This document shows, piece by piece, positions 1 to 64,000 of a stretch of 64,000 nt of DNA. The position numbers and the translations under genes are program-made. The notes beneath the pieces are model-generated. The model searched no databases. It was not told where the DNA came from and saw only the letters and a list, made by a program, of their open reading frames with translations. The DNA is taken from NCBI RefSeq assembly GCF_026810225.1, contig NZ_CP113865.1:1756001-1820000 (forward strand), written 5' to 3'. The stretch comes from Caldicellulosiruptor morganii (lineage in GTDB: Bacteria > Bacillota > Thermoanaerobacteria > Caldicellulosiruptorales > Caldicellulosiruptoraceae). Numbering within the stretch: position 1 is the first letter of the stretch; every line of letters starts with the position of its first letter.

Positions 1-35
1 ACAGCCGGATGCTCCACCGCTGAGCTACCGAGGAA
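1..35 (-). tRNA. tRNA-Asn, 5' half (cut by window edge)
   Basis: Read on the minus strand, the sequence begins TTCCTCGGTAGCTCAG and continues through a D-arm into an anticodon stem TCCGG followed by loop start CTGT. That is where the window stops. The visible TCCGG-CTGT fits TCCGG-CTGTTAA-CCGGA of bacterial tRNA-Asn(GTT); the anticodon itself is only partly visible, so the amino acid is an inference. Confidence 0.75.
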
Positions 36-96
36 CCTCTTATTCTTTTATTTACCTTGTTGTCTGCGTGTTTTCCTCACGCCGTCGACATTATTT

Positions 97-124
97 ATTA
101 TACTTATAAAAGATTTTTTGTCAA
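97..124 (-). promoter_or_regulatory. promoter of the tRNA-Asn transcript
   Basis: On the minus strand a perfect TTGACA (119-124) and a perfect TATAAT (97-102) are 16 bp apart and point at the tRNA. A short GC-rich hairpin (about 61-85) lies between promoter and tRNA. Confidence 0.75.
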
Positions 125-286
125 TATCCTTTTTTGAAAAATTTTATTGGAAATATATGGTGGTTCTGCTTTCCAAAAATCTCTGTTCACCTTTCTAAAA
201 ACTCATGGAAGGAGTATAATTAAAGTACTATACAGAAAAAATTAAAATATAAATAGCAAAAAAGCCTGTAAATAAAGGTGAGGTAA

Positions 287-904
287 ATGATAAGATGTGC
301 AAAATTTTCCGACCTGCCTCAGGTTGCTGAGATTTTCAGAGAAGCCTTCAGTGATAGCATAAATTTCTATTTTAACAACAAGATTAAAAATTCTGCTATT
401 GAAGATATATTCAAAGTAGTTCTTCTTGCCGAACCGCATGGTTTTCTGGTATATGAAGATAGAGAAAATAAGAAAATTGCCGGATACATTTGTGTGGTAA
501 AGGATATTAAAAAGGTATGGTTAGCAGCTATTTTGTCTCTATCGGTTTTTAAATGGGCAATCAAATGGATGTTAGGGCTTTATGGATTTGGCGTAAAACC
601 CATCTGGAAGATTCTTTCTAACAAGCTTGATTTTTTTAAGTTCCAGACAAAATACGCAGGTGGTATCAGTGCTCAAATTCTTTCAATAGGCACACGCAAA
701 TCATACAGAGGTAAAAACATTGGAACACAGCTTGTTGAGGCAGGGCTGAACTTTTTGAAATCAAGAGGTGTAAAACAGGTTAAATTGGAAGTAAGACCGG
801 ATAATCTGCCAGCAATAAAGCTTTACAAAAAATTTGGCTTCTACCAGATAGGAATGTCACAGGACCCTCAGGGTAAGTGGATTGTCATGAAGAAAGATTT
901 TTAG
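287..904 (+). CDS. GNAT-family N-acetyltransferase
   Basis: This 205-residue protein has the GNAT fold signature near its end: a motif A-like stretch around residues 140-160 (SYRGKNIGTQLVEAG) and the motif B-like segment RPDNLPAIKLYKKFGFYQIG. It is expected to transfer an acetyl group from acetyl-CoA to an amine; the substrate cannot be told, although RimI-like protein acetylation is common for this type. The ATG is preceded by AGGTGAGG at good spacing. It is monocistronic and ends in its own terminator. N-terminal residues 75-115 are longer than in minimal GNAT proteins. Confidence 0.85.
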   Translation: MIRCAKFSDLPQVAEIFREAFSDSINFYFNNKIKNSAIEDIFKVVLLAEPHGFLVYEDRENKKIAGYICVVKDIKKVWLAAILSLSVFKWAIKWMLGLYGFGVKPIWKILSNKLDFFKFQTKYAGGISAQILSIGTRKSYRGKNIGTQLVEAGLNFLKSRGVKQVKLEVRPDNLPAIKLYKKFGFYQIGMSQDPQGKWIVMKKDF

Positions 905-911
905 AAAAATT

Positions 912-954
912 AAAAGGGGCTGTCCAAAAAGATAATTGAACAGTCCCCTTTTTA
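912..954 (+). terminator. Rho-independent terminator after the GNAT gene
   Basis: AAAAGGGGCTGTCC and GAACAGTCCCCTTTT form an imperfect stem with one bulge, followed by a short T run, eight bases after the GNAT stop codon. Confidence 0.75.
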
Positions 955-1203
955 CAAGATAAAGTCTTTAACTTACTCAATTTTTTCTATATGTTGCGTA
1001 GTAAAATTTAAAATTTTGTTTTTAGACAGCATCCTAAAATAATATTTCACAACAGATTTGCATTGAAATCATCTAAACATTGTTATCACTTTTCCGGCCT
1101 TTTTTGTCATTTCAAATAGAATGCCAAACTTTTTAAAAACAAAAAGCCAAATTTATAAGTTCGCTGCTCAAACCCGCTATTTACATATTCTTTGAAAACT
1201 TTT
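955..1203. other. AT-rich spacer, nothing recognised
   Basis: This spacer lies between the convergent GNAT gene and panD. I see only AT-rich sequence with short self-complementary runs and no convincing ORF, RNA or terminator for panD. Confidence 0.5.
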
Positions 1204-1590
1204 TTAACACATACACTCCGACGCATTTTCTTTGTCCGATAGTTTTACAATCTTATTGTTTTCATCTACAAATACCACTTTAGGTCTATGGTTTTTATAC
1301 TCCTCCATTGTAATCAAACAATAAGCCATAATGATTACTTTATCTCCGACCTGCACCAAACGAGCAGCTGCACCATTTAAACAAATTGTTCCACTACCAG
1401 CTTCTCCTTTTATCACATATGTTTCAAATCTCTCTCCGTTGTTTATATTCACAACCTGAACCTTTTCATTTTCCAGTATTCCAGCTGCCTGCATAAGTTT
1501 TTCATCAATTGTAATACTCCCAACGTAGTTCAGATTGGCTTCTGTAACGGTTGCCCTGTGTATCTTGGATTTCAAAACTTCTATAAGCAT
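1204..1590 (-). CDS. panD: aspartate 1-decarboxylase (pro-enzyme)
   Basis: The 128-residue protein has the PanD layout: an N-terminal [20 protein letters not shown], the self-cleavage site Gly24-Ser25 (YVGS) that yields the pyruvoyl cofactor, and the conserved NGAAARL and GDKVIIMAY segments. It makes beta-alanine from aspartate for pantothenate synthesis. Length is typical. The ATG has a weak site (AGGTTT). It is the last gene of the pan operon but is separated from panC by an inserted TnpB element, so its transcription now depends on read-through or on a promoter in the insertion. Confidence 0.97.
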
Positions 1591-1610
1591 TTTTGATCAA
1601 ACCTGGTCAT

Positions 1611-1639
1611 CTAAACTGTGCAAAACTGCACAAGCTTAG
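1611..1639 (-). repeat. right-end subterminal hairpin of the IS element
   Basis: CTAAAC-TGTGCA-aaac-TGCACA-AGCTTAG is an imperfect palindrome with a perfect 6-bp core stem (1617-1622 with 1627-1632). IS200/IS605 elements carry such hairpins near their ends as transposase recognition sites. Here it marks the panD-proximal end. Confidence 0.6.
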
Positions 1640-1880
1640 ACGGCTGGGGTATTTGTAGTCCGCCCTTCAGACTTTCCCAGCCCCAGCAGGCGGTTTTTGG
1701 GAAAGTCATAGCCCCTGCCTTTAAGTGGCAGGAACTCACGCCGATTTTCGGTCTCCCCACTTGCCCTGAAACCAATATCCGTTTCAGGACAGACATGTCT
1801 CGCAACACCCTGCCAGGGGAGAGCGGTGTTACCACCGCTACCCTGAGAACTCGCCAGAGATTGTAGCCTGTGCTACAACT
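1640..1880 (-). ncRNA. candidate omega RNA (TnpB guide RNA scaffold)
   Basis: Several perfect hairpins lie in a row over the 3' end of tnpB: TTGTAG/CTACAA (1861-1878), AGCGGTG/CACCGCT (1822-1839), CCTGAAAC/GTTTCAGG (1765-1788), CCTGCC/GGCAGG (1714-1732) and GACTTTCCC/GGGAAAGTC (1670-1707). TnpB nucleases use an RNA made from exactly this place, the 3' end of tnpB and right end of the element, with the guide read from the flanking DNA. The structures are seen; the function is inferred from the family. Confidence 0.65.
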
Positions 1881-3318
1881 ACCTGCACTTGTTCCATCCA
1901 GAGGTGCAAATAGCCTCCCTGACTCACTCCCAGAGCTTTGTATCTTACGCATTACATATTCAATCTCTTTGATTTGCCTTTTTCTCAAGTTGGCATTTTT
2001 AACTTCTTTGCTTACATACTCTTTCAGCTCTTCTAAACTGCTTACATCAAGACTATTTAAAAGCTCCATATAGTTTGCAGGTACCCTCTCTTTTTCCCCA
2101 AGTCCTCTTCTTGCTATCACATATGCGCTTGCAATGTCTTTGCTTATTTATCATAAACTGCGGTGCGAACTTTATCATCCCTATTATCGATGTGTACGCA
2201 GGACTTACTTCTATAACCTCTATCCCTTCTCGTTTTGCTAAAATCTTAACCTTCTCTAAAAGCGACCTGTAGCTGAAAAAATGTCTTATCCGTCTTGATT
2301 TTCTGCCAGAAAAATCTCCTCTTCTTCCTTTGTCTTTTATATCCAGCCTCTCTATCACAATAGCTTTTCTTTTCTCTTTTGCCATCTTTACAATCTCATG
2401 TGCATACTGCCACCTGTAATACTCTCTTTTGTCATGATTCCCACTTTCAAGCTCTGGCATTGGAATCTTGCCATGGCTTATAAACTGTCCGCTCCTGTCC
2501 ACCTCTACCCATGCCATGTGATTTGGATATGCATTTTTATCTATACCTATAGCACCATTTTCTCTGGTGATTTCTGTCGCCGGAAAGAGTTCTTCTGCTG
2601 AAAAGTAAGCATATATTTTCCCATTCTTGAGTTTTAGCTCTACTGAATAAGGCACTTCAAGAATAGCAATCTCCTGTAAAATTTCTTCTCTGTTTTTGTC
2701 TTTCTTATAGCCAGCTGACAATCTTGCAAATACATATTTTCTATCTCCTACATTTATCCTCAAAAATGTGCCTCTTTCATTTGCCACAATCCTTGTGTTC
2801 AAGTTCCCTTTCTTGCTCCTGTCTCCTCTTGAATAAAGATTCCCTTTCCTTTTTTCCTGCCACTCAATCTTAAGTTTTCTGTAAGGCTTGCCATTTATAT
2901 GTCGCTTTTTGAGCTTTTCAAAAAGCTCTCTACCACCAAAGATAGCTTTCCTCGGGTCTTCTCCTCTTTGCTTGCAGGACTCTAAAACAGCTTTTGCTTT
3001 CATTATTGCATCATCTACATACCTTGAGTTCAAATCAAAAATCCCTTGCAGTTCTCTTTTGAGGCTATTTCTATCATAGCCTTCTAAAAGTCTTTTGTAT
3101 GCAAATCTCATGCAAGATGACCATCTTCTCATAAGCTCCAGTACCTTTTGCCTGTCTTCAAAACTTTCAAAAATCAGCTTAGCCTGAACTGTTACCACGT
3201 TTTTTGCACCTCTGATTAATGTTCTTGTGCTTTTACCATACTCTTACTAACCTTTTTTACATACTCAGTAATATTTAATACCACCCAGTCAAAATTATAC
3301 CTTTTTGCATTGTAATTC

Positions 3319-4173
3319 TCAACTGTTGCAAACCTCCACAATTATATTGTCGATAAGCCTGGTTGTGCCAACAAACACTGCCAATGCTATCAGCACTTTT
3401 CCTTCAATCTTTGTAATTATCTCAAATGTTTCATAATCCACAAACTCAATATAGTCAATTTTTGTGTGTTTTTCATTTAAAATCAAATCTTCCATTACTT
3501 TCTTCAGTTTTAAAGTATTCCTTTCTCCCCTCTCAATTAAATCCTTTGCCAGAGTCAGAGCCCTGTATAAAACTGTTGCTGATTTCCTCTCTTGCTCAGA
3601 AAGATATACGTTTCGCGAGCTCATTGCAAGTCCATCTGCCTCGCGCACAATTGGACATGGAACAATCTCAATATCCAGATTAAGGTCTTTTACCATCTGC
3701 TTAATTACAGCAAGCTGCTGTGCATCCTTTTGCCCAAAATATGCTCTGTCAGGATTCACAATATTAAAAAGTTTAAGAACAACAGTTGCAACGCCATCAA
3801 AGTGTCCCGGTCTTGACCTTCCACACATAATCTCTGTTATTTTCTTTACAGAAACAACCGTTTTAAAGCCATCCGGATACATCTCCTGCACAGATGGATA
3901 AAATATATAGTCCACTCCTTCCTTCTCAGCCAAACTCCTATCTCTCTCAAAATCACGAGGGTATCTATCATAATCTTCATTCGGTCCAAATTGAATTGGA
4001 TTTACAAAAATACTCATAATTGTTATGTCATTTTCACTCTTTGATCTCCTGACCAGGCTCAAATGTCCTTCATGCAGATATCCCATTGTTGGAACAAATC
4101 CTATTGTTTTGCCCTGGTTTTTAAGGTTTTTTACAACATTTTTCATTTCCTGAATTGTTCTGATAACATCCAT
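3319..4173 (-). CDS. panC: pantoate--beta-alanine ligase
   Basis: The 284-residue protein joins pantoate and beta-alanine with ATP to give pantothenate. It shows the nucleotidyl-transferase HIGH-type motif in [17 protein letters not shown] (residues about 28-44), the pantoate-binding [18 protein letters not shown], and the KMSKS-like AMSSRN. Length is normal. Its start codon overlaps the panB stop by one base, so the two are translationally coupled. Downstream panD is displaced by the TnpB element. Confidence 0.97.
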
Positions 4174-4967
4174 CAGTAACTATGCTCCTTTCCTGGAAAT
4201 TCTCCTTTTTTCACCTCATCGATATACCTGGAAACGGCATCTTTAATTGCACTGCCAATCTCAGCATATCTTTTTACAAACCTGGGCTTGAAGTCCTCAT
4301 ACATACCAAGCATATCATAACACACAAGTACCTGCCCATCACAATAGGGTCCAGCCCCAATACCAATTACAGGTATTTTTACGCTTTCCTGTACCTGCTT
4401 TGCAACCATTGCCGGGACTTTTTCGAGTACAATTGCAAAAACACCTGCTTTTTCAAGTTTTTTTGCATCCTCTATCAACTTCTTTGCTTCTTCTTCCTCT
4501 TTTGCACGAAGGTCATAGCCACCAAATACATTCACAGATTGAGGAGTGAGGCCCAAATGCCCCATAACAGGAATCTGGGCTTTTAGTACAGCTTCTATTT
4601 TGTCCAAAACATCATCACAGCCTTCCATTTTCACTGCGTATGCACCAGCCCTAATGAGCCTCCCAGCATTTTTAACAGCTTCTTCAGGCGTTGTATGATA
4701 GGACAAAAATGGCATGTCTGCAACAACCATTGCATATTTTGTGCCCCTTGCAACAGCCTTTACATGGTGTTCCATATCATCCATTGTAACCGGAATAGTT
4801 GAATCATATCCAAGAATAACCATGCCAAGTGAATCACCAACAAGCAAAATGTCCACCATACAGCTATCAAATAGCTTTGCAAATGTGTAGTCGTATGCTG
4901 TGAGCATGGTAATCTTCTCGCCTCTCTGTTTTTTCTCCATCAGCACTTTTGTTGTAACCCTGTTCAT
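4173..4967 (-). CDS. panB: 3-methyl-2-oxobutanoate hydroxymethyltransferase
   Basis: The 264-residue protein makes ketopantoate from alpha-ketoisovalerate and methylenetetrahydrofolate. Visible family motifs include [12 protein letters not shown], the Mg-binding [18 protein letters not shown] and [10 protein letters not shown], and near the end [14 protein letters not shown]. It overlaps the upstream reductase gene by four bases (ATGA). The enzyme is the committed step of the pathway. Confidence 0.97.
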
Positions 4968-5815
4968 AACTCAAATCTCCCACCTTTCGATTCAATAAAA
5001 TCTTTTAATTTTTCAAAAACATCAAATTGTCCTCTTTCTTTTATAAGTTCCAGTGTCAGTTTCAACAGCTCCAGTAGCGTATCTTTCTGATGCTCAGAAA
5101 GTACCATATAATGCTTCTCCAGGGTGGATATATCTCCTCTTGCTGCAGGACCAGTAAGGGAGTTAAGCCTATCATTCAAGAAATTTTCAAGCGATGCTTT
5201 TGCAAGCGGACCTATCATTGAAAATATAACATCATCAGGAAGCTTTAAATCTCTGTAAATGTTATATGAAAAGTTCAAAAGTGAAACTAAATAGTTTGAA
5301 GCAACTGTGGCAGCAAGGTGATATTTTATTTTATCTTCTTTTTTAAGCTCTATATATTTATTCCCCAATTTTTGAAGTATTATCTTACCAGCCTCAAATC
5401 CTGTTTCATCGCCTTCTAACGAGAACACAGCCTGGCTTAGTCTCTGAATATCTTCTACTTTTCCTCTCAATGTCTGCACTGGATGAAGAGAAAATCTTCC
5501 TTTGCAGGGCACCATTATTGCACTTGATGGCAATGCCCCCGAAAGATGAGCAAAAATCTTTTCTTTTGAAATCTCCTGCTCAAGGTTTTTTGAAACCTCT
5601 TCAATAGCAGAGTCAGATACGCTCAGAAAAACTATATCGCAGGCTTTAACAAGTTCCTTTGCATTCTGAAAAGCCCTTGTGCATGTCAAATTTGCTGCTT
5701 CTTTGGCTTTTTCATACGTTCGGTTGTAAAATCCTGCAACTTCAATTCCCTTGCTTACAAAGTACAAGCCAAGAGAAATTCCTGCTCTTGATGCGCCATA
5801 AAAACCAACTCTCAT
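4964..5815 (-). CDS. DUF2520/Rossmann-like reductase, probable ketopantoate reductase (PanG type)
   Basis: The 283-residue protein starts with a Rossmann nucleotide-binding segment ([17 protein letters not shown]) and continues as an all-helical second domain of the DUF2520 type. It is the first gene of the pan operon, with 4-bp overlap to panB. The operon has panB, panC and panD but no classical panE, so this protein is the obvious candidate for reducing ketopantoate to pantoate. A reductase of this kind, PanG, has been described from Francisella; whether this protein is a PanG orthologue I infer from context. AGGAGG-like site (GGAGGTAG) precedes the ATG. Confidence 0.75.
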
Positions 5816-5840
5816 AAAAAACTACCTCCAAAAAAATTAA

Positions 5841-6035
5841 AAAGGCAGAACAGAGTCTGCCTTTTCTTTTCAAAATGTGAACAAAATTATGAACCAGTAG
5901 CTTCTCTTTAGCAGTCCCTGTTCTTTTAAAAATCAGGGCAGCTTTTTATTCAATTTTCAAATAAAGCCAAATAGCCCACATGAGTTTGGTATGGCTCGAC
6001 AACCCTGTCGATACCATCCTAATAAAATAATTATA
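5841..6035 (-). promoter_or_regulatory. pan operon promoter and structured leader, possible pan motif with terminator hairpin
   Basis: On the minus strand an extended -10 (TGGTATAAT, TATAAT at 6030-6035) starts a leader of about 200 nt. It holds two bulged hairpins: GGTAT-CGACA/TGTCG-ATACC (5988-6015, four unpaired bases AGCC) and CCCTG/CAGGG (5916-5938) framed by AGC/GCT. A terminator-like stem AAAAGGCAGA/TCTGCCTTTT (5841-5866) followed by T runs lies just before the Shine-Dalgarno site. The pan RNA motif is known in leaders of panB operons as tandem bulged hairpins; the match here is by position and shape, not by alignment. Confidence 0.5.
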
Positions 6036-6127
6036 CCACAATTTAAAAAAAGATGTTGTTAACTTTTCTATTTTTGAGGGTAAAAATAAATACGAAAAAA
6101 ATATTTTTTGAGAGGTGGAAATGAATA

Positions 6128-6646
6128 ATGAAGAGTGAGAAAATAATTGATATGCTCAATGAACAACTCAACAGAGAACTTTTTTCTGCTTATTTTTACA
6201 CAGCAATGGAAGCTTATTTTGCTTCACAAAACTTAGATGGTTTTGCACACTTTTTCAATGTCCAGACAAAAGAAGAATTAGACCATGCAAGGCTGATTTT
6301 TGACTACATCAACAAAATTGGTGGAAGGGTTATTCTCAAAGAATTAAAGCAACCAAAAATAGACTACTCATCCCCTACAGAAGTGTTCGAGTTAGCGCTT
6401 GCTCATGAGCAGTTTATAACATCCTCCATACATGAAATAGCTAAAGCTGCTTTTGAGGAAAAAGACCTCACAACGCACAACTTCCTGCAGTGGTTTATAA
6501 GCGAGCAGGCAGAGGAAGAGGAAACAATGGATAAAATTTTGAGAAAGCTCAAATTTATCAAAGAAGACCCGAGCGGACTTTTGTTTTTGGACAAAGAATT
6601 ATCAACAAGAGTATACACTCCGCCTTCAATAATGCAGGCAGAGTAA
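6128..6646 (+). CDS. ftn: non-haem ferritin
   Basis: The 172-residue four-helix protein stores iron by ferroxidation. The ferroxidase-centre residues are visible: NRELFSAYFYTAMEAYF (E and Y of helix A), EELDHARLIFDYI (ExxxH), and EQFITSSIHEIAKAA with QWFISEQAEEEETMDKIL for the second half. Length is typical for bacterial FtnA-type ferritin. The start is the ATG at 6128; the ATG seven bases upstream runs into an immediate stop. Confidence 0.95.
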   Translation: MKSEKIIDMLNEQLNRELFSAYFYTAMEAYFASQNLDGFAHFFNVQTKEELDHARLIFDYINKIGGRVILKELKQPKIDYSSPTEVFELALAHEQFITSSIHEIAKAAFEEKDLTTHNFLQWFISEQAEEEETMDKILRKLKFIKEDPSGLLFLDKELSTRVYTPPSIMQAE

Positions 6647-6726
6647 ATTTAAAATAGGGTTGAATTTGCTTAATTTTCTGGTATACTATTTGAAATAGAG
6701 AAAAATAATGAAGGTGGCAGGATAAA

Positions 6727-6948
6727 ATGTACTACACGTTTATCTGCAATAAATGTGAAGAGGTTTTCGAAATAAATGCTTCTATTTCAGAGATTTCAAA
6801 TGGTTTAAAAGTAATTTGTCCCAAGTGTTCTTCAGATGATGTAAGAAGAGATTATTCCAGAATAAATTTCGGAATATCTGCGGCAAATAGCTCAAATACC
6901 CAGAGTTGCAGCAGCTGCTCAGGAAACAGAGGCTGCTGTGGAAGTTAA
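6727..6948 (+). CDS. small zinc ribbon protein, FmdB-like
   Basis: The 73-residue protein has an N-terminal CxxC (CNKC, residues 8-11) and a second CxxC (CPKC, about residue 33), the zinc ribbon of the FmdB family, then a Ser/Cys/Gly-rich tail ending CCGS. FmdB proteins are proposed regulators, but the role is unproven. AAGGTGG precedes the ATG. Confidence 0.75.
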   Translation: MYYTFICNKCEEVFEINASISEISNGLKVICPKCSSDDVRRDYSRINFGISAANSSNTQSCSSCSGNRGCCGS

Positions 6949-6963
6949 AATTCAAAAAAGTTA

Positions 6964-6992
6964 TTGACAAAGTTGAAAGAGCTTTTTATAAT
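6964..6992 (+). promoter_or_regulatory. consensus promoter for tRNA-Leu
   Basis: Perfect TTGACA (6964-6969) and TATAAT (6987-6992) are separated by 17 bp, 26 bp upstream of the tRNA. Confidence 0.85.
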
Positions 6993-7017
6993 ATATATTG
7001 CGACAGCTACAAAAGGT

Positions 7018-7105
7018 GCCGAGATGGTGGAATTGGCAGACACGCTACTTTGAGGGGGTAGTGGGCGTTATGCCCGTGCGAGTTCGAGTCTCGCTCTCGG
7101 CACCA
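7018..7105 (+). tRNA. tRNA-Leu (GAG)
   Basis: Acceptor stem GCCGAGA/TCTCGGC, D-arm with TGGAATTGGCAGACA, anticodon stem-loop CTACT-TTGAGGG-GGTAG with anticodon GAG, a long class II variable arm (GGGCGTTATGCCC) and T-arm GTTCGAGTC. CCA is encoded. Confidence 0.95.
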
Positions 7106-7121
7106 ACTAAAAAGAAAATAG

Positions 7122-7147
7122 AGCCCTACTAACAGGGCTTTATTTTT
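7122..7147 (+). terminator. terminator after tRNA-Leu
   Basis: AGCCCT (7122-7127) and AGGGCT (7134-7139) form a stem followed by TTATTTTTTAT. Confidence 0.75.
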
Positions 7148-7179
7148 TATTTGTGGAACAGAAAAAAAACAAAAGTTGC

Positions 7180-7256
7180 GCGCCCATAGCTCAATTGGAT
7201 AGAGCATCAGACTACGGATCTGAGGGTTGGGGGTTCGAATCCTCCTGGGCGCGCCA
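7180..7256 (+). tRNA. tRNA-Arg (ACG), integration target
   Basis: Acceptor GCGCCCA/TGGGCGC, D-arm AGCTCAATTGGATAGAGC, anticodon loop CTACGGA within TCAGA/TCTGA stems giving anticodon ACG, T-loop GTTCGAATC, encoded CCA. The 3' part from position 7212 is repeated exactly at 20,259, so this tRNA is the attachment site of the island to its right; the gene stays intact at the left end. Confidence 0.95.
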
Positions 7257-7265
7257 GTTATTTTC
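7212..7265 (+). repeat. attL, 54-bp direct repeat
   Basis: The segment from the anticodon loop of tRNA-Arg through GTTATTTTC is identical over 54 bp to 20,259-20,312. The bases before and after differ between the two copies, which defines the core. Confidence 0.92.
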
Positions 7266-7304
7266 AAGGGTTTGAGGTTTGGAATAATATTACAAATGCA
7301 TTTT

Positions 7305-7325
7305 CTACAGCTACCCTACAGCTAC
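7305..7325 (+). repeat. integrase arm-type sites, left
   Basis: Two copies of CTACAGCTAC (7305-7314 and 7316-7325) lie just inside attL. The same decamer occurs three times inside the right end and once just outside it, the pattern expected for arm-binding sites of a tyrosine recombinase. Confidence 0.65.
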
Positions 7326-7345
7326 CCGAGAAACTGTAAAAAATT

Positions 7346-7382
7346 AGGGTAATTACTCCACCTGTTTAGGAGTGATTACCCT
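7346..7382 (-). terminator. integrase terminator overlapping the stop codon
   Basis: AGGGTAATTACTCC (7346-7359) pairs with GGAGTGATTACCCT (7369-7382) with one mismatch. The stem includes the integrase stop codon. Confidence 0.65.
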
Positions 7383-8565
7383 TTGTTTTTATTATATCCT
7401 CAAATAAATTGTTCAACTTCATTGCAGCAGCCTTCTTTATTTCCGGCATAACATGGGAATAGATATTGAGAGTTGTTGAGATGTCCTTATGTCCTAAAAG
7501 CTCTTGTACAACCTTAGGATGTTCATTGGCTTCTAAAAGCCTTGTTGCATATGTGTGCCTTAATGCATGAAAGTTTATGTCAAGGTTTGCCCTTTTAATT
7601 ATTCGGTAAAATGTCCTTAAAAAATTCCTTGGTTCAATTGGAGTGCCGAGTTCTGTTGCAAATACTAAATTGTTATCTTCATATAGATTTCCGGCTTTCA
7701 ACTTCTCTTCAAGCTGCCTCTTTCGGTGTTCTTTTAGCTCTTCCACAATAGCAGGTGGTATAGGGATTGTTCTTATACCAGAAGCAGTTTTAGGTTCTTG
7801 AAACGCTAACATGGTTTTTGTCGGCAGGTGTTTATCATATGTTTTTATTCTTTTGAGAGACCTTTTTACTGTTATTGTGCCTTCTTTGAGATTTACGCAA
7901 TCCCACTTCAAAGCAAGAAGCTCACCAAGCCTGACTCCACTTGCAAGAGCCAATAAAAAAGCCGGTCTTAGTCTTTCACCTTCCAAAGCAGCTATAAACC
8001 TCTTTTGTTCTTCCAGACTCATGACTCTTATTTCTTTCTTATTCTTTGCTTTTGGCAATGTTGTTGCTTCACTTACATTTCTTATAACCAGTCCATTCTT
8101 TAGCGCTTGGTCTAATGCTGAGTGTAATATAACATGAATGTGCTTTATAGTAGAATATGAGAGCCCACTCTCACATTTAGAATTATACAATGCTTGCAAG
8201 TGTTCAGGTCTTAAATCTTTAAGTTTATAATTTCCTATAGATGGAATAATGTGATTATTGATAATGCCTTCATAATCTTGGAAGGTTGAGGGTCGCAATG
8301 TCTGTTTTTTATATTCCCAAAGCCACGTGTTAAGCCAATATTTCAATGTTATCTTTGCAGGGTCAACATAAACACCTGTTGCTATGTCGTTGAGTGCCTT
8401 TGCTATCTTTTCAGCAACCTCTTGCCTTGTCTTACCATAAAAATACTGCCTCTTTTGTCTTCCGTTTTCGTCTCTTCCTATTGTGATTTGCCCACACCAG
8501 AGCCCGTCTTTTCGTTTGTAAATACTGCCTTCATTATTACCTCTCTTTTTTGTCTTTGTAGGCAT
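7366..8565 (-). CDS. int: tyrosine recombinase, integrase of the island
   Basis: The 399-residue protein has an AP2-like arm-binding start (GSIYKRKDGLWCGQITIG), a SAM-like core-binding domain (about 65-165) and a catalytic domain with Arg in ASGVRLGELLALKWD, HxxR in HALRHTYATRLL, LLGHKDISTT and the nucleophile Tyr in LNIYSHV. It should integrate and excise the element at tRNA-Arg. It is the attL-proximal gene, transcribed toward the tRNA. Confidence 0.95.
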   Translation of the reverse strand: MPTKTKKRGNNEGSIYKRKDGLWCGQITIGRDENGRQKRQYFYGKTRQEVAEKIAKALNDIATGVYVDPAKITLKYWLNTWLWEYKKQTLRPSTFQDYEGIINNHIIPSIGNYKLKDLRPEHLQALYNSKCESGLSYSTIKHIHVILHSALDQALKNGLVIRNVSEATTLPKAKNKKEIRVMSLEEQKRFIAALEGERLRPAFLLALASGVRLGELLALKWDCVNLKEGTITVKRSLKRIKTYDKHLPTKTMLAFQEPKTASGIRTIPIPPAIVEELKEHRKRQLEEKLKAGNLYEDNNLVFATELGTPIEPRNFLRTFYRIIKRANLDINFHALRHTYATRLLEANEHPKVVQELLGHKDISTTLNIYSHVMPEIKKAAAMKLNNLFEDIIKTKGNHS

Positions 8566-8566
8566 A

Positions 8567-9148
8567 TTACAGCACCTCTTTTATCTGGGCAAAGTCTATT
8601 ATAAGGTCTTCAAAAAGAGAGACCTTCACTTTGTCGTTGAAAGTGTAAACTTTGGGATATGAATATCCTGTCTCTGGATGATATACATACACAAAAATGT
8701 TCTGTTCATATGGGTTGACAATCCAGTATTCTTTAACCCCAAATTGAGTGTAAAGGTTAAGTTTTCTGATATAATCATGTGCAGGATTATTTTGTGACAC
8801 CACCTCAATTATCATCTCAGGAGCTCCAATGCAGCCTTTGTCAGTAAGTTTTTTCTTATCGCAAATAATCGAAATATCAGGCTGCACAACATTGACTGCC
8901 TGTTTTTCATCCTGCCCTTCTTCTATCAGGACAACATCAAAAGGAGCTGTGTAAATTTCGCAGGTTTTTTTATTTTGCCGAAGATAGCTACCAATTGTTA
9001 TTGTTAGCTCTGAAACTATCTTTTGGTGCATTCTTGAAGGTGCAGGGCTCATATCATAGATGACACCTTCAATCAGCTCTACTCTTGCGTCTTCTGGCAG
9101 CTGAAGATAGTCTGCATAGGTGTAAATCTTAGGAATCCTGGCTTCCAT
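8567..9148 (-). CDS. Uma2-family restriction-endonuclease-like protein
   Basis: The PD-(D/E)XK-type fold of the Uma2 (DUF820) family is visible: YTYADYLQLPEDARVELIEGVIYDMSPAPS, then QPDISIICD and GAPEMIIEVVSQNNPAHDYIRKLNLYTQFGVKEYWIV (catalytic-like D, ExxS and K). The function of Uma2 proteins is unknown. I start at the ATG at 9148 (MEARIPK) because AAGGTGAT lies six bases upstream; that start overlaps the repressor gene by 20 bases. It sits between integrase and repressor as cargo. Confidence 0.85.
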   Translation of the reverse strand: MEARIPKIYTYADYLQLPEDARVELIEGVIYDMSPAPSRMHQKIVSELTITIGSYLRQNKKTCEIYTAPFDVVLIEEGQDEKQAVNVVQPDISIICDKKKLTDKGCIGAPEMIIEVVSQNNPAHDYIRKLNLYTQFGVKEYWIVNPYEQNIFVYVYHPETGYSYPKVYTFNDKVKVSLFEDLIIDFAQIKEVL

Positions 9149-9989
9149 CAGTATCACCTTCTTTGTTTATATTTTTTATATTGCTGATTTCTGAAATATC
9201 TACTATACCTTGAACTGCTCCTATGAGTTTTAATATTCTTACTAAATTTTCTTCAAAATTATTAAGATAGAATGCTTCTATATTTCTCATAGAAGTTAAA
9301 ACTTCACCTTGTGGTTTTAATAAACTTATAAGGAATAATGAAGTCTCTTGAAGTTCAGAAATTATTTTGGTTATTGTTTCATCATCCATCTTTTTTTCAA
9401 ACATAAAAGAATTTCTTTTGTAATTTGACACTACATTATTAAAGCCATAGCGTTCAAAAAGTAACTTTAGTGCATAGCTCGGGTCGTAATCACTTTTTAA
9501 AGCTAAAAAATATGCTGGTTTTTTCGTATATTCAAGCAAACTACCAAAGTATAGGTTTAAACTATCCAATAATTTCTTAAATAAAGTAAAAAAATCTTTT
9601 TTCTCATCCCCAAAAGTATGTTGATATAAAATACCAGATATATTCCTTATAAGTGGTTCAACATTATTTACTAGAATGTTGCCCAAAATTGCTTTGCTTT
9701 CTGAATCCAATGAAACTTCAATTACTTCATCAAGCTTATATTTCTCATAGAAATTCTTCCCCTTGAACTCTTCTTCTCTTGTTCTGAAATCACTGTGACC
9801 AATTAAGTAGTCCACAGTTACACCAAAAAAATCAGCAATCTTAAGCAATGTGTCAAAATTAGGCTCTCTATGTCCATTCTCATAATTTGCTATGGTTTGC
9901 GTCGAAACGCCTAAAATTTCTGCCAAATCATTTCTTGAAATATTCTTTTCTTCTCTAAGCTCTTTAAGTCTAAATCTGAATAAATTCAC
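9129..9989 (-). CDS. XRE-family repressor, putative master regulator of the island
   Basis: Residues 3-62 are a classic helix-turn-helix (LKELREEKNISRNDLAEILGVSTQTIANYENG). The 286-residue protein then has about 220 residues of unrecognised, mostly helical sequence that could sense an inducer, as Stl-type repressors of staphylococcal islands do. It is divergent from the excisionase-replication operon across a region with repeated AAACTAnnTGAAT motifs, its likely operators. Confidence 0.85.
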   Translation of the reverse strand: MNLFRFRLKELREEKNISRNDLAEILGVSTQTIANYENGHREPNFDTLLKIADFFGVTVDYLIGHSDFRTREEEFKGKNFYEKYKLDEVIEVSLDSESKAILGNILVNNVEPLIRNISGILYQHTFGDEKKDFFTLFKKLLDSLNLYFGSLLEYTKKPAYFLALKSDYDPSYALKLLFERYGFNNVVSNYKRNSFMFEKKMDDETITKIISELQETSLFLISLLKPQGEVLTSMRNIEAFYLNNFEENLVRILKLIGAVQGIVDISEISNIKNINKEGDTDGSQDS

Positions 9990-10194
9990 TCAACCACCAC
10001 CAAAAACTATTCGTTTAATTCTCATTATAGAACAAACTTAGAGAATTAACAATAAGAAACTAAATGAATTTAATAATAAAAAATTAAAACTAACTGTTGA
10101 CAAATACATTTAGTTTGATATAATAAAATTAGAAAACTAATTGAATAGTTTTAGATAACTTTTTTTAAAACATTAATAATAAGAGGTGTTCTCA
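9990..10194. promoter_or_regulatory. divergent control region with operators and rightward promoter
   Basis: A rightward promoter has TTGACA (10097-10102) and TATAAT (10119-10124), spacer 16. Four related motifs are visible: AAACTATTCGTTTAATT (about 10003), AAACTAAATGAATTTAA (about 10059), ATTTAGTTTGAT inside the spacer, and the palindrome AAAACTAATTGAATAGTTTT (10133-10152). Repressor bound to the third and fourth would block the rightward promoter. Motifs are seen; the repressor assignment is inferred. Confidence 0.7.
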
Positions 10195-10413
10195 ATGGAA
10201 ATTTATAATCCTCAACCTCAAAGAGAGAAAATAGAGAAACTGACAATTAGCATTAAAGAAGCTGCTCAAATGCTTGGTATAAGCTACAACGTAATGCTCA
10301 CCTTGGTGCACAGAAAAGACTTCCCAAAAATTTTAGCTGGGCAGCGAAGAATCTTAATTCCCAAGGAAGCTTTCATAAAATGGGTCAATGAACAGGCTTG
10401 CCAGAATAAATAG
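10195..10413 (+). CDS. excisionase-family DNA-binding protein
   Basis: The roughly 72-residue protein is a winged MerR-like helix-turn-helix of the excisionase family: LTISIKEAAQMLGISYNVMLTLVHRKDFP then RRILIPKEAFIKWVNEQ. It probably bends DNA for excision or activates the operon. AAGAGG at 10181 selects the ATG at 10195 over an upstream GTG. It is the first gene right of the control region. Confidence 0.85.
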   Translation: MEIYNPQPQREKIEKLTISIKEAAQMLGISYNVMLTLVHRKDFPKILAGQRRILIPKEAFIKWVNEQACQNK

Positions 10414-10514
10414 CAGATACTTACCATGTTGGCTATCCCCTTTCTTCATTGCTACCTTGTTTGGGAATCGGCAAGGTGGCTTGGCTGGTGTTTTGAAAAA
10501 GGGAGGAATAGAAA

Positions 10515-13058
10515 GTGTCAAAGCAATACAAAAATGCAGAATTGGACAAACATATTGATTATGAGAGATTTTACAGTCGGTATCTCACAAATATGAGAAG
10601 GACAGGCACTGATAAAATAAGTGCAAGGTGTCCTTTTCATGATGACCAGCACAATTCGTTCTGGTTTAGGATAGCAAATGGTTGCTGGAAGTGTGAAGCA
10701 GGCTGTGGCCAAGGCAATGCAGTAACATTTTTAGAAAGAATGGAAAAAATAAATAGGAAAGAAGCTTATAAAATGTTGCTCAAAGAAGCAGGGTTATTGG
10801 ATAAAAGCGAGGAGAAAAAGGGAAAAATGAGATACACATTGGAAGACTATAGCCAAGAAAAGAAATTGCCTTTAGATTTTTTAAAAAGATTAGGTCTTAA
10901 GACATGTAAAACAGGCGTTGAAATTCCATATTATGATGAGGAAGGAAAGTTTTTGAGAGCAAGAATAAGACATCACCCAAAAAGTGAAAATCGTTTTACT
11001 TGGGGAAAGGGAAAAGGCACTTATCCATATGGGCTTTGGAAAATAAACGAAGCATACAAGAAGGGCTACATAGTAGTTGTAGAAGGCGAATCAGACACGC
11101 ATACATTATGGCTTAATGACTATCCAGCTCTTGGGATACCAGGGGCAACAGCCTTCAAAGCAGAATGGGCAAAATACTTTGAAGGGTTAAAAGTTTACAT
11201 CAGCCGTGAACCAGCAGGCGAAAAAACTGATGCAGGTCAGACTTTTGTTAATAAGATTTGTACTTCAATAAAAGAACTTGGTGTAAATTGTAAAGTTTTT
11301 AAGTTTACAATTGACGAATACAAAGATCCAAGTGGGCTTTATCTTAAAGACACTACTTCTTTCAAAGAAAATTTTGACAAAATTTTGCAGTCAGCTGAAG
11401 AAATTGACCTCACAGAATATATAGAAGCAACAAAAGAAGAAAATCCTTTCGGCATAAAATATAATACTCCACAGGGGTATTATATCACAGCCGAAGGGAT
11501 ATTTAAAGAAACGACAAAGAAAAAAGGACTTGAAACTATTGAGATTACTAAGACACCAGTTATTATCAGCAAAAAGTTGGTAGACATTGAAACCTCAAGA
11601 CAGAAAGTAGAGCTGGCTTATATAAATAACAATCGAAGAAACTTCATAGTAATTGACAAGGAGCAAATAGCTAATAATCGATGTATCATAGACCTTTCTA
11701 ATTATGGCATCTTAGTAAATTCTATTAACGCAAAGAATATGGTGCAATATTTTTACGATTTTGAATCTGCAAACATGGATAAAATTCCACTAAAATTTAT
11801 GACCAATAAATTAGGTTGGTTTGGTAACAAATTCTTTCCTTATGAAGAAGATATTCTTGTTCTATTCAATGGCAACGTTTTTGAAGGTTTGACCACAGCT
11901 GGGACATTTCAAGAATGGCTGCAAGGAATAAAGCAATTCAGGTATAACGAAGCTTTTCGCTTCATGTTAGCTGCTTCTTTTGCAGCACCGCTACTAAAAC
12001 TTCTCCAGCAGAGAATTTTTCTTGTCCACCTTTGGGGCGACTCCAGAAGTGGCAAAACAGCAGCTTTGAAAGCTGCTTTGTCGGTCTGGGGTAACCCAGA
12101 GGACCTTATTGTGACATTCAATGCCACTAAGGTTGGTCTTGAAAAAAATGCAAGCTTTTATAATGACCTACCTATTGGTATTGACGAACGACAGGTCGCA
12201 AACAATCAAGAATTTACTGAAAATATTGTATATATGCTCTCGCTTGGAAAAGGGAAGCTTAGAGGTTCAAAGACTGGAGGCTTGCAGCCTCTTACAAGTT
12301 GGCACACAATAATTCTATCAACAGGTGAAGAACCTCTGAGCAGCACAACTTCAAATGAGGGTGTATTCACAAGAACGATAGAGATTAATTTAAAGCCTTT
12401 TAATAATGAAGATGAAGCGAGAGAGTGTTACAAAGTTATTAATAACAACTTTGGCTGGGCTGGCAGAGAGTGGATAAAAGCTATCAAACAAAACAAGGGA
12501 CTGTTGCAACAAATCAAAGATACATCACAAAGTTTATTAGAGCAAATTTTAATCTTCTATCCTGAGATTTTACAAAGCCATGCTCAGGCACTATCCTTTG
12601 TCGGGGCCGTTGACATTGCTACCTCAAAGATAATTTTCGGTGAAGAGAAGTCAGAAGAAATTACAATTGTTGTTATATCAGCTATAGCTGAACAACTTCA
12701 AAGTACAGAAGAGGTAGACATAGGGCAACGTGCCTATGATTACATTGTGGACATGGTCAATTCTCATATCAGCAATTTTAAGGATGAAGCAAAGGAAAGA
12801 TGGGGTTTTTTGAATGACGACTTTGTTGATTTCATCCCTGCAATATTGGGAAAGTTGTTGGAAGAGCAGGGTTTTAATCCCAAAAAGGTTTATACAAGCT
12901 GGGCAGAAAAAGGATTGCTCAAAGCTGTTTTTGAAAGAGACAAAAGGAAATTCCAATATCCTAAAAGAATAGGCAAACAAGTATGCAGAGTAATAAGAAT
13001 AAAACTTCCTCAAGCCGAATCATCTTCTATACCCTTAAGGGGTATAAAAGAGTTGTAA
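10515..13058 (+). CDS. primase-helicase: CHC2 zinc finger, TOPRIM and DUF927 ATPase
   Basis: The 847-residue protein joins three parts: a CHC2-type zinc domain (CPFHDDQHNSFWFRI...CWKCEAGCGQGNA, residues 39-75), a TOPRIM domain (GYIVVVEGESDTHTLWL, about 180-270), and a C-terminal DUF927 helicase-like ATPase with Walker A GDSRSGKT near residue 510 followed by NATKVGLEKNASFYNDLPIGIDE. Such proteins prime and unwind the origin of islands and phages. Start is a GTG with GGGAGG 9 bases upstream. The stop codon already lies in the first iteron of the putative origin. Confidence 0.93.
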   Translation: MSKQYKNAELDKHIDYERFYSRYLTNMRRTGTDKISARCPFHDDQHNSFWFRIANGCWKCEAGCGQGNAVTFLERMEKINRKEAYKMLLKEAGLLDKSEEKKGKMRYTLEDYSQEKKLPLDFLKRLGLKTCKTGVEIPYYDEEGKFLRARIRHHPKSENRFTWGKGKGTYPYGLWKINEAYKKGYIVVVEGESDTHTLWLNDYPALGIPGATAFKAEWAKYFEGLKVYISREPAGEKTDAGQTFVNKICTSIKELGVNCKVFKFTIDEYKDPSGLYLKDTTSFKENFDKILQSAEEIDLTEYIEATKEENPFGIKYNTPQGYYITAEGIFKETTKKKGLETIEITKTPVIISKKLVDIETSRQKVELAYINNNRRNFIVIDKEQIANNRCIIDLSNYGILVNSINAKNMVQYFYDFESANMDKIPLKFMTNKLGWFGNKFFPYEEDILVLFNGNVFEGLTTAGTFQEWLQGIKQFRYNEAFRFMLAASFAAPLLKLLQQRIFLVHLWGDSRSGKTAALKAALSVWGNPEDLIVTFNATKVGLEKNASFYNDLPIGIDERQVANNQEFTENIVYMLSLGKGKLRGSKTGGLQPLTSWHTIILSTGEEPLSSTTSNEGVFTRTIEINLKPFNNEDEARECYKVINNNFGWAGREWIKAIKQNKGLLQQIKDTSQSLLEQILIFYPEILQSHAQALSFVGAVDIATSKIIFGEEKSEEITIVVISAIAEQLQSTEEVDIGQRAYDYIVDMVNSHISNFKDEAKERWGFLNDDFVDFIPAILGKLLEEQGFNPKKVYTSWAEKGLLKAVFERDKRKFQYPKRIGKQVCRVIRIKLPQAESSSIPLRGIKEL

Positions 13059-13394
13059 CACCTAACAAACTGAGAACTATCAAGCCTTTAAAACAATTAG
13101 GTGTTACAGGTGTTACAAAAGGTGTTACAAAAAGAATTAAGATTTATCAAAGTATATAAGGTATCTATATACCCTATGTAACACCTGTAACACCTAAAAT
13201 AATAAGTATATAAAAAAAACAGAATTTTAATCTCCATTATATACCAATTACCATTGGAAAAAATTTACCCTCAAAATATAAAAAAAGTATATATATATTT
13301 TAAAATTAGGTGTTACACATTTCTACAAAAGTAAAACCTCTGATTTTTCAAGGGTTTTTGAGGCTTAATTTTGTAACACCTCAAAGGTGTTACA
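13054..13394. other. candidate replication origin with nine iterons flanking an AT-rich core
   Basis: The 9-mer GGTGTTACA or its complement occurs at 13054, 13100, 13109, 13121, 13177, 13186, 13309, 13372 and 13386 (start positions). Four are in TGTAACACC and five in GGTGTTACA orientation. Between the sixth and seventh lies an AT-rich stretch of about 110 bp with long A, T and TA runs. Staphylococcal islands have exactly this arrangement, iteron clusters around an AT-rich region directly after rep. The repeats are seen; origin function is inferred. Confidence 0.75.
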
Positions 13395-13536
13395 CGAAAA
13401 AAAAACGTTCTGAAAATCCATTTTGAGGGTAAGTTTTTTACACAATTTCCAAATCAGCTGGTAATAAAATAAGAACCCGATAAAGTATTTGGTTTTACAA
13501 ATCTTACTATCATGCCCTTGGAAAGGAGTGTTTTCA

Positions 13537-14190
13537 ATGTTCAATAGCCTTAAACAAAAATACTATCGCTTTGGGGACGAAAAGGCACTTGAACAAATGA
13601 AAAGGATAATTGAAAGCAACCCTGATTTAAAAGCACAATACATTGAGCTTTGTAAAACAGCTGAAGATGAGATAAAAGGCTATAAAGATTATGCAACTCA
13701 GCAACAGCTAAAAGAGATTGAAGCTGCTCTTATCTTTTTGGACAAGGAAAGACTGAAAGAAGCTATTCAAGCTTTAAAGCAAAACGTAGCTATAAATTTT
13801 TTTGGCCTATCAGAAAACACTACAAGGCAAGAACAGGAACAGAAATCTGACAAAAAAGTTTTGCAATTCAGCTTTTCTGAGCAAAGAGTCTCTGCCAGTG
13901 GGAAGCACTTTGTTATAAAAAGCAAAAAACCACTTGATATTAGCAAAACCAAAGAAGCTTTTACTGATTTCAGATGTGAGATGTGCAAAGGCAATGAACT
14001 TGTCTATGTAGACGCTATAGGAGCTTTTGTATGCCCTAACTGTTTTCCTCAAACTGATGTTGCCATCAGGGTTAAAAGTTACATGCAGCCAATGTCAAAT
14101 GAGTATATCTATGAACTTTACCCTATATACAGATACCCAAAAGAGGACAATTTCAAAGACAATGACACTAAAACAGTGGCAGCTATTTAA
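13537..14190 (+). CDS. hypothetical protein with C-terminal zinc-knuckle
   Basis: I start at ATG 13537 (MFNSLKQKYY) behind GGAAAGGAGTG; the protein is 217 residues. The first 110 residues are charged and helical. Near the end are two CxxC pairs, CEMCKGNELVY and CPNCF, about 20 residues apart, which should bind zinc. No family recognised. It follows the origin in the rightward operon. Confidence 0.7.
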   Translation: MFNSLKQKYYRFGDEKALEQMKRIIESNPDLKAQYIELCKTAEDEIKGYKDYATQQQLKEIEAALIFLDKERLKEAIQALKQNVAINFFGLSENTTRQEQEQKSDKKVLQFSFSEQRVSASGKHFVIKSKKPLDISKTKEAFTDFRCEMCKGNELVYVDAIGAFVCPNCFPQTDVAIRVKSYMQPMSNEYIYELYPIYRYPKEDNFKDNDTKTVAAI

Positions 14191-14237
14191 AAATTTAAAT
14201 AAGCTCAAATCTTTAATTGGAAAGGAGATGTTTTTAA

Positions 14238-14405
14238 ATGACCAAAAAAGTTGTAGTGGAGCTTGAAGAACTGGAGAGGTTTTTGGACTATCTGAATGAC
14301 AAAGTTGATGACGTTTATAAAAAAGAGACAACAAGGGCTGTAGAGGACTTTATTAAAAACCTTCAAAAGAGTAGCTTAACCAAAAGCAACACAATTAAAA
14401 ACTAA
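14238..14405 (+). CDS. small hypothetical protein (55 aa)
   Basis: An ATG with AAAGGAG nine bases upstream opens a 55-residue acidic-helical ORF (MTKKVVVELEELERFLDYL...). It sits in the gap between two operon genes with tight spacing and same strand, which supports it as real. Probably coiled helix; no family recognised. Confidence 0.6.
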   Translation: MTKKVVVELEELERFLDYLNDKVDDVYKKETTRAVEDFIKNLQKSSLTKSNTIKN

Positions 14406-14426
14406 AAAAAGGAGAGTAAATTTGAA

Positions 14427-14912
14427 ATGCCAAAGGTTACAGTGAATCTACCAAAGCCTGTATATGATAAGCTTTGCAAACTCACAGAAGGCAGCAGAAC
14501 TCTTGATGAGATTATAACCTATGCAAGCTCAATTCTGATTGATAGTTTAAGAAGAGCTATAAGAGGAGAATTAGAAACAGCACACTGGTTTACAATTGCC
14601 TCTTCAATTGATTTGGTCTACAGAAAGCTTTTGACTTCTTTTTTAGACCAGGGCTCTGAACTGTTCAAATCACATTTTGAAAAGAACCTTCAACTTGGTG
14701 ACTTGCGGGAATGTGCTCAAACTTTAAGAGTGCTTATCCTGATTGAATACTTAAAAGAGTGTTTGAACAATGAAGGAATTGAGTATTTGGTTGAGATAAG
14801 GTATCAGCCGTTGGATGATGAACTAAGATTTTGGCAGAGCAAAGGTTTTACAATTCCTGAGGAGATTCTTTTAAAAACCAAATCAGAAAGTGAGGAGATT
14901 TGGCAATGTTGA
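14427..14912 (+). CDS. hypothetical protein (161 aa)
   Basis: The protein begins MPKVTVNLPKPVYDKLCKL and is predicted all-helical after residue 25. AAGGAGAG precedes the ATG. The opening looks like a ribbon-helix-helix strand-helix start, but I cannot confirm a DNA-binding domain. It overlaps the next, broken gene by seven bases. Confidence 0.65.
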   Translation: MPKVTVNLPKPVYDKLCKLTEGSRTLDEIITYASSILIDSLRRAIRGELETAHWFTIASSIDLVYRKLLTSFLDQGSELFKSHFEKNLQLGDLRECAQTLRVLILIEYLKECLNNEGIEYLVEIRYQPLDDELRFWQSKGFTIPEEILLKTKSESEEIWQC

Positions 14913-15211
14913 CACTTGAAAAGATTCAACCAGAAAATGATTTATTTGAGAGGATGTTTTCTCAATTTACAGTAGAACTTGCAAGCTGCAGGTCCAATGA
15001 AATATTGAAGGACCAAGAATATTTGAAGACTACAGGAACAATCAGTATTTTGTAAACCAAGCTCAAAGAACTGCTAAATGATGAAGCATTGAAAATTTAC
15101 ACAGAGATTGAAGAACTCCAAAGTTACTTGTGTGCAATTTATGAACTCCATGGGTACAGACAGGGCTTTAAAGATGGTGCAAGGCTTGTGACAAAACTTT
15201 TGATAGAATGA
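14906..15211 (+). pseudogene. DUF6809-like small protein interrupted by an in-frame TAA
   Basis: A 101-codon frame opens with ATG overlapping the upstream stop. Codon 50 (15053-15055) is TAA. The part after it, TKLKELLNDEALKIYTEIEE and then GYRQGFKDGARLVTKLLIE, has the ending of small phage/island proteins of the DUF6809 kind, as does the opening. One nonsense substitution in an otherwise open frame points to recent decay, unless the stop is suppressed. Confidence 0.6.
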
Positions 15212-15282
15212 AATGGCTGAATTAGAGTCGGCAGGTTTGCAGCCTGTCGGTTCAAAAAAATAAATAAAAGGAGGTTTTAAAG

Positions 15283-15561
15283 ATGGTATTATTTAGGTGC
15301 GAAAATGGTAATTTAGTAAATTTAGAAAAGGCTTTATATTTCAAAACCACGAGTGGAACAGTAGAATATGACGGTGGAATACCTATAAAAGGAGTAATTG
15401 TTTTAGCTATATTTGGCTATGACGATGGAGATTTTGGAACTCCATTAGCAACGTTTAAAAGCAAAAAAGAGGCACAGGATTTCATTGACTCACTGGGTAA
15501 AATAATGGCAACAGAAAACAACAAGGTTTTAACTGTAGATGACGTTTGCAAGAAAAAATAA
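15283..15561 (+). CDS. hypothetical protein (92 aa)
   Basis: AAAGGAGG precedes the ATG at good spacing. The 92-residue protein (MVLFRCENGNLVNLEKALYF) looks mostly beta with a helical end (KKEAQDFIDSLGKIM). No family recognised. It ends the first part of the rightward operon; a strong terminator follows. Confidence 0.65.
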   Translation: MVLFRCENGNLVNLEKALYFKTTSGTVEYDGGIPIKGVIVLAIFGYDDGDFGTPLATFKSKKEAQDFIDSLGKIMATENNKVLTVDDVCKKK

Positions 15562-15593
15562 GTAGATGATAAAAAGATAAGATTATATTTTGA

Positions 15594-15624
15594 AAGCACC
15601 TTGTATAAGGTGCTTTTTTTTTTT
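15594..15624 (+). terminator. strong Rho-independent terminator
   Basis: AAGCACCTT (15594-15602) and AAGGTGCTT (15607-15615) form a perfect stem with a 4-nt loop, followed by nine further T residues. Confidence 0.9.
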
Positions 15625-15682
15625 AAACTGGTAGCACATGTAATACCACTGTTGCATTCTGCTATCAACCTTATGACAAAAT

Positions 15683-15712
15683 TCGACAATGCAGCTAAAA
15701 GGATGGTATAAT
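15683..15712 (+). promoter_or_regulatory. promoter of the terminase-small-like/sigma operon
   Basis: TCGACA (15683-15688) and an extended -10 TGGTATAAT (TATAAT 15707-15712) with 18 bp between them precede the next gene. Together with the terminator at 15594 it separates an early and a late transcription unit. Confidence 0.6.
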
Positions 15713-15744
15713 TAAAATAGAACGCAAGTTTGGAGGTGTTAAAA

Positions 15745-16230
15745 ATGATAAGCTATGACTGGGAAGGGTTAAAGAGTGAGTTTGTACTTGGCAGCTATAG
15801 GTCTTTAAAAGAGTTTGCAGAGGCAAAGAATATCAGCTATGGACTTTTGCGAAACAAGGCAAAAGGATGGCTGCGGGAAAAACGACAGGTTGAGAGAACC
15901 AAAAACAACCTCATAGTAGAAAAGACGATTCAAAAACACGCAGAGCTTGCTTGTGATTATAACAGTTTGCATATTGAATATTGGAACAGGCTGCTTGAAT
16001 TAGTCAGGCAGGCTCTTTATGATGATAAAACAATAAGGACCAAAGAAGGCAAGATAAATGTTTATGCACTTGAAAAGCTTGCAGATGTGATAGAGAAGGT
16101 CCAAAAAGGACAGAGGCTTGCACTTGGAATTGATGAAAAGAAGGACAACAATAATGAGGAACTGCTCCAGAGGATAAGAGAAATCATACAGGCACTTAAT
16201 GAACCAAATGAGGATACTGCCTTGAACTGA
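15745..16230 (+). CDS. phage terminase small-subunit-like protein
   Basis: The 161-residue protein opens with a DNA-binding helix-turn-helix resembling small terminases (FVLGSYRSLKEFAEAKNISYGLLRNKAKGW), followed by helices (residues 55-130) and an acidic tail. GGAGGTG selects the ATG at 15745. In Gram-positive islands a self-encoded small terminase redirects helper-phage packaging to the island; no large terminase is present here. The assignment rests on domain order and context, so an HTH regulator remains possible. Confidence 0.55.
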   Translation: MISYDWEGLKSEFVLGSYRSLKEFAEAKNISYGLLRNKAKGWLREKRQVERTKNNLIVEKTIQKHAELACDYNSLHIEYWNRLLELVRQALYDDKTIRTKEGKINVYALEKLADVIEKVQKGQRLALGIDEKKDNNNEELLQRIREIIQALNEPNEDTALN

Positions 16231-16253
16231 GCTTCAAAGGAGTGGTTGTAACA

Positions 16254-17186
16254 ATGCAAAAAACAGCTTTGCCACAGCTTACAGAAGCTCAAAGACAGCT
16301 TTTAATTACTGACAATCTAAAACTTGTCTATCACATTGCCAATAAGTTTATGCCATGCCCAAGTGGTTACTGCTATGAAGTAGATGACCTTGTGAGCGAG
16401 GGATACTTTGGACTTGTCATAGCAGCAAAAAACTTCAACCCAGAGAAGGGAAGCTTCTCAACCTATGCTTGCAAGGTGATTGAAAACAGAATCAAAAGAA
16501 GTTTGCCAAAGTACAAATTGACAGCAGCTATTTCTTTGGACAGTCCAGTATCAAAAGAACCAGATGAGGACACAGCAGTTTTGGCAGAAGTAATATCAGA
16601 TGGCTATTCTGTTGAAAGTGAAGTTATAAGAAAAGACATTTCAGAAAAGCTGCAAAGATACTTTGACATATTGACAGATGAAGAGAAAGAAAGAGTTTTG
16701 TATTATATAAGCACAGGGAAAACTCCACCTGCAAGTGATAAGGTGTTTAAAGCAGCAAGAAAGAAGTTGTTAGCAAAAATAAGACAGGAGAAGATAGAGG
16801 CAGACCTTGACGACTTGACAGTATTCATTTCATGCCCAGCTGTTCATGTGTCAAGTGGTAGTTTATATAAATCCTCATCAGTTGAGGCAGCAGTGATTGC
16901 CAGAGAGGAGAAAAGAAAACAGCTTGAGGTTCTGTCATCAATACCGCAATTGGACAAGCTAAGGGTTTTAAAGCAGCAAGGAGAACAGGACAGGATGAAG
17001 CTTCTTGCTGCCAAGTGGGAGGTTGAAGAGTTTATAGAGAAGAACTGGGACAATCTCACAATTAACAATCTAAGGCTTTTAAAAGACTACTTTGTTTTGT
17101 GTCTTTCACATCTTTCAATGGTCCAAAAGTATGGCAGCAGTTACAGAGAGCAAATAAAAAGAGTGGTTAAAAAGATAACAGGATAA
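16254..17186 (+). CDS. sigma-70-family-like transcription factor
   Basis: Residues about 12-90 match sigma region 2: LVYHIANKFMPCPSGYCYEVDDLVSEGYFGLVIAAKNF followed by GSFSTYACKVIENRIKRSL. Further on, DILTDEEKERVLYYISTG could stand for a degenerate region 4, and the last 100 residues are coiled helix. AAAGGAG favours ATG 16254. Sigma-like proteins drive late genes in some phages; a regulator of the island's or helper's late genes is plausible. It directly follows the terminase-like gene. Confidence 0.7.
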   Translation: MQKTALPQLTEAQRQLLITDNLKLVYHIANKFMPCPSGYCYEVDDLVSEGYFGLVIAAKNFNPEKGSFSTYACKVIENRIKRSLPKYKLTAAISLDSPVSKEPDEDTAVLAEVISDGYSVESEVIRKDISEKLQRYFDILTDEEKERVLYYISTGKTPPASDKVFKAARKKLLAKIRQEKIEADLDDLTVFISCPAVHVSSGSLYKSSSVEAAVIAREEKRKQLEVLSSIPQLDKLRVLKQQGEQDRMKLLAAKWEVEEFIEKNWDNLTINNLRLLKDYFVLCLSHLSMVQKYGSSYREQIKRVVKKITG

Positions 17187-17253
17187 AAATTTTGCTTGCT
17201 AAAAAAGCTAAAAAAAGTTCATATACCTTTGTAGGCTTTTGGCACAATTTTTG

Positions 17254-17670
17254 TTATGCTTTCATGCGTTCTTTAATACCTAACTTCTCTTTGAGAGCCT
17301 GCTGCAAAACCTGTGAAAAGTTAATATGTGCCTCTTCAGCTGCTTTGCTCAGCCATCTTGGCAGTGTTACAGTTTTATTTACGCTTTTGTTAGCCATCTC
17401 TTCCCTAACCGGTGGCATATACGCAATAATTGGCACTACAAAAGCACCTTTTGGAATATCTAACTTCTCTGGTGGAGTTGGTTCAGGGATTTCCTCTCCA
17501 TCTTCTTCTAAACCAAAGAGATGCAGCTCAAGAGCTTCTTTTGCCATGTATAAAGCCTCTTCAAGGTTTTTTCCTTCTGTTATACATCCGGGTAAATCTG
17601 GGAATGTGACAATATAACCTTCTTTCTCTGCTGGCTCAAATATAGCCGGGTAAATATACTTATCTTTCAT
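17254..17670 (-). CDS. hicB: HicB-family antitoxin
   Basis: The first 65 residues are the HicB partial RNase H fold (YPAIFEPAEKEGYIVTFPDLPGCITEGKNLEEALYMAKEALELHLFGLEEDGEEIP). The end, residues about 95-135, has a ribbon-helix-helix-like DNA-binding part (NKTVTLPRWLSKAAEEAHINFSQVLQQALKEKLG). It neutralises HicA and represses the pair. It lies 21 bp after hicA. Confidence 0.9.
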   Translation of the reverse strand: MKDKYIYPAIFEPAEKEGYIVTFPDLPGCITEGKNLEEALYMAKEALELHLFGLEEDGEEIPEPTPPEKLDIPKGAFVVPIIAYMPPVREEMANKSVNKTVTLPRWLSKAAEEAHINFSQVLQQALKEKLGIKERMKA

Positions 17671-17691
17671 TGTTCTTTCCCCCTGTTCAAT

Positions 17692-17874
17692 TTATTTTAA
17701 TCCTGCTTGTTTGAGAATACTGCTCAGCGTCTTTGGGTCAAGGTCCTTGTTGTGATATGGAACTGTTACTAATCCTTTTTTAAAAGGATGTCTAAATTGT
17801 TTATGAGAACCTCTTTGCCTTACTTCATACCAGCCATCTTCTTTTAGTATTTTTATCAATTCTTTAGGCTTCAA
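17692..17874 (-). CDS. hicA: HicA-family mRNA interferase toxin
   Basis: The 60-residue protein has the double-stranded-RNA-binding-like HicA fold with the catalytic His in RQRGSHKQFRHPFKKGLVTVPYHNKDL and the end TLSSILKQAGL. It is the first gene of the pair, typical HicAB order. Confidence 0.92.
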   Translation of the reverse strand: MKPKELIKILKEDGWYEVRQRGSHKQFRHPFKKGLVTVPYHNKDLDPKTLSSILKQAGLK

Positions 17875-17902
17875 TTCTTTTGCACCTCACAATATTATAT
17901 TA

Positions 17903-17923
17903 ACACGTGTTATTTGCACGTGT
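17903..17923 (-). promoter_or_regulatory. HicAB promoter-operator
   Basis: ACACGTG (17903-17909) and CACGTGT (17917-17923) are a perfect inverted repeat, 7-bp spacer, lying between TTGACA and a TATAAT-like -10 on the minus strand. It is a natural site for HicB autoregulation. Confidence 0.75.
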
Positions 17924-17939
17924 CAATAATGCAATGGGT

Positions 17940-18674
17940 TTATATCTTTTTTAAAAGCTATAGCTTGAAACCAAGTCGACGAAATTCATCGGCTTGGATA
18001 GGTAGTAAACAACAATGACTTAAAATGTTTTGACCAATGCGGTCAAAGATAGTAATTTCAAGAAAGCAGGTATAGGGAGGACATCCCCCCACCTTAAAAT
18101 TAAAGAACCAAAGCCAGAGACCGGCGGGCCCAGCTCCAAAGACCTGCGACAGGTCCATACATGAGGGGGGTTATAGGCAAAAACATCTAAAAACAGCTAA
18201 AAAGTTCTATTTTTCGATAAAAAGAAGAAAAATTTTTTTATTTCCCTTTAAAAGTTTGAAAAAGGTGCTATTTTTTTGGTTCTTAAAAGCGTTCTAAAGG
18301 CTCAAGGAATGCTAAGAAAAGCTAAGGTGGTATTTTTATATATCCTAAGCTTTTTGCTGCTCTATGAAGGCTTTTAAATGAGTTTTGATGTGAAAGCGTT
18401 ATAAGGCTGCAAGAACGCAAAATAGTATTTTTCGAGTAATTTTCTTGCATTAGCAGCTTTAAGGACCATTTGAAAAGTAATAAGGCATACAATAGATTGC
18501 AGATTTTATAGCCTCAAGGGTTAATTAGCTTTATCCAGAGATTTTGGAGTCCTTTAAAAAGGAAACTTTCATTTGTTTTTCTGTAGTTTTTAGGTTATAA
18601 TATTTAAAAACACTTCTAAAAATCTTTACCTAATAGGTTAATAAAAATTGACTTTCAGGAGGACATATTGTATA
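17940..18674. other. non-coding stretch with a GC-rich block and degenerate repeats
   Basis: No believable gene is seen. Positions 18055-18175 are strikingly GC-rich for this window and include CCGGCGGGCCC and the perfect hairpin GACCTG-cga-CAGGTC, followed by GAGGGGGG. After this comes AT-rich DNA with repeated (C/G)TATTTTT boxes near 18208, 18269, 18330 and 18424, and two related blocks, AAAGCGTTCTAAAGGCT and GAAAGCGTTATAAGGCT, about 105 bp apart. The GC-rich block could be a packaging site or a gene remnant. Confidence 0.45.
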
Positions 18675-19025
18675 ATGGAAGTGAGGTACAAAACTAAAAA
18701 GCTGCAAAAGATATGTGAAAATTATAAGCTGGCGCAAAAAGAGTTTGGGCAGGATATAGCTAAAAAACTTTTTCAAAGATTAAATGAGCTTAAGGCTGCC
18801 AAATCTTTATATGACATATCTTGTTTGCCAGCTACTGGTTTTCACAAGTTAGAAGGTTCTCGGAAAGGACAATATGCTGTGTACTTAGTTCATCCATTTA
18901 GGCTGGTTTTTACATCAATTATTTCACCTTCCGAAAATCAAACACAAAATGACATAGATTTATCAAAAATCGTAATAATTCAAATTGAAGAGGTGATAGA
19001 TTACCATGGCAAGGAAAAAAGATAA
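18675..19025 (+). CDS. higB: HigB/RelE-superfamily toxin
   Basis: The protein (MEVRYKTKKLQKICENY) has the RelE/HigB fold: a basic first half, LFQRLNELKAAKSLYDISCLP, GFHKLEGSRKGQYAVYLVHPFRLVF with the catalytic-side basic residues, and IIQIEEVIDYH at the end. It would cleave mRNA on the ribosome. GGAGG lies 12 bases before the ATG. The end overlaps the antitoxin gene by 20 bases. HigBA order, toxin first, is usual. Confidence 0.85.
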   Translation: MEVRYKTKKLQKICENYKLAQKEFGQDIAKKLFQRLNELKAAKSLYDISCLPATGFHKLEGSRKGQYAVYLVHPFRLVFTSIISPSENQTQNDIDLSKIVIIQIEEVIDYHGKEKR

Positions 19026-20082
19026 AATAGATGAAGCGTTGATTGCTATTCCACCCGGTGAAACCATAAAGGAAAATCTTAAGTATTTAGGAATGACACA
19101 GGCTGAATTTGCCCAAAGGATGGGGCTTTCAGAGAAAACTGTGAGTGAAATAATAAATGGTATTGCTCCAATAACTTATGAAACAGCACTTAAATTAGAA
19201 AATGTCATAGGTGCTTCTGCTGAATTTTGGATGAACTTAGAAGCTAATTATCAACTTGCTAAAGCAAGAATAGCTGAAAAACTAAAATTGAAGGATGAAG
19301 AAAAAATACTAAACCAAATTCCGTATAACGAAATGTCAAAACTTGGTTGGGTGTCAAAAACCAAAAGCAAAGAAGAAAAAATAAAGAATCTTAGAAATTT
19401 TTTTGGAGTATCCTCTTTAAATTATATACCTCAAACATTAGAAGTCTGTTTTCGAAAAACTAACAATCCAAGAACTTCTTGCTATGCCTTAGCGGCGTGG
19501 ATTAGGAAAGCTGAAATAGAAGCTCATAAAATAGAAACAAAGCCTTTTGATAAAGAAAAAATTTATCAGCTTATACCAGCTATAAGAGAGCTTTCAAAAC
19601 ATCCTTGGGAAGAAATTTACCCAAATTTAAAAAATCTCTGTTCAGAGTGTGGGATAGCATTGGTAACACTTCCCCATTTAAAAGGCACATATGTAAACGG
19701 TGCAACAAAGTGGCTTAAAAAAGACAAGGTTTTATTAGCTTTGAGTTATCGATATAAGTTTGCCGACGTATACTGGTTTTCGTTTTTTCACGAGTTAGGA
19801 CATATATTAAAACATAATAGAAAAGAGGTTTTTATTGAAGGTGATGAAGAAACTGCAAAATGCGAATTGGAACAGGAAGCTGATAATTTTGCTGCTAACA
19901 CATTAATACCTTATAGAGAGTATAAAAAGTTTATATCTGAAAATAAATCATTTACAAAAGACAAAATAATTGCCTTTGCTGACTCTCTTAATGTTCATCC
20001 TTGCATTGTAGTAGGAAGATTAATGCATGACAAAAAAATTAGTCCTTGGGATTTTCCTGAATTGCGACCGAAAATTATTTAG
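19006..20082 (+). CDS. higA: HigA antitoxin fused to an ImmA/IrrE metallopeptidase
   Basis: Residues about 15-85 are a HigA helix-turn-helix (PGETIKENLKYLGMTQAEFAQRMGLSEKTVSEIINGIAPIT...LENVIGASAEFWMNLE). The rest carries a zinc-peptidase core HELGHILKH near residue 265 with a downstream EQEADNFAANTLIP. The 358-residue fusion is longer than plain HigA (about 100). A protease part might allow regulated removal of antitoxin or another repressor. It is the last gene before attR. Confidence 0.9.
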   Translation: MARKKDKIDEALIAIPPGETIKENLKYLGMTQAEFAQRMGLSEKTVSEIINGIAPITYETALKLENVIGASAEFWMNLEANYQLAKARIAEKLKLKDEEKILNQIPYNEMSKLGWVSKTKSKEEKIKNLRNFFGVSSLNYIPQTLEVCFRKTNNPRTSCYALAAWIRKAEIEAHKIETKPFDKEKIYQLIPAIRELSKHPWEEIYPNLKNLCSECGIALVTLPHLKGTYVNGATKWLKKDKVLLALSYRYKFADVYWFSFFHELGHILKHNRKEVFIEGDEETAKCELEQEADNFAANTLIPYREYKKFISENKSFTKDKIIAFADSLNVHPCIVVGRLMHDKKISPWDFPELRPKII

Positions 20083-20113
20083 CTAAAACATTAATTTTGA
20101 TATTAAAATTTTT

Positions 20114-20143
20114 CTACAGCTACTACAGCTACACTACAGCTAC
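20114..20143 (+). repeat. integrase arm-type sites, right
   Basis: CTACAGCTAC occurs at 20114, 20123 and 20134, about 115 bp inside attR. They match the decamers at the left end. Confidence 0.65.
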
Positions 20144-20258
20144 CGAAATAAAAAAATGTATTTTTTATTGAGCTGGAATAAATTTTCAAAGTCTTGAAGT
20201 CAAGATATATCAAGCGTTCTGTGGTTTGTTAAAGTTTGTAAAATGATATTTCGTCAAT

Positions 20259-20312
20259 CTACGGATCTGAGGGTTGGGGGTTCGAATCCTCCTGGGCGCG
20301 CCAGTTATTTTC
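20259..20312 (+). repeat. attR, 54-bp direct repeat
   Basis: This is an exact copy of 7212-7265, the 3' portion of tRNA-Arg with its flank. Without the 5' part it cannot form a tRNA. Confidence 0.92.
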
Positions 20313-20401
20313 TACAGCTACTGTACAGCCACCCAAACGGATTACAAAAAATAAGGGTAACTTCTCTCACATAAGAGCAGTTACCCTTATTTCACAGCTA
20401 C
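20312..20401. repeat. remnant of a second, related attachment/integrase end outside attR
   Basis: Just outside attR the order seen after attL recurs: CTACAGCTAC (20312) with a degenerate second copy, a short spacer, then the stem ATAAGGGTAAC/GTTACCCTTAT (20351-20390) that parallels the integrase terminator at 7346. No integrase gene follows. This looks like the attL end of another element of the same family that was lost. Confidence 0.5.
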
Positions 20402-20411
20402 ATCCTATATT

Positions 20412-21711
20412 CTAATCATTGAATAACTCATATGCCCTATCTTGACTCAAACGCTCAACTGCAGGGTCATTTAAAAAAGCTCTCTTCGCAAAATTCAAAT
20501 CCTTTTCTAAGGCTGCCCTAACAATTAGCTTCTGGTTGCTAATATGCCTTGTCATTATACTCGCTAAATCAGATGGCAAAGCACCTGCATAAACAGGGCG
20601 TACATCATCACGAGTAAAAACTGCGTTTGTCTCAACAATAGCACCAGCCGGTAAATTGGGTATTTGACCTTTGTTGGGTAAATTAACATTGGTGACTAGG
20701 GTATCTAATCCCAGAATAGCTTTTATTTGCATAACACCTTCTTCTCCAGAGGGATTCAAAGGTACTTCTTTTTTGCCAGATACATACTCTCTACTAAGTT
20801 CAATCAGTTCTTCTCTATGCTTTACTCTCCAATCAACAGGTGTCAAATTGAATTTCCATTTTTTTGCTGTTTCTCTGTCAGTTAAACAAATATATGGTAC
20901 AAATTCAGCCAAGTGTCTGTCACCTGCTGCAATGAGTCCAAATCGTCTGAATAAATCAAACTTAACCCTATTTGCAGATGCAAAGTAATCCTTTTCCCCA
21001 AGCCCCTTTACTTTCTCAAATCTTTCTTCTTAATACTTATCTACAAATTCTTTGTATAGAGGAAATAAATAATAACTTTTATATAAAGCTTTGTCAAACC
21101 ATGTAAAATGGTTTATGCCAAGAACGTTTACCTTGATTTCTCTTCTTGAGATATCTCTATCCTCTTCCAAAAATTCCTTTACAACTTCTGCCAAAAGTTT
21201 CTGTGTACCAAAAACTTTATGACAGCAGCCAAAAGCTTTTATATTTGGGAATACTTCATAAAGAGTTTTCAAACAAATAGCTATTGGATTTGTATAATTG
21301 ATAACCCAGGCATCCGGACAATTCTTTCTTATAGCTTCTGCAAACTCAACATACATAGGAACAGTTCTAAATCATCTGATAAGACCACCAGGACCAGTTA
21401 TATCACCAACCGATTGGTAAATACCATATTTTTCAGGAGCATGAACATCAGAATGCATCTCTTCAAAAGTTCCAGGCAAAAATAAAATGATAACAAAGTC
21501 TGCACCATATAAAGCTTCATCCAGGCTTTTTACCGCTACATATTTCCACTTCCCCACAACCTCAGTCTTGTTTGAGAGTTTGTTCCCAATTATTTCATTG
21601 TTTTTTGCAGCTTCAAAGTCAATATCATAGAGTTTAACAGTACCACTTAAATCTTTTTCAAAAGCCAAATCAGTTATCAATCTCCATGCCCAGCCTCGTG
21701 AACCACCACCA
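20412..21711 (-). pseudogene. GH4 family glycosidase, full-length but with nonsense codons
   Basis: One frame encodes the whole GH4 protein: NAD-binding start ITYIGGGSRGWAWRLITDLAF, INYTNPIAICLKTLYE, GCCHKVFGTQKLL, NVLGINHFTWF and a C-terminal GAIVETNAVFTRDDVRP. It is broken by TGA at about 21371 and TAA at about 21029, and the codon where a start is expected is not ATG. GH4 enzymes use NAD and a metal, held partly by the Cys-His pair seen here, to cut alpha- or beta-glycosides; the substrate is unclear. No frameshift is seen, so decay is recent. Confidence 0.85.
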
Positions 21712-21875
21712 ATATATGTAATGTTTATTTGTTTTTGTTGCTCTGATGTGGTATTTAAATTGAATTCTTTCTATATTATTTTGCAATTTCAAATAAATTA
21801 TATTACAAAATATGATAAAATCCAAACCATAATAAATAAAAATTTGATAATGTTGGGTTTCTGAAAATTTAGGGG

Positions 21876-21905
21876 TTGACAAATTAAGCAGCTATAGCTT
21901 ATAAT
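21876..21905 (+). promoter_or_regulatory. promoter of tRNA-Trp
   Basis: TTGACA (21876-21881) and TATAAT (21900-21905), spacer 18. Confidence 0.8.
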
Positions 21906-21917
21906 AAAGTCAGATAT

Positions 21918-21993
21918 AGGGGCGTAGCTCAATTGGTAGAGTAGCGGTCTCCAAAACCGTTGGCTGGGGGTTCGAGTCCCTCCGCCCCTGCCA
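21918..21993 (+). tRNA. tRNA-Trp (CCA)
   Basis: Acceptor AGGGGCG/CGCCCCT, anticodon loop CTCCAAA between GCGGT and ACCGT giving anticodon CCA, T-loop GTTCGAGTC, encoded CCA end. It marks the last chromosomal feature before the large accessory block and could be its attachment site; no second copy of its 3' end is seen in the window. Confidence 0.95.
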
Positions 21994-22016
21994 TATGTTT
22001 CTAAAGGTTTGGAGAG

Positions 22017-22046
22017 ACAAGTCCATTGTGCGGGCAATGGACTTGT
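22017..22046 (+). terminator. perfect hairpin after tRNA-Trp
   Basis: ACAAGTCCATTG (22017-22028) and CAATGGACTTGT (22035-22046) form a perfect 12-bp stem with a 6-nt loop. No T run follows, so it may be a processing or pausing signal instead. Confidence 0.5.
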
Positions 22047-22060
22047 GATATAATCTCTAT

Positions 22061-22151
22061 ATGGTCGGGAGTTACACCCCCTTATGAGAGTTGTTCAGCT
22101 GGATGGTTTGTGGGAGGGAGAAAGGTTTTTCCTTTCTCCCTCCCACAAACC
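22061..22151 (+). ncRNA. candidate small RNA with a perfect 21-bp hairpin
   Basis: A promoter-like TTGTGC-17-TATAAT (22026-22054) would start a short transcript. It carries GGAGTTACACC and GAGAGT, the same paired motif seen in leaders of the block to the right, then a perfect 21-bp stem (22105-22125 with 22131-22151) with a TTTTT loop. No ORF of note is present. The structure is certain, transcription is inferred. Confidence 0.5.
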
Positions 22152-22200
22152 AAACACATTTTCGCTGTGCCCTTTACATCCTTTTAGATACCCCCTTCAA

Positions 22201-22270
22201 AAAAATTTGACATTTTGTATAAACATCTAAAAAGTATAGTTTTGCCAACTATTTGATTATATTTTATCAT
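22201..22270 (-). repeat. dispersed promoter-leader repeat, copy 1
   Basis: Diverged copy of the repeat described at 22471: on the minus strand a TATAAT/TAAAAT box, then TTGGCA, then TTTATACAAAATGTCAAATT. No gene follows directly on the minus strand. Confidence 0.6.
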
Positions 22271-22300
22271 AACCAAACAAGTGTATCAACTGGGTATTAA

Positions 22301-22405
22301 CTAAAATTCTGAATCATCTTCACCCATAAAAACTGCCAATATTTTGAGCAGTATTAGAGGAACATACCATATGAGAAACACAACAACCAGTGGATGTTTA
22401 AGCAT
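22301..22405 (-). CDS. 34-residue membrane peptide
   Basis: An ATG behind AAGGAGAGTTTGAACA, the leader motif of this block, opens MLKHPLVVVFLIWYVPLIL and ends LAVFMGEDDSEF. The first 27 residues form one membrane helix with an acidic tail. A terminator-like hairpin and a promoter-leader repeat lie upstream. Too small to identify; it may be a toxin-like or regulatory peptide. Confidence 0.55.
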   Translation of the reverse strand: MLKHPLVVVFLIWYVPLILLKILAVFMGEDDSEF

Positions 22406-22428
22406 TGTTCAAACTCTCCTTCTTACAG

Positions 22429-22455
22429 AAAAAGGCAGGTTATTACCTGCCTTTT
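22429..22455 (-). terminator. hairpin between promoter-leader repeat and the 34-residue gene
   Basis: AAAAAGGCAGGT (22429-22440) pairs with ACCTGCCTTTT (22445-22455). On the minus strand it sits in the 5' leader of the small gene, so it may attenuate rather than end transcription. Confidence 0.6.
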
Positions 22456-22470
22456 GTTTTACTTTTGTAG

Positions 22471-22542
22471 AAAATTTGACATTCTTTATAAACACCTAAT
22501 TAATACACTTCTGGCAATCATTTTCTTGAGTATATTATACCA
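22471..22542 (-). repeat. dispersed promoter-leader repeat, copy 2
   Basis: These 72 nt are identical to 54068-54139. On the minus strand they start at a -10 TATAAT (22534-22539) and run through TTGCCAGAAGTGTATTAATT to GTTTATAAAGAATGTCAAAT. The copy precedes the 34-residue peptide gene. Confidence 0.85.
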
Positions 22543-22566
22543 TTGTGGCTTTAAAATTTCAACAAC

Positions 22567-22637
22567 AAAAAATTTGACATTCTGTATAAACACCTAAAAA
22601 GTGTATTTCTGGTAAAGAATTTAAATATATTGTATCG
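22567..22637 (-). repeat. dispersed promoter-leader repeat, copy 3
   Basis: Diverged copy: TACAATATA box, TTACCAGAAATACACTTTTT, then TTTATACAGAATGTCAAATT. It is in tandem with copy 2, so transcription from it would run into that copy. Confidence 0.6.
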
Positions 22638-22677
22638 TATTTTTTGTTTTGTTTCAAGAGCAACTTTTAAAAAACTT

Positions 22678-23082
22678 TCAATATATCTCTCTCGGTTCAG
22701 TCCATATTTCTTTGCCGTTGTACAATACAAGGGGTATTACTGGTGGAATTTTGTCTGTTCCTTCCTTTATCTTTTTCTCCCAGAAAAGCAGCATGTTGTT
22801 TAATATTATGTTTCTCATACCGCATTCTGGAATCTTACTTATAAAAAAGATGAAAATATATACTGTGCTGTTTTCTATTGTTACCTTAGCTATTACATCA
22901 GGCTTATATTTAAGAACATTTCCGTTATCGTAGTCTACTGGGATAACTTTAATGGAATCCTTTTGTATTCTATCTGCCCAGCTAAATTTTGCCACGTTTT
23001 TCAGCAAGAAAAGTATCTCTTTGGGGTCCGAAAAGATAAGTCTGAAAATTGCATTTTCATCTTGAGAAAAATTGTTGTTCAT
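22678..23082 (-). pseudogene. Rpn/YhgA-type PD-(D/E)XK nuclease, N-terminal fragment
   Basis: The 134 residues match the start of recombination-promoting nuclease/transposase-like proteins: DENAIFRLIFSDPKEILFLLK, YKPDVIAKVTIENSTVYIFIFF and PPVIPLVLYNGKEIW. The family is usually about 300 residues, so the C-terminal half is gone. It ends at a TGA after EPREIY, next to the repeats at 22.2-22.6 kb. Confidence 0.7.
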
Positions 23083-23159
23083 TTGTCTCTGCCCCTTCTC
23101 GAAGAGTTTTGATAAGGCAATTTTAACCTACGCTTTTTTCAATTGCAACAAAAAAGTAA

Positions 23160-23192
23160 GAGGAGAGTGGTTTTTAGGCACACTCTCCTCTT
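23160..23192 (-). terminator. terminator overlapping the primase stop
   Basis: AAGAGGAGAGTG and CACTCTCCTCTT form a perfect 12-bp stem around 23160-23192 with an AT-rich flank. The primase stop codon lies within it. Confidence 0.7.
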
Positions 23193-24292
23193 ATTTTGGA
23201 AGCGATAAGATAATCATCATATCCCTTGTAGTCGAGATTAAACGCCAGCCTTGTTGCAGTTATACCTTCGTTTTTAAACTTTCTTTTTAGTCTTTCATAT
23301 GCTTTTTGAACTTCTTTTTTTTCAATTATGTCGTTATCAAAGACTATGAAAACTTCATTTTTCAATCCAAGTTTTTTTACGATTTGTACAGCTTCGTCGT
23401 GTGAACTGTTTACACCCGGCAGAGCAATGAAAAGTTCTCCATCCATCAAATAGGAACATATATCAGCTTTGAGAGCACCTTCAATTACAAATACTCTTTT
23501 GTATTTCTCTTCGTTAAATGTACCTACAACATGGACAAAGTTTTTAGCGCTTGTCCCAGTAGAAATATTGCCTGATGAGAACCACCTGTATTTGCCATTA
23601 TTTGCATCTCCTACAATTCTAACCTGCAATCCCTGTATCATGCCTTCTAAATCAATGACAGGTATACAGAATCCGTTGTATGGAACAAAGTCCCACTCAC
23701 CGTTAGAGTGCTTGAAGAACCCGGGAACTCCTTCAAGTGTTAAACCCTTTTCAAGTAAAGTCCCACAGATTTCTTTCCTCTTCCTCTCATCTTTCACGTT
23801 TAAACTCTTGTAACCCTTAAACTTTATAAATACTTCTGTTAAACCGCGCTCAAGTAGATGTTCTTTGTGTTTTTTATCAATGTCTAATAATTTTAGGAAC
23901 TCCCTGTAGACTTTATTCCTTTGCTCTACTGGTGCAAGATTTTCGGTACGATTAGCATTAACGTTATATGTTGCAGTAGGCTCTGCAACAGCTTTTCGGG
24001 TCCTGTTTGTGCCTTTTGTAAGTATCTGTACCAGTTCTCTGTAAGCTTCTTTTGTATCCATGTTGTTCAACCATGCGTAGAGCTGAAGTGCATTTCCACC
24101 AGTACCACATCGGTGGCAGAAAAACGTGTTTTTGTGGACGTTGATATACAGGTGTCCTTCTCCCTTCATCTTGTGTACATCACACTTAGGGCAATAAAGG
24201 TTCAACTCATTACCGTTTCGTTTTACAACGTTAAGTCTCAACAAGTTCAACACATCGTCCATCCTGATGTCAATAAGTTCTTTTTTCATCAT
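23174..24292 (-). CDS. DnaG-like primase, CHC2 zinc finger and TOPRIM
   Basis: Residues about 33-65 form a zinc finger (CPKC...CHRCGTGGNALQL). The TOPRIM core is in RVFVIEGALKADICSYL and VFIVFDNDIIEKKEV (residues about 260-345). At 372 residues it lacks the helicase-binding part of chromosomal DnaG. It probably primes replication of the accessory element. It is the far end of the minus-strand replication-recombination operon and has the GAGT leader. Confidence 0.88.
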   Translation of the reverse strand: MMKKELIDIRMDDVLNLLRLNVVKRNGNELNLYCPKCDVHKMKGEGHLYINVHKNTFFCHRCGTGGNALQLYAWLNNMDTKEAYRELVQILTKGTNRTRKAVAEPTATYNVNANRTENLAPVEQRNKVYREFLKLLDIDKKHKEHLLERGLTEVFIKFKGYKSLNVKDERKRKEICGTLLEKGLTLEGVPGFFKHSNGEWDFVPYNGFCIPVIDLEGMIQGLQVRIVGDANNGKYRWFSSGNISTGTSAKNFVHVVGTFNEEKYKRVFVIEGALKADICSYLMDGELFIALPGVNSSHDEAVQIVKKLGLKNEVFIVFDNDIIEKKEVQKAYERLKRKFKNEGITATRLAFNLDYKGYDDYLIASKIRGECA

Positions 24293-24386
24293 GGCACTCC
24301 CTCTCCCTTCTTATTTTTTTACTCAGTTTTTTGTTTACTCGCGTTATGAGTAAAACTCCGACAAGAGGGAGAGGGAGTACCTCTCC
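24293..24386 (-). promoter_or_regulatory. GAGT leader of the primase gene
   Basis: Minus-strand order: stem GGAGAGG-tact-CCCTCTCC, CGGAGTTTTACTC, GAGTAAAC, then AAGAAGGGAGAGGGAGTGCC and ATG. The pyrimidine run CTCCCTCTCCCTCTT is complementary to the Shine-Dalgarno run. Confidence 0.65.
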
Positions 24387-24871
24387 TATAATATTCCTGC
24401 CTCTGCAAAGGAATAATAATTATTTTCTGTTATGATAATGTGGTCGTTTAGCTTTATGTCCAGCAGTTGCGCAGCTTCTTTTATTTTCTTTGTTGTGTTG
24501 ATATCATCCATTGATGGTCTTTCAGAACCGCCAGGATGGTTATGTGCAATGATTATGCTGTTGCAATTTGTCAGTAGAACTCTTTTGAAAATTTCATGTG
24601 TACTCACAAGTGCAGTATTAGTTGTGCCTCTTGCTACTTCAAATACCGCTGTTACGTTCAACTGCAGGTCAAGACATATAACAATGAAAACTTCTTCAGG
24701 TTCGCAGTGCAACAAAAGATGTTTTTTTAGAAATTCTACTGCAGAGTTAACGTTTTTTAGTTGACTGTTGTACGAGTATGATTGTTCTTTTACAAGTAGC
24801 AACTTATATTTTTGTGCAACACACCTTGGTTCAGACTTCCTTTCATCGAAAAAACTAAGCTGGTTTTTCAC
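24386..24871 (-). CDS. radC: RadC-family JAB-domain protein
   Basis: The 161-residue protein has the RadC metal motif: HEIFKRVLLTNCNSIIIAHNHPGG (HNHPGG) and DDINTTKKIKEAAQLLDIKLNDHIII. Mobile elements often carry such short RadC forms; the biochemical role is not settled. The N-terminal helix-hairpin-helix of chromosomal RadC is missing. Start is a GTG, MKNQLSF, behind GGGGGAGTAGAAC. Confidence 0.92.
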   Translation of the reverse strand: MKNQLSFFDERKSEPRCVAQKYKLLLVKEQSYSYNSQLKNVNSAVEFLKKHLLLHCEPEEVFIVICLDLQLNVTAVFEVARGTTNTALVSTHEIFKRVLLTNCNSIIIAHNHPGGSERPSMDDINTTKKIKEAAQLLDIKLNDHIIITENNYYSFAEAGIL

Positions 24872-24935
24872 GTTCTACTCCCCCTTTCGGTTTTACTCCG
24901 AAAGGAGAGGGAAGAGAAGGGATAACCTTCTCAAC
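24872..24935 (-). promoter_or_regulatory. GAGT leader of radC
   Basis: Minus-strand order: GAGAAGG-ttat-CCCTTCTC hairpin, CTCTCCTTTC, GGAGTAAAACC, GAAAGGGGGAG, TAGAAC, GTG. CTCTCCTTTC can pair with GAAAGGGGGAG and hide the ribosome site, leaving GGAGTAAAACC as the loop. Confidence 0.7.
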
Positions 24936-24941
24936 CCTTTT

Positions 24942-25910
24942 TTACTTTTTGGTCTTTCTGAGTTGATAAGTTACATTTCTCTCACCAAGTTGTTCTAAGA
25001 TATCTTCAGAAATCTTAAGTTTTTTAAGTGAGGTTAAAGTGAAGTTTGCAAATTCAATTGGGTCCTTTCCAAGACTTTTAATATATTCCCAAACTTTACG
25101 AGTATCAAAGCTAAAACTATTTACTGGAGTCAAGCGCCATACTCCTGAATCTGTTACAAGTTCTTCTCCTGTTTGTTCTAAATAGGTTTTCAAAGCTTCC
25201 CGAGCTGCGTTTAGTTTTGCTTCCAGTTCATCAATATACATAGCTATTTCAATTGCTTTCTCTCTGTTTGCAATGTCTTCGCCTAAACATAACTTTGCAT
25301 AGGGACAGCCTCTGCATGATGAGTAGTTCCTCTCAAATTCCTCTTCGTCTTCAGAAACAGAGTACAAAAACAACTTCTCATTCATAGAATCTTCAATTCT
25401 GTCCATCCAGTCAATTGTCTCATTAAGCTTGTCACTGCTCAGTGTAAACTCATCTTCTTTGTCAAACCTCAAATAGAAAAATGACAATTTTTCAGGTTTT
25501 TCTCCATTTTTCTTGAGAGCGTATGCGTAGATGTAAAGCTGTCTGACGTCTGCTTCTTTCTGCCAGCCTGTTTTCCAGTCTAACACTTTAGCTGTATTAT
25601 TTTCAAAAAGGTCAATCACAGCGGTGTATTCTGTTCCAGATGGTGAATTAAATTTGAGTTGAAGCTCAACATATTCAGGATTAACACCAGCATAACGTCT
25701 GACTTTTTGGGTAAGAAATTGTTTAACATTTTCGCCTTCCACACCAGTAGTTAAAAATTTTGCCAACTCTTCATGAATAATTTTGCCAAACTCCATTGCA
25801 GGTGTGGTATACTCCATGTTTTTGACATACTTGAAATAAAAAGCTCTTTCACACCTTTCGAAAAGCTGAAGTTTAGAATAACTACCTTTCATTACATCAA
25901 ACTCAACCAT
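24942..25910 (-). CDS. Cas4/AddB-like PD-(D/E)XK exonuclease with Fe-S cysteines
   Basis: The 322-residue protein starts SYSKLQLFERCERAFYFKYVK, has FGKIIHEELAKF and the nuclease core AKVLDWKTGW (Asp, then DxK), and a C-terminal cysteine group SSCRGCPYAKLC typical of the 4Fe-4S cluster of this family. It probably resects DNA ends for the RecT-like annealing protein of the same operon. Confidence 0.88.
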   Translation of the reverse strand: MVEFDVMKGSYSKLQLFERCERAFYFKYVKNMEYTTPAMEFGKIIHEELAKFLTTGVEGENVKQFLTQKVRRYAGVNPEYVELQLKFNSPSGTEYTAVIDLFENNTAKVLDWKTGWQKEADVRQLYIYAYALKKNGEKPEKLSFFYLRFDKEDEFTLSSDKLNETIDWMDRIEDSMNEKLFLYSVSEDEEEFERNYSSCRGCPYAKLCLGEDIANREKAIEIAMYIDELEAKLNAAREALKTYLEQTGEELVTDSGVWRLTPVNSFSFDTRKVWEYIKSLGKDPIEFANFTLTSLKKLKISEDILEQLGERNVTYQLRKTKK

Positions 25911-25980
25911 GGTTCAACTCCCCTTTCTTATGTTTGTAATACTTCAGAGGCAGGGAGAAATTCCCGCCGCAAAACTTTTA
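25911..25980 (-). promoter_or_regulatory. GAGT leader of the exonuclease gene
   Basis: Minus strand: GGCGGGA and TCCCTGCC hairpin, TGAAGTATTAC, AAGAAAGGGGAGTTGAACC, ATG. The upstream GAGT is altered to GAAGT. Confidence 0.55.
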
Positions 25981-25997
25981 TACTGGGCTGAACAATA

Positions 25998-26279
25998 CTA
26001 TTGTGAACGTTGTTTATTGAGATAGTTGCCTGAAAATTGGTTGTAGAAATATCTTGAGAGTGGTATAATAATTTTGGGGGATGTTGGGAATTTATTTAAA
26101 AGCGCAGGCGTTGAACAGGAAGTGGTAAAGTAAAACTTTACCACTTCTTTTTTTATTTGAACCCTGAAGGGTTTTATACTTACGCTAATTCTGTAATTCG
26201 CTTTAGTCAGACAGATTGCAAGTACACTTACCGCAATCACTACACTGGCCAAAACAATTTTTATTACTTCGATACTCAA
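25998..26279 (-). CDS. small hydrophobic peptide, copy 1 (type I toxin-like), extended
   Basis: From a TTG start behind AGGGGTGA: MSIEVIKIVLASVVIAVSVL, then CLTKANYRISVSI, then KPFRVQIKKEVV. One membrane helix is followed by a basic amphipathic end. The 48-residue paralogues at 26805 and 28504 stop inside the downstream hairpin; this copy lacks that stop and reads on for another 45 residues. A plus-strand promoter faces its 3' end. A GTG at 26288 is an alternative start. Confidence 0.6.
   Translation of the reverse strand: MSIEVIKIVLASVVIAVSVLAICLTKANYRISVSIKPFRVQIKKEVVKFYFTTSCSTPALLNKFPTSPKIIIPLSRYFYNQFSGNYLNKQRSQ
26076..26155 (+). ncRNA. antisense RNA opposite hydrophobic peptide copy 1
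   Basis: A promoter TTGTAG-17-TATAAT (26041-26069) and a perfect intrinsic terminator GAAGTGGTAAAGT-aaa-ACTTTACCACTTC with eight Ts (26119-26154) define a transcript of about 80 nt. It contains GATGTTGGG and GCGCAGGC, found in all three modules, and overlaps the 3' end of the peptide mRNA. Confidence 0.65.
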
Positions 26280-26339
26280 CGATGTCACCCCTTTTGTTTT
26301 GCATGTTTGTTTCTCCCCAACATCCCCATATCTAAAAAA

Positions 26340-26400
26340 GGGGTGACTTGCCTGCGCTGTTTACTCAATTTGTGGTCTTACTCCCAAGGCAGGGGGCAAG
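26340..26400 (-). promoter_or_regulatory. GAGT leader of module 1
   Basis: Minus strand: GGCAGGG-acttgc-CCCCTGCC hairpin, GGGAGTAAGACC, GAGTAAACAGCGCAGG, then AAGTCACCCC and GGGATGTTGGGGA. Here the second GAGT leads into the module repeat instead of a start codon. Confidence 0.55.
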
Positions 26401-26414
26401 TCCCTGCCATAAAG

Positions 26415-26645
26415 CTACGCTGGTACATTTTCTTTTTTCTTTTCTCTTAACACCGCTCTTAACACATCTGTCACCATGACAAAAGTGCCTTCATCAACAA
26501 ATTCCCGTACTTGTTTCAGTGCATTTTTTACCAGCTCATCGTCGACTACTCTAATCACAGCTCCGTTTTTCTTTACACTGAGTCTAATCTTGCCGTTGAC
26601 AAAGGTTATAAGTACAACTTCCCCATTGTTAACAACTCTTATCAT
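26415..26645 (-). CDS. hypothetical protein (76 aa)
   Basis: MIRVVNNGEVVLITFVNGKI and further beta-rich sequence is followed by a helical, Lys/Glu-rich end. No family recognised. It has the most regular leader of the set: GGAGTTATACC, AAGAAAGGAGAGTTAAACC, ATG (26646-26695). Confidence 0.65.
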   Translation of the reverse strand: MIRVVNNGEVVLITFVNGKIRLSVKKNGAVIRVVDDELVKNALKQVREFVDEGTFVMVTDVLRAVLREKKKENVPA

Positions 26646-26695
26646 GGTTTAACTCTCCTTTCTTATTGGTATAACTCCGAGGCATTTGCCAGAAA
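26646..26695 (-). promoter_or_regulatory. GAGT leader of the 76-residue gene
   Basis: GGAGTTATACC and GAGAGTTAAACC are separated so that GAGT repeats with a 22-nt period across the ribosome site AAGAAAGGAG; the second copy abuts the ATG. Confidence 0.7.
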
Positions 26696-26735
26696 GTTTG
26701 TTGTTGAAATACTCTGAAAGTGGTATAATAATTTC

Positions 26736-26826
26736 AGGAGATGTTGGGAAAGGTAAAATGTTTATAGAAACGCAGGGCTTTAAAGCAAGGATGGTTAGGT
26801 TTCTTTACCTAACCATTTTCTTTTTT
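26736..26826 (+). ncRNA. antisense RNA opposite hydrophobic peptide copy 2
   Basis: Promoter TTGTTG-17-TATAAT (26701-26729) and terminator ATGGTTAGGT/ACCTAACCAT (26791-26816) with a T-rich tail. The RNA holds GATGTTGGGAAAGG and AACGCAGGGC. The terminator stem also contains the peptide's stop codon. Confidence 0.65.
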
Positions 26827-26951
26827 ATCTTGAGTCTAAATGGAAGTAGTTGCAGGGATACATAGATGTTTGCTTTAGTCAAACCAAAAACCACTACACC
26901 AGCAATAGTTATAATGGTTATAGCAGCTGTTTTAAGGAGTTCCTTGCCCAA
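26805..26951 (-). CDS. small hydrophobic peptide, copy 2 (type I toxin-like)
   Basis: From a TTG behind GGGGGTGA: MGKELLKTAAITIITIAGVV, then VFGLTKANIY, then LPFRLKIKKKMVR, 48 residues with one membrane helix and a basic end. It shares LTKAN and the FRxxIKK ending with copy 1 and the length of 48 with copy 3. The cassette is framed by inverted repeats, GATGTTGGGAAAGG on one side and CCTTTCCCCAACATC on the other. Confidence 0.7.
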   Translation of the reverse strand: MGKELLKTAAITIITIAGVVVFGLTKANIYVSLQLLPFRLKIKKKMVR

Positions 26952-26999
26952 AGCTGTCACCCCCTTACTTTGAAAATTCCTTTCCCCAACATCCCCATA

Positions 27000-27070
27000 T
27001 CTAAGGGGTGACTTGCCTGCGCTGTTGACTCACTAATTGGTGTAACTCAGAGGGAGAGGGAAAACCTCCC
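27000..27070 (-). promoter_or_regulatory. GAGT leader of module 2
   Basis: Minus strand: GGGAGG-tttt-CCCTCTCCC hairpin, TGAGTTACACC, TGAGTCAACAGCGCAGGC, then the module repeat. Confidence 0.55.
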
Positions 27071-27075
27071 CCATT

Positions 27076-28116
27076 TTATACACTTGCAGTTTCTACTTTG
27101 CTGAAATCAACAAGCATGTTGTAATTATTCTCTTTTGAAACTTTAGCTTTAATAACTGCATTTTTTTCAAGCTGGGTAGTTTTTTCGTTCGCTTCGGCAT
27201 ACAAGATTTTCTTTTCTGCATCGTCTGTGTAAGCAATAATTTTGAGATAATCTTTGCCGCTTTTGGATTTGATGATATTCACTTCTCTGATATACAGTGT
27301 TTGATACTCATCGCTTTGATTATCCTGAGAGATTGATACTTGAATGGTTTGTCTTGACTCTTCTGAGGGTTTAACTTCTTCTTGAGAGATTTGAACTTCT
27401 TCTGCCTGTTCAATTTCTTCTGGCTGGACAACTACAGCAGGTTTGTTTTCAACTTCTTTGAGTTCAGGTACTACTGCTGGCTGTACCTCTGGAGTTTCAT
27501 CAAGTTCTGCTCCCATCTCCTCTGCGCCGTACAGCCCTTGCAGTTCTTCCATGAACGCTTCCCTCAAAGCTTGTTCCAAAGCTACTTTTCTAATCATTGT
27601 AGCCGGCATCTGCTGCCAGCTTCTTATTATTTGCCCGTCTTTTCTTCTTCTGATATATTCCGAGAGATTTACCGTAACTTTTAAAGGTATCTGCCAGTCC
27701 TTACGAAAAACTTCTGCCCAGCCGCCTACAAGTTTTTCATCTGGTAAAACAAGTGTGCCTTGTCTTTCTTCAACAGTTCCATCATTATGCTGTATAATGA
27801 CGCCTGCTCTCCAGCCGTTGCAAAGTCCACTCTTTTGAGCTCTACGAATGAAAACGTCCTTGCTGACAACTAAACTTGCCGGTTCGTCACCAAATTTGAT
27901 TAAATAAACATCTCTTCTAAATGGGTTTAACTTCTGGGCTTCACAAAGCTTCATGAATAGAACAACTTCTTCGTCACTTACTTTTGTAGCATCACCGCTG
28001 ACGAGATATTGTTTGACTGTGTCAAACGTGAGTCTAATTTCTTTCCCGTCTTCTGAAGTGTAAACTACGCTTTCAATAATGCTGTCTGTTTCCTTTCTTG
28101 CAACAACACTCTTCAT
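27076..28116 (-). CDS. bet: RecT/Bet-family single-strand annealing protein
   Basis: The first 200 residues match phage recombination protein Bet: SDEEVVLFMKLCEAQKLNPF, RDVYLIKFGDEPASLVVSKD, FIRRAQKSG and MPATMIRKVALEQALREAF. Residues 210-270 are an acidic Glu/Val/Pro linker, and the last 75 look like an OB-type beta domain (YLKIIAYTDDAEKKILYAE), an unusual extension. With the Cas4-like nuclease it would form a recombination pair. Confidence 0.9.
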   Translation of the reverse strand: MKSVVARKETDSIIESVVYTSEDGKEIRLTFDTVKQYLVSGDATKVSDEEVVLFMKLCEAQKLNPFRRDVYLIKFGDEPASLVVSKDVFIRRAQKSGLCNGWRAGVIIQHNDGTVEERQGTLVLPDEKLVGGWAEVFRKDWQIPLKVTVNLSEYIRRRKDGQIIRSWQQMPATMIRKVALEQALREAFMEELQGLYGAEEMGAELDETPEVQPAVVPELKEVENKPAVVVQPEEIEQAEEVQISQEEVKPSEESRQTIQVSISQDNQSDEYQTLYIREVNIIKSKSGKDYLKIIAYTDDAEKKILYAEANEKTTQLEKNAVIKAKVSKENNYNMLVDFSKVETASV

Positions 28117-28188
28117 CGTTAGACTCCCCCTTTTTTATATTGGTTTTACTCACAGGCAGGGGAAAGAGAGAAAACCCTGCCAAAAAGC
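28117..28188 (-). promoter_or_regulatory. GAGT leader of the RecT/Bet gene
   Basis: Minus strand: GGCAGGG...CCCCTGCC hairpin, TGAGTAAAACC, AAAAAAGGGGGAGTCTAACG, ATG. The 3' arm of the hairpin (CCCCTGCC side with TTTCCCC) could instead pair with the ribosome site. Confidence 0.65.
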
Positions 28189-28190
28189 TA

Positions 28191-28382
28191 CTACTGGGCT
28201 GGAGAGTGTTGTTCCTGAGTGTTGTCTATGTCCTCATCCTTTGTTGTGGTGATTTCAATCGAAAAGCTTTTAAACTGCCATTTGATGTTACGCTTAAACA
28301 CTGCACAGAAAACTACAAGCAAGCTGAAGCCCAGTAGCAAAATAGCAAAAAGGTTGTTTAGGATAAATAACACGATTGACAT
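28191..28382 (-). CDS. small membrane protein (63 aa)
   Basis: MSIVLFILNNLFAILLLGFS and LLVVFCAVFK form one long membrane helix, followed by a charged, acidic tail ending QEQHSPAQ. AAGGTGAT precedes the ATG. It is in the operon between module 3 and the RecT gene; no family recognised. It is distinct from the three related peptides. Confidence 0.6.
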   Translation of the reverse strand: MSIVLFILNNLFAILLLGFSLLVVFCAVFKRNIKWQFKSFSIEITTTKDEDIDNTQEQHSPAQ

Positions 28383-28447
28383 TTAAATCACCTTCTTTCA
28401 AAATATTTGTTGTATCTAAAACTAATAAAATGTGGTATAATATTAAA

Positions 28448-28526
28448 GGTAGGGTGTGTTGGGGAGTTTATCGTAACGCAGGTCAATGGGTGAGAGGTGG
28501 TATCTATGATACTACCTCTTTTTTTA
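28448..28526 (+). ncRNA. antisense RNA opposite hydrophobic peptide copy 3
   Basis: A -10 TGTGGTATAAT (TATAAT 28436-28441) and terminator AGAGGTGGTA/TACTACCTCT (28493-28519) with seven further Ts bound a transcript of about 80 nt. It holds GGGTGTGTTGGGGAG and AACGCAGG. Confidence 0.6.
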
Positions 28527-28650
28527 TGTCTACTTGCAATTTTCCAATTTTGATGCTTACAGTGTAGCTTGCTTTGGTTAGTCCTATAATAAGTTCACCA
28601 ATAATTATTGCAGCAGCTATTACCACAATTTTTAAGTTCTCTGCACCCAC
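28504..28650 (-). CDS. small hydrophobic peptide, copy 3 (type I toxin-like)
   Basis: From a GTG behind GGGGGTGATATCA: MGAENLKIVVIAAAIIIGEL, then IIGLTKASYTV, then KLQVDIKKEVVS, 48 residues. It has the same membrane helix, LTKAS and IKKEVV ending as copy 1. Its flanking repeats read GGGTGTGTTGGGGAG and CTCCCCAACACACCC, differing from copies 1 and 2 in the same way on both sides. Confidence 0.7.
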   Translation of the reverse strand: MGAENLKIVVIAAAIIIGELIIGLTKASYTVSIKIGKLQVDIKKEVVS

Positions 28651-28699
28651 TGATATCACCCCCTTTCTTTTCCGTCGTTCTCCCCAACACACCCATGTT

Positions 28700-28780
28700 T
28701 AAAAAGGGGGTGACTTGCCTGCGTTGTTGACTCGCTTCTGAAGAGTATTACTCCAAAAGCAAGGGCAACAGCCCTTGCAT
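28700..28780 (-). promoter_or_regulatory. GAGT leader of module 3
   Basis: Minus strand: GCAAGGG-ctgtt-GCCCTTGC hairpin, TGGAGTAATACTC, GCGAGTCAACAACGCAGGC, then the module repeat. The hairpin overlaps the end of the 91-residue gene. Confidence 0.55.
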
Positions 28781-29055
28781 CAATATTCCCACACAAATAA
28801 GACTGTAGTATATGAGCGGTCAGGTTCGGTAATGATGTATATGTCACCTGCCTCTGTGCGATATTTGGAGATGACTCTTTCTCCTCTTTCTACTGCCCAG
28901 TCGTTGATTTTCTTATCTTCCTCTGGCATATCTCCCCAATCGCCCTCTTGATGTCTGCCAAGGAACCAGAGAATTTCATGCTCAGGAACTTTGTTTGCAA
29001 CCTCTCTTGTCAAAAATACCTGACCGAGTCTAAGTTTGATTGTTGAACTTCTCAT
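28780..29055 (-). CDS. conserved mobile-element protein (91 aa)
   Basis: From ATG 29055 (MRSSTIKLRLGQVFLTREVA) the protein continues VPEHEILWFLGRHQEGDWGD, EDKKINDWAVERGERVISKY and ITEPDRSYTTVLFVWEY. This pattern (LGQV, FLxRHxxGDWG, ITExDRSxTT) is known from small plasmid- and ICE-encoded proteins of unknown function. It supports the block being a conjugative-type element. Confidence 0.8.
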   Translation of the reverse strand: MRSSTIKLRLGQVFLTREVANKVPEHEILWFLGRHQEGDWGDMPEEDKKINDWAVERGERVISKYRTEAGDIYIITEPDRSYTTVLFVWEY

Positions 29056-29110
29056 GTTTGACTCCCTCCTGTTTGGTATAACTCCAGAAGGTGGAGAGGA
29101 GAACCCCACC
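29056..29110 (-). promoter_or_regulatory. GAGT leader of the 91-residue gene
   Basis: Minus strand: GGTGG...CCACC hairpin, TGGAGTTATACC, AACAGGAGGGAGTCAAAC, ATG. Confidence 0.65.
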
Positions 29111-29111
29111 G

Positions 29112-29333
29112 TTATTTTCCGCCGAGAGCTTTCCATACCTCGATAGAGGTCGGCAGTCGTTGCCCAAGTCTGAAATACTGGCTTGTACTGAGCAACAGAC
29201 TACGGTTTGACTCATCTTTGACTCTGAAAATGTACTTGACAACTATACAGTTTGTATCAGCAAACTCAATAATTTTGTGGGACTCCATTAATTGGTAGTT
29301 TCTAAGCAACAAACTCCCGATTAACCTTTTCAA
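29112..29333 (-). CDS. hypothetical protein (73 aa)
   Basis: A TTG start (MKRLIGSLLLRNYQLMESHK) follows AAAGGAGTGAGTTTAAC. The protein is mixed alpha/beta and unrecognised. It is the first gene of the 29.3-to-22.3-kb minus-strand operon, next to the structured leader at 29401. Confidence 0.55.
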   Translation of the reverse strand: MKRLIGSLLLRNYQLMESHKIIEFADTNCIVVKYIFRVKDESNRSLLLSTSQYFRLGQRLPTSIEVWKALGGK

Positions 29334-29375
29334 GTTAAACTCACTCCTTTTTTGGTGGGACTCCGAGAAAGGGCT
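29334..29375 (-). promoter_or_regulatory. GAGT leader of the 73-residue gene
   Basis: Minus strand: CGGAGTCCCACC, AAAAAAGGAGTGAGTTTAAC, TTG. Confidence 0.6.
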
Positions 29376-29400
29376 GTTGAGAAGCTTTCGAAAAATAAGA

Positions 29401-29497
29401 AAGCCACAGAGATAATTTGCAAGCTAAACTGCAAACTCTCTGTGGCTTTACTCTCTGATAGGGTAGGACTCTGAAATATGTTCTTGATTATATTATA
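29401..29497 (-). promoter_or_regulatory. promoter and large leader hairpin of the recombination operon
   Basis: A minus-strand -10 TATAAT (29492-29497, in GGGTATAATATAATCAAG) is followed by CAGAGTCCTACC, GAGAGTAAAGCC and a two-level hairpin: outer AAGCCACAGAGA/TCTCTGTGGCTT (29401-29448), inner TTGCA/TGCAA, then TTTCTTATTTTT. The same plan, including GAGTAAAGCCAC, is found at 53948-54139. It may be a terminator-attenuator. Confidence 0.65.
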
Positions 29498-29539
29498 CCC
29501 AATTTTTTGACTTCTGCAAACACTTTTTCTATGAAAATA

Positions 29540-30031
29540 TTATACAACTTCTTCACCATTTTTCAAGTAGAACTTTACGATTTTCGATTTAAGCTTTATC
29601 TTGTCTTTTTGCTGTTTGTCCTGTAGAACACAGATTACACTTTCTGGCGGGTTCATGTTAATTAGCTCTGACACAAGTTCCTCTTCGCCAGGGAATATCA
29701 CTGTAACATATGCAAGTTTGCCTTTTGTTGTCTTAACAAGAGAAACAAAAGGAAAGTCTGCCGGGTAATAAAGTGTTACCCTGTCTTGTAGAAAATCCAC
29801 CATAAAGTCAAGAAAAGTAAGTCTTCTTCTTTCGACATCAGGTTTTAGTCTTCTGAATGGAACATAGTATACACCATCCCTTTCCTCAACTCTTAAGCCC
29901 TTTATTAACCTTTTAAGCTTTTGTTCTGGATATGGATGTACAAGCTCTGAAAGATGTCTCAATGTAGCAGCTCCCCAATCATACACAAATTTTTCAACCT
30001 CTCTGTCAGCTTTGTGTTTATAAACAGGCAT
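29540..30031 (-). CDS. hypothetical protein of mobile elements (163 aa)
   Basis: From ATG 30031 (MPVYKHKADREVEKFVYDWG) behind AAAGGAG. The first 55 residues look like a winged-helix (ATLRHLSELVHPYPEQKLKRLIKGLRVEERDGVYYV); the rest is beta-rich (VTLYYPADFPFVSLVKT). I recall similar proteins in conjugative elements of Firmicutes but cannot name the function. It is transcribed from its own leader, divergent from TcmP. Confidence 0.65.
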   Translation of the reverse strand: MPVYKHKADREVEKFVYDWGAATLRHLSELVHPYPEQKLKRLIKGLRVEERDGVYYVPFRRLKPDVERRRLTFLDFMVDFLQDRVTLYYPADFPFVSLVKTTKGKLAYVTVIFPGEEELVSELINMNPPESVICVLQDKQQKDKIKLKSKIVKFYLKNGEEVV

Positions 30032-30130
30032 TGTATCAGCTCCTTTCACAGTATAAATTAGATTTTAATAATCCTTAAAGTTTGATATAATTTTACCAAA
30101 AAATAAAAAGTGAAGGAGGTAAAAGTAACA

Positions 30131-31285
30131 ATGGATAATGAATTTTATAATAAACAAACAGATTTGTCGAAAATAAAAATTAAACTTGTTACTGACTATT
30201 TTTTAGCATGGCTGAATATTATTTCTTACCACTGGAATGGTAAAATTTTTTACATTGATTTGTTCTGTGGACCAGGTTGTTATGAAGATGGTAATATTTC
30301 TACACCTCTTATCATTTTAGAAAAGACCTTAAGGAATCAAAATTTGTTGGATAAGGTAAAAAACAAATTAGTTTTTTGGTTCAACGATAAAAACAAAGAT
30401 TTTGTAGAGAAGCTTTACAAAAACATTGAAGAAAAGTATGAAAATATCCAAAAAGAATTTAAAAACTTTAATAGTCCATTTCAAATTTATATTACAAACT
30501 ATGAAATGCCCAACAAAGAAATTGAAGATATTATAAAACAAATAGATGGACCTATCTTTGCCTTTCTGGATCCTTGGGGCTACAGTGGAATTTCGAAAAA
30601 TCTTGTGGATATAATTGTTGATAAAAAGATGTCAGAATGTATTTTCTTCTTTAATTACAACCGTATTCAAGCTGCTATCTTTAATAATAAGGTAGTTGAA
30701 ACTGTTTCAGAAATATTTGGAGAAGAAAATTTGGACAATTTAAGAAAAAGGCTGCAAAATTCAAATATATATAGTCATGATAAAGAAATGATAATTTTAG
30801 ATGAGTTTGTAAAGTATTTTTCAAATAATTATACCCGTTATGTAGTCCCATTTTGTTTTAAAAAAGAAAATAATCAGACAAGTCATTATATTGTTTTTGT
30901 AACAAAACATCCGCTGGGACAAAAGATTATGAAAAGCATTATGGCTCAAGAAAGTAATAATAATACAACTGGAGGATATTTTACCTATATACCATCAAGT
31001 CCCCAGCTTTCATTTTTAACCTACGATACATTTGACAGCGAAAAAGATAATATCAAAGAGAGATTATATAAAAAATACAAAGGAATGGAGTTAAAATTTG
31101 AGGAGTTGTATGCTCAAGAAGGTTACTTTACGCCGTATACGGTCAAGCAATACTTTCAAATTATCAATGAACTAACAAAGGAAGGAAAAGTTAGAGTTAC
31201 TTATCCCCCGACTAAGACAGGTAAAGAGAGAAAACATTCATATGAAAACCTCTATAGATACGGAATAGTAAGATTTGAGGAGTAG
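30131..31285 (+). CDS. tcmP: three-Cys-motif partner protein TcmP
   Basis: From ATG 30131 behind GAAGGAGG, 384 residues. Hallmarks are SKIKLKLVTDYFLAWL-type opening (here TDLSKIKIKLVTDYFLAW), YIDLFCGPGCYEDG, FAFLDPWGYSG and FFFNYNRIQAA, resembling a Rossmann methyltransferase-like fold with DPWG in place of DPPY. TcmP proteins are known as neighbours of radical-SAM-like proteins with a three-cysteine motif, function unknown; exactly such a gene is convergent here, 34 bp away. Confidence 0.85.
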   Translation: MDNEFYNKQTDLSKIKIKLVTDYFLAWLNIISYHWNGKIFYIDLFCGPGCYEDGNISTPLIILEKTLRNQNLLDKVKNKLVFWFNDKNKDFVEKLYKNIEEKYENIQKEFKNFNSPFQIYITNYEMPNKEIEDIIKQIDGPIFAFLDPWGYSGISKNLVDIIVDKKMSECIFFFNYNRIQAAIFNNKVVETVSEIFGEENLDNLRKRLQNSNIYSHDKEMIILDEFVKYFSNNYTRYVVPFCFKKENNQTSHYIVFVTKHPLGQKIMKSIMAQESNNNTTGGYFTYIPSSPQLSFLTYDTFDSEKDNIKERLYKKYKGMELKFEELYAQEGYFTPYTVKQYFQIINELTKEGKVRVTYPPTKTGKERKHSYENLYRYGIVRFEE

Positions 31286-31319
31286 GGAAAGTATGACCCT
31301 TCTCCTCTTACATTTGTAA

Positions 31320-32084
31320 TTATAACAAAACTTCTCTTTTTATTATTACTTTTATGTTCTTTTTCAATCCAAAGTTCATAACCTCATCAGCAATTCTTCT
31401 GTAATACTCTTTCGAATCAAAGTTGAAATTTACAAAACTGTTGTAATTCCATCTTCCAAATACAATTTTTTCAACAAAGCTTATCTTTGATAAAAGCTCT
31501 CTTATGTCCTGTTGAATAATATTAGGAGTAGGGTAAGGTTCTATGCTAACCCACGTCTTAAAACCCTGTCTATGTAAAAATTCCAACGACTTTAATCTTT
31601 TTTCTACTGGAGCAGCGCCTGGCTCAAACCGTTCTCTGAATTTTTCAGAATATGAAACCAGAGAGATTCCAAAGTAGTTGTCGTCGTTTTTCGATATTCC
31701 AACCAGTTCAACTGGATAAACTCCCTTAGTTAACACCTCAACGGGAATACCATTGCTATTGAGAATATCTATAATCTGCAGAGAAAGTTTTGATACTTCT
31801 TCCTGTCTGTACATAAAAGGGTCAGTTGAAAAACACATGTTAACGTGTTTAATTTTGTATCTTAACTTTGGAATTTCTTTTTCGAGAAGATCTACAGCAT
31901 TTGAAACAATCTTAGGTGTTATCCAATCTTTGTAATCTTTCACCTTACCGAATCTTTTATTCATCAGGAAGGCATAGCATGGGTACATACAACCATGAGA
32001 ACAGCCAAGTACATGGTTAATAGTATAGTCACCATATTCAACACCTGTTTTGTACAGCAAGGTTTTGCGCTCTATTTTTAACAT
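31320..32084 (-). CDS. radical-SAM-type three-cysteine protein, partner of TcmP
   Basis: The 254-residue protein resembles spore-photoproduct-lyase/DUF5131-like radical SAM proteins: VLGCSHGCMYPCYAFLMNKR carries Cys28, Cys32 and Cys36 (Cx3Cx3C, one residue longer than the classic Cx3Cx2C), followed by HVNMCFSTDPF and VEVLTKGVYP. It should hold a 4Fe-4S cluster if the variant motif works. Convergent with tcmP. Role unknown; pairing suggests nucleic-acid modification or defence, an inference. Confidence 0.8.
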   Translation of the reverse strand: MLKIERKTLLYKTGVEYGDYTINHVLGCSHGCMYPCYAFLMNKRFGKVKDYKDWITPKIVSNAVDLLEKEIPKLRYKIKHVNMCFSTDPFMYRQEEVSKLSLQIIDILNSNGIPVEVLTKGVYPVELVGISKNDDNYFGISLVSYSEKFRERFEPGAAPVEKRLKSLEFLHRQGFKTWVSIEPYPTPNIIQQDIRELLSKISFVEKIVFGRWNYNSFVNFNFDSKEYYRRIADEVMNFGLKKNIKVIIKREVLL

Positions 32085-32101
32085 CTTCCATCATCGCCTT
32101 T

Positions 32102-32980
32102 CTATTCTAATAGGTTTTCCACCATTTCCTCCTGAAGCTGAACATTGGGCTTTTTGTATCTCAAAGTTGTTTCTATCCTCTGATGTCCCAGTAGTTGTTG
32201 CACGTCGTATAAATTCAGCCCTTTGTCAATTAACGTCTGTGCAAAGAAATGTCTGAGCATGTGTGGATGCAAATCAACTGAAGCAAGCTTGGCATACTTG
32301 AGTATAATTTTGTATGCTGCATTTCGTGTCAATGGTTTGCCTGTTGAAGTAACAAAAAAATAGTTTGTTTCTGAATAAGGTCGCTTTTTCAGGTATTCCG
32401 ACAGGTATTTTCTTGCATCCGAGTTTAAAGGCACTTCTCTGTAACTTCTACCTTTGCCCCAGATTTTCACTTTGCCTTTCCTCTCTGATAGCTCAACATC
32501 TTCAAGTTTAAGGTTTATAGCTTCTGATATTCTCATTCCTGTATTGAGTAGAAGCTCTACCAGAGCAACATCCCTTGCCTTCCCAAATTGATGTACGGTG
32601 CGACGAAACTTGTATATATCTTTTTTGTCCAAAACTACTGGGGAGAGATTCCTTGTTGTGTCTTTTACCTGCTTTAGTCTTGTTGATATGTCTTTTTTGA
32701 GTAACCCTCTGTCCAGTAGAAAATGCACAAATTTTCTTAGAGATATAATACTTCGATTTACTGTACTTGGCTTGAGGTTTTGCCGCAAAAGGTATGATTT
32801 GTATTCCACAAGGTCAAACTCTGTTAAATTCTCAGGTAAAAACTCCTGACCAGTAGTATCAATATACCAGCGCATAAAAAGTTCAACGTCTTTTGTGTAG
32901 CTTTTTATTGTGTTTTCGGTAAAATCCTGAGTTTTCAGGTATTCTTCAAACTCTTTCAGCATTTTATCATCAAGCCTCAC
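32102..32980 (-). CDS. XerC/D-like tyrosine recombinase
   Basis: The 292-residue protein has an N-terminal SAM-like core-binding domain (FTENTIKSYTKDVELFMRWY) and the catalytic set: Arg in LLNTGMRISEAINL, HxLR in HPHMLRHFFAQTL, LLGHQRIETT and Tyr in LRYKK. It could integrate or resolve the large element. It overlaps the upstream 69-residue gene by four bases. Confidence 0.93.
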   Translation of the reverse strand: MRLDDKMLKEFEEYLKTQDFTENTIKSYTKDVELFMRWYIDTTGQEFLPENLTEFDLVEYKSYLLRQNLKPSTVNRSIISLRKFVHFLLDRGLLKKDISTRLKQVKDTTRNLSPVVLDKKDIYKFRRTVHQFGKARDVALVELLLNTGMRISEAINLKLEDVELSERKGKVKIWGKGRSYREVPLNSDARKYLSEYLKKRPYSETNYFFVTSTGKPLTRNAAYKIILKYAKLASVDLHPHMLRHFFAQTLIDKGLNLYDVQQLLGHQRIETTLRYKKPNVQLQEEMVENLLE

Positions 32981-33186
32981 TTTTGAGCCAGATAATCTTT
33001 GTACATGGTATATGCTTTAAAAATTTCGTAGTACTTCTCATCGACCTTTTTTACAAATTCGTAGTCGCCGGTTCTGTAAAAGTAAGCAAAAGCTTCGTTA
33101 TAGAGTTTTCTCAGTCTGTGGAGCTCTTTTTTAAGCTGAAGCAGCATTTCCTCAGGTTTTGCTGGATTTTTTACTTTCCTGAACAT
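32977..33186 (-). CDS. hypothetical protein (69 aa)
   Basis: MFRKVKNPAKPEEMLLQLKK followed by two helices rich in Tyr and Lys (NEAFAYFYRTGDYEFVKKVD). GGGGGGATT precedes the ATG. Tight overlap with the recombinase suggests a partner, perhaps a directionality factor, but there is no sequence proof. Confidence 0.6.
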   Translation of the reverse strand: MFRKVKNPAKPEEMLLQLKKELHRLRKLYNEAFAYFYRTGDYEFVKKVDEKYYEIFKAYTMYKDYLAQK

Positions 33187-33354
33187 TGTGAATCCCCCCT
33201 TTTATTTTGCTCTAAAAACATTATGTTGAAAAAATTTTGCTTCTTATTTGATGGTTTTTCTGATATTATTGTACCATAAAACACTGAATATTGCAACATA
33301 ATGTATAGTTATGAGTATAAATTATTTGTAATTGCACTATGATGAAAACAAAAA

Positions 33355-33378
33355 AAGGCAGGTGTGAACCTGCCCTTT
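33355..33378 (-). terminator. terminator of the coiled-coil gene
   Basis: AAGGCAGGT (33355-33363) and ACCTGCC (33368-33374) form a stem; on the minus strand it is followed by TTTTTTTGTTTT. Confidence 0.8.
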
Positions 33379-33382
33379 ACCT

Positions 33383-34078
33383 TTATTTTAAAACTATCGC
33401 TGTGACAATTCCTGCAAACCCTGTCAAAAGTGCTACGATGATGCCAATCGTATTCCATCTGAATGTGTTTTTTATGTCTGCAATTTCATTCCTAATATTT
33501 GCAACTTCATTTCTAATATTTGCAAACTCTTTCGCTGTCTCCTCTTTGAATTGTACAAACTCATTCCTAAGGTCGGTTATCTCTTTTCTCACATTGGCGA
33601 ACTCTTTGGTTGTCTCTTCTTTGAATTGTATAAACTCACTCCTAAGGTCGTTTATCTCTTTCCTGATGCTGGCAAACTCCTTGGCTGTCTCCTGCTTGAA
33701 ATCTGCAATTTCATTTTTTAAATCAGCTATTTCTTTTCTGACACTTGAGAACTCTTTTGTGCTCTCCTGTTTGACATTGCTCAGCTCTGTTGTTGTATCG
33801 CTTCTCAAGTCTGTGATTTGATAGACAGTTTCTTTTTGCAGGCTTGCAACCTGATTTGACAGTTCACCAATCTTCTGGTTAAACTCATTTTTGAGGTTAA
33901 CCTCCAGAGTCTTCAGTTTGGTATCAACCTCTGTTCTGACTTCTGAAATTTCACGTCTTACATCCTGAAGATGAGAATTAAATTCAATCCTCAAAAGGTC
34001 GATACTCATAGGACTTAAGTAAATTCTAACTCTGTCCTTTCTTCTTTCCCTTTCATTTTCCATATTACTCATCTCCAT
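33383..34078 (-). CDS. membrane-anchored coiled-coil repeat protein
   Basis: The 231-residue protein is a long coiled coil ending in one membrane helix (TIGIIVALLTGFAGIVTAIV). Residues about 105-210 hold four 25-residue repeats of the form KEFAxxRKEIxDLRNEFxQF-KEET. It resembles phage/DUF1640-type tail-anchored coiled coils; function unknown. It has a GAGT leader although it lies apart from the recombination operon. Confidence 0.8.
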   Translation of the reverse strand: MEMSNMENERERRKDRVRIYLSPMSIDLLRIEFNSHLQDVRREISEVRTEVDTKLKTLEVNLKNEFNQKIGELSNQVASLQKETVYQITDLRSDTTTELSNVKQESTKEFSSVRKEIADLKNEIADFKQETAKEFASIRKEINDLRSEFIQFKEETTKEFANVRKEITDLRNEFVQFKEETAKEFANIRNEVANIRNEIADIKNTFRWNTIGIIVALLTGFAGIVTAIVLK

Positions 34079-34127
34079 TTTTTATACTCCCCCTTCTTAT
34101 TGGTTTTACTCAAAAGAAGGGGCAGAT
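34079..34127 (-). promoter_or_regulatory. GAGT leader of the coiled-coil gene
   Basis: Minus strand: CCCCTTCTT, TTGAGTAAAACCAAT, AAGAAGGGG, GAGTATAAAAA, ATG. CCCCTTCTT and AAGAAGGGG form a perfect 9-bp stem that would bury the ribosome site with GAGTAAAACC in the loop, the clearest case of the set. Confidence 0.75.
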
Positions 34128-34162
34128 GTTTACATTTTTATTATAGATTTTTGTTGCTGTTT

Positions 34163-34501
34163 TTACAATCCCAGCAGAATCTTTATTTTCTCTTCCAGTT
34201 CTCTTAATTTTTCATTTGGAAGTTGACCTATCTTTTTGACAAGTCTTTCTTTTGAGATTGAGCGTATATCTTCAGGTTTTGCAAATGATACTTTTGCAAG
34301 TCCGCTGTTTTCGGGCTGTATTTCTACATGCAGCGGTATATTTTTGTTCTTGCTTGTGATTAGTACAACAACCACCAGCTCAGCAGCACATGAATTGAAT
34401 TCATCCACTGAGATTATTACTGCTGGACGAACACCGCTCTGTTCATGTCCTCTTGTTGGTTTTAAATCTACAAGCCATATTTCTCCTCTTTTGGCGTTCA
34501 T
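34163..34501 (-). CDS. mazF: MazF/PemK-family mRNA interferase toxin
   Basis: The 112-residue protein shows RGEIWLVDLKPTRGHEQSGVRPAVIIS, PLHVEIQPENSGLAKVSFAKPEDIRSISKERLVKKIG, the MazF fold with its conserved Arg (GVRP) and Ser/Thr. It cleaves mRNA at short motifs. It overlaps the antitoxin gene by four bases. Confidence 0.93.
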   Translation of the reverse strand: MNAKRGEIWLVDLKPTRGHEQSGVRPAVIISVDEFNSCAAELVVVVLITSKNKNIPLHVEIQPENSGLAKVSFAKPEDIRSISKERLVKKIGQLPNEKLRELEEKIKILLGL

Positions 34502-34749
34502 TGCTCAATCCCATCCTGCAATGTGTTTTCCCAAAGCTCCCTTTCCTCAATCTCCTCCTGCCAGAGCTTCTTGTTTTCTTTAAGAGCAGCAAAGGCTTCA
34601 GCAGTTTTAGAAAGCATGACTTTCCTTTTGTACTCTTTAAGAGCTTCCTGAATTATCTTTTGCATTGGTTGATTGAGCTCCGAAGCCAGTTTCTTTAAGC
34701 CTTCATACGTTTCAACATCTACTCTTACCGTTGTTGTTTTGTTTAGCAT
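34498..34749 (-). CDS. mazE: MazE-type antitoxin, ribbon-helix-helix
   Basis: The 83-residue protein has an RHH start (TTTVRVDVETYEGLKKLASELNQPMQKIIQEALKEY) and an acidic, flexible end that should bind MazF. It is first in the pair. Confidence 0.85.
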   Translation of the reverse strand: MLNKTTTVRVDVETYEGLKKLASELNQPMQKIIQEALKEYKRKVMLSKTAEAFAALKENKKLWQEEIEERELWENTLQDGIEQ

Positions 34750-34832
34750 ATTATCGTCCCCACAGTAGATTGTTTTATCTACTTAATAGTATACCATCTT
34801 AGATTGGGTTTCTGCAAACAAAATTTTTGTTT

Positions 34833-35678
34833 TTAGCTTTTTGCGGCCTGTTGCCATATCTCCAGTTTTCCAGCCAACTCTTTTGAAATGATATACTTGC
34901 CCAGCTTTAGTTTTCTTGCCTTTTGCATATACTCTAAAAAATGCTCCTCAACTGCCAGATTGCAGTTTTCTATCTCCACTATTATATTGCCCTGTTCTTC
35001 TGTTTTTGTCACACTGATGTATGGAAATAGATTTTTAGAAAGCTTTTTGCTGTTCCCACCTTTTAGCTTTAGTTTCTTTATGCTGAGCTCTAAGCTCCAT
35101 GTGTAGTTTTTTAGAAGCTGCAAGAGTACATAGATTCCTGTTCTGATTTCCCTGTCACTCGGTGTTGCTTCACCAAGGACGTATTTGACAAAAGCAATAT
35201 CATCAGAGATTATTCTTAGCTTTTTCTCCACTGGAATTAAAGGCAAAATTGCTATTAATGAAAGTGCATGAGAATATCTTGTCGCTTTTGTGCCAAAGTC
35301 GTATATCTTCTCTTCCTTTCTGTCTCTATCTATTTTGAATACTCTTACAACTCCGCTTGAAAGTGAGTTAAGAAAAATACAAATTGTATCATTTTCTTTT
35401 CCTCTCTCATCACCCATGTTCCACTTATTTCCTTTGCCTGAACGGAACTCAAAAGCCACCCTGCCGTTTTCATACACAAGTCTTGCTCTGAACCTTTTGT
35501 TCTTTGCCTGCGAGAAAAACTCAATTTCATCAGTGATGCCCTCCAGTACAAGCTTGTCTACATCGTCCTGTTTTAGCTCATAGCCGTGAAAAACTACTGG
35601 CAGGGAAATCTGGCAGGCAATACATTTGTATTTTCCATCTTCTACAACAAACTCACCTTTGCATTTCGGACAAATCAT
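34833..35678 (-). CDS. zinc-ribbon protein with topoisomerase-III-like C-terminal repeat
   Basis: Residues 3-22 hold two CxxC pairs (CPKC, CIAC). Residues about 40-85 (GITDEIEFFSQAKNKRFRARLVYENGRVAFEF) resemble the FxSKKTGKxFxAxL repeat found at the end of topoisomerases. The rest, to 281, is unrecognised. It is followed by two small genes upstream on the strand, together forming a short operon. Confidence 0.6.
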   Translation of the reverse strand: MICPKCKGEFVVEDGKYKCIACQISLPVVFHGYELKQDDVDKLVLEGITDEIEFFSQAKNKRFRARLVYENGRVAFEFRSGKGNKWNMGDERGKENDTICIFLNSLSSGVVRVFKIDRDRKEEKIYDFGTKATRYSHALSLIAILPLIPVEKKLRIISDDIAFVKYVLGEATPSDREIRTGIYVLLQLLKNYTWSLELSIKKLKLKGGNSKKLSKNLFPYISVTKTEEQGNIIVEIENCNLAVEEHFLEYMQKARKLKLGKYIISKELAGKLEIWQQAAKS

Positions 35679-35694
35679 CTAAAGCTCTCCTTTC

Positions 35695-35895
35695 TTAATT
35701 AATCACTATTGTTCGGTACTTGCCTTTTTCCCTTGTTATAAACCCACTCTTTTCAAGACTGATTAGCTCATTGCGCACAGTGGTTGGACTGTAGCCTGTA
35801 CCATCCGCAATCTCTCTTATCGTGGGCCCATATCTTTTGTCTTCATGAAAGCTTTTTATGAAAAGAAGTATATGTCTCTGCCTTTCACTCAACAT
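35695..35895 (-). CDS. LexA-like winged-helix protein (66 aa)
   Basis: LSERQRHILLFIKSFHEDKRYGPTIREIADGTGYSPTTVRNELISLEKSGFI is the LexA DNA-binding domain without the peptidase domain. It may regulate this cluster. Overlaps the next gene upstream by seven bases. Confidence 0.85.
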   Translation of the reverse strand: MLSERQRHILLFIKSFHEDKRYGPTIREIADGTGYSPTTVRNELISLEKSGFITREKGKYRTIVIN

Positions 35896-36182
35896 TTTGC
35901 ACCACTCCTTTTGTCAGTTTTTAATGGTCTGAAGTTTTTCAGCACCTCTTTTTTATAACGCTCATAGTCAATTCCGAGAAAATCACAGATAAGCTGGCAG
36001 TATCTACTCCTGACAAAGCTCAGAGCTTCCATCTTAATTCGCCATGGCTCATTTCTGCCATCATAACAGCCCCGTGGAACCGGATTTTGCAGGTCTTCTT
36101 TTGTAAGTATCAAAACCTCTGCAAATAGATTTTTCAAAAATGCTATTTCAGGGTCTTCTGAGAGCCTTTGTATCAAGCTCAT
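35889..36182 (-). CDS. hypothetical protein (97 aa)
   Basis: MSLIQRLSEDPEIAFLKNLF, GCYDGRNEPWRIKMEALSFV and IDYERYKKEVLKNF suggest a compact helical protein; no family recognised. It starts 17 bp after the wall hydrolase gene. Confidence 0.65.
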   Translation of the reverse strand: MSLIQRLSEDPEIAFLKNLFAEVLILTKEDLQNPVPRGCYDGRNEPWRIKMEALSFVRSRYCQLICDFLGIDYERYKKEVLKNFRPLKTDKRSGAKC

Positions 36183-36199
36183 CCCAAAAACCCCCTTCC

Positions 36200-38362
36200 C
36201 TATTTGACAAGTTGCTGCAAAATCTCAAACGGGTCAACGGGCTGTCCTGCAACTCTTATTTCAAAATGAAGATGTGGACCGGTAGACCATCCTGTTGAAC
36301 CCACACCACCAATTACACCTCCCTGCGTAACAGCCTGCCCCTGCTGGACAACAACTGAACTGAGATGTCCATACAGCACTTCTATCTCCTGTCCTGAAAG
36401 AGTACCTTTTACAATAACAGTATTGCCATAGCCTTCCATAGTACCCGCAAACTCAACTGTACCGTTTATTATGCTTTTCACATCAGCATTCATTGGAGCT
36501 CCAATGTCAACACCCGTGTGCAGTTTTTCTCTACCCGTGATTGGGTGAATTCTCAAGCCATACAGGCTTGTTATTATCATGTATTTGTCATCTACTGGCA
36601 TGTACTCTGGATGCTGTTTTTCAAAAATTCTAAACTTAAAAAGTCTTGCCTGGGCAATTAGCTTTTGCGCATACTGTGTACGTGTTTTTTTATAGTCAGG
36701 TGCATCCGATTTGCAGCCATTGGGACCGAGCCAGTAGCTTGCCAGTGCAGGTATTACACCTTCCTGCCAGCCGCTTCCTACCCAGTCAATCTGCGCACTG
36801 CCAAGATAGCTTTTAAAAACAAATGACCCTATTAAAATCTGGTCACGTGGATTGTTAATATCGCCTGTAATGTCGATGTTGGGGTAGCGTGCTTTGAAGT
36901 CTTTCACATGCCCATCCCAGTAGATTTGCTGCACCTGCATAAGTCCGATGGCATAGCCATCCTTGTTTTTTGCTTTTGCTTTTGGATTGAAGGAGCTTTC
37001 TCTTGCTGCTATTGCTGCTAAGAACCATTTGGGTATGCCAAGGATTTTCTCTGCCTCCTCAAAGTATTGCTCATACTGTGCAGGCACATATTGAATAAGT
37101 GAACTTGCCGATACAACTTTGGGCGTTCCAAAGATGTTTTCTTTCACGTCTTCAAAAAGCCACCCAAAGTCCATGTCGCCTCTTTCATATGTCATTGCTG
37201 TGTATATGATAATTTTTTTTGCAAATTCGATATCAGCATTTTTATCGTCCTCAAGTATCAATTCTTCAAGCCTTTTATACTCTGCATCGAAGTTATATGT
37301 GCTGTCAATCACAGGCATGGTCTGGACTTTTTGCAGTGTTTCTTCATTTAATACTGTTTCCTGTGAATCAGTGTATGAAACATTTTTGGCTTTTTTCGGA
37401 AGTGAAACAGAAGGGTTTTGGTTGCCCGGGTCAAGCACATCTGTTTTTGCAGTCTTTTCAATTTTTTCTGCATTGTCAAGATTGCTGACAATTTCATATT
37501 TTGTCTTGATATTTAAATCCTTTGCCCTTTTTGCTTCTTTTTGTTCAATTATTTTCTTGGGGTCAAAATCAAGTTCAAGTTTGCCGCTATCCTCAACCTT
37601 TGCTGACTTTGGCAGGTTGTTCTGGTACGTGGTTGTGGTTTTCTGAAGTTTGTACGAAACAGTAAACCGATTTTTGATTGTATCAGCACAAATCAAAAGG
37701 TAGATGGGCTGTGTTTCTGTCAACTTTACCTTCTCTGTCCATGTTATTCTAACAGTCTGGGTTTTAACAGAACTTACCTTTTCGGTTTGGCCAGTTTGAG
37801 GGTTGTATACTTCATTTTCGACCGTATACGTATATGTTCTTGTTTTTTCCTTTGTGACCTCTTTTGTGGTTTCTGTTGTAATATTGTGTTTGATATAAAA
37901 AAATCGTGGCTGCATTCTTTTTGCTATACTCAAAAGCTCGTTTTTGCATTTGCGATAATACACTTCTGGCAAAAGCTTCTTTATTACATCCTCTGTAACA
38001 TTTTTAATTCCTCTCTTTGCAGCTTCTTTCGTAACCTCTTCCAAATCTTTTTTCTCCAGCAGTCCCATGTTACTTGAAAGAACAAGGTATTTGTAATATG
38101 CAATTACCCATGGATAGGTAAGGATTAAGTCTTCATCAATTCCGTTATAATCATAAAGGTTTCCGTTTAGTTTTCGTATCTCTTCGGTAACTTCGCGAAG
38201 CAACCTTTCGTTTTGCTCTTTGGTAAGTTTTTCAGAAATACTTTTCTCTTTAGCAAATGAGTATATAACAGCAAGGAAGGTGATTATTATGAGAAAAAAG
38301 CCAATAAGGGCTATAGCAAATGGATTTTTGAGTAAGTCTTTGAATCTGCTTTTTCTTTTCAC
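36200..38362 (-). CDS. bifunctional wall hydrolase: lytic transglycosylase plus M23 peptidase
   Basis: I start at the GTG at 38362 (MKRKSRFKDLLKNPF) behind AAAAGGAGG, giving 720 residues. One N-terminal membrane helix (FAIALIGFFLIIITFLAVIY) is followed by about 400 helical/linker residues, an SLT domain (about 438-560, catalytic Glu in AIAARESSFNP) and an M23 domain at the end (HTGVDIGAPM, YGHLSS, GPHLHFEIR). Such enzymes open the wall for conjugation machines in Gram-positives (VirB1/CwlT-like). It lies beside the Tad locus and SSB. Confidence 0.9.
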   Translation of the reverse strand: MKRKSRFKDLLKNPFAIALIGFFLIIITFLAVIYSFAKEKSISEKLTKEQNERLLREVTEEIRKLNGNLYDYNGIDEDLILTYPWVIAYYKYLVLSSNMGLLEKKDLEEVTKEAAKRGIKNVTEDVIKKLLPEVYYRKCKNELLSIAKRMQPRFFYIKHNITTETTKEVTKEKTRTYTYTVENEVYNPQTGQTEKVSSVKTQTVRITWTEKVKLTETQPIYLLICADTIKNRFTVSYKLQKTTTTYQNNLPKSAKVEDSGKLELDFDPKKIIEQKEAKRAKDLNIKTKYEIVSNLDNAEKIEKTAKTDVLDPGNQNPSVSLPKKAKNVSYTDSQETVLNEETLQKVQTMPVIDSTYNFDAEYKRLEELILEDDKNADIEFAKKIIIYTAMTYERGDMDFGWLFEDVKENIFGTPKVVSASSLIQYVPAQYEQYFEEAEKILGIPKWFLAAIAARESSFNPKAKAKNKDGYAIGLMQVQQIYWDGHVKDFKARYPNIDITGDINNPRDQILIGSFVFKSYLGSAQIDWVGSGWQEGVIPALASYWLGPNGCKSDAPDYKKTRTQYAQKLIAQARLFKFRIFEKQHPEYMPVDDKYMIITSLYGLRIHPITGREKLHTGVDIGAPMNADVKSIINGTVEFAGTMEGYGNTVIVKGTLSGQEIEVLYGHLSSVVVQQGQAVTQGGVIGGVGSTGWSTGPHLHFEIRVAGQPVDPFEILQQLVK

Positions 38363-38428
38363 ATTCAACCCTCCTTTTAGGATGTGGCAAGCATAGCTTT
38401 TGAGAGCAGTCAAGCAGGCTATAACAAA

Positions 38429-38453
38429 AAAGCAGGGTTTTAAACCCTGCTTT
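38429..38453 (-). terminator. terminator overlapping the ssb stop
   Basis: AAAGCAGGGTTT (38429-38440) pairs with AAACCCTGCTTT (38442-38453); T run follows on the minus strand. Confidence 0.8.
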
Positions 38454-38925
38454 AAAACGGCAACTCACTTTCTGATGTGATAACGCCATTTTCTACTGGT
38501 GGCTCAAAACTCTGGTCTTCTTCAAAAATTTCCTCAAGTTCCTTTTCAAGTTCGTCATCGGAAGCTTCAGATTCTGCTGGCGCTGGAATTTCTGCAGCCT
38601 GTTCATGCTGCTGTTCCTTTTTTGCACCCGCAAACCAGAACCGCTCCACCACAAACCTGAACGTTGGGTACTGTGCACCTTCTTTTGTCTTCCCAGTAGC
38701 ATTTTCAACTCTTGCTTCTACCAGTATCTCTCTGCCCTTTTGATAGTATTGCTCCAAAAGCTCTGCATTTTTGTTGAAAGCTATGCACGGAATGAATTGT
38801 GCCCTTTTTTCATCCTTGACCTTTCTGTCCATGGCAATCGTGATGCGCACCAGTTTGTTGCCGTTTTGAGTCGTAAATACCTCGGGGTCTTTTGTGAGTC
38901 TGCCAAAAAACAAGCATTTGTTCAT
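38452..38925 (-). CDS. ssb: single-stranded DNA-binding protein
   Basis: The 157-residue protein has the SSB OB fold (MNKCLFFGRLTKDPEVFTTQNGNKLVRITIAMD...FIPCIAFNKNAELLEQYYQKGREILVEARVENATG), an acidic Glu/Asp-rich linker, and the C-terminal tip ESELPF, which is close to the usual DDDIPF. Mobile-element SSBs protect transferred single strands. Confidence 0.93.
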   Translation of the reverse strand: MNKCLFFGRLTKDPEVFTTQNGNKLVRITIAMDRKVKDEKRAQFIPCIAFNKNAELLEQYYQKGREILVEARVENATGKTKEGAQYPTFRFVVERFWFAGAKKEQQHEQAAEIPAPAESEASDDELEKELEEIFEEDQSFEPPVENGVITSESELPF

Positions 38926-38940
38926 GATTTTCTCTCCTTT

Positions 38941-39561
38941 CTACTGAATTAACACATAATAGACACCTAATTTTTCTTTTTCCTTTATCCTCTTTGCTGT
39001 ACTATTATCCGTTGCTATCTCAACCATACTCACAAGGTTAGATGAATATTCGTTAGTTGTCTTTCCAGCTTCTCTTCCAGCCTGGTCATACAGTCTTACA
39101 AGCTTTAAGTGTTCAAAGACATTTGTATGTGTTTGATTATTTGCTGTTTCAACATTCAAAAGACCTATATATTCAGCGTTTTTGAAAGCCTCAAGCGGTA
39201 CAGGGTCTACTTTGACAACTATGTGTGTGGTATATACATCTTCATACACTGTATTTGCAACAAGTTCTGGCGTAATGATACAGCCTTTTGGAATAGTTGT
39301 TTTTGCAAAGAGATTTGAAACATCCCCGGGAGATACTACTGGTGCACTGATGTCAATTGTAGTTTGTATTGCTTTTTCCCCTATCTTTTCACCACTCCTG
39401 ATTGTGTCCATTGCTATAAACACTGTCTTTGATTTTATCTTTGTGGCTCTGTCCATCTGTGTATATACTACAACCATCAGAAAAACTGCTATAACAGCAG
39501 AGAAAAAGGCTATCATGATTTTTTTTAGTTTCAAGTCCTTATCACCACCTTTGCTCTTCAT
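38941..39561 (-). CDS. CpaB/RcpC-like SAF-domain protein (Tad pilus)
   Basis: After a short cytoplasmic start there is one membrane helix (IAFFSAVIAVFLMVVVY), then a SAF-like domain: VFIAMDTIRSGEKIGEKAIQTTID and LFAKTTIPKGCIITPELV. In Tad systems CpaB is a periplasmic or wall-side assembly factor. It belongs to the pilin-side gene group; overlaps the next gene by four bases. Confidence 0.8.
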   Translation of the reverse strand: MKSKGGDKDLKLKKIMIAFFSAVIAVFLMVVVYTQMDRATKIKSKTVFIAMDTIRSGEKIGEKAIQTTIDISAPVVSPGDVSNLFAKTTIPKGCIITPELVANTVYEDVYTTHIVVKVDPVPLEAFKNAEYIGLLNVETANNQTHTNVFEHLKLVRLYDQAGREAGKTTNEYSSNLVSMVEIATDNSTAKRIKEKEKLGVYYVLIQ

Positions 39562-39752
39562 TGGTTAATACCGACAGCCATCTGGCTTTTCAAGTATTCA
39601 TCCAGCACCTGTAAAAGTTTCTCAACAGTTTTTGATACATTGATTATTGACGGTGCAATCTGGAATATTACAAACACAAGCAAAATTGCTACTTCAAGTA
39701 TTTCTGTCGCACCATTCTGGCTTTTCAGAAGCTTCTTGAGAAAATTATTCAT
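39558..39752 (-). CDS. Flp pilin-like small protein, copy 2
   Basis: The 64-residue protein has a class III-type leader MNNFLKKLLKSQNG then ATEILEVAILLVFVIFQIAP, one hydrophobic helix and an amphipathic end. Cleavage after Gly14 by the prepilin peptidase is likely. The same leader form is found in the gene at 41405. Confidence 0.65.
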   Translation of the reverse strand: MNNFLKKLLKSQNGATEILEVAILLVFVIFQIAPSIINVSKTVEKLLQVLDEYLKSQMAVGINQ

Positions 39753-39801
39753 AGGTTCCTCTCTCTCCTTTGAAAAGTGAGAAGGAGCAGAAAACCCCTT
39801 C

Positions 39802-40014
39802 TCACTTGATAAATAGTGTCAGTGCAGCACACAAAATAGCAAGGGTTATTTCCATAACAAAAAGCATTGTCACATTGCTTGAAATGCTTGAAAATTTCTT
39901 TCTAAGTTCTTTGAATGGATACAAAGCATTACCTGTTAGCACCATTACTGTTAAAAGTGTCCCTGCACTCGCACCTGCAAAAAGCATAAATGCAAACCAC
40001 AATCTGACACCCAT
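39802..40014 (-). CDS. two-helix membrane protein (70 aa)
   Basis: Two hydrophobic helices (LWFAFMLFAGASAGTLLTVMVL and TMLFVMEITLAILCAALTLF) flank a basic loop (PFKELRKKF). No family recognised; position in the pilin cluster suggests a Tad accessory role. Confidence 0.65.
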   Translation of the reverse strand: MGVRLWFAFMLFAGASAGTLLTVMVLTGNALYPFKELRKKFSSISSNVTMLFVMEITLAILCAALTLFIK

Positions 40015-40033
40015 AATTAAATACCCCCTTGTC

Positions 40034-40477
40034 CTAAATTGTTTTTGTTAGAAGTCTTACTATAAAAACAGTCAAAACTCCCACCGGCAAAAACATACCA
40101 AGCGGGAGTTTCAGTCTTAAAAACCCTGTGTCAAGTTTGCCACTGTTTTTGAGGTATGTTGCAACACCTGTAGCAATAAACACAATGCAGGTTATGAGAA
40201 TAGCAGGATATATGTCATTCCCCAGAAGCAACGCAAGAGCACTTAAAAACTTTACATCACCACCCATTGACGTATCCTTGAATAAAAATGCTACAAAGAC
40301 CATAAACAGAAACAGTGTAATAGCCGGTGCAAGGTTGGAAAGCAACTTGAGTCTGTGAATAACTGTTGCTGCCGCAATTGTCAGAATAACAAGCCAGTTG
40401 TAAATTTTGTGGTATTTAAAGTCTGTAAAAGCTGCTATCAGGCAAACAACTATGGCTGCAAAATAAGTAAGAGCCAA
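40034..40477 (-). CDS. tadV: type IV prepilin peptidase, TadV/CpaA-like
   Basis: The 147-residue, five-to-six-helix protein carries both aspartate motifs of the A24 family: AAFTDFKYHKIYN near residue 18 and the GxGD-type SMGGDVKF near residue 71. It should cut the leaders of the four candidate pilins in this locus. Short length is typical of TadV (no methylase domain). Confidence 0.9.
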   Translation of the reverse strand: MALTYFAAIVVCLIAAFTDFKYHKIYNWLVILTIAAATVIHRLKLLSNLAPAITLFLFMVFVAFLFKDTSMGGDVKFLSALALLLGNDIYPAILITCIVFIATGVATYLKNSGKLDTGFLRLKLPLGMFLPVGVLTVFIVRLLTKTI

Positions 40478-40479
40478 TT

Positions 40480-41043
40480 TCAGTAACCTCCTTTTTCAAA
40501 TACATCTATGTCCTTGTGAATAATCAAATCAGTGTATTGCTGTTCTGTTTTAAAAAACAGCCTTTTCACTTTTGCATGAACAACAACATGCATTCCCGGT
40601 ACCAGAATTTCACTCCCCTGTGTACATACAGCAGGAAGTTCATCTGCCCCGTATACACTCACCTCAACTATTTCAAGCGGACCTTCCAAAAGGTTGTCTT
40701 TGGATGTAAGGTCGTCATTTAAATTCAGGTTTTTCTTCAGTTGCTGCAAAAAGGTGTCAATACAATCTTCCTTCTGGGCATCTGTCAGGGACGAGTTTGG
40801 ATTAACCCTGTAAAGCGCTGCAAAGCCTGATACCACAACTGCACTTTCTACTTTTTGCTTCACTATCATTTCCCTTGAAAATTCAAGCAAGAAAGTTGCT
40901 GCTGGCAGGAAGATGAATATAAGAACAAGCACAATAAACAAAACCATTGACTCACCGTCTTCACTGAACAATAGGGTTTTGTTTTGAAATACTTTCATAC
41001 GGGCCCACACAAACCTGTTTTGTTTCATTTTTAAGTCCCCCAA
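40480..41043 (-). CDS. TadE/TadF-like pseudopilin
   Basis: A leader with FSEDG is followed by ESMVLFIVLVLIFIFLPAAT, one membrane helix, then about 120 exposed residues. Gly-Glu at the cleavage point is what pseudopilins need. Likely start is ATG 41028 behind GGGGGA; ATG 40998 (MKVFQNKTLLF) would give a leader of the usual length but lies after the upstream stop. It overlaps the upstream TadE-like gene. Confidence 0.75.
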   Translation of the reverse strand: MGDLKMKQNRFVWARMKVFQNKTLLFSEDGESMVLFIVLVLIFIFLPAATFLLEFSREMIVKQKVESAVVVSGFAALYRVNPNSSLTDAQKEDCIDTFLQQLKKNLNLNDDLTSKDNLLEGPLEIVEVSVYGADELPAVCTQGSEILVPGMHVVVHAKVKRLFFKTEQQYTDLIIHKDIDVFEKGGY

Positions 41044-41386
41044 AAAAGCTGATTCGCCTGAACTTCATATCTGCCACAATTTTAAGTCTTACAGTATCAC
41101 CAAAGTCTACAGGATATGGAGTGTACGATACCTGAATGTTTGAACACCCAAGTTCTGCTACCTTTTGAATAAGGTCTGCATAGTCAGTTGTTGTGAGTCC
41201 GCCCTCAACTTCCATCTTGATAATATATTTTCTTGCAATACTGTCGAGCTGTGTGTACTTGAGAGTGTCAAACAACATATAAAGTGGATTGATGGTAAGA
41301 ACAAGAGCCAGTGGCAGGACAAGCAAAAATCCTGCCACTGACGAACTACCGCCTTCAAGCTTCAGGAGTTTTTTAAAAAATCGCAT
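40961..41386 (-). CDS. TadE-like pseudopilin
   Basis: From ATG 41386 (MRFFKKLLKLEGGSSSVAGF) the leader ends at GG, followed by one helix (LLVLPLALVLTINPLYMLF) and a 100-residue beta-rich part (NIQVSYTPYPVDFGDTVRLKIVADM). This is the TadE layout. It lies between the Flp-like gene and the second pseudopilin. Confidence 0.75.
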   Translation of the reverse strand: MRFFKKLLKLEGGSSSVAGFLLVLPLALVLTINPLYMLFDTLKYTQLDSIARKYIIKMEVEGGLTTTDYADLIQKVAELGCSNIQVSYTPYPVDFGDTVRLKIVADMKFRRISFFGGLKNETKQVCVGPYESISKQNPIVQ

Positions 41387-41404
41387 CTGAATCACCCTGG
41401 ATTG

Positions 41405-41605
41405 TTACTGGGTTATCTGGGATAGCTGATTGCTGATGGTTTGATTAATTTTGTCGAAAGAATCGCTCAATGTCTGTCCAAGATTTTTTGTTGGATTGAC
41501 CAACTTTAGTGCAACAAAAACTATTAAAACACCAACAACAATTATCTCCAAAAGCCCATCTTCGCTCTTTAAGAGTTTCTTTGTAAATTCAAAAAACTTT
41601 TTCAT
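41405..41605 (-). CDS. Flp pilin-like small protein, copy 1
   Basis: From ATG 41605 behind CGGAGGTG: MKKFFEFTKKLLKSEDG then LLEIIVVGVLIVFVALKLVN, 66 residues. Leader, Gly at the cut site, Glu at +3 and a single helix fit the Flp major pilin class. It is the first gene after the terminator that follows tadC, the place where a strongly expressed pilin would sit. Confidence 0.75.
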   Translation of the reverse strand: MKKFFEFTKKLLKSEDGLLEIIVVGVLIVFVALKLVNPTKNLGQTLSDSFDKINQTISNQLSQITQ

Positions 41606-41673
41606 TCTAAAACACACCTCCGAAAGTTTTTATTTTTGAATAATGCTTTCCTGCCAGCAGCACCTAAAAAAAT

Positions 41674-41711
41674 AAAGCCCGGACTCTTTTGGCAAGAGAA
41701 ATCCGGGCTTT
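41674..41711 (-). terminator. terminator between tadC and the pilin genes
   Basis: AAAGCCCGGA (41674-41683) and TCCGGGCTTT (41702-41711) with an inner CTCTT/AAGAG form a long stem directly after the tadC stop, followed by ATTTTTTT on the minus strand. Confidence 0.85.
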
Positions 41712-42438
41712 AGAAAAGGTTCGGTAGTGTATTGAGAAGATTTGAAAACAGTGGGTCAAATATCGCAAGTATGGCACCAAACAATATTAAAATACTGCTG
41801 CCAAGCACAATATAATCAACAGTCTTCTCTTTTATCGTAAGGTCGTAAATTTTATTCTGGTGCTGCAAGTTTGAGAATGTTTCAATTGCCACGATTCCCT
41901 GCTGTCCGAATCGTTCAAACTCTGCTAAGGCTACCTTTAAGAGTTCTATTTCAGTAATTTTCAGCACTAAAAGTGGTTTAAAAGCCTCATCAAGGCTTTT
42001 TGTTTGTTTATATATTGCCGCAACGTTTTGAATTAGCTTTTTTTGTTTTGGTATATCAATGCCTTCTGCTATGAGAAGCAGAGTTTTGTCAAGCGGCAGG
42101 TTGTGTTTTGCTGCTATTTCAAACAAGTATGACATGAACAGCAAATTTCTTTTCAAGGCTTTCAGTTGCATTTGTTCTATTAATATTGGTACAGGTGCAA
42201 ATATAAGGCACATTCCAATACCGAGTAGCAAAGTTGAAAGTACAGATGCTTTAATCGCATACCCGTAAAGTATGCCACATATAGCTGCTGCCGTTCCAAA
42301 TAAAACCACGTAGGTTTTTGTGTTCGTGTGCCGTAAAGTTTCTTTTCTGGGTTTTGAAGTGGCAAACAGAATTAAACTGCCAAGTGCATATAAGCACACA
42401 GCCACAGCAATCGCAGAAAATAAAAATAGAATCTTCAT
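41710..42438 (-). CDS. tadC: TadC-like pilus assembly membrane protein
   Basis: The 242-residue protein has the T2SSF/TadC plan: N-terminal membrane helices, a cytoplasmic part (FEIAAKHNLPLDKTLLLIAE, FERFGQQGIVAIETFSNL) and C-terminal helices. It forms the inner-membrane platform with TadB. Overlaps tadB by four bases. Confidence 0.85.
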   Translation of the reverse strand: MKILFLFSAIAVAVCLYALGSLILFATSKPRKETLRHTNTKTYVVLFGTAAAICGILYGYAIKASVLSTLLLGIGMCLIFAPVPILIEQMQLKALKRNLLFMSYLFEIAAKHNLPLDKTLLLIAEGIDIPKQKKLIQNVAAIYKQTKSLDEAFKPLLVLKITEIELLKVALAEFERFGQQGIVAIETFSNLQHQNKIYDLTIKEKTVDYIVLGSSILILFGAILAIFDPLFSNLLNTLPNLF

Positions 42439-43181
42439 ACAGAATCACTCCAGCTGACCAGTAGTTTTGGTGTGGCAAGCCCTATAAGAATTGCAATAAG
42501 GTTAAACATCAGGTCCTGTCTGTTTGTTGTAAAAAGCCATGTTGCTATTTCTTCGTTCTGTATCACTGCATTAAAGATGAGCAAATTTATTGCTATCATA
42601 AAAGCAATTACTCCAAAGCCTACAATTGTTGACGCTTTTATTTGTCTGACAAGCTTTAGAGTATCTGTGTTGTTATTTAATACCTTTCGGCAAATATCCA
42701 CGATATCAGCACCTGTTTCATCCGCTACCTTCACAAGCATAAAAAATTGTTTGTAAATTCTCACATTTATTCTACCTGCAAGCTCTGAAAAAAAGCTGCC
42801 TGTATCAATCACCCCTGCGTCGTATTCACTCACCACGCTGTCAAGTATATTTTTAAGCGGTGGTCTTGTGTATTCCCTGCAGTACTTGACTGCCTGAATT
42901 GCAGATTTTGTAACAGACATAGCAGTTGCAAAGGATGATACAAACGATAGGTACTGGTTTACAAACATCTGCAACACAAGCATGTATGCAAGCTCAAATA
43001 AAAAGTCAAACACACCAAAGATGATTGCTGAATACATTATTGCAAGAATAATATTCTTTCTGGTAGAAAAATAAACAAAGGACAGAAGTGCTGCTGCTAC
43101 CGCCACAAAAAAGTAAACCTTCAATGAAAACACCGGCAGCTGATGCTTTATCACTTTCTCTTTTCGTCTGTATCCTAACAT
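42435..43181 (-). CDS. tadB: TadB-like pilus assembly membrane protein
   Basis: The 248-residue protein has two early helices, then the T2SSF cytoplasmic part (FVSSFATAMSVTKSAIQAVKYCREYTRPPLKNILDSVV, VKVADETGADIVDICRKVL) and two C-terminal helices. Slightly shorter than usual TadB. Overlaps tadA. Confidence 0.85.
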   Translation of the reverse strand: MLGYRRKEKVIKHQLPVFSLKVYFFVAVAAALLSFVYFSTRKNIILAIMYSAIIFGVFDFLFELAYMLVLQMFVNQYLSFVSSFATAMSVTKSAIQAVKYCREYTRPPLKNILDSVVSEYDAGVIDTGSFFSELAGRINVRIYKQFFMLVKVADETGADIVDICRKVLNNNTDTLKLVRQIKASTIVGFGVIAFMIAINLLIFNAVIQNEEIATWLFTTNRQDLMFNLIAILIGLATPKLLVSWSDSV

Positions 43182-44275
43182 ACAATCTCAACCTTCTTTC
43201 CTACCTGAAAGATACAATCCACTCTGTAATCTTTCATGTAGACAATGTAATCAATTGAACTTTCAAGAATCTCTCTTAAAAAAGTTTCGCTCAAGTCTGT
43301 CTGTGCCCTTTTCATAAGGAAAATAAGTCTGTTAATTGTTTCCTGAGCAGAAGGTGAATGCACTGTTGCAAGTGCCTGGTGTCCTGTATGAACAGCATTC
43401 AAAACGTCAAATGTTTCCCTGTCTTTTAGCTCACCAACTACAATCGTTTCAATGGACCTGAGTAGCATGTTCTTTGTAAGTTCAAACAGAGAATACTCTT
43501 TTAACGTAGCGCTACCGCTTCTTGTCAGTTCCAAAATTGTGTTTTTCCGCTCTGTCCTGATTTCGTACACTTCTTGTATTATGCCGACTCTGATATGCTC
43601 TGGAATTTCCTCAACAAGTGAGGAGAGCAAAGTGGTTTTCCCGCTTCCGCCCCTTCCTGCTATGATGATTGTCTTTCTTTCTCTGAGCGCCTGTTTTAAT
43701 ATTTCAGCCTGCTGGGTTGTTAGCATACCCGACTCTTTAACCAGAGTTTCAAGCTTCTGTCCTACAAGCGGTCTTCGTATGTGCAAAAATGGTTTTATCG
43801 CTACTGGTGGGATGGCTGCAGTGATTCTCAGTCCCCTCTTTACATCAGTAAAAGTTGTGTCTGCTTCGTTCATATTGATGTTTGCACCGTTCATGATTGC
43901 AACACGTTTGATGTATTCTATAAATGCCTGACGGTTTTTAAACTGCAGGTTTGTTTCAATAATCTTGCCCCATTTTTTGTAACTTATTTCTTTTTCGTTG
44001 TTGATGAAAATATCTGTAACAAGCGTATCTTCAAGAAGGTGCTCTATTATGCCATATCCAAACATGTTATCGAGTATAATTTTGGCTGGGATTTTATACC
44101 CTTTTTCCACCAGCAGTTGATTGACTTCATTTACTACTTGATACGGGTCGGTGGCGTTTACATAAAGCTCAGGGTATCGGCGTATAAATTCCTGAATTAT
44201 CTCGGTTATTTTTTCTTCTGAAAAAGCGTAAGTGTTTTGAACTGCTCCTATACCTGCAATGGGGTTTATAATCAT
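43175..44275 (-). CDS. tadA: TadA/CpaF-family secretion ATPase
   Basis: The 366-residue ATPase has Walker A (IIAGRGGSGKTTLLSSL), an Asp box/Walker B region (GIIQEVYEIR...SIETIVVGELKDRETFD) and His box (AVHTGHQALATVHSPSAQETINRL). The N-terminal part (NMFGYGIIEHLLEDTLVTDIFIN) is typical of CpaF. It powers pilus extension and in Tad systems also retraction. Overlaps the CpaE-like gene by four bases. Confidence 0.93.
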   Translation of the reverse strand: MIINPIAGIGAVQNTYAFSEEKITEIIQEFIRRYPELYVNATDPYQVVNEVNQLLVEKGYKIPAKIILDNMFGYGIIEHLLEDTLVTDIFINNEKEISYKKWGKIIETNLQFKNRQAFIEYIKRVAIMNGANINMNEADTTFTDVKRGLRITAAIPPVAIKPFLHIRRPLVGQKLETLVKESGMLTTQQAEILKQALRERKTIIIAGRGGSGKTTLLSSLVEEIPEHIRVGIIQEVYEIRTERKNTILELTRSGSATLKEYSLFELTKNMLLRSIETIVVGELKDRETFDVLNAVHTGHQALATVHSPSAQETINRLIFLMKRAQTDLSETFLREILESSIDYIVYMKDYRVDCIFQVGKKVEIVC

Positions 44276-45504
44276 CTTTCAACAACCTCCAGCAGTTTAT
44301 CAATATTCTTCTGCCACTTCTTCTGTATCCCGAGAGAATAAACTCTTTCAATACCATTTGTTTTAGCAATCTCAAGTGCAAATTCACTGTCTACTTCTGA
44401 GCACAGGTCTTCATTAACAAGTACTATTGAAAACTTCTCTTTATCCACATTCCAGTTATCACACACAAAATTAATACATTCCAGTGTATAAAACAGATTC
44501 AGTTTTGATTTGCAATCGACAAGTGTAAATATTACGTCGCCCTGTAGCAGCGCACAGGCAACACCGCTTGTTGATATCCCAGCCCCTGCGTTTATTACTA
44601 TCCAGCCTGTATTGTCCCTGCAGAGCTGAACAATACTGTTTAAATGTTCTAACCTGACTATGAAAAAGTTTCTGGTGGTTATTCCTGAAAAAATTAGCAT
44701 GTTGTCTTTGCTGGCGGTTAATTCTTCAAGCTTTCTGTAGTTCAGCTCAAGATTGTTTAGCTGCCTTACAATCCCTTCAATTTGAGATTTTCTGGTCTTT
44801 GTGAGCTCAAACACTTTCGGAGTAATCTCCTCAAAATCAAGCAGCGCTATTTTGCTGTTGATTTTATTTTTGAGAATCCTGGCAAATTCATAACTTAACA
44901 TTGCTGTGTCAAACGGGCTTTCAATACTCCAGAAAGCAATGGTTTTGGGCTTTACAAACACAGGCTTTTCAACAATTTTCTCTACTTCGACAATCTTTTC
45001 AACTGGTTTTTCAATTATCTTTTCAACAGGCTTTTCAACTATTTTCTCAACCACTTTCTCAATTGTCTTTGTTTCGTACGCTTGTTCTGTTTGTTGGTTA
45101 ACCTGTATCTGCGCATCACCGACTTTAAGGGTTTTCAAATACAATCGAGAAACATCTTTAAATGTGTTTGGCTTTTCAACAGCAGCTTTAACCATCTCAA
45201 TAGTTACTGCCCCAATTAAAATATCATAGATTCCAAGAGCAAGCATGAACTTTAAGATTTCTGGTCTGTCATCTTCGTCCGGCCAGATAACTATAACCCT
45301 TGTGTTGTTTTCACGCAGTCGCAAGAGCAGCTCTTCAAAGCTGATTGAACCAACCAGATTTTCTGATATTATCACCGTATCAAATTTTTGTTCTCTAAGC
45401 AGGTACTCTCTGTAATGAACAACCTCAGCATTTTGAAATTCTTTCACAAGCGAAGCATCAAACTCCTGAATCCCTGTAGCTATTGCAATCATGTTTGCCA
45501 TCAC
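44272..45504 (-). CDS. CpaE/TadZ-like localisation protein with degenerate P-loop
   Basis: The 410-residue protein has a receiver-like first 120 residues, a linker of repeated (V/I)EKPVEKI units (about residues 148-185), and a MinD/ParA-like fold (KTIAFWSIESPFDTAML, WIVINAGAGISTSGVACALL). The Walker A glycine/lysine pattern is missing: IESPFDTAM stands where GGVGKTT is expected. TadZ proteins may act as polar hubs. Start uncertain: ATG 45501 or 45492 are also possible. Confidence 0.75.
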   Translation of the reverse strand: MMANMIAIATGIQEFDASLVKEFQNAEVVHYREYLLREQKFDTVIISENLVGSISFEELLLRLRENNTRVIVIWPDEDDRPEILKFMLALGIYDILIGAVTIEMVKAAVEKPNTFKDVSRLYLKTLKVGDAQIQVNQQTEQAYETKTIEKVVEKIVEKPVEKIIEKPVEKIVEVEKIVEKPVFVKPKTIAFWSIESPFDTAMLSYEFARILKNKINSKIALLDFEEITPKVFELTKTRKSQIEGIVRQLNNLELNYRKLEELTASKDNMLIFSGITTRNFFIVRLEHLNSIVQLCRDNTGWIVINAGAGISTSGVACALLQGDVIFTLVDCKSKLNLFYTLECINFVCDNWNVDKEKFSIVLVNEDLCSEVDSEFALEIAKTNGIERVYSLGIQKKWQKNIDKLLEVVER

Positions 45505-45534
45505 CGCCTTTGCTAAATTTTATCCACAAAAAAA

Positions 45535-45564
45535 GCACAGGGGATTAGTTTATCTCCCCTGTGC
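45535..45564 (-). terminator. terminator after the giant surface protein gene
   Basis: GCACAGGGGA (45535-45544) pairs with TCCCCTGTGC (45555-45564); TTTTTTT follows on the minus strand. The TAA stop lies in the loop. Confidence 0.85.
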
Positions 45565-48500
45565 CTATCTCAATTGAACCCACAATATTTACTGGCAGGT
45601 CAATTTCTTTTGTTGTGTAGCTGCCATCTGCGTTTTTCCTGTATGCTCTGAGCTTGATGCGCAGAACATCGCCTTTTATCAGGTATGGTGGACGTCCATA
45701 AATTTCCATGGCTTTTGCATAGCTGAACCTGTTGCCAAGCGGCCAGTCACTCCATTTGTACAGTCCGTCCCATAAATCTCTGTATCTATCAGGCCATTTC
45801 TCCTTAACATACGAGTTGTTGTTTGAAATAATAAACTTTGGCTGAAGTTTTGGGTCGAAGATATCACTGCTCCAGCTCATTGAATATGGTACTGTAGAAA
45901 ATACAGGTGCTGGTAGCGGTTTTTTGCCTTTCACAGCCTCATACGAAATTTCACGATTCTTTATGGTCTCTTCCGGGTACAGAATCGTGTGCAGGTCAGT
46001 CAATGTCATGGTTCCATTTTTAAGTGAGCACTCCCAGTAACCCTCAATAATTTTAGTTGTTTTACCTTCCCTGGGTGTTCTTGTATCAACTCTGTCAAAC
46101 CATACTTCAATCTTCTCAACGTACCCGAAAGTTTTTGCTTTTACGATAATACCTTCGCCAAGCTTAAAGTCGCTTGTTTTGATTGTATTTTTCACAATAG
46201 ATGGAACTTCGGTCATGTTCCTTGCACGTTTCGCAAATTTCTCTGTCCATGCCTGGATTGTGATGTCTGTGCTGATATAGTACGTCTGTACATACCAGTT
46301 GCTCCAGAGCGGTTTGAGTGATGGTGACCTGCCAGTAGGATTGTCCTGTACCCTGTATCCTACTTCATATGTGCCGTCATAGGTGTAGCCAGCTTCTTCT
46401 AATGTGTTCGGTAATTTGTTATAATACTTTGTTTGCCCGTTGAATTTGATATACCACTGCTCAGCATTCTTGGGGTCACTATCAGGGTCAGAGTAAGTGG
46501 TTGACGGTTTTAGCCTTGTCCTGTGGTCGGTGATTGTCATTGTGAACGTGCCTGTAGGTGGATTGTTTGTAAGTTCAGGTGTTGTGTCTTTGCTGGGTGA
46601 GTATATCCTGAACTGTTTTGTTGTAACTGCTGAATAGTTTCCTGCAGAGTCTTTAACCTGCAATGATAGTTTGTAACTACCCTCTGACATTGTTGCAATG
46701 TAATTTTTGACAGTAGTTATATTGTTACTTGTGGTTTCTCCAAAGTCTTTGTTGGTTCTACCATCTGAGTTGTAAATCCACCAGTGCCATGCTGTGATTG
46801 TGTCTCCATCAGGGTCGTAGCTCTTATCAGTTAGATTGCTTGGTTGGTTGCCTTTGAGTATCTCGCTATCAACTATGAAATTTGCCACTGGTGGGCGGTT
46901 AGCAACACTCAAATCTATCATTGCAATCTTTGGTTTTGACCATACACCGACACCATTTGGTCCATCACAGTCCTGAACTTCAAGCTTGATGAGGTATACC
47001 TTGCCACTTTGCAGTGTCATGTTCTGTAAATTAGTAAGTGTTGTATCTGTCCAGTTTGCATCATCTGTTGTCTTGTATTGCCACTTCCAAGCAATTATAC
47101 CCTTGTCGCTTCTATTATACTGATGGTCAGGGTCGTAGCTTTTATCAGTGATTGTTACCTTCCCAGTAGATTTATTATACACTGCCGTGAAGTCTGCTAC
47201 TGGTCTTCTGTGAACGTACAGTATCATTTGTCGCTCCAGTTTGCTCCAGAGCTTGTACTCATCAAAATCACTTGTGCGGGGTGGTGGATTGTCCTGTACC
47301 TGGAATGTTACATAGTACTTGCCCGGTTTTGTGAATACCTCAATCGGAGCATTTAGCCAGGTACCATCAAATTCTGCTTTGCCAAGGTTGTTATCAAATA
47401 CCGTCTCATCATGCTCATAGTGCCATCTCTGATCGATAATAACGTCGTTCTCATAGTCTTCCCAGTATGGGTAGTAAATAAGTTGTTCCTCATTAGTAAG
47501 GATATATACCGGGTCAGGTGTGAGCTGAGGGTTGGTGTATTTTTCTTTGATATCGTTTAATGCTTGGTCTAATTGTGCTATTGCATTGCCTGCTGAGTCG
47601 TAAAGTTTACCATCTGTTGCATTAGCAAGTTGACGTAATGTGTATTTTTGAATAGTATTATAGCAATTTGCAACATTCTTTACATTTAAATCAAAAACAG
47701 CAGATGGAGCTATAATGTATGTTTTTACGTTGTAATCAATTAATAACTTCAAATAATCATTATCTAAACTGGCGAATGGATAAACCTTATCAAATGACTG
47801 CGAATAATCTGTGGAGGTAGAATCAGTAATAAAGATACTTACGTTGTCATCCCCACCACTTGTAGGTGTTAATATACTGTTATTAACAGCAATAATATCA
47901 GTATTTACTGTTTGTGGTAGCGTAATATCCTGAGTTGTTCCAGAATAATACATATAAGGTGCGGTCGACGAAGATGAACTATTAAACCCTGAAGTCCTCC
48001 ATCCTGAAAACCATCCACTAATGGTACTTGTAAATTCTTGCCCGTTTTCTTTATAATGTACACGATATGTGTATGAAGTACCATCACCATTACTTGGTGA
48101 ATATTGTTCTGTAATTACATCTACCCCCACAAATGATACAGAAATCCCTCTAGCATAATCAAGAAAGCTGCTATATACTTTATCTCCCTGATAACTATCA
48201 TACTTACTACTATCCTTAAAAGAAAGATACTCTATTTTATGAGTCCACGTTTTCCCGTTACTGTCTTGAGAACTAAAATTAATACTATAACTAATACCCC
48301 CTTGATACAAATACTTAGTTACTGTGCCACCTGGAATAGTATATTGATACTTCCCAGCAGTTCTGGTAGCAATATCTATGCCGTATCTTAAATTTATACC
48401 ATAGCTATATAAGTCTGCCTTTAAGTTATTTAGTTTTGCTACTATCTGGGCATATTGTGTACTGTTCCGTGGATAGTTAGTTTTGACTGTTATATTCAAT

Positions 48501-51500
48501 GTTTTCTTGGTAACCTTACTAGAACTTAGTGTTGCAAAAGGTGCAACATTGAGAACTTCTATAGTCTTCATGTCGTCTTCAATGTTGTTTATCGAATTAT
48601 CTCTTTTTCTGTCATAGGCAGTTACAAACTGGTCTATTGTTTCCTGCCCAAATTCTTCTCTGACTGCAAGTTCAATCTTGTATTTACCTACATTGTTTGT
48701 CTTAAATGTGATGGTTGAATTGTTACCACTATCAAATGTCTCTATGTCAAAACTCTTTACCGCATTATAATCACCTATTGCCTGCCATGTACCATCTGCT
48801 TTCCTGACATACCATGTTTCGTTGTCGAAGTTTCCATCGTTATTGGAATCCCATGCATAGAACCATACATGTTTGACTATTGTATCATTGTCTGGGCTGT
48901 AACTGTTGCTTGTAATCTGTATAGACGCTTGGGAACTATCCAATGGGTCACGCAGTATCTTCGTTGGTGTTGTGAAACTGACAACAGGTTTCTCATCAGG
49001 TTTTATATCCAAATACCATGTTCCGGTTGCACTGTTGCCATAGTTGTTTGTAATGGTCAAATCAACTCTATATCTACCTGCTGTCTTGAACAAGCAGTTC
49101 AGTTTCTGTGAACCTGTTAAACTCTCCACCACTTTGATTGAGTTTGCTGGAATATTGCTATCAACAGGAGTTATCTTCCATCGTGCTGTGCTCCAGTTAA
49201 TTGTTGCACGCTTTGAACCTGCATATGAACCTGAAGCATCCAGTACAACTTTTCTATTTTCCTTTAGTGCTCCTGAAATATAGCAAACAGGTCGTGGTAT
49301 GGCTGGAATAACTGTTATACTTGTCTGTGCTGTTCCAGTAGCGCCTTTAGTATCTGTTGCAACCGCTGTAGCAGTATATGCTCCTGTTTCGTCGCTCCAG
49401 AATATTGCACTAGCCTGGTTCTTACTCTGGGCAAAACCTTCAACATTACCTCCACTGGCTGTAATAGCTGTAATCGTTGCGCTATCATCTTTGTCTGTAT
49501 CAGAAGCGGTTGCAACAAGGAATGCATCGTCTCCCTGTGCAATAACACCTGGTATTGCCTGCAGTGTCGCTGTTGGTGGGTTATTTGGAGGTTCTTCAAC
49601 AGGCATAATTGGTTGGTCTTCAGGTACAGTTTGGTTGTCAGGTACTTGATTAGTATCATCTGTCACAACAACCCTGACTTTTACTGTTTTTTGTCCACTA
49701 TCCAGTGAATTAGTACCTACAGTTGCTTTGGAACGAGCAACGAATATTAGATCTTTCCCGTTCATATCTTTCTTGAGCACATACGTAAATGTTCGTTTAG
49801 CAGTTAGTGTTTGTTGTGTACCGCTTGCAGTTGGTGAAGGCGATTGTTCATAGTCTGCCCTTATCCATACCCTGTGGTCTGTTATAGAGCCTGTTGCTGT
49901 AATAGTTGAATTTGCTGTAATTGTAACACTTTTAACATCTCCAGGTTTTCCAGACAGTAGTGTCTTATCAGCAGTAAGTGTAAGGTCAATACCTGCACCG
50001 TTACTTTCTACTGGGACTGAAACAGTCACTGTGTTTGTTTTCTTTTGCGACCCATCTGTAAAGTATAACGTTCCTGATACATCAAAATCCTCTGATGTCC
50101 TACTGGAGCTTGTTGCTATATTAACCTGCAATGTTGTGCTGGCACTTCTACTGGTTGTCGTAACAGTTTGTGTAGCTTTTTCATTCTGATTCTGTTTATG
50201 GATAGCAACAAAAACCCACCTTTGTATTGTTTTTGAACCTACCTCATCTATTTGTGCAGATACATTGATTTTAACTGTGTAAGTTTTGGGATTGCCAGCT
50301 GAATCAAGGCGTATCTTATCACTACTTGCTGCGGCAAGAACTGGTGAGCCATCCTTGGGTATTACTTTTACGGTAGCACTTGTTGATGCTGTCCCTGACC
50401 AGTCTGAATTGTGCAAATTACCACTTGGGCCTTTAACAACGTATCTGACCTTGCCATAGTATGCTGGTGTTCCTGTCTGATTTGGCTGAATATACGTTGT
50501 ATTGTAATTAAACGTCTTACTCTGAGTAAAACTTGTGATGGTTGTAGCGGTTGTATTGTAGGATTCGCTGTAGTCAGGTGTTGTAGCACTCTGGACTCTG
50601 TTCACATCCTTATCAATTATAAAATCAAGTCTGACAAGTTTCCAGCCTGCTGGGACAGTAATGTTGCTAACTTTTGCTGGTTGTACTTTGTGCTGAATTG
50701 TAGATGGTACATACTGACCATTTGAAATTGAAACAGTGCTCTGTGAAGGCGTTACTGAAAGTTGCAGAGTTGGCGCTGATAACTTAGGTTGCACTATTAT
50801 CTTTATCGTCTGTGATGCAGAGTTATACGCATCCATATGATAACCCGCCGTAAAAAACACTCTAACCTTAGCACTAACAGTTATCGTATTTTCACCTGGT
50901 TGTAAAAGATTCGCGGGAATTTGAATATTGTAATCAGTAGATTTACTAGTAAATACTACCTTATCATTGTTACTTTCATTACCTCTCATCTCACCCTTTC
51001 TGTACCTATTCTCACCGGTTATACCTCTATATACAAGCTGGTCTGTGTAATCCACACCATTGATTTTAAAATAGTTTATAACTGTATAGTACTGTGCTTC
51101 ATCACGTGTAAAAAAGAATGACTTATAAATATCCCTGTATGATTGTGGAACACCTTCTAAATCGTGAAATACACCTTTCACAGTTAAATTTATATTTGCT
51201 GTTGAATTCTTGGCAGGGTCAAACAAAAATGCTGAACCATCTGATGTTTTAGGTAAGTTTGGACTCCCGTAAGAAATACTGTATGCTTCCAAGTTACTAT
51301 TTGGTATCATAAACTTGTTGATTGCTCCTGTAAATTTTACTGGTGCTACAACACCATTCTTTCTAAAAAACAATATCACCTGTAAGTACCCTTCTCCTGG
51401 TGAACCTATTACCACTCCTTTACTGAATAGCATATCTTTCGTGAGCCATGATAAGTCATTTATATAATGCCCATTTAAATCCTTATTTGAACTGATTATA

Positions 51501-52198
51501 CTGAGAACCCTATTCCCTCTTATATAATCGTTGTACATCTTATCTTTAATTGTCGTGGTTAAATTCTCACTTTTGTCCTGTGCTACTAAACTTGCATATT
51601 GCGATTTAACATCATTATCGTTTCTTGATGCAAGGTTAGAACTTGTCAAATCAGACCATTTCAGGTTATCGTCACCATTGATAGTCCAGTAAGGATTTTG
51701 ATAGGGTTTCTTATCCATACCATATCCATCATATTGAAATATAACCCTTGTTGCTCCAGAAGTATTAGGTGGAACAAGTGTTGCGACATTAGGTGTATAT
51801 TCCTTTATCCACCAATAGCCAACCGAAGATGGTTTCCAAGGATTTGCACTATAACTTACCTTGGTTGCACCATATGGATTGCCAGGAACATTGCCAGGCA
51901 AACCGTATACTGCTCTTCTGTAGTCTATTGCATATTCGGTATTCAAATAGAATGTGCCATTTTGATTATTTATATAAACATTTGCTTTATTATTGAAAAT
52001 GTCTCTTATAACATCATCTCTTGTTATACCATTATAACTGTCAAAGCCGCCTTCATAATAATTATTTGCTACTGCGCTGTAATCAATAGCATAAGCTCTT
52101 ATTAAAGGCACAAACTGAACTACTATCTCCAGCATAAAAACTGCTATCAAAAACAAAGCAAGGGATTTGTTTCTACCCTTGCTTTTAAACATAAGCAT
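45545..52198 (-). CDS. giant exported PKD-domain surface protein (2217 aa)
   Basis: A basic start and hydrophobic core (ALFLIAVFMLEIVVQFVPL, cut near AYA) give a signal peptide. The first 480 residues are unknown, followed by beta-sandwich repeats (residues about 480-870) and PKD-like domains with the SYDPDGDTITAWHWW signature (several between 870 and 1900). Residues around 1400-1450 (VSIFITDSTSTDYSQSFDKV) resemble part of a VWA-like fold. No sortase LPxTG or C-terminal membrane anchor is seen. It is expressed just ahead of the Tad genes and may be a mating or cell-cell adhesin. Confidence 0.85.
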   Translation of the reverse strand: MLMFKSKGRNKSLALFLIAVFMLEIVVQFVPLIRAYAIDYSAVANNYYEGGFDSYNGITRDDVIRDIFNNKANVYINNQNGTFYLNTEYAIDYRRAVYGLPGNVPGNPYGATKVSYSANPWKPSSVGYWWIKEYTPNVATLVPPNTSGATRVIFQYDGYGMDKKPYQNPYWTINGDDNLKWSDLTSSNLASRNDNDVKSQYASLVAQDKSENLTTTIKDKMYNDYIRGNRVLSIISSNKDLNGHYINDLSWLTKDMLFSKGVVIGSPGEGYLQVILFFRKNGVVAPVKFTGAINKFMIPNSNLEAYSISYGSPNLPKTSDGSAFLFDPAKNSTANINLTVKGVFHDLEGVPQSYRDIYKSFFFTRDEAQYYTVINYFKINGVDYTDQLVYRGITGENRYRKGEMRGNESNNDKVVFTSKSTDYNIQIPANLLQPGENTITVSAKVRVFFTAGYHMDAYNSASQTIKIIVQPKLSAPTLQLSVTPSQSTVSISNGQYVPSTIQHKVQPAKVSNITVPAGWKLVRLDFIIDKDVNRVQSATTPDYSESYNTTATTITSFTQSKTFNYNTTYIQPNQTGTPAYYGKVRYVVKGPSGNLHNSDWSGTASTSATVKVIPKDGSPVLAAASSDKIRLDSAGNPKTYTVKINVSAQIDEVGSKTIQRWVFVAIHKQNQNEKATQTVTTTSRSASTTLQVNIATSSSRTSEDFDVSGTLYFTDGSQKKTNTVTVSVPVESNGAGIDLTLTADKTLLSGKPGDVKSVTITANSTITATGSITDHRVWIRADYEQSPSPTASGTQQTLTAKRTFTYVLKKDMNGKDLIFVARSKATVGTNSLDSGQKTVKVRVVVTDDTNQVPDNQTVPEDQPIMPVEEPPNNPPTATLQAIPGVIAQGDDAFLVATASDTDKDDSATITAITASGGNVEGFAQSKNQASAIFWSDETGAYTATAVATDTKGATGTAQTSITVIPAIPRPVCYISGALKENRKVVLDASGSYAGSKRATINWSTARWKITPVDSNIPANSIKVVESLTGSQKLNCLFKTAGRYRVDLTITNNYGNSATGTWYLDIKPDEKPVVSFTTPTKILRDPLDSSQASIQITSNSYSPDNDTIVKHVWFYAWDSNNDGNFDNETWYVRKADGTWQAIGDYNAVKSFDIETFDSGNNSTITFKTNNVGKYKIELAVREEFGQETIDQFVTAYDRKRDNSINNIEDDMKTIEVLNVAPFATLSSSKVTKKTLNITVKTNYPRNSTQYAQIVAKLNNLKADLYSYGINLRYGIDIATRTAGKYQYTIPGGTVTKYLYQGGISYSINFSSQDSNGKTWTHKIEYLSFKDSSKYDSYQGDKVYSSFLDYARGISVSFVGVDVITEQYSPSNGDGTSYTYRVHYKENGQEFTSTISGWFSGWRTSGFNSSSSSTAPYMYYSGTTQDITLPQTVNTDIIAVNNSILTPTSGGDDNVSIFITDSTSTDYSQSFDKVYPFASLDNDYLKLLIDYNVKTYIIAPSAVFDLNVKNVANCYNTIQKYTLRQLANATDGKLYDSAGNAIAQLDQALNDIKEKYTNPQLTPDPVYILTNEEQLIYYPYWEDYENDVIIDQRWHYEHDETVFDNNLGKAEFDGTWLNAPIEVFTKPGKYYVTFQVQDNPPPRTSDFDEYKLWSKLERQMILYVHRRPVADFTAVYNKSTGKVTITDKSYDPDHQYNRSDKGIIAWKWQYKTTDDANWTDTTLTNLQNMTLQSGKVYLIKLEVQDCDGPNGVGVWSKPKIAMIDLSVANRPPVANFIVDSEILKGNQPSNLTDKSYDPDGDTITAWHWWIYNSDGRTNKDFGETTSNNITTVKNYIATMSEGSYKLSLQVKDSAGNYSAVTTKQFRIYSPSKDTTPELTNNPPTGTFTMTITDHRTRLKPSTTYSDPDSDPKNAEQWYIKFNGQTKYYNKLPNTLEEAGYTYDGTYEVGYRVQDNPTGRSPSLKPLWSNWYVQTYYISTDITIQAWTEKFAKRARNMTEVPSIVKNTIKTSDFKLGEGIIVKAKTFGYVEKIEVWFDRVDTRTPREGKTTKIIEGYWECSLKNGTMTLTDLHTILYPEETIKNREISYEAVKGKKPLPAPVFSTVPYSMSWSSDIFDPKLQPKFIISNNNSYVKEKWPDRYRDLWDGLYKWSDWPLGNRFSYAKAMEIYGRPPYLIKGDVLRIKLRAYRKNADGSYTTKEIDLPVNIVGSIEIGTGEIN

Positions 52199-52220
52199 TT
52201 AGAACACCTCCATTATAATA

Positions 52221-53849
52221 TTACCATAAAGTCCCATCATATAAAGATACCGAACCTGCTGTTGTCCCAAGTCCACCGTAGCCCCCGTCAAATACTATGC
52301 CAATTGGTTGTGTACCAATAGAAGGCATTAAGACTCCCTCTGTTTTAATTTTGTGCTTACAGTATAACAACTGCCAGATTTCATCTATACGGTATGTGAT
52401 AGTTTTGCCTGTATGATAATACAACACATCACATGCCCAGTCTGGAATATCTCCTGTTCTTTTTTGGAATCCATAGTTATATCCATAATCATCAATTGTA
52501 TCAGTTTTAAAAGTCATCTCATCAAATACCACTCTCTTACTCTCATCAAACACCTTCGTTATAATATCCACCGCTTCTGCTCTTGTCAAAAGCTTACCTG
52601 CATTGAATTTTATATCAGGCACATCTTTCAGTATTGGTCTGTTCATCTGCCATGTTATGGTGTTATAAATCGTTATAAACTTCTTTCTGTCCTTGAAAAT
52701 ACTCGGAGATACATTAGCCTCTGGCTGTATTATGCCAAGGTCTGCAAGTCTCAATAACGGCTCTTGATACAGTTTCGGAATTTTGTCAAAGTCAATACAA
52801 ATGTATTTGAACCTTGTATAATCCAGTGGGAATTTTCTTGGCAGTTTCATAAGCCACCTATTGAGTGCCTCATTTGTAACTGGATTTAATTCTACTGTCC
52901 ATTGCCAATCATATATATTTTCACTCTTGTACAAGCCAAATTTAAAATGTAGCAAAAATATCTGCCAGTATAATGGTTTACCATCCGGATAATTCATTTT
53001 ATCTATTTGAGGGGACATATGAAACTTTAAAGTAAAAAATGAATAACCTTCTCCAAAACTACGTGGAAAATCTTTAGGAATATAAAACAAACTATACAGT
53101 TTCCTATTTACATTTCCTGGTACAGCAAAAACATTATTTGTTATATTTTCTCTTGCAAGATAATTCTTATGTCCTAATACCCAAACCTGCGCTTTCAACC
53201 TTTCTGAAGGCAAATCAAACTTAACTTTATCAGGATTCTCTTTCATGAATCTCTGTAAAACTTTCCACCAATCAAGTGGCAGGAAATAATCTTTGAGCCT
53301 ATTCCATACATGCACTGTCTTAACTGTACCATCTTTGTAATACTTATCAATCACAACAAGGTCATATGTTATAACCGCATACCTTGAATTAAATCTCGTA
53401 TAATCCATACCATACCCAGGGTCTCCTGGTCCCCATGCAACATATGCACCTCTGAAATTATGTGTAGGATCTCCACCACTCCAGAATGTGTAATCTACTG
53501 GTGAGAGCACAACTGTCTTTACTGGTATATTCTTATCCCTCAGCTCTGGCACAGCGTTAATTAACTTCCACACAATATAGCTTGCCTGAGCTCTTGTCAG
53601 TCCCCTGTCCTTTTTAACCTCTGCTGGTATCAAACCCATCTGTACTGCCTTTGTCCAGTAGTCAGCAATGCCATTTGGTTTGACTTTTGCAGCCATCAAA
53701 AGCGATGTGACAAACTCATTCGCTGTGATGTATTGGACTTTGTTTGATACTGTCTGCACTGTTTTGGAAATTGTCCCTGCATGTGCTACTGGGAAGGCAA
53801 AGCTCAAAAGCAAGCTTATGATAGCTAAAAAGCTCAAAAGCTTTCTCAT
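52221..53849 (-). CDS. exported protein with SLH-like motifs (542 aa)
   Basis: A clear signal peptide (KLLSFLAIISLLLSFAFPVAHA) is followed by S-layer-homology-like segments: YITANEFVTSLLMAAKVKPN...LTRAQASYIVWKLINAV near the start and ILKDVPDIKFNAGKLLTRAEAVDIITKVFDE near residue 430. The middle is unrecognised. It may anchor to the wall polymer and present the giant protein encoded 22 bp downstream. Confidence 0.75.
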   Translation of the reverse strand: MRKLLSFLAIISLLLSFAFPVAHAGTISKTVQTVSNKVQYITANEFVTSLLMAAKVKPNGIADYWTKAVQMGLIPAEVKKDRGLTRAQASYIVWKLINAVPELRDKNIPVKTVVLSPVDYTFWSGGDPTHNFRGAYVAWGPGDPGYGMDYTRFNSRYAVITYDLVVIDKYYKDGTVKTVHVWNRLKDYFLPLDWWKVLQRFMKENPDKVKFDLPSERLKAQVWVLGHKNYLARENITNNVFAVPGNVNRKLYSLFYIPKDFPRSFGEGYSFFTLKFHMSPQIDKMNYPDGKPLYWQIFLLHFKFGLYKSENIYDWQWTVELNPVTNEALNRWLMKLPRKFPLDYTRFKYICIDFDKIPKLYQEPLLRLADLGIIQPEANVSPSIFKDRKKFITIYNTITWQMNRPILKDVPDIKFNAGKLLTRAEAVDIITKVFDESKRVVFDEMTFKTDTIDDYGYNYGFQKRTGDIPDWACDVLYYHTGKTITYRIDEIWQLLYCKHKIKTEGVLMPSIGTQPIGIVFDGGYGGLGTTAGSVSLYDGTLW

Positions 53850-53947
53850 GACTAAATCAACTCCTTTTTGCTAAAGTTTTTTCTCAATATAGTTATACCA
53901 TGATTTTTGAAAAAGCTACACAAAATTTAAAGCTCTTACAAATACAA

Positions 53948-54139
53948 AAAGCCACGACTTGACAGGCAGCTTTGAATAAGCTACCTTTAAAACCAAATCG
54001 TGGCTTTACTCCTCTTCTTTTCGCTACTTTTTTGCGTTTTACTCTCTGCCGCTTTTTACTCTTGTAAAAAATTTGACATTCTTTATAAACACCTAATTAA
54101 TACACTTCTGGCAATCATTTTCTTGAGTATATTATACCA
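53948..54139 (-). promoter_or_regulatory. promoter and leader of the surface-protein/Tad operon
   Basis: On the minus strand a -10 TATAAT (54131-54136) begins the 72-nt repeat identical to 22471-22542 (54068-54139). After it come GAGTAAAAAG, GAGAGTAAAAC, GGAGTAAAGCC and a large hairpin with outer stem AAAGCCACGA/TCGTGGCTTT (53948-54007) and inner GGCAGCTT/AAGCTACC, then TTTTTGTATTTG. The plan matches the leader at 29401-29497 and may attenuate transcription. Confidence 0.65.
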
Positions 54140-54274
54140 CTGTGGTTTTAAAACTGCAACAACTTTTTTGTTCCCTTCTTATATTATGAAAATTTTCATG
54201 AATATCTTATTGAAATTGTTATTGAAAAATTATATAATTGAGATAAAAGACGTATACAAGGTGGGATGCTTTAA
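54140..54274. other. spacer upstream of the Phd/RelE pair
   Basis: AT-rich DNA between the divergent leader and the toxin-antitoxin pair. A TATAAT-like box (ATTATATAATTGAG, about 54227) could serve the plus strand. Nothing else recognised. Confidence 0.4.
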
Positions 54275-54637
54275 ATGTCCAATGCAAATCTGCAAAGAAG
54301 TAGACAACTCAGCAGTTTAAAAGAGCTGGTTTCCCAAATGATTTCTGTGAGTGAACTTTCACGTGGGAAAGCTTCTAAAATTATCGATGAGGTGGCAAAA
54401 AAGAAAAAGAATTTTTTGGTCATTAAGAACAATAAACCTCAAGCAATTATAGTGCCAATTGATGTCTATGATGAACTTATTCAAGTTCAGGAAGATTATA
54501 AATTGCTTAAACTGGCACTTAAGAGAACTGAAAATTTGAAGCAAGAAAACTGTTCAACATTCGAAGAAGTTGTTAAGGAAGCTGGGTTTTCGATGGAAGA
54601 AATTGATAAATTGGCAGAGTCGGTGGAGATAGAATAG
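54275..54637 (+). CDS. Phd/YefM-family antitoxin
   Basis: The 120-residue protein has LVSQMISVSELSRGKASKIIDEVAKKKKNFLVIKNNKPQAIIVPIDVYDELI, the Phd/YefM DNA-binding half, and a longer helical end with SFSMEEIDKLAESVEIE-like acidic residues. It precedes the toxin by one base. Confidence 0.88.
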   Translation: MSNANLQRSRQLSSLKELVSQMISVSELSRGKASKIIDEVAKKKKNFLVIKNNKPQAIIVPIDVYDELIQVQEDYKLLKLALKRTENLKQENCSTFEEVVKEAGFSMEEIDKLAESVEIE

Positions 54638-54638
54638 G

Positions 54639-54995
54639 ATGTGGCAAATAACTTTTCTGCCAGAAGCAAAAAAGGAACTTTTTAAACTTGATAAACAAAT
54701 TCAAAAGATAGTTTTAGCTGGTATACGGAAGGTTAGCAAAAATCCACTTCCACAAAGTGAAGGTGGATACGGCAAACCACTTGGCAGCAAACAATCTACC
54801 AATTTAACAGGCTTTTTCAAAATTAAATTCAAAGATGTTGGCATAAGAGTTATTTATGCCCTTGTTCCCTCTCAGAAGATAATGAATATTGTTGCGGTGT
54901 TGCCAAGAGAGGATGACTACTGTTACAAAGTTGCTGAAAAGCGAAAGAAAAAGTATGGCAAAGATGTATTTAAAAAAAGTTTCGAAAACTTATAA
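54639..54995 (+). CDS. relE: RelE/ParE-family toxin
   Basis: MWQITFLPEAKKELFKLDKQ, GYGKPLGSKQSTNLTGFFKIKFKDVGIRVIYAL and VAVLPREDDYCYKVAEKRKKKY match the RelE mRNA interferase fold with its basic active-site side. 118 residues; slightly longer than usual. Confidence 0.88.
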   Translation: MWQITFLPEAKKELFKLDKQIQKIVLAGIRKVSKNPLPQSEGGYGKPLGSKQSTNLTGFFKIKFKDVGIRVIYALVPSQKIMNIVAVLPREDDYCYKVAEKRKKKYGKDVFKKSFENL

Positions 54996-54999
54996 GACC

Positions 55000-55032
55000 A
55001 GGACTCTGGGAATGATTAGACCAGAGTCCTGT
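55000..55032 (+). terminator. terminator of the Phd/RelE pair
   Basis: AGGACTCTGG (55000-55009) pairs with CCAGAGTCCT (55021-55030), followed by GTTATATTTTATT. Confidence 0.7.
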
Positions 55033-55434
55033 TATATTTTATTGTTAACTCTTCTGGCTGGGTCTTTTGTATAATCGTTTACAGCGTCTTTCCCCTGCCA
55101 AACTGAATTTTCCTATCTTGAATGGTAGCTCGAAAGCTTTTCTCGGGTTTGACTGCTGTCTTGCTACCCCAGTAGCTGTCTGTCTTTTAGCTACATGCCA
55201 AAGCCCGCCGTGAGCTTTCAAGCTACCCTGCCACTGGCCATGGTTTTGAAAAAGTTTGAATTGGCTTGATTCTGTTATAAATAGCGAACATTTGTTGGTA
55301 TTAAACCTGATTCTCTTTTACTTTTGTAAAAAGTTTGACATTCTTTATAAACACCTAAAAGCAACATTTATGGCAAATATTTTAATTATATTGTAGCAGG
55401 TTTTTGTTTGTTTTGCAAGAGCTAAAATAAACAA
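55033..55434. other. non-coding region, possible gene remnant, with promoter-leader repeat copy 5
   Basis: No intact gene. A minus-strand frame of about 70 codons (AHGGLWHVAKRQTATGVARQ) looks non-protein-like. Parts such as CCAAAGCCCG and ATAGCGAACATTTGTT resemble CCAAAAGCCCG and ATAGCGAACAAATGTTCG in the spacer at 58.5-58.7 kb. Positions 55329-55400 are a diverged copy of the dispersed repeat (minus strand: TACAATATAAT, TTTGCCATAAAT, TTTATAAAGAATGTCAAACT). Confidence 0.5.
55329..55400 (-). repeat. dispersed promoter-leader repeat, copy 5
   Basis: The conserved end TTTATAAAGAATGTCAAA and the AGGTG before it match copies 2 and 4 exactly; the middle has diverged. No gene follows directly on the minus strand. 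Confidence 0.65.
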
Positions 55435-55635
55435 TTATCTTTCTTTTAAAAAGTTTGGAAGAAAAAAATACTCTTCATGAGGACTTAGGAACCTTTCACC
55501 GTCTAATTCATAGCTGTTGCCATATTTGCACTCCATCCCCTTAACAACTCCAAAAAGCCTACAAATTAAAGGTCTAACAGGATATATTGCGCACTTTTTC
55601 AGTTGGATATCTCTTTGACCTCTTTTGTTTGTCAT
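55435..55635 (-). CDS. YkgJ-type cysteine-cluster protein, short form
   Basis: The 66 residues hold CAIYPVRPLICRLFGVVKGMEC, the C-terminal part of the YkgJ zinc/iron-chelating family (CxxYxxRPxxCRxFG). The N-terminal CxxC half of normal YkgJ is missing. The start overlaps the upstream stop by four bases, so it is coupled and may be functional or a trimmed remnant. Confidence 0.6.
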   Translation of the reverse strand: MTNKRGQRDIQLKKCAIYPVRPLICRLFGVVKGMECKYGNSYELDGERFLSPHEEYFFLPNFLKER

Positions 55636-56534
55636 TTTTCTAAAACTTTTTGCAAAAACTTAATTATCTTCTCTACTGGCTGACGATAAGGTTTTATAAG
55701 CGGGTTTGTGTAGTCAATCTCCAACAGTCCCTCCACCTTGACAGGTTCGAATGGTATGCCCCTTATATAGCACACGTACAACAGTGTCGAATTGACTCCC
55801 ACAACAAGGTCGCAGTAGTTTATGAAGTCATATACATAACTGTTCTTTGCTTCTGAGAACACCTTAACAGGATACTTTGAAACCCATGATGCATCCTCTC
55901 TTGGATGTGGTTTGACAATTATGTTTGTGTTGCTGTCTGCTCTGCTTAAAATGTACTTTGCAAATATCTCTTCCTGTGTTATTCCATAGCCGTCCTCTTT
56001 GAAGCATTGCGACACAAAAAGAATATTCTTCTTGCCTTTTTCAATATACTTCTCAAACTCTGTTCTGAATACGGGGGTGTACGTCAGCATTTCCTCAAAG
56101 AACGGATTACCAAATGGCAGGAGTTTTTCTTCTTGGAAACCTTCTTGTAGCATTTCCTGACGGATATATTCATTCGGGACTATGATGTAGTCAGGTTCCA
56201 CTGCAAATCGCTTTCTGTACCCGCCAAAGAAGTCCAGCATCCCTACTGTTATTAATCCCAACTGTTTTGCTGTTTCTGTTACCCTGTGGCAGGTAGCATT
56301 AACAGCTCCGTCCACCATCACAACATGAGGTTTGCTATCCCTGATAAACTCTACAAGTTGCTCTTCTGTATCGAACCTCTGAGCCTCTATGCCATCTTCC
56401 AAAAACAATCTCTCAATAACTGCAGATGTTGTCCCAGTAGTTATGCTTGCTGGTATTTTGTCCTTTTCCTTGTATATCCCTCTGAAAAACTCTACACCAG
56501 CAGGATGGTTTGAAAACACAAATAGTAATTTCAT
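55632..56534 (-). CDS. GT-B-like glycosyl/glycerophosphotransferase family protein
   Basis: The 300-residue protein has a two-Rossmann look: MKLLFVFSNHPAGVEFFRGI at the start and ILFVSQCFKEDGYGITQEEI, NIIVKPHPREDASW and YCDLVVGVNSTLLYVCYIRG in the second half. KPHPRE and the DLVVGxNST pattern are typical of capsule/CDP-glycerol-type transferases. Substrate unknown. It may decorate cell-surface polymers or the neighbouring surface proteins. Confidence 0.7.
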   Translation of the reverse strand: MKLLFVFSNHPAGVEFFRGIYKEKDKIPASITTGTTSAVIERLFLEDGIEAQRFDTEEQLVEFIRDSKPHVVMVDGAVNATCHRVTETAKQLGLITVGMLDFFGGYRKRFAVEPDYIIVPNEYIRQEMLQEGFQEEKLLPFGNPFFEEMLTYTPVFRTEFEKYIEKGKKNILFVSQCFKEDGYGITQEEIFAKYILSRADSNTNIIVKPHPREDASWVSKYPVKVFSEAKNSYVYDFINYCDLVVGVNSTLLYVCYIRGIPFEPVKVEGLLEIDYTNPLIKPYRQPVEKIIKFLQKVLEK

Positions 56535-56756
56535 TTTTAAACCCTCCCCTCGTATAATATGATTATCAAATCACTTAAAACTTCATATCTCAATTGGTAC
56601 ATTAAATTATTAGTACCAATTGATTACTGGAAACTGACCTTGATAACAAAGCTTTTCTTAACACATTCACTTCTTAAAAAATTGAATATTAAAATTGACT
56701 GCTACAGTTTAAATTTGCCCTTTATCTCTGGTAAACTAATATCAGAAAAAGTTTAA
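56535..56756. other. AT-rich spacer left of the IS110 element
   Basis: AT-rich, with short ORFs that do not look real. The boundary with the IS110 left end should lie near 56750 but I cannot place it. Confidence 0.4.
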
Positions 56757-56850
56757 GCCTGATTTAGTTTATTTGGATATTTTTTGCCACCTCCTGCTGG
56801 ACGTGCTTTGATATCTGCACGCCACAGCTTGAGAAAGACTGAACCCCAAA

Positions 56851-56985
56851 GGATTACATGAGTAATGTTTACTCGTTTGCTGTGCACGGTCAGTTTACCA
56901 CATCTGATTTGAGCATGTCAGATGTGTGCACCCTGTAAACTGCTCCGTAGCTCTAATATCGGCGAGGCTGCATTACATGTAATCC
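56851..56985 (+). ncRNA. candidate bridge RNA (seekRNA) of the IS110 element
   Basis: Nested pairing is visible: GGATTACAT (56851-56859) with ATGTAATCC (56977-56985), CAGTTTAC (56891-56898) with GTAAACTG (56935-56942), and within it CACATCTGA (56899-56907) with TCAGATGTG (56918-56926). IS110-family recombinases use a structured RNA from the non-coding left end with two loops that pair target and donor DNA. The stems are seen; the role follows from family knowledge. Confidence 0.65.
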
Positions 56986-57046
56986 CCAGGGATAAAGGGC
57001 AAAACTTTTTTCTAACACCACACACTTTAGAAAGGAGGCCTTTAAA

Positions 57047-58291
57047 TTGCCAAATACTTTAATCGTGGGCATTGATATCAGTAGTCAGTCAAATTCTATC
57101 TTCTTCATCGATGATGCCGGAAATCACTTGATTAAAAAACCCTTTTCCTTGCCTAACGATCAAGAAGGTGCTAATGAATTAATCAAAAGAGTCATTGACT
57201 GCCTCAGCCAGTATAATCTGTCCTACGTTAAATTCGGCATGGAAGCAACTTCACATTACGGTTGGCATCTGCATTTGTATCTTGCTTCCTCTTCTGAATT
57301 ACTACCTTACAAACCAACCTTTTACGTGCTCAACCCAAGCATCGTCAAAGGATTTAAAAAGATCTACACTTTCTTGCCTAAAACAGATAACATCGACGCT
57401 GTCGTTATTGCTGAATGCGTCAGGTTCAGTAAGCTAAATCCAACACCTTTGCCTGACTTCAAATATGCTGCACTACAACGCCTTACCAGAATGCGCTATC
57501 ACCTTGTTCATAATCTAACTCGCGAAAAAAACAGAGCTCTCAATCTCATATACCTTAAATTCTCCACTTATTCTCAAGACTGCCCATTTTCTGATATCTT
57601 CGGTAAGGCATCTTGCGCTATCATCGAAAACTTCACCCCAGATGATATTGCTTCCATGCCTTTAGAAGATTTAATTAAATTTGTATCTGACAACGGCAAC
57701 AACAGATTATCAGATGTCAATAAAATCGCTGAAATACTTAAAACCGCTGCTAATCGTTCATACAGATTACATCCTCTGTTGGCTGAGGCAAATGACTTAG
57801 CTTTGTCTATGACTCTTGAAAACATTAGATTTATGCAAGAACAACTTAAAAAACTCGACAAAGAAATCTCAAAACTTCTTAAAGCTTTCTCCCAAACCTT
57901 GACCACCATCCCTGGCATAGGAGATGTTCTTGCAGCCGGCATCATCGCTGAAATCGGTGATATCAAGCGCTTCAAAAATGAAGCTGCTTTAGCTAAATAC
58001 TCCGGCCTTGTTTGGACTCAATACCAATCAGGCAATTTCAATGCCCAGGAAACCTCATTGGCTAAGTGTGGTAACCAATACCTGAGATACTATCTTGTTG
58101 AGGCTGCTAACTGTGTTAGGGTGCACACAGTCCGTTATAAAGCCTTCTACAACAAGAAGTTCTCAGAGGTTACCAAACATCAGCATAAACGTGCCCTCGT
58201 CCTCACCGCAAGACGATTAATTCCTCTGATCTTTGCAATGCTCAGCAAAGGTCAAATATATCAAGAAAGAGGTGATGTTTACAATACTTAG
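57047..58291 (+). CDS. IS110-family transposase
   Basis: The 414-residue protein has the DEDD RuvC-like N-terminal domain (LIVGIDISSQSNSIFF, FGMEATSHYGWHL, LPKTDNIDAVVIAECV) and the C-terminal Transposase_20 domain (LTTIPGIGDVLAAGIIAEIGDIKRF, AALAKYSGLVWTQYQSGNF) with its catalytic Ser. TTG start behind GGAGGCC. It appears intact. Confidence 0.95.
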   Translation: MPNTLIVGIDISSQSNSIFFIDDAGNHLIKKPFSLPNDQEGANELIKRVIDCLSQYNLSYVKFGMEATSHYGWHLHLYLASSSELLPYKPTFYVLNPSIVKGFKKIYTFLPKTDNIDAVVIAECVRFSKLNPTPLPDFKYAALQRLTRMRYHLVHNLTREKNRALNLIYLKFSTYSQDCPFSDIFGKASCAIIENFTPDDIASMPLEDLIKFVSDNGNNRLSDVNKIAEILKTAANRSYRLHPLLAEANDLALSMTLENIRFMQEQLKKLDKEISKLLKAFSQTLTTIPGIGDVLAAGIIAEIGDIKRFKNEAALAKYSGLVWTQYQSGNFNAQETSLAKCGNQYLRYYLVEAANCVRVHTVRYKAFYNKKFSEVTKHQHKRALVLTARRLIPLIFAMLSKGQIYQERGDVYNT

Positions 58292-59060
58292 TTAATCCCA
58301 TTTCTTAATTTAATAATCTTCTCAAAACAAGCTGCCAGTTAAATTTTTCCAGGCTGAGCGGCTCGGTATTCTATTGCCTTTTTTGCCCTAATTATCTAAA
58401 AAATTTTTTTAAAAAACCCCCTTGACATTATACCGTTTGTCTTTTTGCTTTTCTTGTTTTGTTTTTGAATCTACTGGCAGAAGGAATTTAGCAATGTGGT
58501 TTCCGGGCTTTTGAGCTATCCTCACACCAGTCCAAGGCAGAAAACTGCAAACTGCCCTTTGGGTTGATTTCAAACCAATAGCGAACAAATGTTCGTTATT
58601 GGTTGGGTGTGTCCCTTCAAAAATAGCTTTTCCCATCTTGCTGTGGTCAGGGACAAACCAAAAGCCCGGACGTGGCTCTGTGTAGAGCCCCAAACTGGCT
58701 CTGTGTCTGGTTCTTTGCCTCTTCTCCAAAAGCCTGATTCTGTTTTGCTGTTTTGCTATATCCCCCCTTCTGAAATAATCATGAAATCGGTTGCTTTTGC
58801 CCTGTATTGAACGATTTTTGTTCAAGGCATATCTTAAAAAAATGTCTTTAAATTTTGAGTGTCGATTTTGAGACTTTTCTTTTGACTGCTTCAATCTCGC
58901 TTTTTGTTGCCAAGACTGACCCACAGCAGGCACCACAGTTTAAACATGTATGCTGTGGAATATTGAAAAGAATACTACTGGGCATAGAAAACACCTCTGA
59001 AAGCTTTACTTTTCTCAATGAAAAAAGCAGGGACTTAGAAATTCTTTGAAGCTTTGATAT
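58292..59060. other. long non-coding region right of the IS110 element
   Basis: No convincing gene; a 175-codon minus frame (58409-58936) is rich in Arg, Lys and Gln and resembles no family. A palindromic AATAGCGAACAAATGTTCGTTATT core (58579-58602) and short GC stems such as GGCTCTGTGTAGAGCC are visible. It shares short motifs with 55.1-55.3 kb. It may hold a regulatory RNA, an origin, or decayed DNA. Confidence 0.4.
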
Positions 59061-60506
59061 CTAACATGTTTGAATCCCCAAAGAACCCAAAACTTCGCCA
59101 ATACTCTCTATACCACCAGCTTTTCGCAAAGCCTCTTTATAGAGCTTCTCCATACTGACATACACCTTCTTGTCCCTTTCCTCATGATGAACTTTTTCTG
59201 TTTTCTTTGCTACTGGCAGGGAAAGTGGATTTAGATTTTTGAGCTTGTTGACAATCTTTGCAAACACAAGCTCTTTTGTCTTCCTCAAAAGCGTGATAAG
59301 ATACGCAGTCTTGTTCAGTACCTTGATCTTAAAATATGGCAGCATTAACAGCTCAATTGCAGCTTTTATCTGGTACGTTCTTATAGCAATGTTAATCAGT
59401 GCGTTCTTCAAAAAGGCAGGGATATTGTATGAATCGCAGAGCTCAGAAAGCTTCTCCACAGCTGCGATGTTTTTTGTGGATAAGTTCTTGTAATGCTTTT
59501 TGTAGTCGCTAAAGTCCAGAATTCTTACAGCCTTTTTGCCGGCTTTTTTAGTTTCAACATCTACTGGGGTGAAGTTTGTCCTGTATGTAAAAAGCACATT
59601 CAGGGCATAGTTCTCCTTGCTGCGTACATTTTCTTTGAAATATTTGCTGCCAAGAAGTTCTATTATTCTGTCAGCTTCCTCTTCGTTTTTCCTTGCCTTT
59701 TTCAGTATTTTGTTTGTTGCAGAGGACGAAAAGGCATACTTGTGGCACAAGTTTTCTATGTCTTCAAGCTTTACTGCATGGGCCAGCGAAAGTGTTTCTG
59801 GACTTTTTAACTTAGAGTAATCGTACTCTTCTGGATGGCTCACAAGAGCAAGCAAAATACCATCCTTTGAGCGCACCTTCTCCTGCCAGTAGAAAGAACC
59901 AGTAAGCTTTTTAACCTGCTCCAGCAGCTTTGAATCCTCAGAGCAGGCTTTCTTTACTTTCCAGAGTGTATAGCTTGATACATCTGACTCTTCAAGTTTT
60001 CTAATAATTGATGTTATTTCTTTTTTATGGTAATTAGAACCTGAAAGGTTCTCTCTATATTTTTTAATATCTTTAATATCTTTATCTTTATTATCACGAT
60101 TTTGGGCAAATGCTTGGGACATCTGGGTTTGACGGTTTTTCCAGCTTCGGTTTTGGGGAAATACAGTAGCTGTGCGGGATTTCGCCTTCTTGATGTTTCC
60201 AGTTGTTTTTGAGCACACTACCCCTATACAACACTTTGCATTTTGTGGTATAATGTAAATGCAGAGTGTTTTTTTGTTATTGTAGTGTTTGCACCGTTTT
60301 TCTATCACCCCCATTTTCTGAAGGAATGATAGAATGCGGTCTATTTTCTTGAGAGGTAGCTTCACGAGCTCTCCCAGTGTGGTTCTTGGCGCAACCATGA
60401 AAACCTTGCCGTCAATGACCGTTTGTGGGAGAGCTCTTGTTCTATAGAGCCTCTCAAGAACGCCAAGAACCATCTTGACAGCAAGGTTCTTGTTTGTTAA
60501 CTTCAT
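59061..60506 (-). CDS. winged-helix protein, possible replication initiator
   Basis: The 481-residue protein starts with a winged-helix-like domain (VLERLYRTRALPQTVIDGKVFMVAPRTTLGELVKLPLKKIDRILSFLQKMGVIEK), has a basic disordered linker (residues about 110-155), and then repeated helical units (LWKVKKACSEDSKLLEQVKK..., ILKKARKNEEEADRIIELLGS). The layout recalls DnaD/Rep-like initiators of plasmids but no specific family is recognised. Confidence 0.6.
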   Translation of the reverse strand: MKLTNKNLAVKMVLGVLERLYRTRALPQTVIDGKVFMVAPRTTLGELVKLPLKKIDRILSFLQKMGVIEKRCKHYNNKKTLCIYIIPQNAKCCIGVVCSKTTGNIKKAKSRTATVFPQNRSWKNRQTQMSQAFAQNRDNKDKDIKDIKKYRENLSGSNYHKKEITSIIRKLEESDVSSYTLWKVKKACSEDSKLLEQVKKLTGSFYWQEKVRSKDGILLALVSHPEEYDYSKLKSPETLSLAHAVKLEDIENLCHKYAFSSSATNKILKKARKNEEEADRIIELLGSKYFKENVRSKENYALNVLFTYRTNFTPVDVETKKAGKKAVRILDFSDYKKHYKNLSTKNIAAVEKLSELCDSYNIPAFLKNALINIAIRTYQIKAAIELLMLPYFKIKVLNKTAYLITLLRKTKELVFAKIVNKLKNLNPLSLPVAKKTEKVHHEERDKKVYVSMEKLYKEALRKAGGIESIGEVLGSLGIQTC

Positions 60507-60548
60507 ATTAGAAACCTCCTTTGTAAGTTTTTCTTGTAAAATAAAAAA

Positions 60549-60578
60549 AGCCCCGAAGGTCTTAATTCCTTCGGGGCT
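60549..60578 (-). terminator. terminator of the S1-domain/virD4 operon
   Basis: AGCCCCGAAGG (60549-60559) pairs with CCTTCGGGGCT (60568-60578); on the minus strand TTTTTTTATTTT follows. Confidence 0.9.
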
Positions 60579-60594
60579 TCTTCTTTTATTTGCT

Positions 60595-61371
60595 TTATAT
60601 CCTCGGCTCGCTTATTACCCTCACAATGTCTCCCCACATCTTTTTCTGCTGCTTGTCGATGTCTTTTATAAGCACAACCACTGTTGAACCAATCACAGGT
60701 GTTTTTAAGCCCATTGGTGGACAGAGAACCTGCCGCCCATCCTCTATAAGGTCGATAAATATTCCAAGGTTTGCAACTGCTACAACTTTACCGACGTATT
60801 GTTCTCCCACTTTGTATCTGTCAGGGTCTTTGTCCCATGGTGTTACAGTAGCTTCTTTTATGCTTATCTGAGGTGGGTTTTTAGATATAACCTTTGCTTT
60901 CACGCTGTCGCCAACTTTGAATCTTTCTCTCATGTCGTGTATCCATTTGTAGTCAACATCCTTTGCAGTGAGTCCAAATTCGTACCCGAAAGCATCCACG
61001 TACACATTTTTGGGCGACACGCCTATTACTCTGCCATTGATAATCTGTCCTTCTTTTACGTTGTTTTCAAATTCGATTCTTCTCAGCTGTTTTGCAATTT
61101 TGCGGGAAATGAACACATTGTCTTTTTGGATGTCTGTTACAACAAACTCAATTGTTGCACCAAGCAGCGCTCCAATCGGGTCATTGATTGACTCTGTTGA
61201 CAGGTCAACCTCTTCTGGTGGCAAAAGACATCTTGTGCCCTGATACAGTACAACTCCGTATGTTTTGTCGCCCACTTTCTTTTTGCCCGTTACAGTTCCT
61301 GTTAAGATAGTTTTGTAGTTGTAGGACTTTTGAAGAAGACGTCTCACTTCGTCTTTTTTTGTCTGCTTCAT
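60595..61371 (-). CDS. S1 RNA-binding domain protein (three OB folds)
   Basis: The 258-residue protein carries S1-like repeats: GTVTGKKKVGDKTYGVVLYQGTRCLLP, VKEGQIINGRVIGVSPKNVYVDAFGYEFGL and VGEQYVGKVVAVANLGIFIDLIEDGRQVLCPP. Similar proteins occur next to transfer genes in conjugative elements of Firmicutes. It may bind RNA or single-stranded DNA. Lies 42 bp after the coupling protein gene. Confidence 0.85.
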   Translation of the reverse strand: MKQTKKDEVRRLLQKSYNYKTILTGTVTGKKKVGDKTYGVVLYQGTRCLLPPEEVDLSTESINDPIGALLGATIEFVVTDIQKDNVFISRKIAKQLRRIEFENNVKEGQIINGRVIGVSPKNVYVDAFGYEFGLTAKDVDYKWIHDMRERFKVGDSVKAKVISKNPPQISIKEATVTPWDKDPDRYKVGEQYVGKVVAVANLGIFIDLIEDGRQVLCPPMGLKTPVIGSTVVVLIKDIDKQQKKMWGDIVRVISEPRI

Positions 61372-61413
61372 AAAAAATCACTCCCTTTCTTCTGTTTTTT
61401 TATTTCAAAAGCC

Positions 61414-63306
61414 CTACCAGAGCTCACTGTCTTCTGCTTGAACTTCTTGAACTTCTGGCAGGGCTTTTGTTTCTTTAGCTGCTACAGCTTGTTCTTTTTC
61501 TTCCTGCTCTTTTGCTTGAGCTTCAAAAGAAAACTCCTGTTGCAGCTCTTGCTGCTGGCAATGGCTTTGCTTATGTATTTGTGAGCTTGAAAGCTGTTGC
61601 TGTTTGTAATTTGCAAGGCTTATAAACTCAAGCTCTTTTGCCTGTTTCATCCTGTCAAAGAACACCTTTTCGGTGATAAGCGGGTTTTTGCCTCTTAAAA
61701 GAACTATGTTCTTGTCTGCGTCAAACTTTTTAACCTCGTCCGGGTTTAGCAGCAGTCTTTTACCTACTGATTGGGTTATTCTCTCTGTTTCAAAGATTGC
61801 GTTGAAATCACCCGGGTGTGATGTGCTTCTTGTCTGTATACTTTTGATTCCAAGCAAGGTAGATACATACTCTGCGGTGTCAGGGTCGTTCACGCCGAGG
61901 CACAAAAATGTGTCACAGTTGCCTATTATCTCCTTCCACTGCCCGCCGGGGTATCTGTCTTCAAGCTGTGGAATGCTTTGAATGACTATCTGGCAGTGCA
62001 GGTTGCGTTTTCGTATTGTTGAGATTTTTTTTGTGAAGTCGGGTATTTCACCAATGTTACAGAACTCGTCCAAGAGAAAGTATACGTGTCTGTTTCGTAT
62101 ATCCTTATTATCTGTTGTGTCATGCAGCTTGACAAGCTTTATAAAAAGGAAACTGAAAAAAAGTGAGCTCATAAAGTTGTATGCCGAGTGCTGGTCTGGT
62201 ATGATACAGAAATACGCTGTTTTCTGAAGCTTTGGAGCAAGCAAATCTATTTCGCTGTGCTGTGTCATGTCTCTTACAAGCCTGTTTTGAAACAGCTGAA
62301 GTCTTGTCCCAAGTCCCATCACAACTCCTGATTTGACTTTTTCATTGACCTGGGAGTACAGGTTGTATGCCATTTTTGCAGCTTTGTCGTCGGGTAGATT
62401 TTCAAACAGCTTTGCAATCATAGCAGGGTCTTTTGATGCAAGCAGGTCGTACACCTTTGCCATGTTCTGTTTTTCTACTGGGACGTAACAATCTTTATCC
62501 TTGACATAGAGAACCAGAGCTTTGAGGAGGTTTAACTCTGCCCTGTCCCAGAACGGGTCTCCTGTTTTTCTCCCTGTCTCTGTGTTTTTTATTACGATAT
62601 CTGCGAAAACCTGTGCATCTTCTTCGTTTTCAATCCCGTCAAGCGGGTTCCATGGGTCAGAAAGAGTGAAGTCAACAAGGTTGAGAGCTTTTACAAAGTA
62701 GCCTTTCTTGAGAAGGTATTTGTATGTGTGTTCAAGTATTTCGCCTGACGGGTCTGTGATTACCATACTGTGTCCTGCTTCAGCCAGAGCTATTACATTT
62801 GGTATTATGAACGTTCTTGATTTGCCTGCACCTGTTGCACCAAGTACCATTACATGCTTGTTGTATCTTGAGTCAAACGGCAATGTTACAAGCTCGTTTG
62901 AGATTTTGCCAAGGATAAGCCCTGGCTTGTTAAAGCCCAAAACCTTTCTTGCCTCTTTTTCTGTCATCCAGTCGGATGTTCCGTATGTCCCCCTTGGGTC
63001 TTTTGGTGCCTGATTGCCGAACAGTAGTTTCATTCTTTCTTTGTATGGAAGTAACATAAGAATGCCTGCAATTAGGATAAAGGTTGTGAACCCGAGCCAT
63101 GCTTTTTTGATGTCAGGGTTTGCAAAGACGTTTTGCAGAGCCTTTACAGGGTCTGTTTGTATTTTGATTTGCGGTGCTTTTTCGGGTGAGAAGAAAAAGC
63201 TTTCCTGGTTCATTTTTAAAAGGTCTGTTAGCATTCCTATGATGTAGCCTGTGAGAAGGTAAAACAGAGCTACTGCTGTTACAAAAGCAGGGAGCTTCTT
63301 TTTCAT
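61414..63306 (-). CDS. virD4: VirD4/TraG-family type IV coupling protein
   Basis: The 630-residue protein has two N-terminal membrane helices (FVTAVALFYLLTGYIIGML, WLGFTTFILIAGILML), Walker A VMVLGATGAGKSRTFIIPN, Walker B VYFLLDEFCNIGEIPDF and the late QIVIQSIPQLEDRYPG. It recruits the relaxase-DNA complex and pumps DNA into the channel in conjugation. A Gln/Glu-rich tail of about 60 residues is extra. No relaxase or VirB4 is in the window; they may lie beyond its right edge. Confidence 0.93.
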   Translation of the reverse strand: MKKKLPAFVTAVALFYLLTGYIIGMLTDLLKMNQESFFFSPEKAPQIKIQTDPVKALQNVFANPDIKKAWLGFTTFILIAGILMLLPYKERMKLLFGNQAPKDPRGTYGTSDWMTEKEARKVLGFNKPGLILGKISNELVTLPFDSRYNKHVMVLGATGAGKSRTFIIPNVIALAEAGHSMVITDPSGEILEHTYKYLLKKGYFVKALNLVDFTLSDPWNPLDGIENEEDAQVFADIVIKNTETGRKTGDPFWDRAELNLLKALVLYVKDKDCYVPVEKQNMAKVYDLLASKDPAMIAKLFENLPDDKAAKMAYNLYSQVNEKVKSGVVMGLGTRLQLFQNRLVRDMTQHSEIDLLAPKLQKTAYFCIIPDQHSAYNFMSSLFFSFLFIKLVKLHDTTDNKDIRNRHVYFLLDEFCNIGEIPDFTKKISTIRKRNLHCQIVIQSIPQLEDRYPGGQWKEIIGNCDTFLCLGVNDPDTAEYVSTLLGIKSIQTRSTSHPGDFNAIFETERITQSVGKRLLLNPDEVKKFDADKNIVLLRGKNPLITEKVFFDRMKQAKELEFISLANYKQQQLSSSQIHKQSHCQQQELQQEFSFEAQAKEQEEKEQAVAAKETKALPEVQEVQAEDSELW

Positions 63307-64000
63307 CTTGCTTCACCTTCCTTTGAATTTGTGTATCCTACTGCTTTAAAAAACTCAGAAAGCTCAACTGTTGTTATTTTAGCTTCAACTCCTTTGTATC
63401 TGTCTTCAAGTCCTCTGAGTGTGATTACCTCTATCGCCTTGTCTGTTACTGCCTTTAGGGCTTTGAGTCTTCTTTTTGCTGCTATATCACCTGCGCCTAT
63501 GTGAATTATTCTATCTTCTGTTTCAAAATCACCATGTGCATTTTTTACTGTAATCTGTGTTTTTGCTGCTGGCAGGGAACTTAAAAGCTTTTCTTTGTAG
63601 TCGGGTATGCCGATTATACAGTCGAGGATCTTAAGCCCTGCCTGTGTGTATGAAAGAACTGATATTTCTTTTGCAGGTATGTTTTGCAATCTCTCTTCTG
63701 TAGCTAAAAACTCCTGAAGCCTTTCTTTTGAATCGCACAGAACTACAAACTTTTCTACTCCAAATGTTGTGGCTTCTTTGATGTCGGTGAAATACTCTGA
63801 AAGCGTCTTTTGTGATGTTTCCTTTGAGATTCTGTATATGCCATAGCCTCTTGCAACACCGAGTATCTTGTTCTTGTCGCTCATCTCTGTGCTGTCGCTT
63901 CTGGTTTCTCTTTTAAAATCCCAGCAGCTTAAAAAGTGTGGCAGGATGTATTCTCTGGAGCCAATCTCAAACACTCTTTGCCAGCGCCACAGAACTTCTT
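63303..64000 (-). CDS. hypothetical protein upstream of virD4, 5' end outside the window
   Basis: The frame stays open to the window edge (EVLWRWQRVFEIGSREYILP before the GTG at 63974), so the gene probably starts outside and is partial. Its last 200 residues are alpha/beta (FGVEKFVVLCDSKERLQEFL) and it overlaps virD4 by four bases. A replication-relaxation-type protein is a possible identity from position only. Confidence 0.6.
   Translation of the reverse strand, partial: EVLWRWQRVFEIGSREYILPHFLSCWDFKRETRSDSTEMSDKNKILGVARGYGIYRISKETSQKTLSEYFTDIKEATTFGVEKFVVLCDSKERLQEFLATEERLQNIPAKEISVLSYTQAGLKILDCIIGIPDYKEKLLSSLPAAKTQITVKNAHGDFETEDRIIHIGAGDIAAKRRLKALKAVTDKAIEVITLRGLEDRYKGVEAKITTVELSEFFKAVGYTNSKEGEAR

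Follow-up and report, generated by a model that had tools for sequence, protein, structure and literature searches.

The Rep protein of SaPIs recognises, through its C-terminal domain, iterons located directly downstream of its own gene (PMC7581432), and the origins of PICIs comprise two iteron sets round an AT-rich region (PMC6092414). Covariation of a DNA-binding domain with its iterons, and their exchange as a module, has been described for RepA and the origin of PLE, the Vibrio satellites; PLE differs from the system considered here in its unrelated RepA_N initiator and its ~30-bp iterons, and residue-level rules are not described in the available text of that account (PMC8263062).

We analysed a window of 64 kb (the whole stretch of DNA under study) that contains an array of short repeats directly after a helicase gene. 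The locus resembles SaPI/PICI systems, such as SaPIbov1 Rep with its ori and PT1028, in having an MCM-like DUF927 initiator with a C-terminal DNA-binding domain, iteron sets round an AT-rich region that directly follows the initiator gene on its 3' side, and a similar gene order in the element (PMC6092414, PMC7581432). It differs from these systems in its iteron unit and in its host, which to judge by the relatives is likely a Clostridia-type thermophile, and no helper is known here; unlike in PT1028, where the DnaG-type primase part is a separate gene, this part is fused to the helicase. We consider it highly probable that the repeats form the replication origin of a 13-kb PICI-like integrated element, and that the initiator binds the iterons through its winged helix, with a strand of the wing reading the unit.

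The iteron array and its chance level

The 9-mer GGTGTTACA occurs in nine exact copies within 341 bp, from the stop codon of the primase-helicase gene onward, with starts at 13054(-), 13100(+), 13109(+), 13121(+), 13177(-), 13186(-), 13309(+), 13372(-) and 13386(+). The first-pass annotation had placed nine copies of a 9-bp unit, in both orientations, at these same positions; however, every copy in the array is preceded by an A, giving the 10-mer AGGTGTTACA in 9/9 cases, and 10 bp is the more fitting length for the functional unit. The 10-bp iterons and the core between them are as follows.

13054..13063, minus strand: iteron 1, overlapping the stop codon of the initiator gene
13099..13108, plus strand: iteron 2
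13108..13117, plus strand: iteron 3, one base in common with iteron 2
13120..13129, plus strand: iteron 4
13177..13186, minus strand: iteron 5
13186..13195, minus strand: iteron 6, bounds the core on the left
13196..13307, no strand: AT-rich core (85% AT), where the DNA would probably melt
13308..13317, plus strand: iteron 7, bounds the core on the right
13372..13381, minus strand: iteron 8
13385..13394, plus strand: iteron 9

As the first pass had noticed, copy one of the 9-mer (13054-13062) overlaps the TAA stop codon of the initiator gene (13056-13058). The core between copies six and seven, given there as about 110 bp of AT-rich DNA, measures ~112 bp and, at 85% AT, has the lowest GC content in the region.

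Within the 64-kb window, a single further copy of GGTGTTACA is present, at 60839, and dinucleotide shuffles of the window contained a mean of 0.37 copies and a maximum of 2. Across the whole genome we counted 51 copies; the 42 outside the array are scattered, with at most two per 341 bp anywhere, and clustering occurs at the array only. The genome background rate predicts 0.006 copies per 341 bp; the Poisson probability of nine is ~2e-26, and the earlier claim that chance cannot explain this density holds.

Repeats between two genes might also serve as operators for a repressor, either one of the element's own or one acting on the downstream gene, rather than as an origin. The array does sit between two genes, and its unit holds the near-palindrome TGTTACA; however, no exact copy is found at the divergent int/xis promoter region, and promoter-like sites in the region occur only at shuffle level. 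Moreover, as described below, arrays accompany this helicase across phages, plasmids and islands, and the unit follows the wing residues of the helicase itself. Based on these observations, we regard operator function as very improbable, and we continue with the reading of the array as an origin.

The integrated element and its initiator

The array is located within an element of 13,047 bp that lies between perfect 54-bp direct repeats at a tRNA-Arg gene. Its features are listed below.

7212..7265, plus strand: attL, one of the two perfect 54-bp direct repeats; it comprises the 3' part of tRNA-Arg(acg, 7180-7256) and a further 9 bp
7366..8565, minus strand: tyrosine integrase (PF00589 4e-30, PF14659)
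9129..9989, minus strand: Cro/C1-type repressor, divergent from the replication genes (PF01381 7e-21)
10186..10413, plus strand: excisionase-like small HTH protein (PF12728; phrog_66 excisionase 8e-5)
10515..13058, plus strand: fused primase-helicase initiator, 847 aa (Pfam domains; phrog_8841 4e-145; AlphaFold model fold matches)
13537..14190, plus strand: 217-aa protein after the origin; a related ORF also follows the origin in G001 and G007; Pfam and phrog family searches gave no family
15730..16230, plus strand: small-terminase-like HTH protein, a weak match (phrog_1206 1.4e-8 over residues 6-67); Pfam and NCBIfam searches gave no match
16242..17186, plus strand: sigma-70 region 2 protein (PF04542 3e-15)
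20259..20312, plus strand: attR, the other 54-bp direct repeat

The gene order (int, divergent repressor, xis, primase/rep, ori) is that of SaPI/PICI elements, and the size fits their range of ~12-15 kb. No capsid, tail or other structural or lytic family was identified among the element ORFs scanned, which were all but the smallest. Across the genus the tRNA-Arg site is occupied differently, and its distance to the right flank is just ~1 kb in G004 and G009; in the related genome G001, a similar element carries att repeats of its own.

The array could be a true replication origin and yet belong to a reduced prophage rather than to a satellite that parasitises phages. Full phages (THSA-485A, FP_Epona and the prophage in G031) use the same module, the small-terminase-like match is weak, and a helper is not known; these points keep a reduced prophage in consideration as the less probable identity. 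The compact PICI-like order with 13,047 bp between perfect att repeats, the lack of any capsid or tail gene among the ORFs scanned, and the similar element with its own att repeats in G001 argue instead for a PICI-like element, which is the identity we prefer.

Several other observations were made in and around the element. Near attR, at 17254-20082, the element contains two toxin-antitoxin-like pairs, one HicAB-like and one HigB-like with a HigA/ImmA-type protein. To the right of attR, a second mobile-looking region (20313-40000) extends past tRNA-Trp (21918-21993); based on their translations, its ORFs include CHC2-type primase-like, SSB-like, tyrosine-recombinase-like and large cell-wall-hydrolase-like proteins, and the region is perhaps a conjugative element. 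At 1611-3198, a TnpB/IS605-like transposase ORF with an adjoining out-of-frame remainder lies beside pantothenate genes. In G001, locus L040 (G001:C1:2118000-2137000) has two consecutive integrase genes, and the tRNA-Arg att repeat is present several times in the vicinity, an arrangement that suggests tandem integration at one site. Locus L043 (G005:C1:1161000-1175000) holds the same helicase gene in decayed form, its reading frames interrupted.

The gene upstream of the array had been called a primase gene in the first-pass annotation. A primase part is present, but the product is a fused primase-helicase in which Pfam identified a DnaG-type zinc ribbon (residues 9-94), a DUF927 helicase (327-591) and a Cch-type winged helix (735-833). 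Profile comparison with SaPIbov1 Rep gave 2.6e-57. We used an AlphaFold model covering residues 300-847 (pLDDT 89.5) for structural comparison; it aligned best to SaPIbov1 Rep (8tch; VIA-align Z 34.7, 453 residues, 4.7 A) and then to SCCmec Cch (5dgk; Z 31.5), followed by MCM helicases at Z ~12. The helicase is thus of the SaPIbov1 Rep/SCCmec Cch type. It has the helicase and HTH domains and the fold in common with Cch, whereas two S. aureus SCC cch plasmid loci, checked as a contrast, lack a repeat array after cch. Assignment as the SCCmec Cch equivalog was rejected, as NF047345 (SCCmet_Cch1) gives 75 bits against a cut-off of 700. A classical iteron plasmid (Rep_3, RepA_N) was likewise rejected: the only initiator candidate found is the DUF927 helicase, and no such Pfam match was found among the proteins scanned.

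When the HTH domain was compared in isolation, it matched Cch (Z 12.5), SaPIbov1 Rep (Z 11.2) and the TcpK-oriT complex (Z 10.6); TcpK of plasmid pCW3 is its closest DNA-bound structural match. TcpK places its wing, instead of the usual helix, in the major groove to bind a nine-nucleotide repeat, and a TcpK mutant without DNA binding carried R28A, R75A, N82A and Y84A (PMC6137059). Unlike the initiator, TcpK is a free-standing dimer that acts in conjugation and lacks a helicase.

The array, the element and a helicase of the SaPIbov1 Rep/Cch type together make the reading as a SaPI origin well supported; replication itself we infer. In agreement with the first-pass suggestion, place and form are like those of SaPI origins: the array lies directly 3' of the initiator gene, two iteron sets surround an AT-rich core, and the initiator family matches. 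The origin is ordinary in kind, and its setting is new.

Layout of the probable origin in relatives

A scan of genome contigs with the single protein identified no relative, and an alignment-based scan identified relatives. Two of these, from the same genus (77% and 63% identity), share the layout but use different units, AGTGGTTACA and ACTGGTTACC. We compared the unit of the present element (G000), AGGTGTTACA, with that of G001, AGTGGTTACA. Iteron bases 3 and 4 were each changed in 8/9 copies; the other seven scored iteron bases differed in 2/63 cells, and the spacers differed at 39/260. The iterons have changed in concert, and the frame is conserved.

A significant array is present directly after the stop codon in 76 of the 94 non-redundant relatives with downstream DNA; at the threshold used, the other 18 have no significant array. 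The layout of these arrays is similar and the unit different, with all copies changed together. Measured start to start in 47 oris, the core is ~101 bp (IQR 92.5-108). The innermost pair of iterons is oppositely oriented in 72/76 arrays, a count from related sequences for which a p value would overstate significance, and on the right side the next inward-facing copy is usually 50-68 bp out. Similar layouts were found in the SaPI-like PT1028, in a Geobacillus plasmid, and in phages THSA-485A and FP_Epona. These phages also have the fused primase-helicase in common with the present element; unlike it, they are full phages, and their units are CGGTTACC and TAGGTGAAACA.

In the Geobacillus plasmid (CP128451), the array after the helicase consists of 12 exact copies of GTTGTGACA, and the helicase module is apparently present twice in the 13-kb plasmid record. 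Legionella and Klebsiella plasmids (L520, L521) carry repeat arrays directly after the stop codon of a DUF927 helicase; the units of these gammaproteobacterial plasmids, TGGGACA x9 and GTTGGTTCA x11, fall outside the common frame described below.

The initiator, encoded immediately upstream, would bind the 10-bp iterons via its C-terminal winged helix and assemble on both iteron sets flanking the AT-rich core. The innermost iterons face outward on each side, which would suit two helicase rings in opposite orientation; these rings would open the core and unwind bidirectionally, and the fused primase domain may prime.

Wing residues and iteron bases

The units were read in a common frame, A1 G2 n3 n4 G5 n6 n7 A8 n9 n10, in which A1, G2, G5 and A8 are nearly invariant in the main clade. 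Most of the variable bases covary with three residues on the wing of the initiator.

12945..12971, plus strand: central wing strand, codons 811-819 (RKFQYPKRI), with the covarying residues 812 (iteron base 4), 816 (bases 6-7) and 818 (bases 9-10)

In the model, residue 812 is at the end of strand 810-812, and residues 816 and 818 are two apart on strand 815-819; together these form the wing beside the HTH. The covariation was found before the match to TcpK was known.

Residue 818 gave by far the best association with bases 9 and 10 among 366 protein columns (phi 0.85 and 0.83). In a clade of 49 members, R818 occurs with CA in 15 cases, with CG in one and with C plus an unclear base 10 in three; W818 occurs with GG in 22/24 and K818 with CC in 4/4. 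In the same clade, base 4 is C in 9/9 members with E812, G in 9/9 with R812, A in 3/3 with Q812 and T in 9/9 with V812; bases 6-7 are AA in 4/4 members with M816, GA in 4/4 with K816 and mostly TA with V816 or I816. The change from K812 in G000 to R812 in G001, alongside T to G at base 4, fits the rule for 812. The distant split-type helicases follow the frame less cleanly, and their Trp in the aligned column is not accompanied by GG (L271, L273, L274).

Because several residues mean T at base 4, pairwise phi underrates residue 812, and we used leave-one-out prediction instead, with close HTH relatives removed. Residue 812 predicted base 4 with an accuracy of 0.93 (majority 0.47; next column 0.65). 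Accuracy was 0.89 for base 6 (majority 0.78) and 0.85 for base 7 (majority 0.69), and residue 818 predicted bases 9 and 10 with an accuracy of 0.98 each (majorities 0.51 and 0.53). Using a contrast tree built without the HTH, we identified independent pairs for 812R (5), 812E (3), 816M (4), 818 (4) and 816TLPSQ (~6), none of them in the opposite direction; most of the sign tests have <6 pairs, too few for significance, and the categories were chosen from the same data.

The rules were written down first, and new loci were fetched afterwards. We scored 13 cleanly registered, non-close cases with HTH identities of 39-72%, leaving out badly registered units of distant helicases (registration thresholds 3.8 and 3.3; threshold picked after the table had been seen). 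The 812 rule gave the right base 4 in 12/12, against 3/12 for the majority guess, and therefore passed. The 816 rule was right for base 6 in 8/12 and for base 7 in 7/12 and fails for Gln, and is therefore partial. The 818 rule was right for base 9 in 10/12 and for base 10 in 10/11, equal to the majority guess because the new set is nearly all Arg; a search for additional sequences contrasting W and R at 818 found none, and the evidence behind this rule is in-sample.

Since initiator and origin are adjacent and inherited as a block, unrelated residues could seem predictive by hitchhiking. The wing and the origin do move together, and the sequences are related; nevertheless, none of the other hundreds of columns compares with 818 and 812, and the effects persist once close HTH relatives are removed and reappear on independent branches. 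The 12/12 predictions of base 4 at 39-72% HTH identity, and the position of the residues on the wing, which contacts DNA in TcpK, also argue against hitchhiking, and we consider it an improbable source of the correlations. Direct contact between wing residues and bases would account for them, with 812 reading base 4, 816 reading bases 6-7, and 818 reading bases 9-10.

In near-identical phage helicase pairs (e.g. L210/L051, L113/L116, L221/L252), the upstream helicase gene mostly has 94-100% DNA identity; from ~400 bp before the stop codon through the origin, identity is ~72-95%, and it is higher again downstream. The simplest reading suggested by these alignments is exchange of a wing-plus-origin cassette, such that wing and iterons would switch together when specificity changes; PLE RepA provides a documented parallel for such a swap of modules (PMC8263062).

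From these comparisons, we think it somewhat probable that in initiators of this helicase family one beta-strand of the winged helix bears a short and largely modular recognition code, with turnover of specificity by wing-plus-origin cassette exchange while the layout is conserved. The code would assign base 4 by residue 812 (E=C, R=G, Q=A, V/T/K=T), bases 6-7 by residue 816, and bases 9-10 by residue 818 (R=CA, K=CC, W=GG, Y=GA); the origin sequence would then be predictable from the protein. Such a residue-to-base code looks new. A similar layout is seen in several bacterial groups, on islands and plasmids as well as in complete phages, and the initiator/origin pairs constitute a natural data set on how an initiator reads its origin, with a testable residue-to-base rule. 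The rule would offer a way to find origins, and to predict satellite-phage compatibility, from protein sequence alone.

Follow-up and report, generated by a model that had tools for sequence, protein, structure and literature searches.

The question raised by this locus is what role is played by three paralogous genes for small membrane peptides, all on the minus strand and each faced from the plus strand by a promoter and a terminator. The locus lies within a 64,000-nucleotide stretch of Caldicellulosiruptor morganii DNA (referred to here as the window), in which an earlier, sequence-only reading had described three such genes, each encoding a 48-residue core, and had compared their layout to type I toxin-antitoxin systems. 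The genes themselves were confirmed. Copy 1 is located at positions 25998–26279 (48-residue core, 26136–26279), copy 2 (48 aa) at 26805–26951 and copy 3 (48 aa) at 28504–28650; the start codons, TTG at 26279, TTG at 26951 and GTG at 28650, are each supported by an SD sequence 8 nt upstream. All three cores possess one hydrophobic segment (maximum KD19 of 2.1–2.8) and a basic end, and structure prediction yielded a helix at residues 3–26 followed by two strands (mean pLDDT of 73). The stop codon of its relatives is absent from copy 1, the frame of which continues to 25998, giving 93 aa from the TTG at 26279. For every pair of peptides compared, dN was lower than dS (0.032 and 0.357, respectively, for copy 1 and its relative G004a), and on these comparisons the 48-aa peptide is under coding constraint, i.e., a real gene. 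Some copies nonetheless tolerate damage, since copy 1 has lost its stop and the peptide of the relative G010c is frameshifted. The loop is inverted in copy 1 relative to G004a.

The peptide family, which the sequence-only reading did not recognize, also found no match in our searches, in which 14 peptide members were compared with Pfam, NCBIfam and PADLOC, two of the window's peptides were used as queries against PHROGs, and Rfam was searched. Such peptides next to such predicted RNAs do occur elsewhere, as had been thought worth seeking: the same module, with one architecture, was found in 20 instances among nine genomes (eight of the same family and Thermosediminibacter), with a copy number of 1 to 4. 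A first scan of the genome contigs with copy 3 as the query gave no match, and no relative of the module was found in phages, plasmids or IMG/VR. Among the candidates that were rejected, L074–L077 from a genus of the same class (E 0.0015) encode a similar-looking peptide and the module is absent, while L073 is a chance match. When 398 genomes of the phylum were examined for antiSD-SD patterns, loop:tail helix scores of at least 35 were seen in modules only, and other matches scored 31.5 or less.

On the plus strand, the promoter claimed to face each peptide gene is present as the extended −10 element TGGTATAAT at 26061–26069 (copy 1), 26721–26729 (copy 2) and 28433–28441 (copy 3). Eight matches to TGGTATAAT were counted in the window as compared with 0.61 expected, a number reached by none of 100 shuffles; across the modules, TATAAT is kept in 20 of 20 and TGGTATAAT in 19 of 20, at one fixed position. 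Terminators are located at 26117–26149, 26788–26819 and 28492–28520, each followed by a T run. Their position about 80 nt on, with the end of the peptide ORF in the stem, had likewise been read correctly; the stop codon falls within the stem in copies 2 and 3 and is the one lost in copy 1. The predicted antisense RNAs, of about 77–90 nt, would span 26076–26156 (about 80 nt in copy 1), 26736–26827 and 28448–28525, and their starts at 26076, 26736 and 28448 agree with those given earlier.

Three features were absent from the earlier description: a pair of covarying leader/tail repeats (A and B), an antiSD-SD hairpin, and a second small peptide, pep2, downstream of copy 3. The peptide mRNA is arranged in the order A, antiSD, B, SD, ORF, terminator stem, A', B', in which leader elements A and B are complementary to tail elements A' and B', and the SD is complementary to the leader antiSD. 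The A and B helices would cross, in pseudoknot order, and flank the antiSD that hides the SD. In copy 1 (all on the minus strand), leader A (AGCGCAGGC) is at 26350–26358, the antiSD (GTCACCCC; inverted repeat I24) at 26340–26347, leader B (GGGGATGTTGGGGA) at 26314–26327, the SD (GGGGTGAC) at 26284–26291, tail A' at 26101–26109 and tail B' at 26077–26090. The corresponding minus-strand elements of copy 2 are A at 27016–27023, antiSD at 27005–27012, B at 26983–26996, A' at 26769–26776 and B' at 26737–26750, and those of copy 3 are A at 28718–28725, antiSD (GTCACCCCC) at 28706–28714, B (GGGTGTGTTGGGGAG; inverted repeat I9) at 28680–28694, A' at 28475–28482 and B' at 28452–28466. A putative leader uORF (ATGGGG...) was discarded, its frame not being conserved. 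The predicted antisense RNA spans A', B' and the ORF end. It opens with B, which starts 7–11 nt after the −10 element in all 20 modules, and continues with A before the terminator and T run; therefore, its first half duplicates the mRNA leader. This 5' half is weakly paired in prediction.

The leader-tail complementarity is specific to each module. Of 19 modules, 18 had B:B' as the top-ranked pairing, and A:A' was within the top three in all of them; mean duplex energies were −29.7 (B) and −16.1 (A) for own pairs and −21.5 and −11.2, respectively, for swapped pairs, and the observed mean for own pairs was matched by none of 20,000 permutations. Among the 362,880 permutations of nine representatives, the true pairing was the best for B and among the best two for A. 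At several columns, three or four kinds of Watson-Crick pair occur; the exceptions are 10 G-U versus 3 A-C. Since covariation is strong and the exceptions are G-U rather than A-C, pairing within the peptide mRNA is suggested, and the data point to A and B pairing with A' and B' in that molecule. When the leader was folded without its tail, the SD was paired at a level of at least 0.90, mostly to the antiSD, in 20 of 20 modules at both 37 and 70 °C. Once the tail was included, B-B' partly displaced antiSD-SD in some modules only, in folds by RNAfold that are nested and place pseudoknots outside the model, so that B-B' and antiSD-SD might coexist; A-A' was compatible with antiSD-SD in the same nested folds. 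The tail elements are complementary to A and B and not to the SD.

In Caldicellulosiruptor the peptide genes appear, from their setting, to be cotranscribed with an integrative element's replication/recombination operon. No promoter of its own is apparent for the peptide mRNA in most modules, that of Thermosediminibacter having a promoter-like TATAAT, and most modules run on past the tail into a downstream gene. The intergenic sites occupied by modules differ between otherwise related elements, and some of these sites are empty or scarred. Directly downstream of copy 3 lies pep2 (28191–28382, minus strand), a second small membrane peptide with a counterpart after a module in eight of the nine genomes. 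Judging from layout, a single mRNA would encode two small peptides, the first of which has its end covered by the predicted antisense RNA, in 8 of the 20 modules and, within the window, in copy 3 only. Homology between the two peptides was rejected (hhalign probability 2.8%).

On balance we lean toward the reading that the units are modules of a new family, each acting in the manner of a 3'-overlapping type I toxin-antitoxin system. The free peptide would inhibit growth, and the antisense RNA, made constitutively, should pair over its full length with the mRNA tail, recruit RNase III and bring about decay. Because its 5' half copies the mRNA leader, the antisense RNA would also be a competitor of the leader in binding A' and B'; the leader-tail pseudoknot would thereby be blocked, leaving the SD locked by the antiSD. 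Were the antisense RNA exhausted, by element loss or stress, leader-tail pairing could form, the ribosome would be helped to gain the SD and peptide would be made. This second component, i.e., an antitoxin acting by mimicry whose copy of the leader outcompetes the leader for the tail and thereby blocks an ORF-spanning pseudoknot required for translation, is put forward tentatively, as a proposal somewhat short of an even chance; if true, it would be a regulatory principle of which no description was found for type I systems in the literature searched. Several observations speak against the toxin-antitoxin reading: in contrast to classical type I toxins, the peptide mRNA has no apparent promoter of its own in most modules, B-B' opens the SD in nested folds of some modules only, and damage is tolerated in copy 1 (stop lost) and in G010c (frameshift).

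Alternatively, the same elements could serve as a lock of the hok and aapA kind: 5'-3' pairing would keep the full-length mRNA inert until processing at the 3' end released the leader for translation, and processed or nascent mRNA would be cleared by the antisense RNA. Leader-tail pairing plus an element that sequesters the SD corresponds to the long-distance interaction described for aapA and hok (PMC6733600), and the compatibility of A-A' with antiSD-SD fits as well. We nevertheless regard such a lock as unlikely, for the tail has A and B, instead of the SD, as its partners, and most modules do not end at the tail but extend into a downstream gene. Furthermore, trimming alone would not activate the mRNA because, in the folds, the tail-less leader of every module still hides the SD. 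More improbable still is an ordinary working role for the peptides and pep2 in the integrative element (e.g., in conjugation, lysis or membrane signaling), with the antisense RNA only tuning their amount and no toxin involved. The location inside a replication/recombination operon, the lack of an apparent promoter in most modules and the recurrence of pep2 would suit that explanation, which is at odds with the varying, sometimes empty or scarred sites and the varying copy number; triple silencing, by antiSD, leader-tail pairing and antisense RNA, would also be hard to explain if the products were harmless. Finally, it is very improbable that leader and tail repeats match through an artefact at the DNA level, with template switching at quasi-palindromes keeping inverted repeats identical without RNA function: the loop inversion of copy 1 does suggest that hairpin-templated changes happen here, but the repeat order A B ... 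A' B' is no simple palindrome, the exceptions favor G-U over A-C, both repeats are kept in 20 modules, which extend to a remote family within the phylum, and the position of B is fixed relative to the point where antisense transcription is predicted to begin.

The preferred toxin-antitoxin reading would add a thermophile family to these systems; no paper on such a family was found in our literature search. The mechanism is amenable to a direct test by compensatory swaps, as A, B, A' and B' are distinct elements and natural variants carry matching changes. The module might be of use for gene control or counter-selection in Caldicellulosiruptor.

A small membrane peptide, a 3'-overlapping antisense RNA, a mobile element and paralogues together make up the plan of Gram-positive type I toxin-antitoxin systems, which is partly supported here. 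The layout proposed by the sequence-only reading stood, as evidenced by the 20 modules, coding constraint and RNA covariation, and the promoter counts and their conservation show that it did not arise by chance; the leader-copying nature of the antisense RNA had been missed, and this changes the likely mechanism. In aapA/IsoA and hok/sok, long-distance 5'-3' pairing of the toxin mRNA (seen here as complementarity and covariation) is likewise accompanied by antiSD elements (PMC6733600); unlike those systems, the module has a tail without an antiSD, its antisense RNA covers the tail, and 3' trimming does not free the SD in folds. TimP/TimR and tisB/IstR-1 share a toxin-mRNA pseudoknot needed for translation (PMC11228461; PMC7708055), and that of timP is disrupted by the antitoxin (PMC11228461). 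Their pseudoknots lie in the mRNA 5' region, whereas that of the module would span the entire ORF to connect leader with tail, with an antisense RNA cis-encoded over the tail.

By analogy, the closest known systems would be yonT/SR6/yoyJ and bsrG/SR4. The former, in the SPbeta prophage of B. subtilis, is similar in having a polycistronic mRNA with two small toxins on a mobile element, and SR6 brings about decay of the yonT-yoyJ mRNA (PMC5848175). The peptides show no convincing homology to YonT: the best blastp match (E 0.001, 27% over 37 aa) came from a tiny database with composition correction off, and the profile libraries gave no match. Moreover, the best leader-tail match of yonT (score 27.5) overlaps its promoter region, and in the second-best the SD itself takes part instead of flanking elements. 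SR6 covers the yoyJ ribosome site, whereas the predicted antisense RNA of the module does not extend to the pep2 SD: its predicted start lies beyond its promoter in the direction of peptide 1, which leaves the pep2 SD outside the transcript. Compared with bsrG/SR4 and txpA/RatA, with which it shares a 3'-overlapping antisense RNA and an SD hidden by a local hairpin, the module is distinguished by long covarying leader-tail helices, a leader-copying antisense RNA and a peptide outside the library families. SR4, bound at the bsrG 3' end, alters the structure around the SD, closing it, and recruits RNase III (PMC6562991); the module would hence offer a compact model of a 3'-end antisense RNA controlling a 5' ribosome site, an effect already known for bsrG/SR4.

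The three minus-strand peptide genes described in the sequence-only reading were located on the window, with SD-supported starts at a spacing of 8 nt: TTG at 26279 for copy 1, TTG at 26951 for copy 2 and GTG at 28650 for copy 3. The plus-strand promoter said to face each gene, TGGTATAAT, was found at 26061, 26721 and 28433, this nine-mer occurring 8 times in the window against an expected 0.61, and plus-strand intrinsic terminators were found at all three loci (26117-26149, 26788-26819 and 28492-28520 for copies 1, 2 and 3, respectively). That reading had also proposed a search for such peptides next to such RNAs in other Firmicutes, and the module does recur, with a total of 20 in 9 genomes: three in the window's genome (2.475 Mb), others in six further genomes of the genus, four in a sister genus and one in Thermosediminibacter litoriperuensis. 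Of the 12 genomes searched within the genus, five yielded no significant match, a sample of 398 genomes across the phylum contained no modules beyond those of the 9 genomes, and no match to the module was obtained in phage, plasmid and IMG/VR collections.

Judged from its sequence, the peptide gene is a real coding gene, and the peptide family is new. Third codon positions hold most of the changes between close pairs (dN/dS of 0.03/0.36, 0/0.07, 0.08/0.33, 0.06/0.41, 0.22/0.69 and 0.27/0.63). The consensus consists of a short N-terminus, a single hydrophobic helix, K-A-N and then ...KPF.I.IKK(E/K)VV; AlphaFold2 modeled a helix at residues 3-26 and strands at 29-34 and 39-44 (mean pLDDT 73, pTM 0.39). 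Since the codons for the invariant IKK and the following E-V-V lie opposite the T run and stem of the antisense terminator, RNA constraint may account for part of their conservation. A family-like 48-residue single-helix peptide (MDMQLTF...SIKKKN, E 0.0015) occurs at loci L074-L077 of another genus of the same class, g4; these loci are without the antiSD, the leader-tail repeats and the antisense promoter.

The peptide mRNA reads A - antiSD - B - SD - ORF - terminator stem - A' - B', an RNA arrangement that is new. Among the leader-tail helices, B:B' comes first in strength in 18 of 19 modules, with A:A' in the top three in all 19; in the Thermosediminibacter module, B:B' scored 40 and A:A' was recognized by eye (CTTGCCAAGT/ACTTGGCAAG). 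Both helices weaken when leaders and tails are swapped between modules, the observed means being reached in 0 of 20,000 permutations, and among all 362,880 permutations of nine representatives the true pairing was best for B and among the best two for A. Variants of B include GGGGATGTTGGGG, GGGTGTGTTGGGG, GGGCGTGTTAGTGG, GGGAACGTTAGAGG, GGATGTATTGGGG and GGGTGAACAGGGG, each matched by its own tail. The exceptions, 10 G-U and 3 A-C (one-sided binomial ~0.05), argue for pairing within the peptide mRNA over pairing within a plus-strand transcript. The antiSD/SD helix also covaries (CACCCC/GGGGTG, TCCCCCC/GGGGGGA, CACCTCC/GGAGGTG).

The predicted plus-strand RNAs are ~77-90 nt long. Their predicted folds (z -4.2, -2.0 and -3.6) contain the terminator hairpin and leave the 5' halves mostly weakly paired. 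B begins 7-11 nt downstream of TATAAT, which places the predicted antisense start at B or a few nt before it in every module; the RNA is therefore predicted to read B - A - terminator, a copy of the leader, its B and A being the same sequences as those of the mRNA leader. Tail targets open to the leader can, on this prediction, pair with the antisense RNA as well.

The window's copies lie inside an integrative element with CHC2 primase, RadC, PD-(D/E)XK nuclease, RecT, DUF5697 and tyrosine integrase genes, as well as SSB and T2SSE/F-like genes. Related elements share the flanking genes, but their modules occupy different intergenic gaps. In the element of a relative, G008 (protein identity to the window's element mostly 91-99%), the copy 3 module is present, the copy 1 site has no insertion, and the copy 2 site (L097 9536-9620) is a deletion scar that keeps A and antiSD and has lost B through the antisense -10, which suggests that modules are gained and lost as units. 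The terminator-hairpin loop of copy 1 is inverted relative to that of the related module G004a, probably through a hairpin-templated inversion that removed the stop codon; with the relatives' stop missing, the frame continues through A' and B'. A frameshift occurs in a further relative, G010c, and related genomes have intact copies of both kinds.

Several other features of these loci were seen. A tRNA-Trp at 21918-21993, the left edge of the window's element, is a possible integration site. The same element carries a probable type II toxin-antitoxin pair (34163-34749, by eye), made up of a MazF-like gene and a small partner of ribbon-helix-helix-like type. On the minus strand of 23000-29100, many genes in the operon of the element have in front of them a hairpin together with a recurrent motif of the form GAGTTAnACC - ~20 nt - GGGGAGTTnAACC-ATG, the gaps in other genomes of the genus carrying AGTTTGCC repeats instead; these are possible RNA-processing or regulator sites. 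At L095 in G004, a small zinc-ribbon-like protein of ~65 residues (MKCQNC...CADCGYEL) is encoded upstream of each of the two modules there, as if copied together with them. An IstB-like ATPase gene lies upstream of the T. litoriperuensis module (L102/L088), which is standalone and adjoins an apparent tmRNA gene (by eye).

A second small membrane peptide, pep2 (28191..28382, minus strand), lies downstream of copy 3. Its start is 27-58 nt past the complement of the antisense -10 in copy 3 (W3) and in the modules G008b, G012a, G006b, G007a, G010b, G001 and G279, and comparison with the first peptide detected no homology. The Thermosediminibacter pair has its own TATAAT and terminator (by eye).

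In ViennaRNA folds of the leader alone, SD pairing was at least 0.90 in 20 of 20 modules (for copy 2 at 37 C, the predicted partner is a sequence other than antiSD); since the SD is closed in these folds, tail removal would not activate translation. With the tail present, A-A' plus antiSD-SD competes with B-B' plus a partly freed SD; these folds are nested and cannot decide whether the three helices coexist, and the real RNA could hold them all as a pseudoknot. We favor a model in which leader-tail pairing would aid translation and the antisense RNA, by occupying the tail, would prevent that pairing and block translation, the long antisense-tail duplex leading to RNase III decay. SR4 on bsrG (PMC6562991) and TimR on timP (PMC11228461) each provide a precedent for one half of this model. 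A reverse model is also possible, with leader-tail pairing locking the mRNA; aapA and hok (PMC6733600) provide precedents for it. The module appears to function in the manner of a type I toxin-antitoxin system with overlapping 3' ends and is a candidate member of that class, and the arrangement of the peptide with pep2 recalls yonT-yoyJ with SR6 (PMC5848175).
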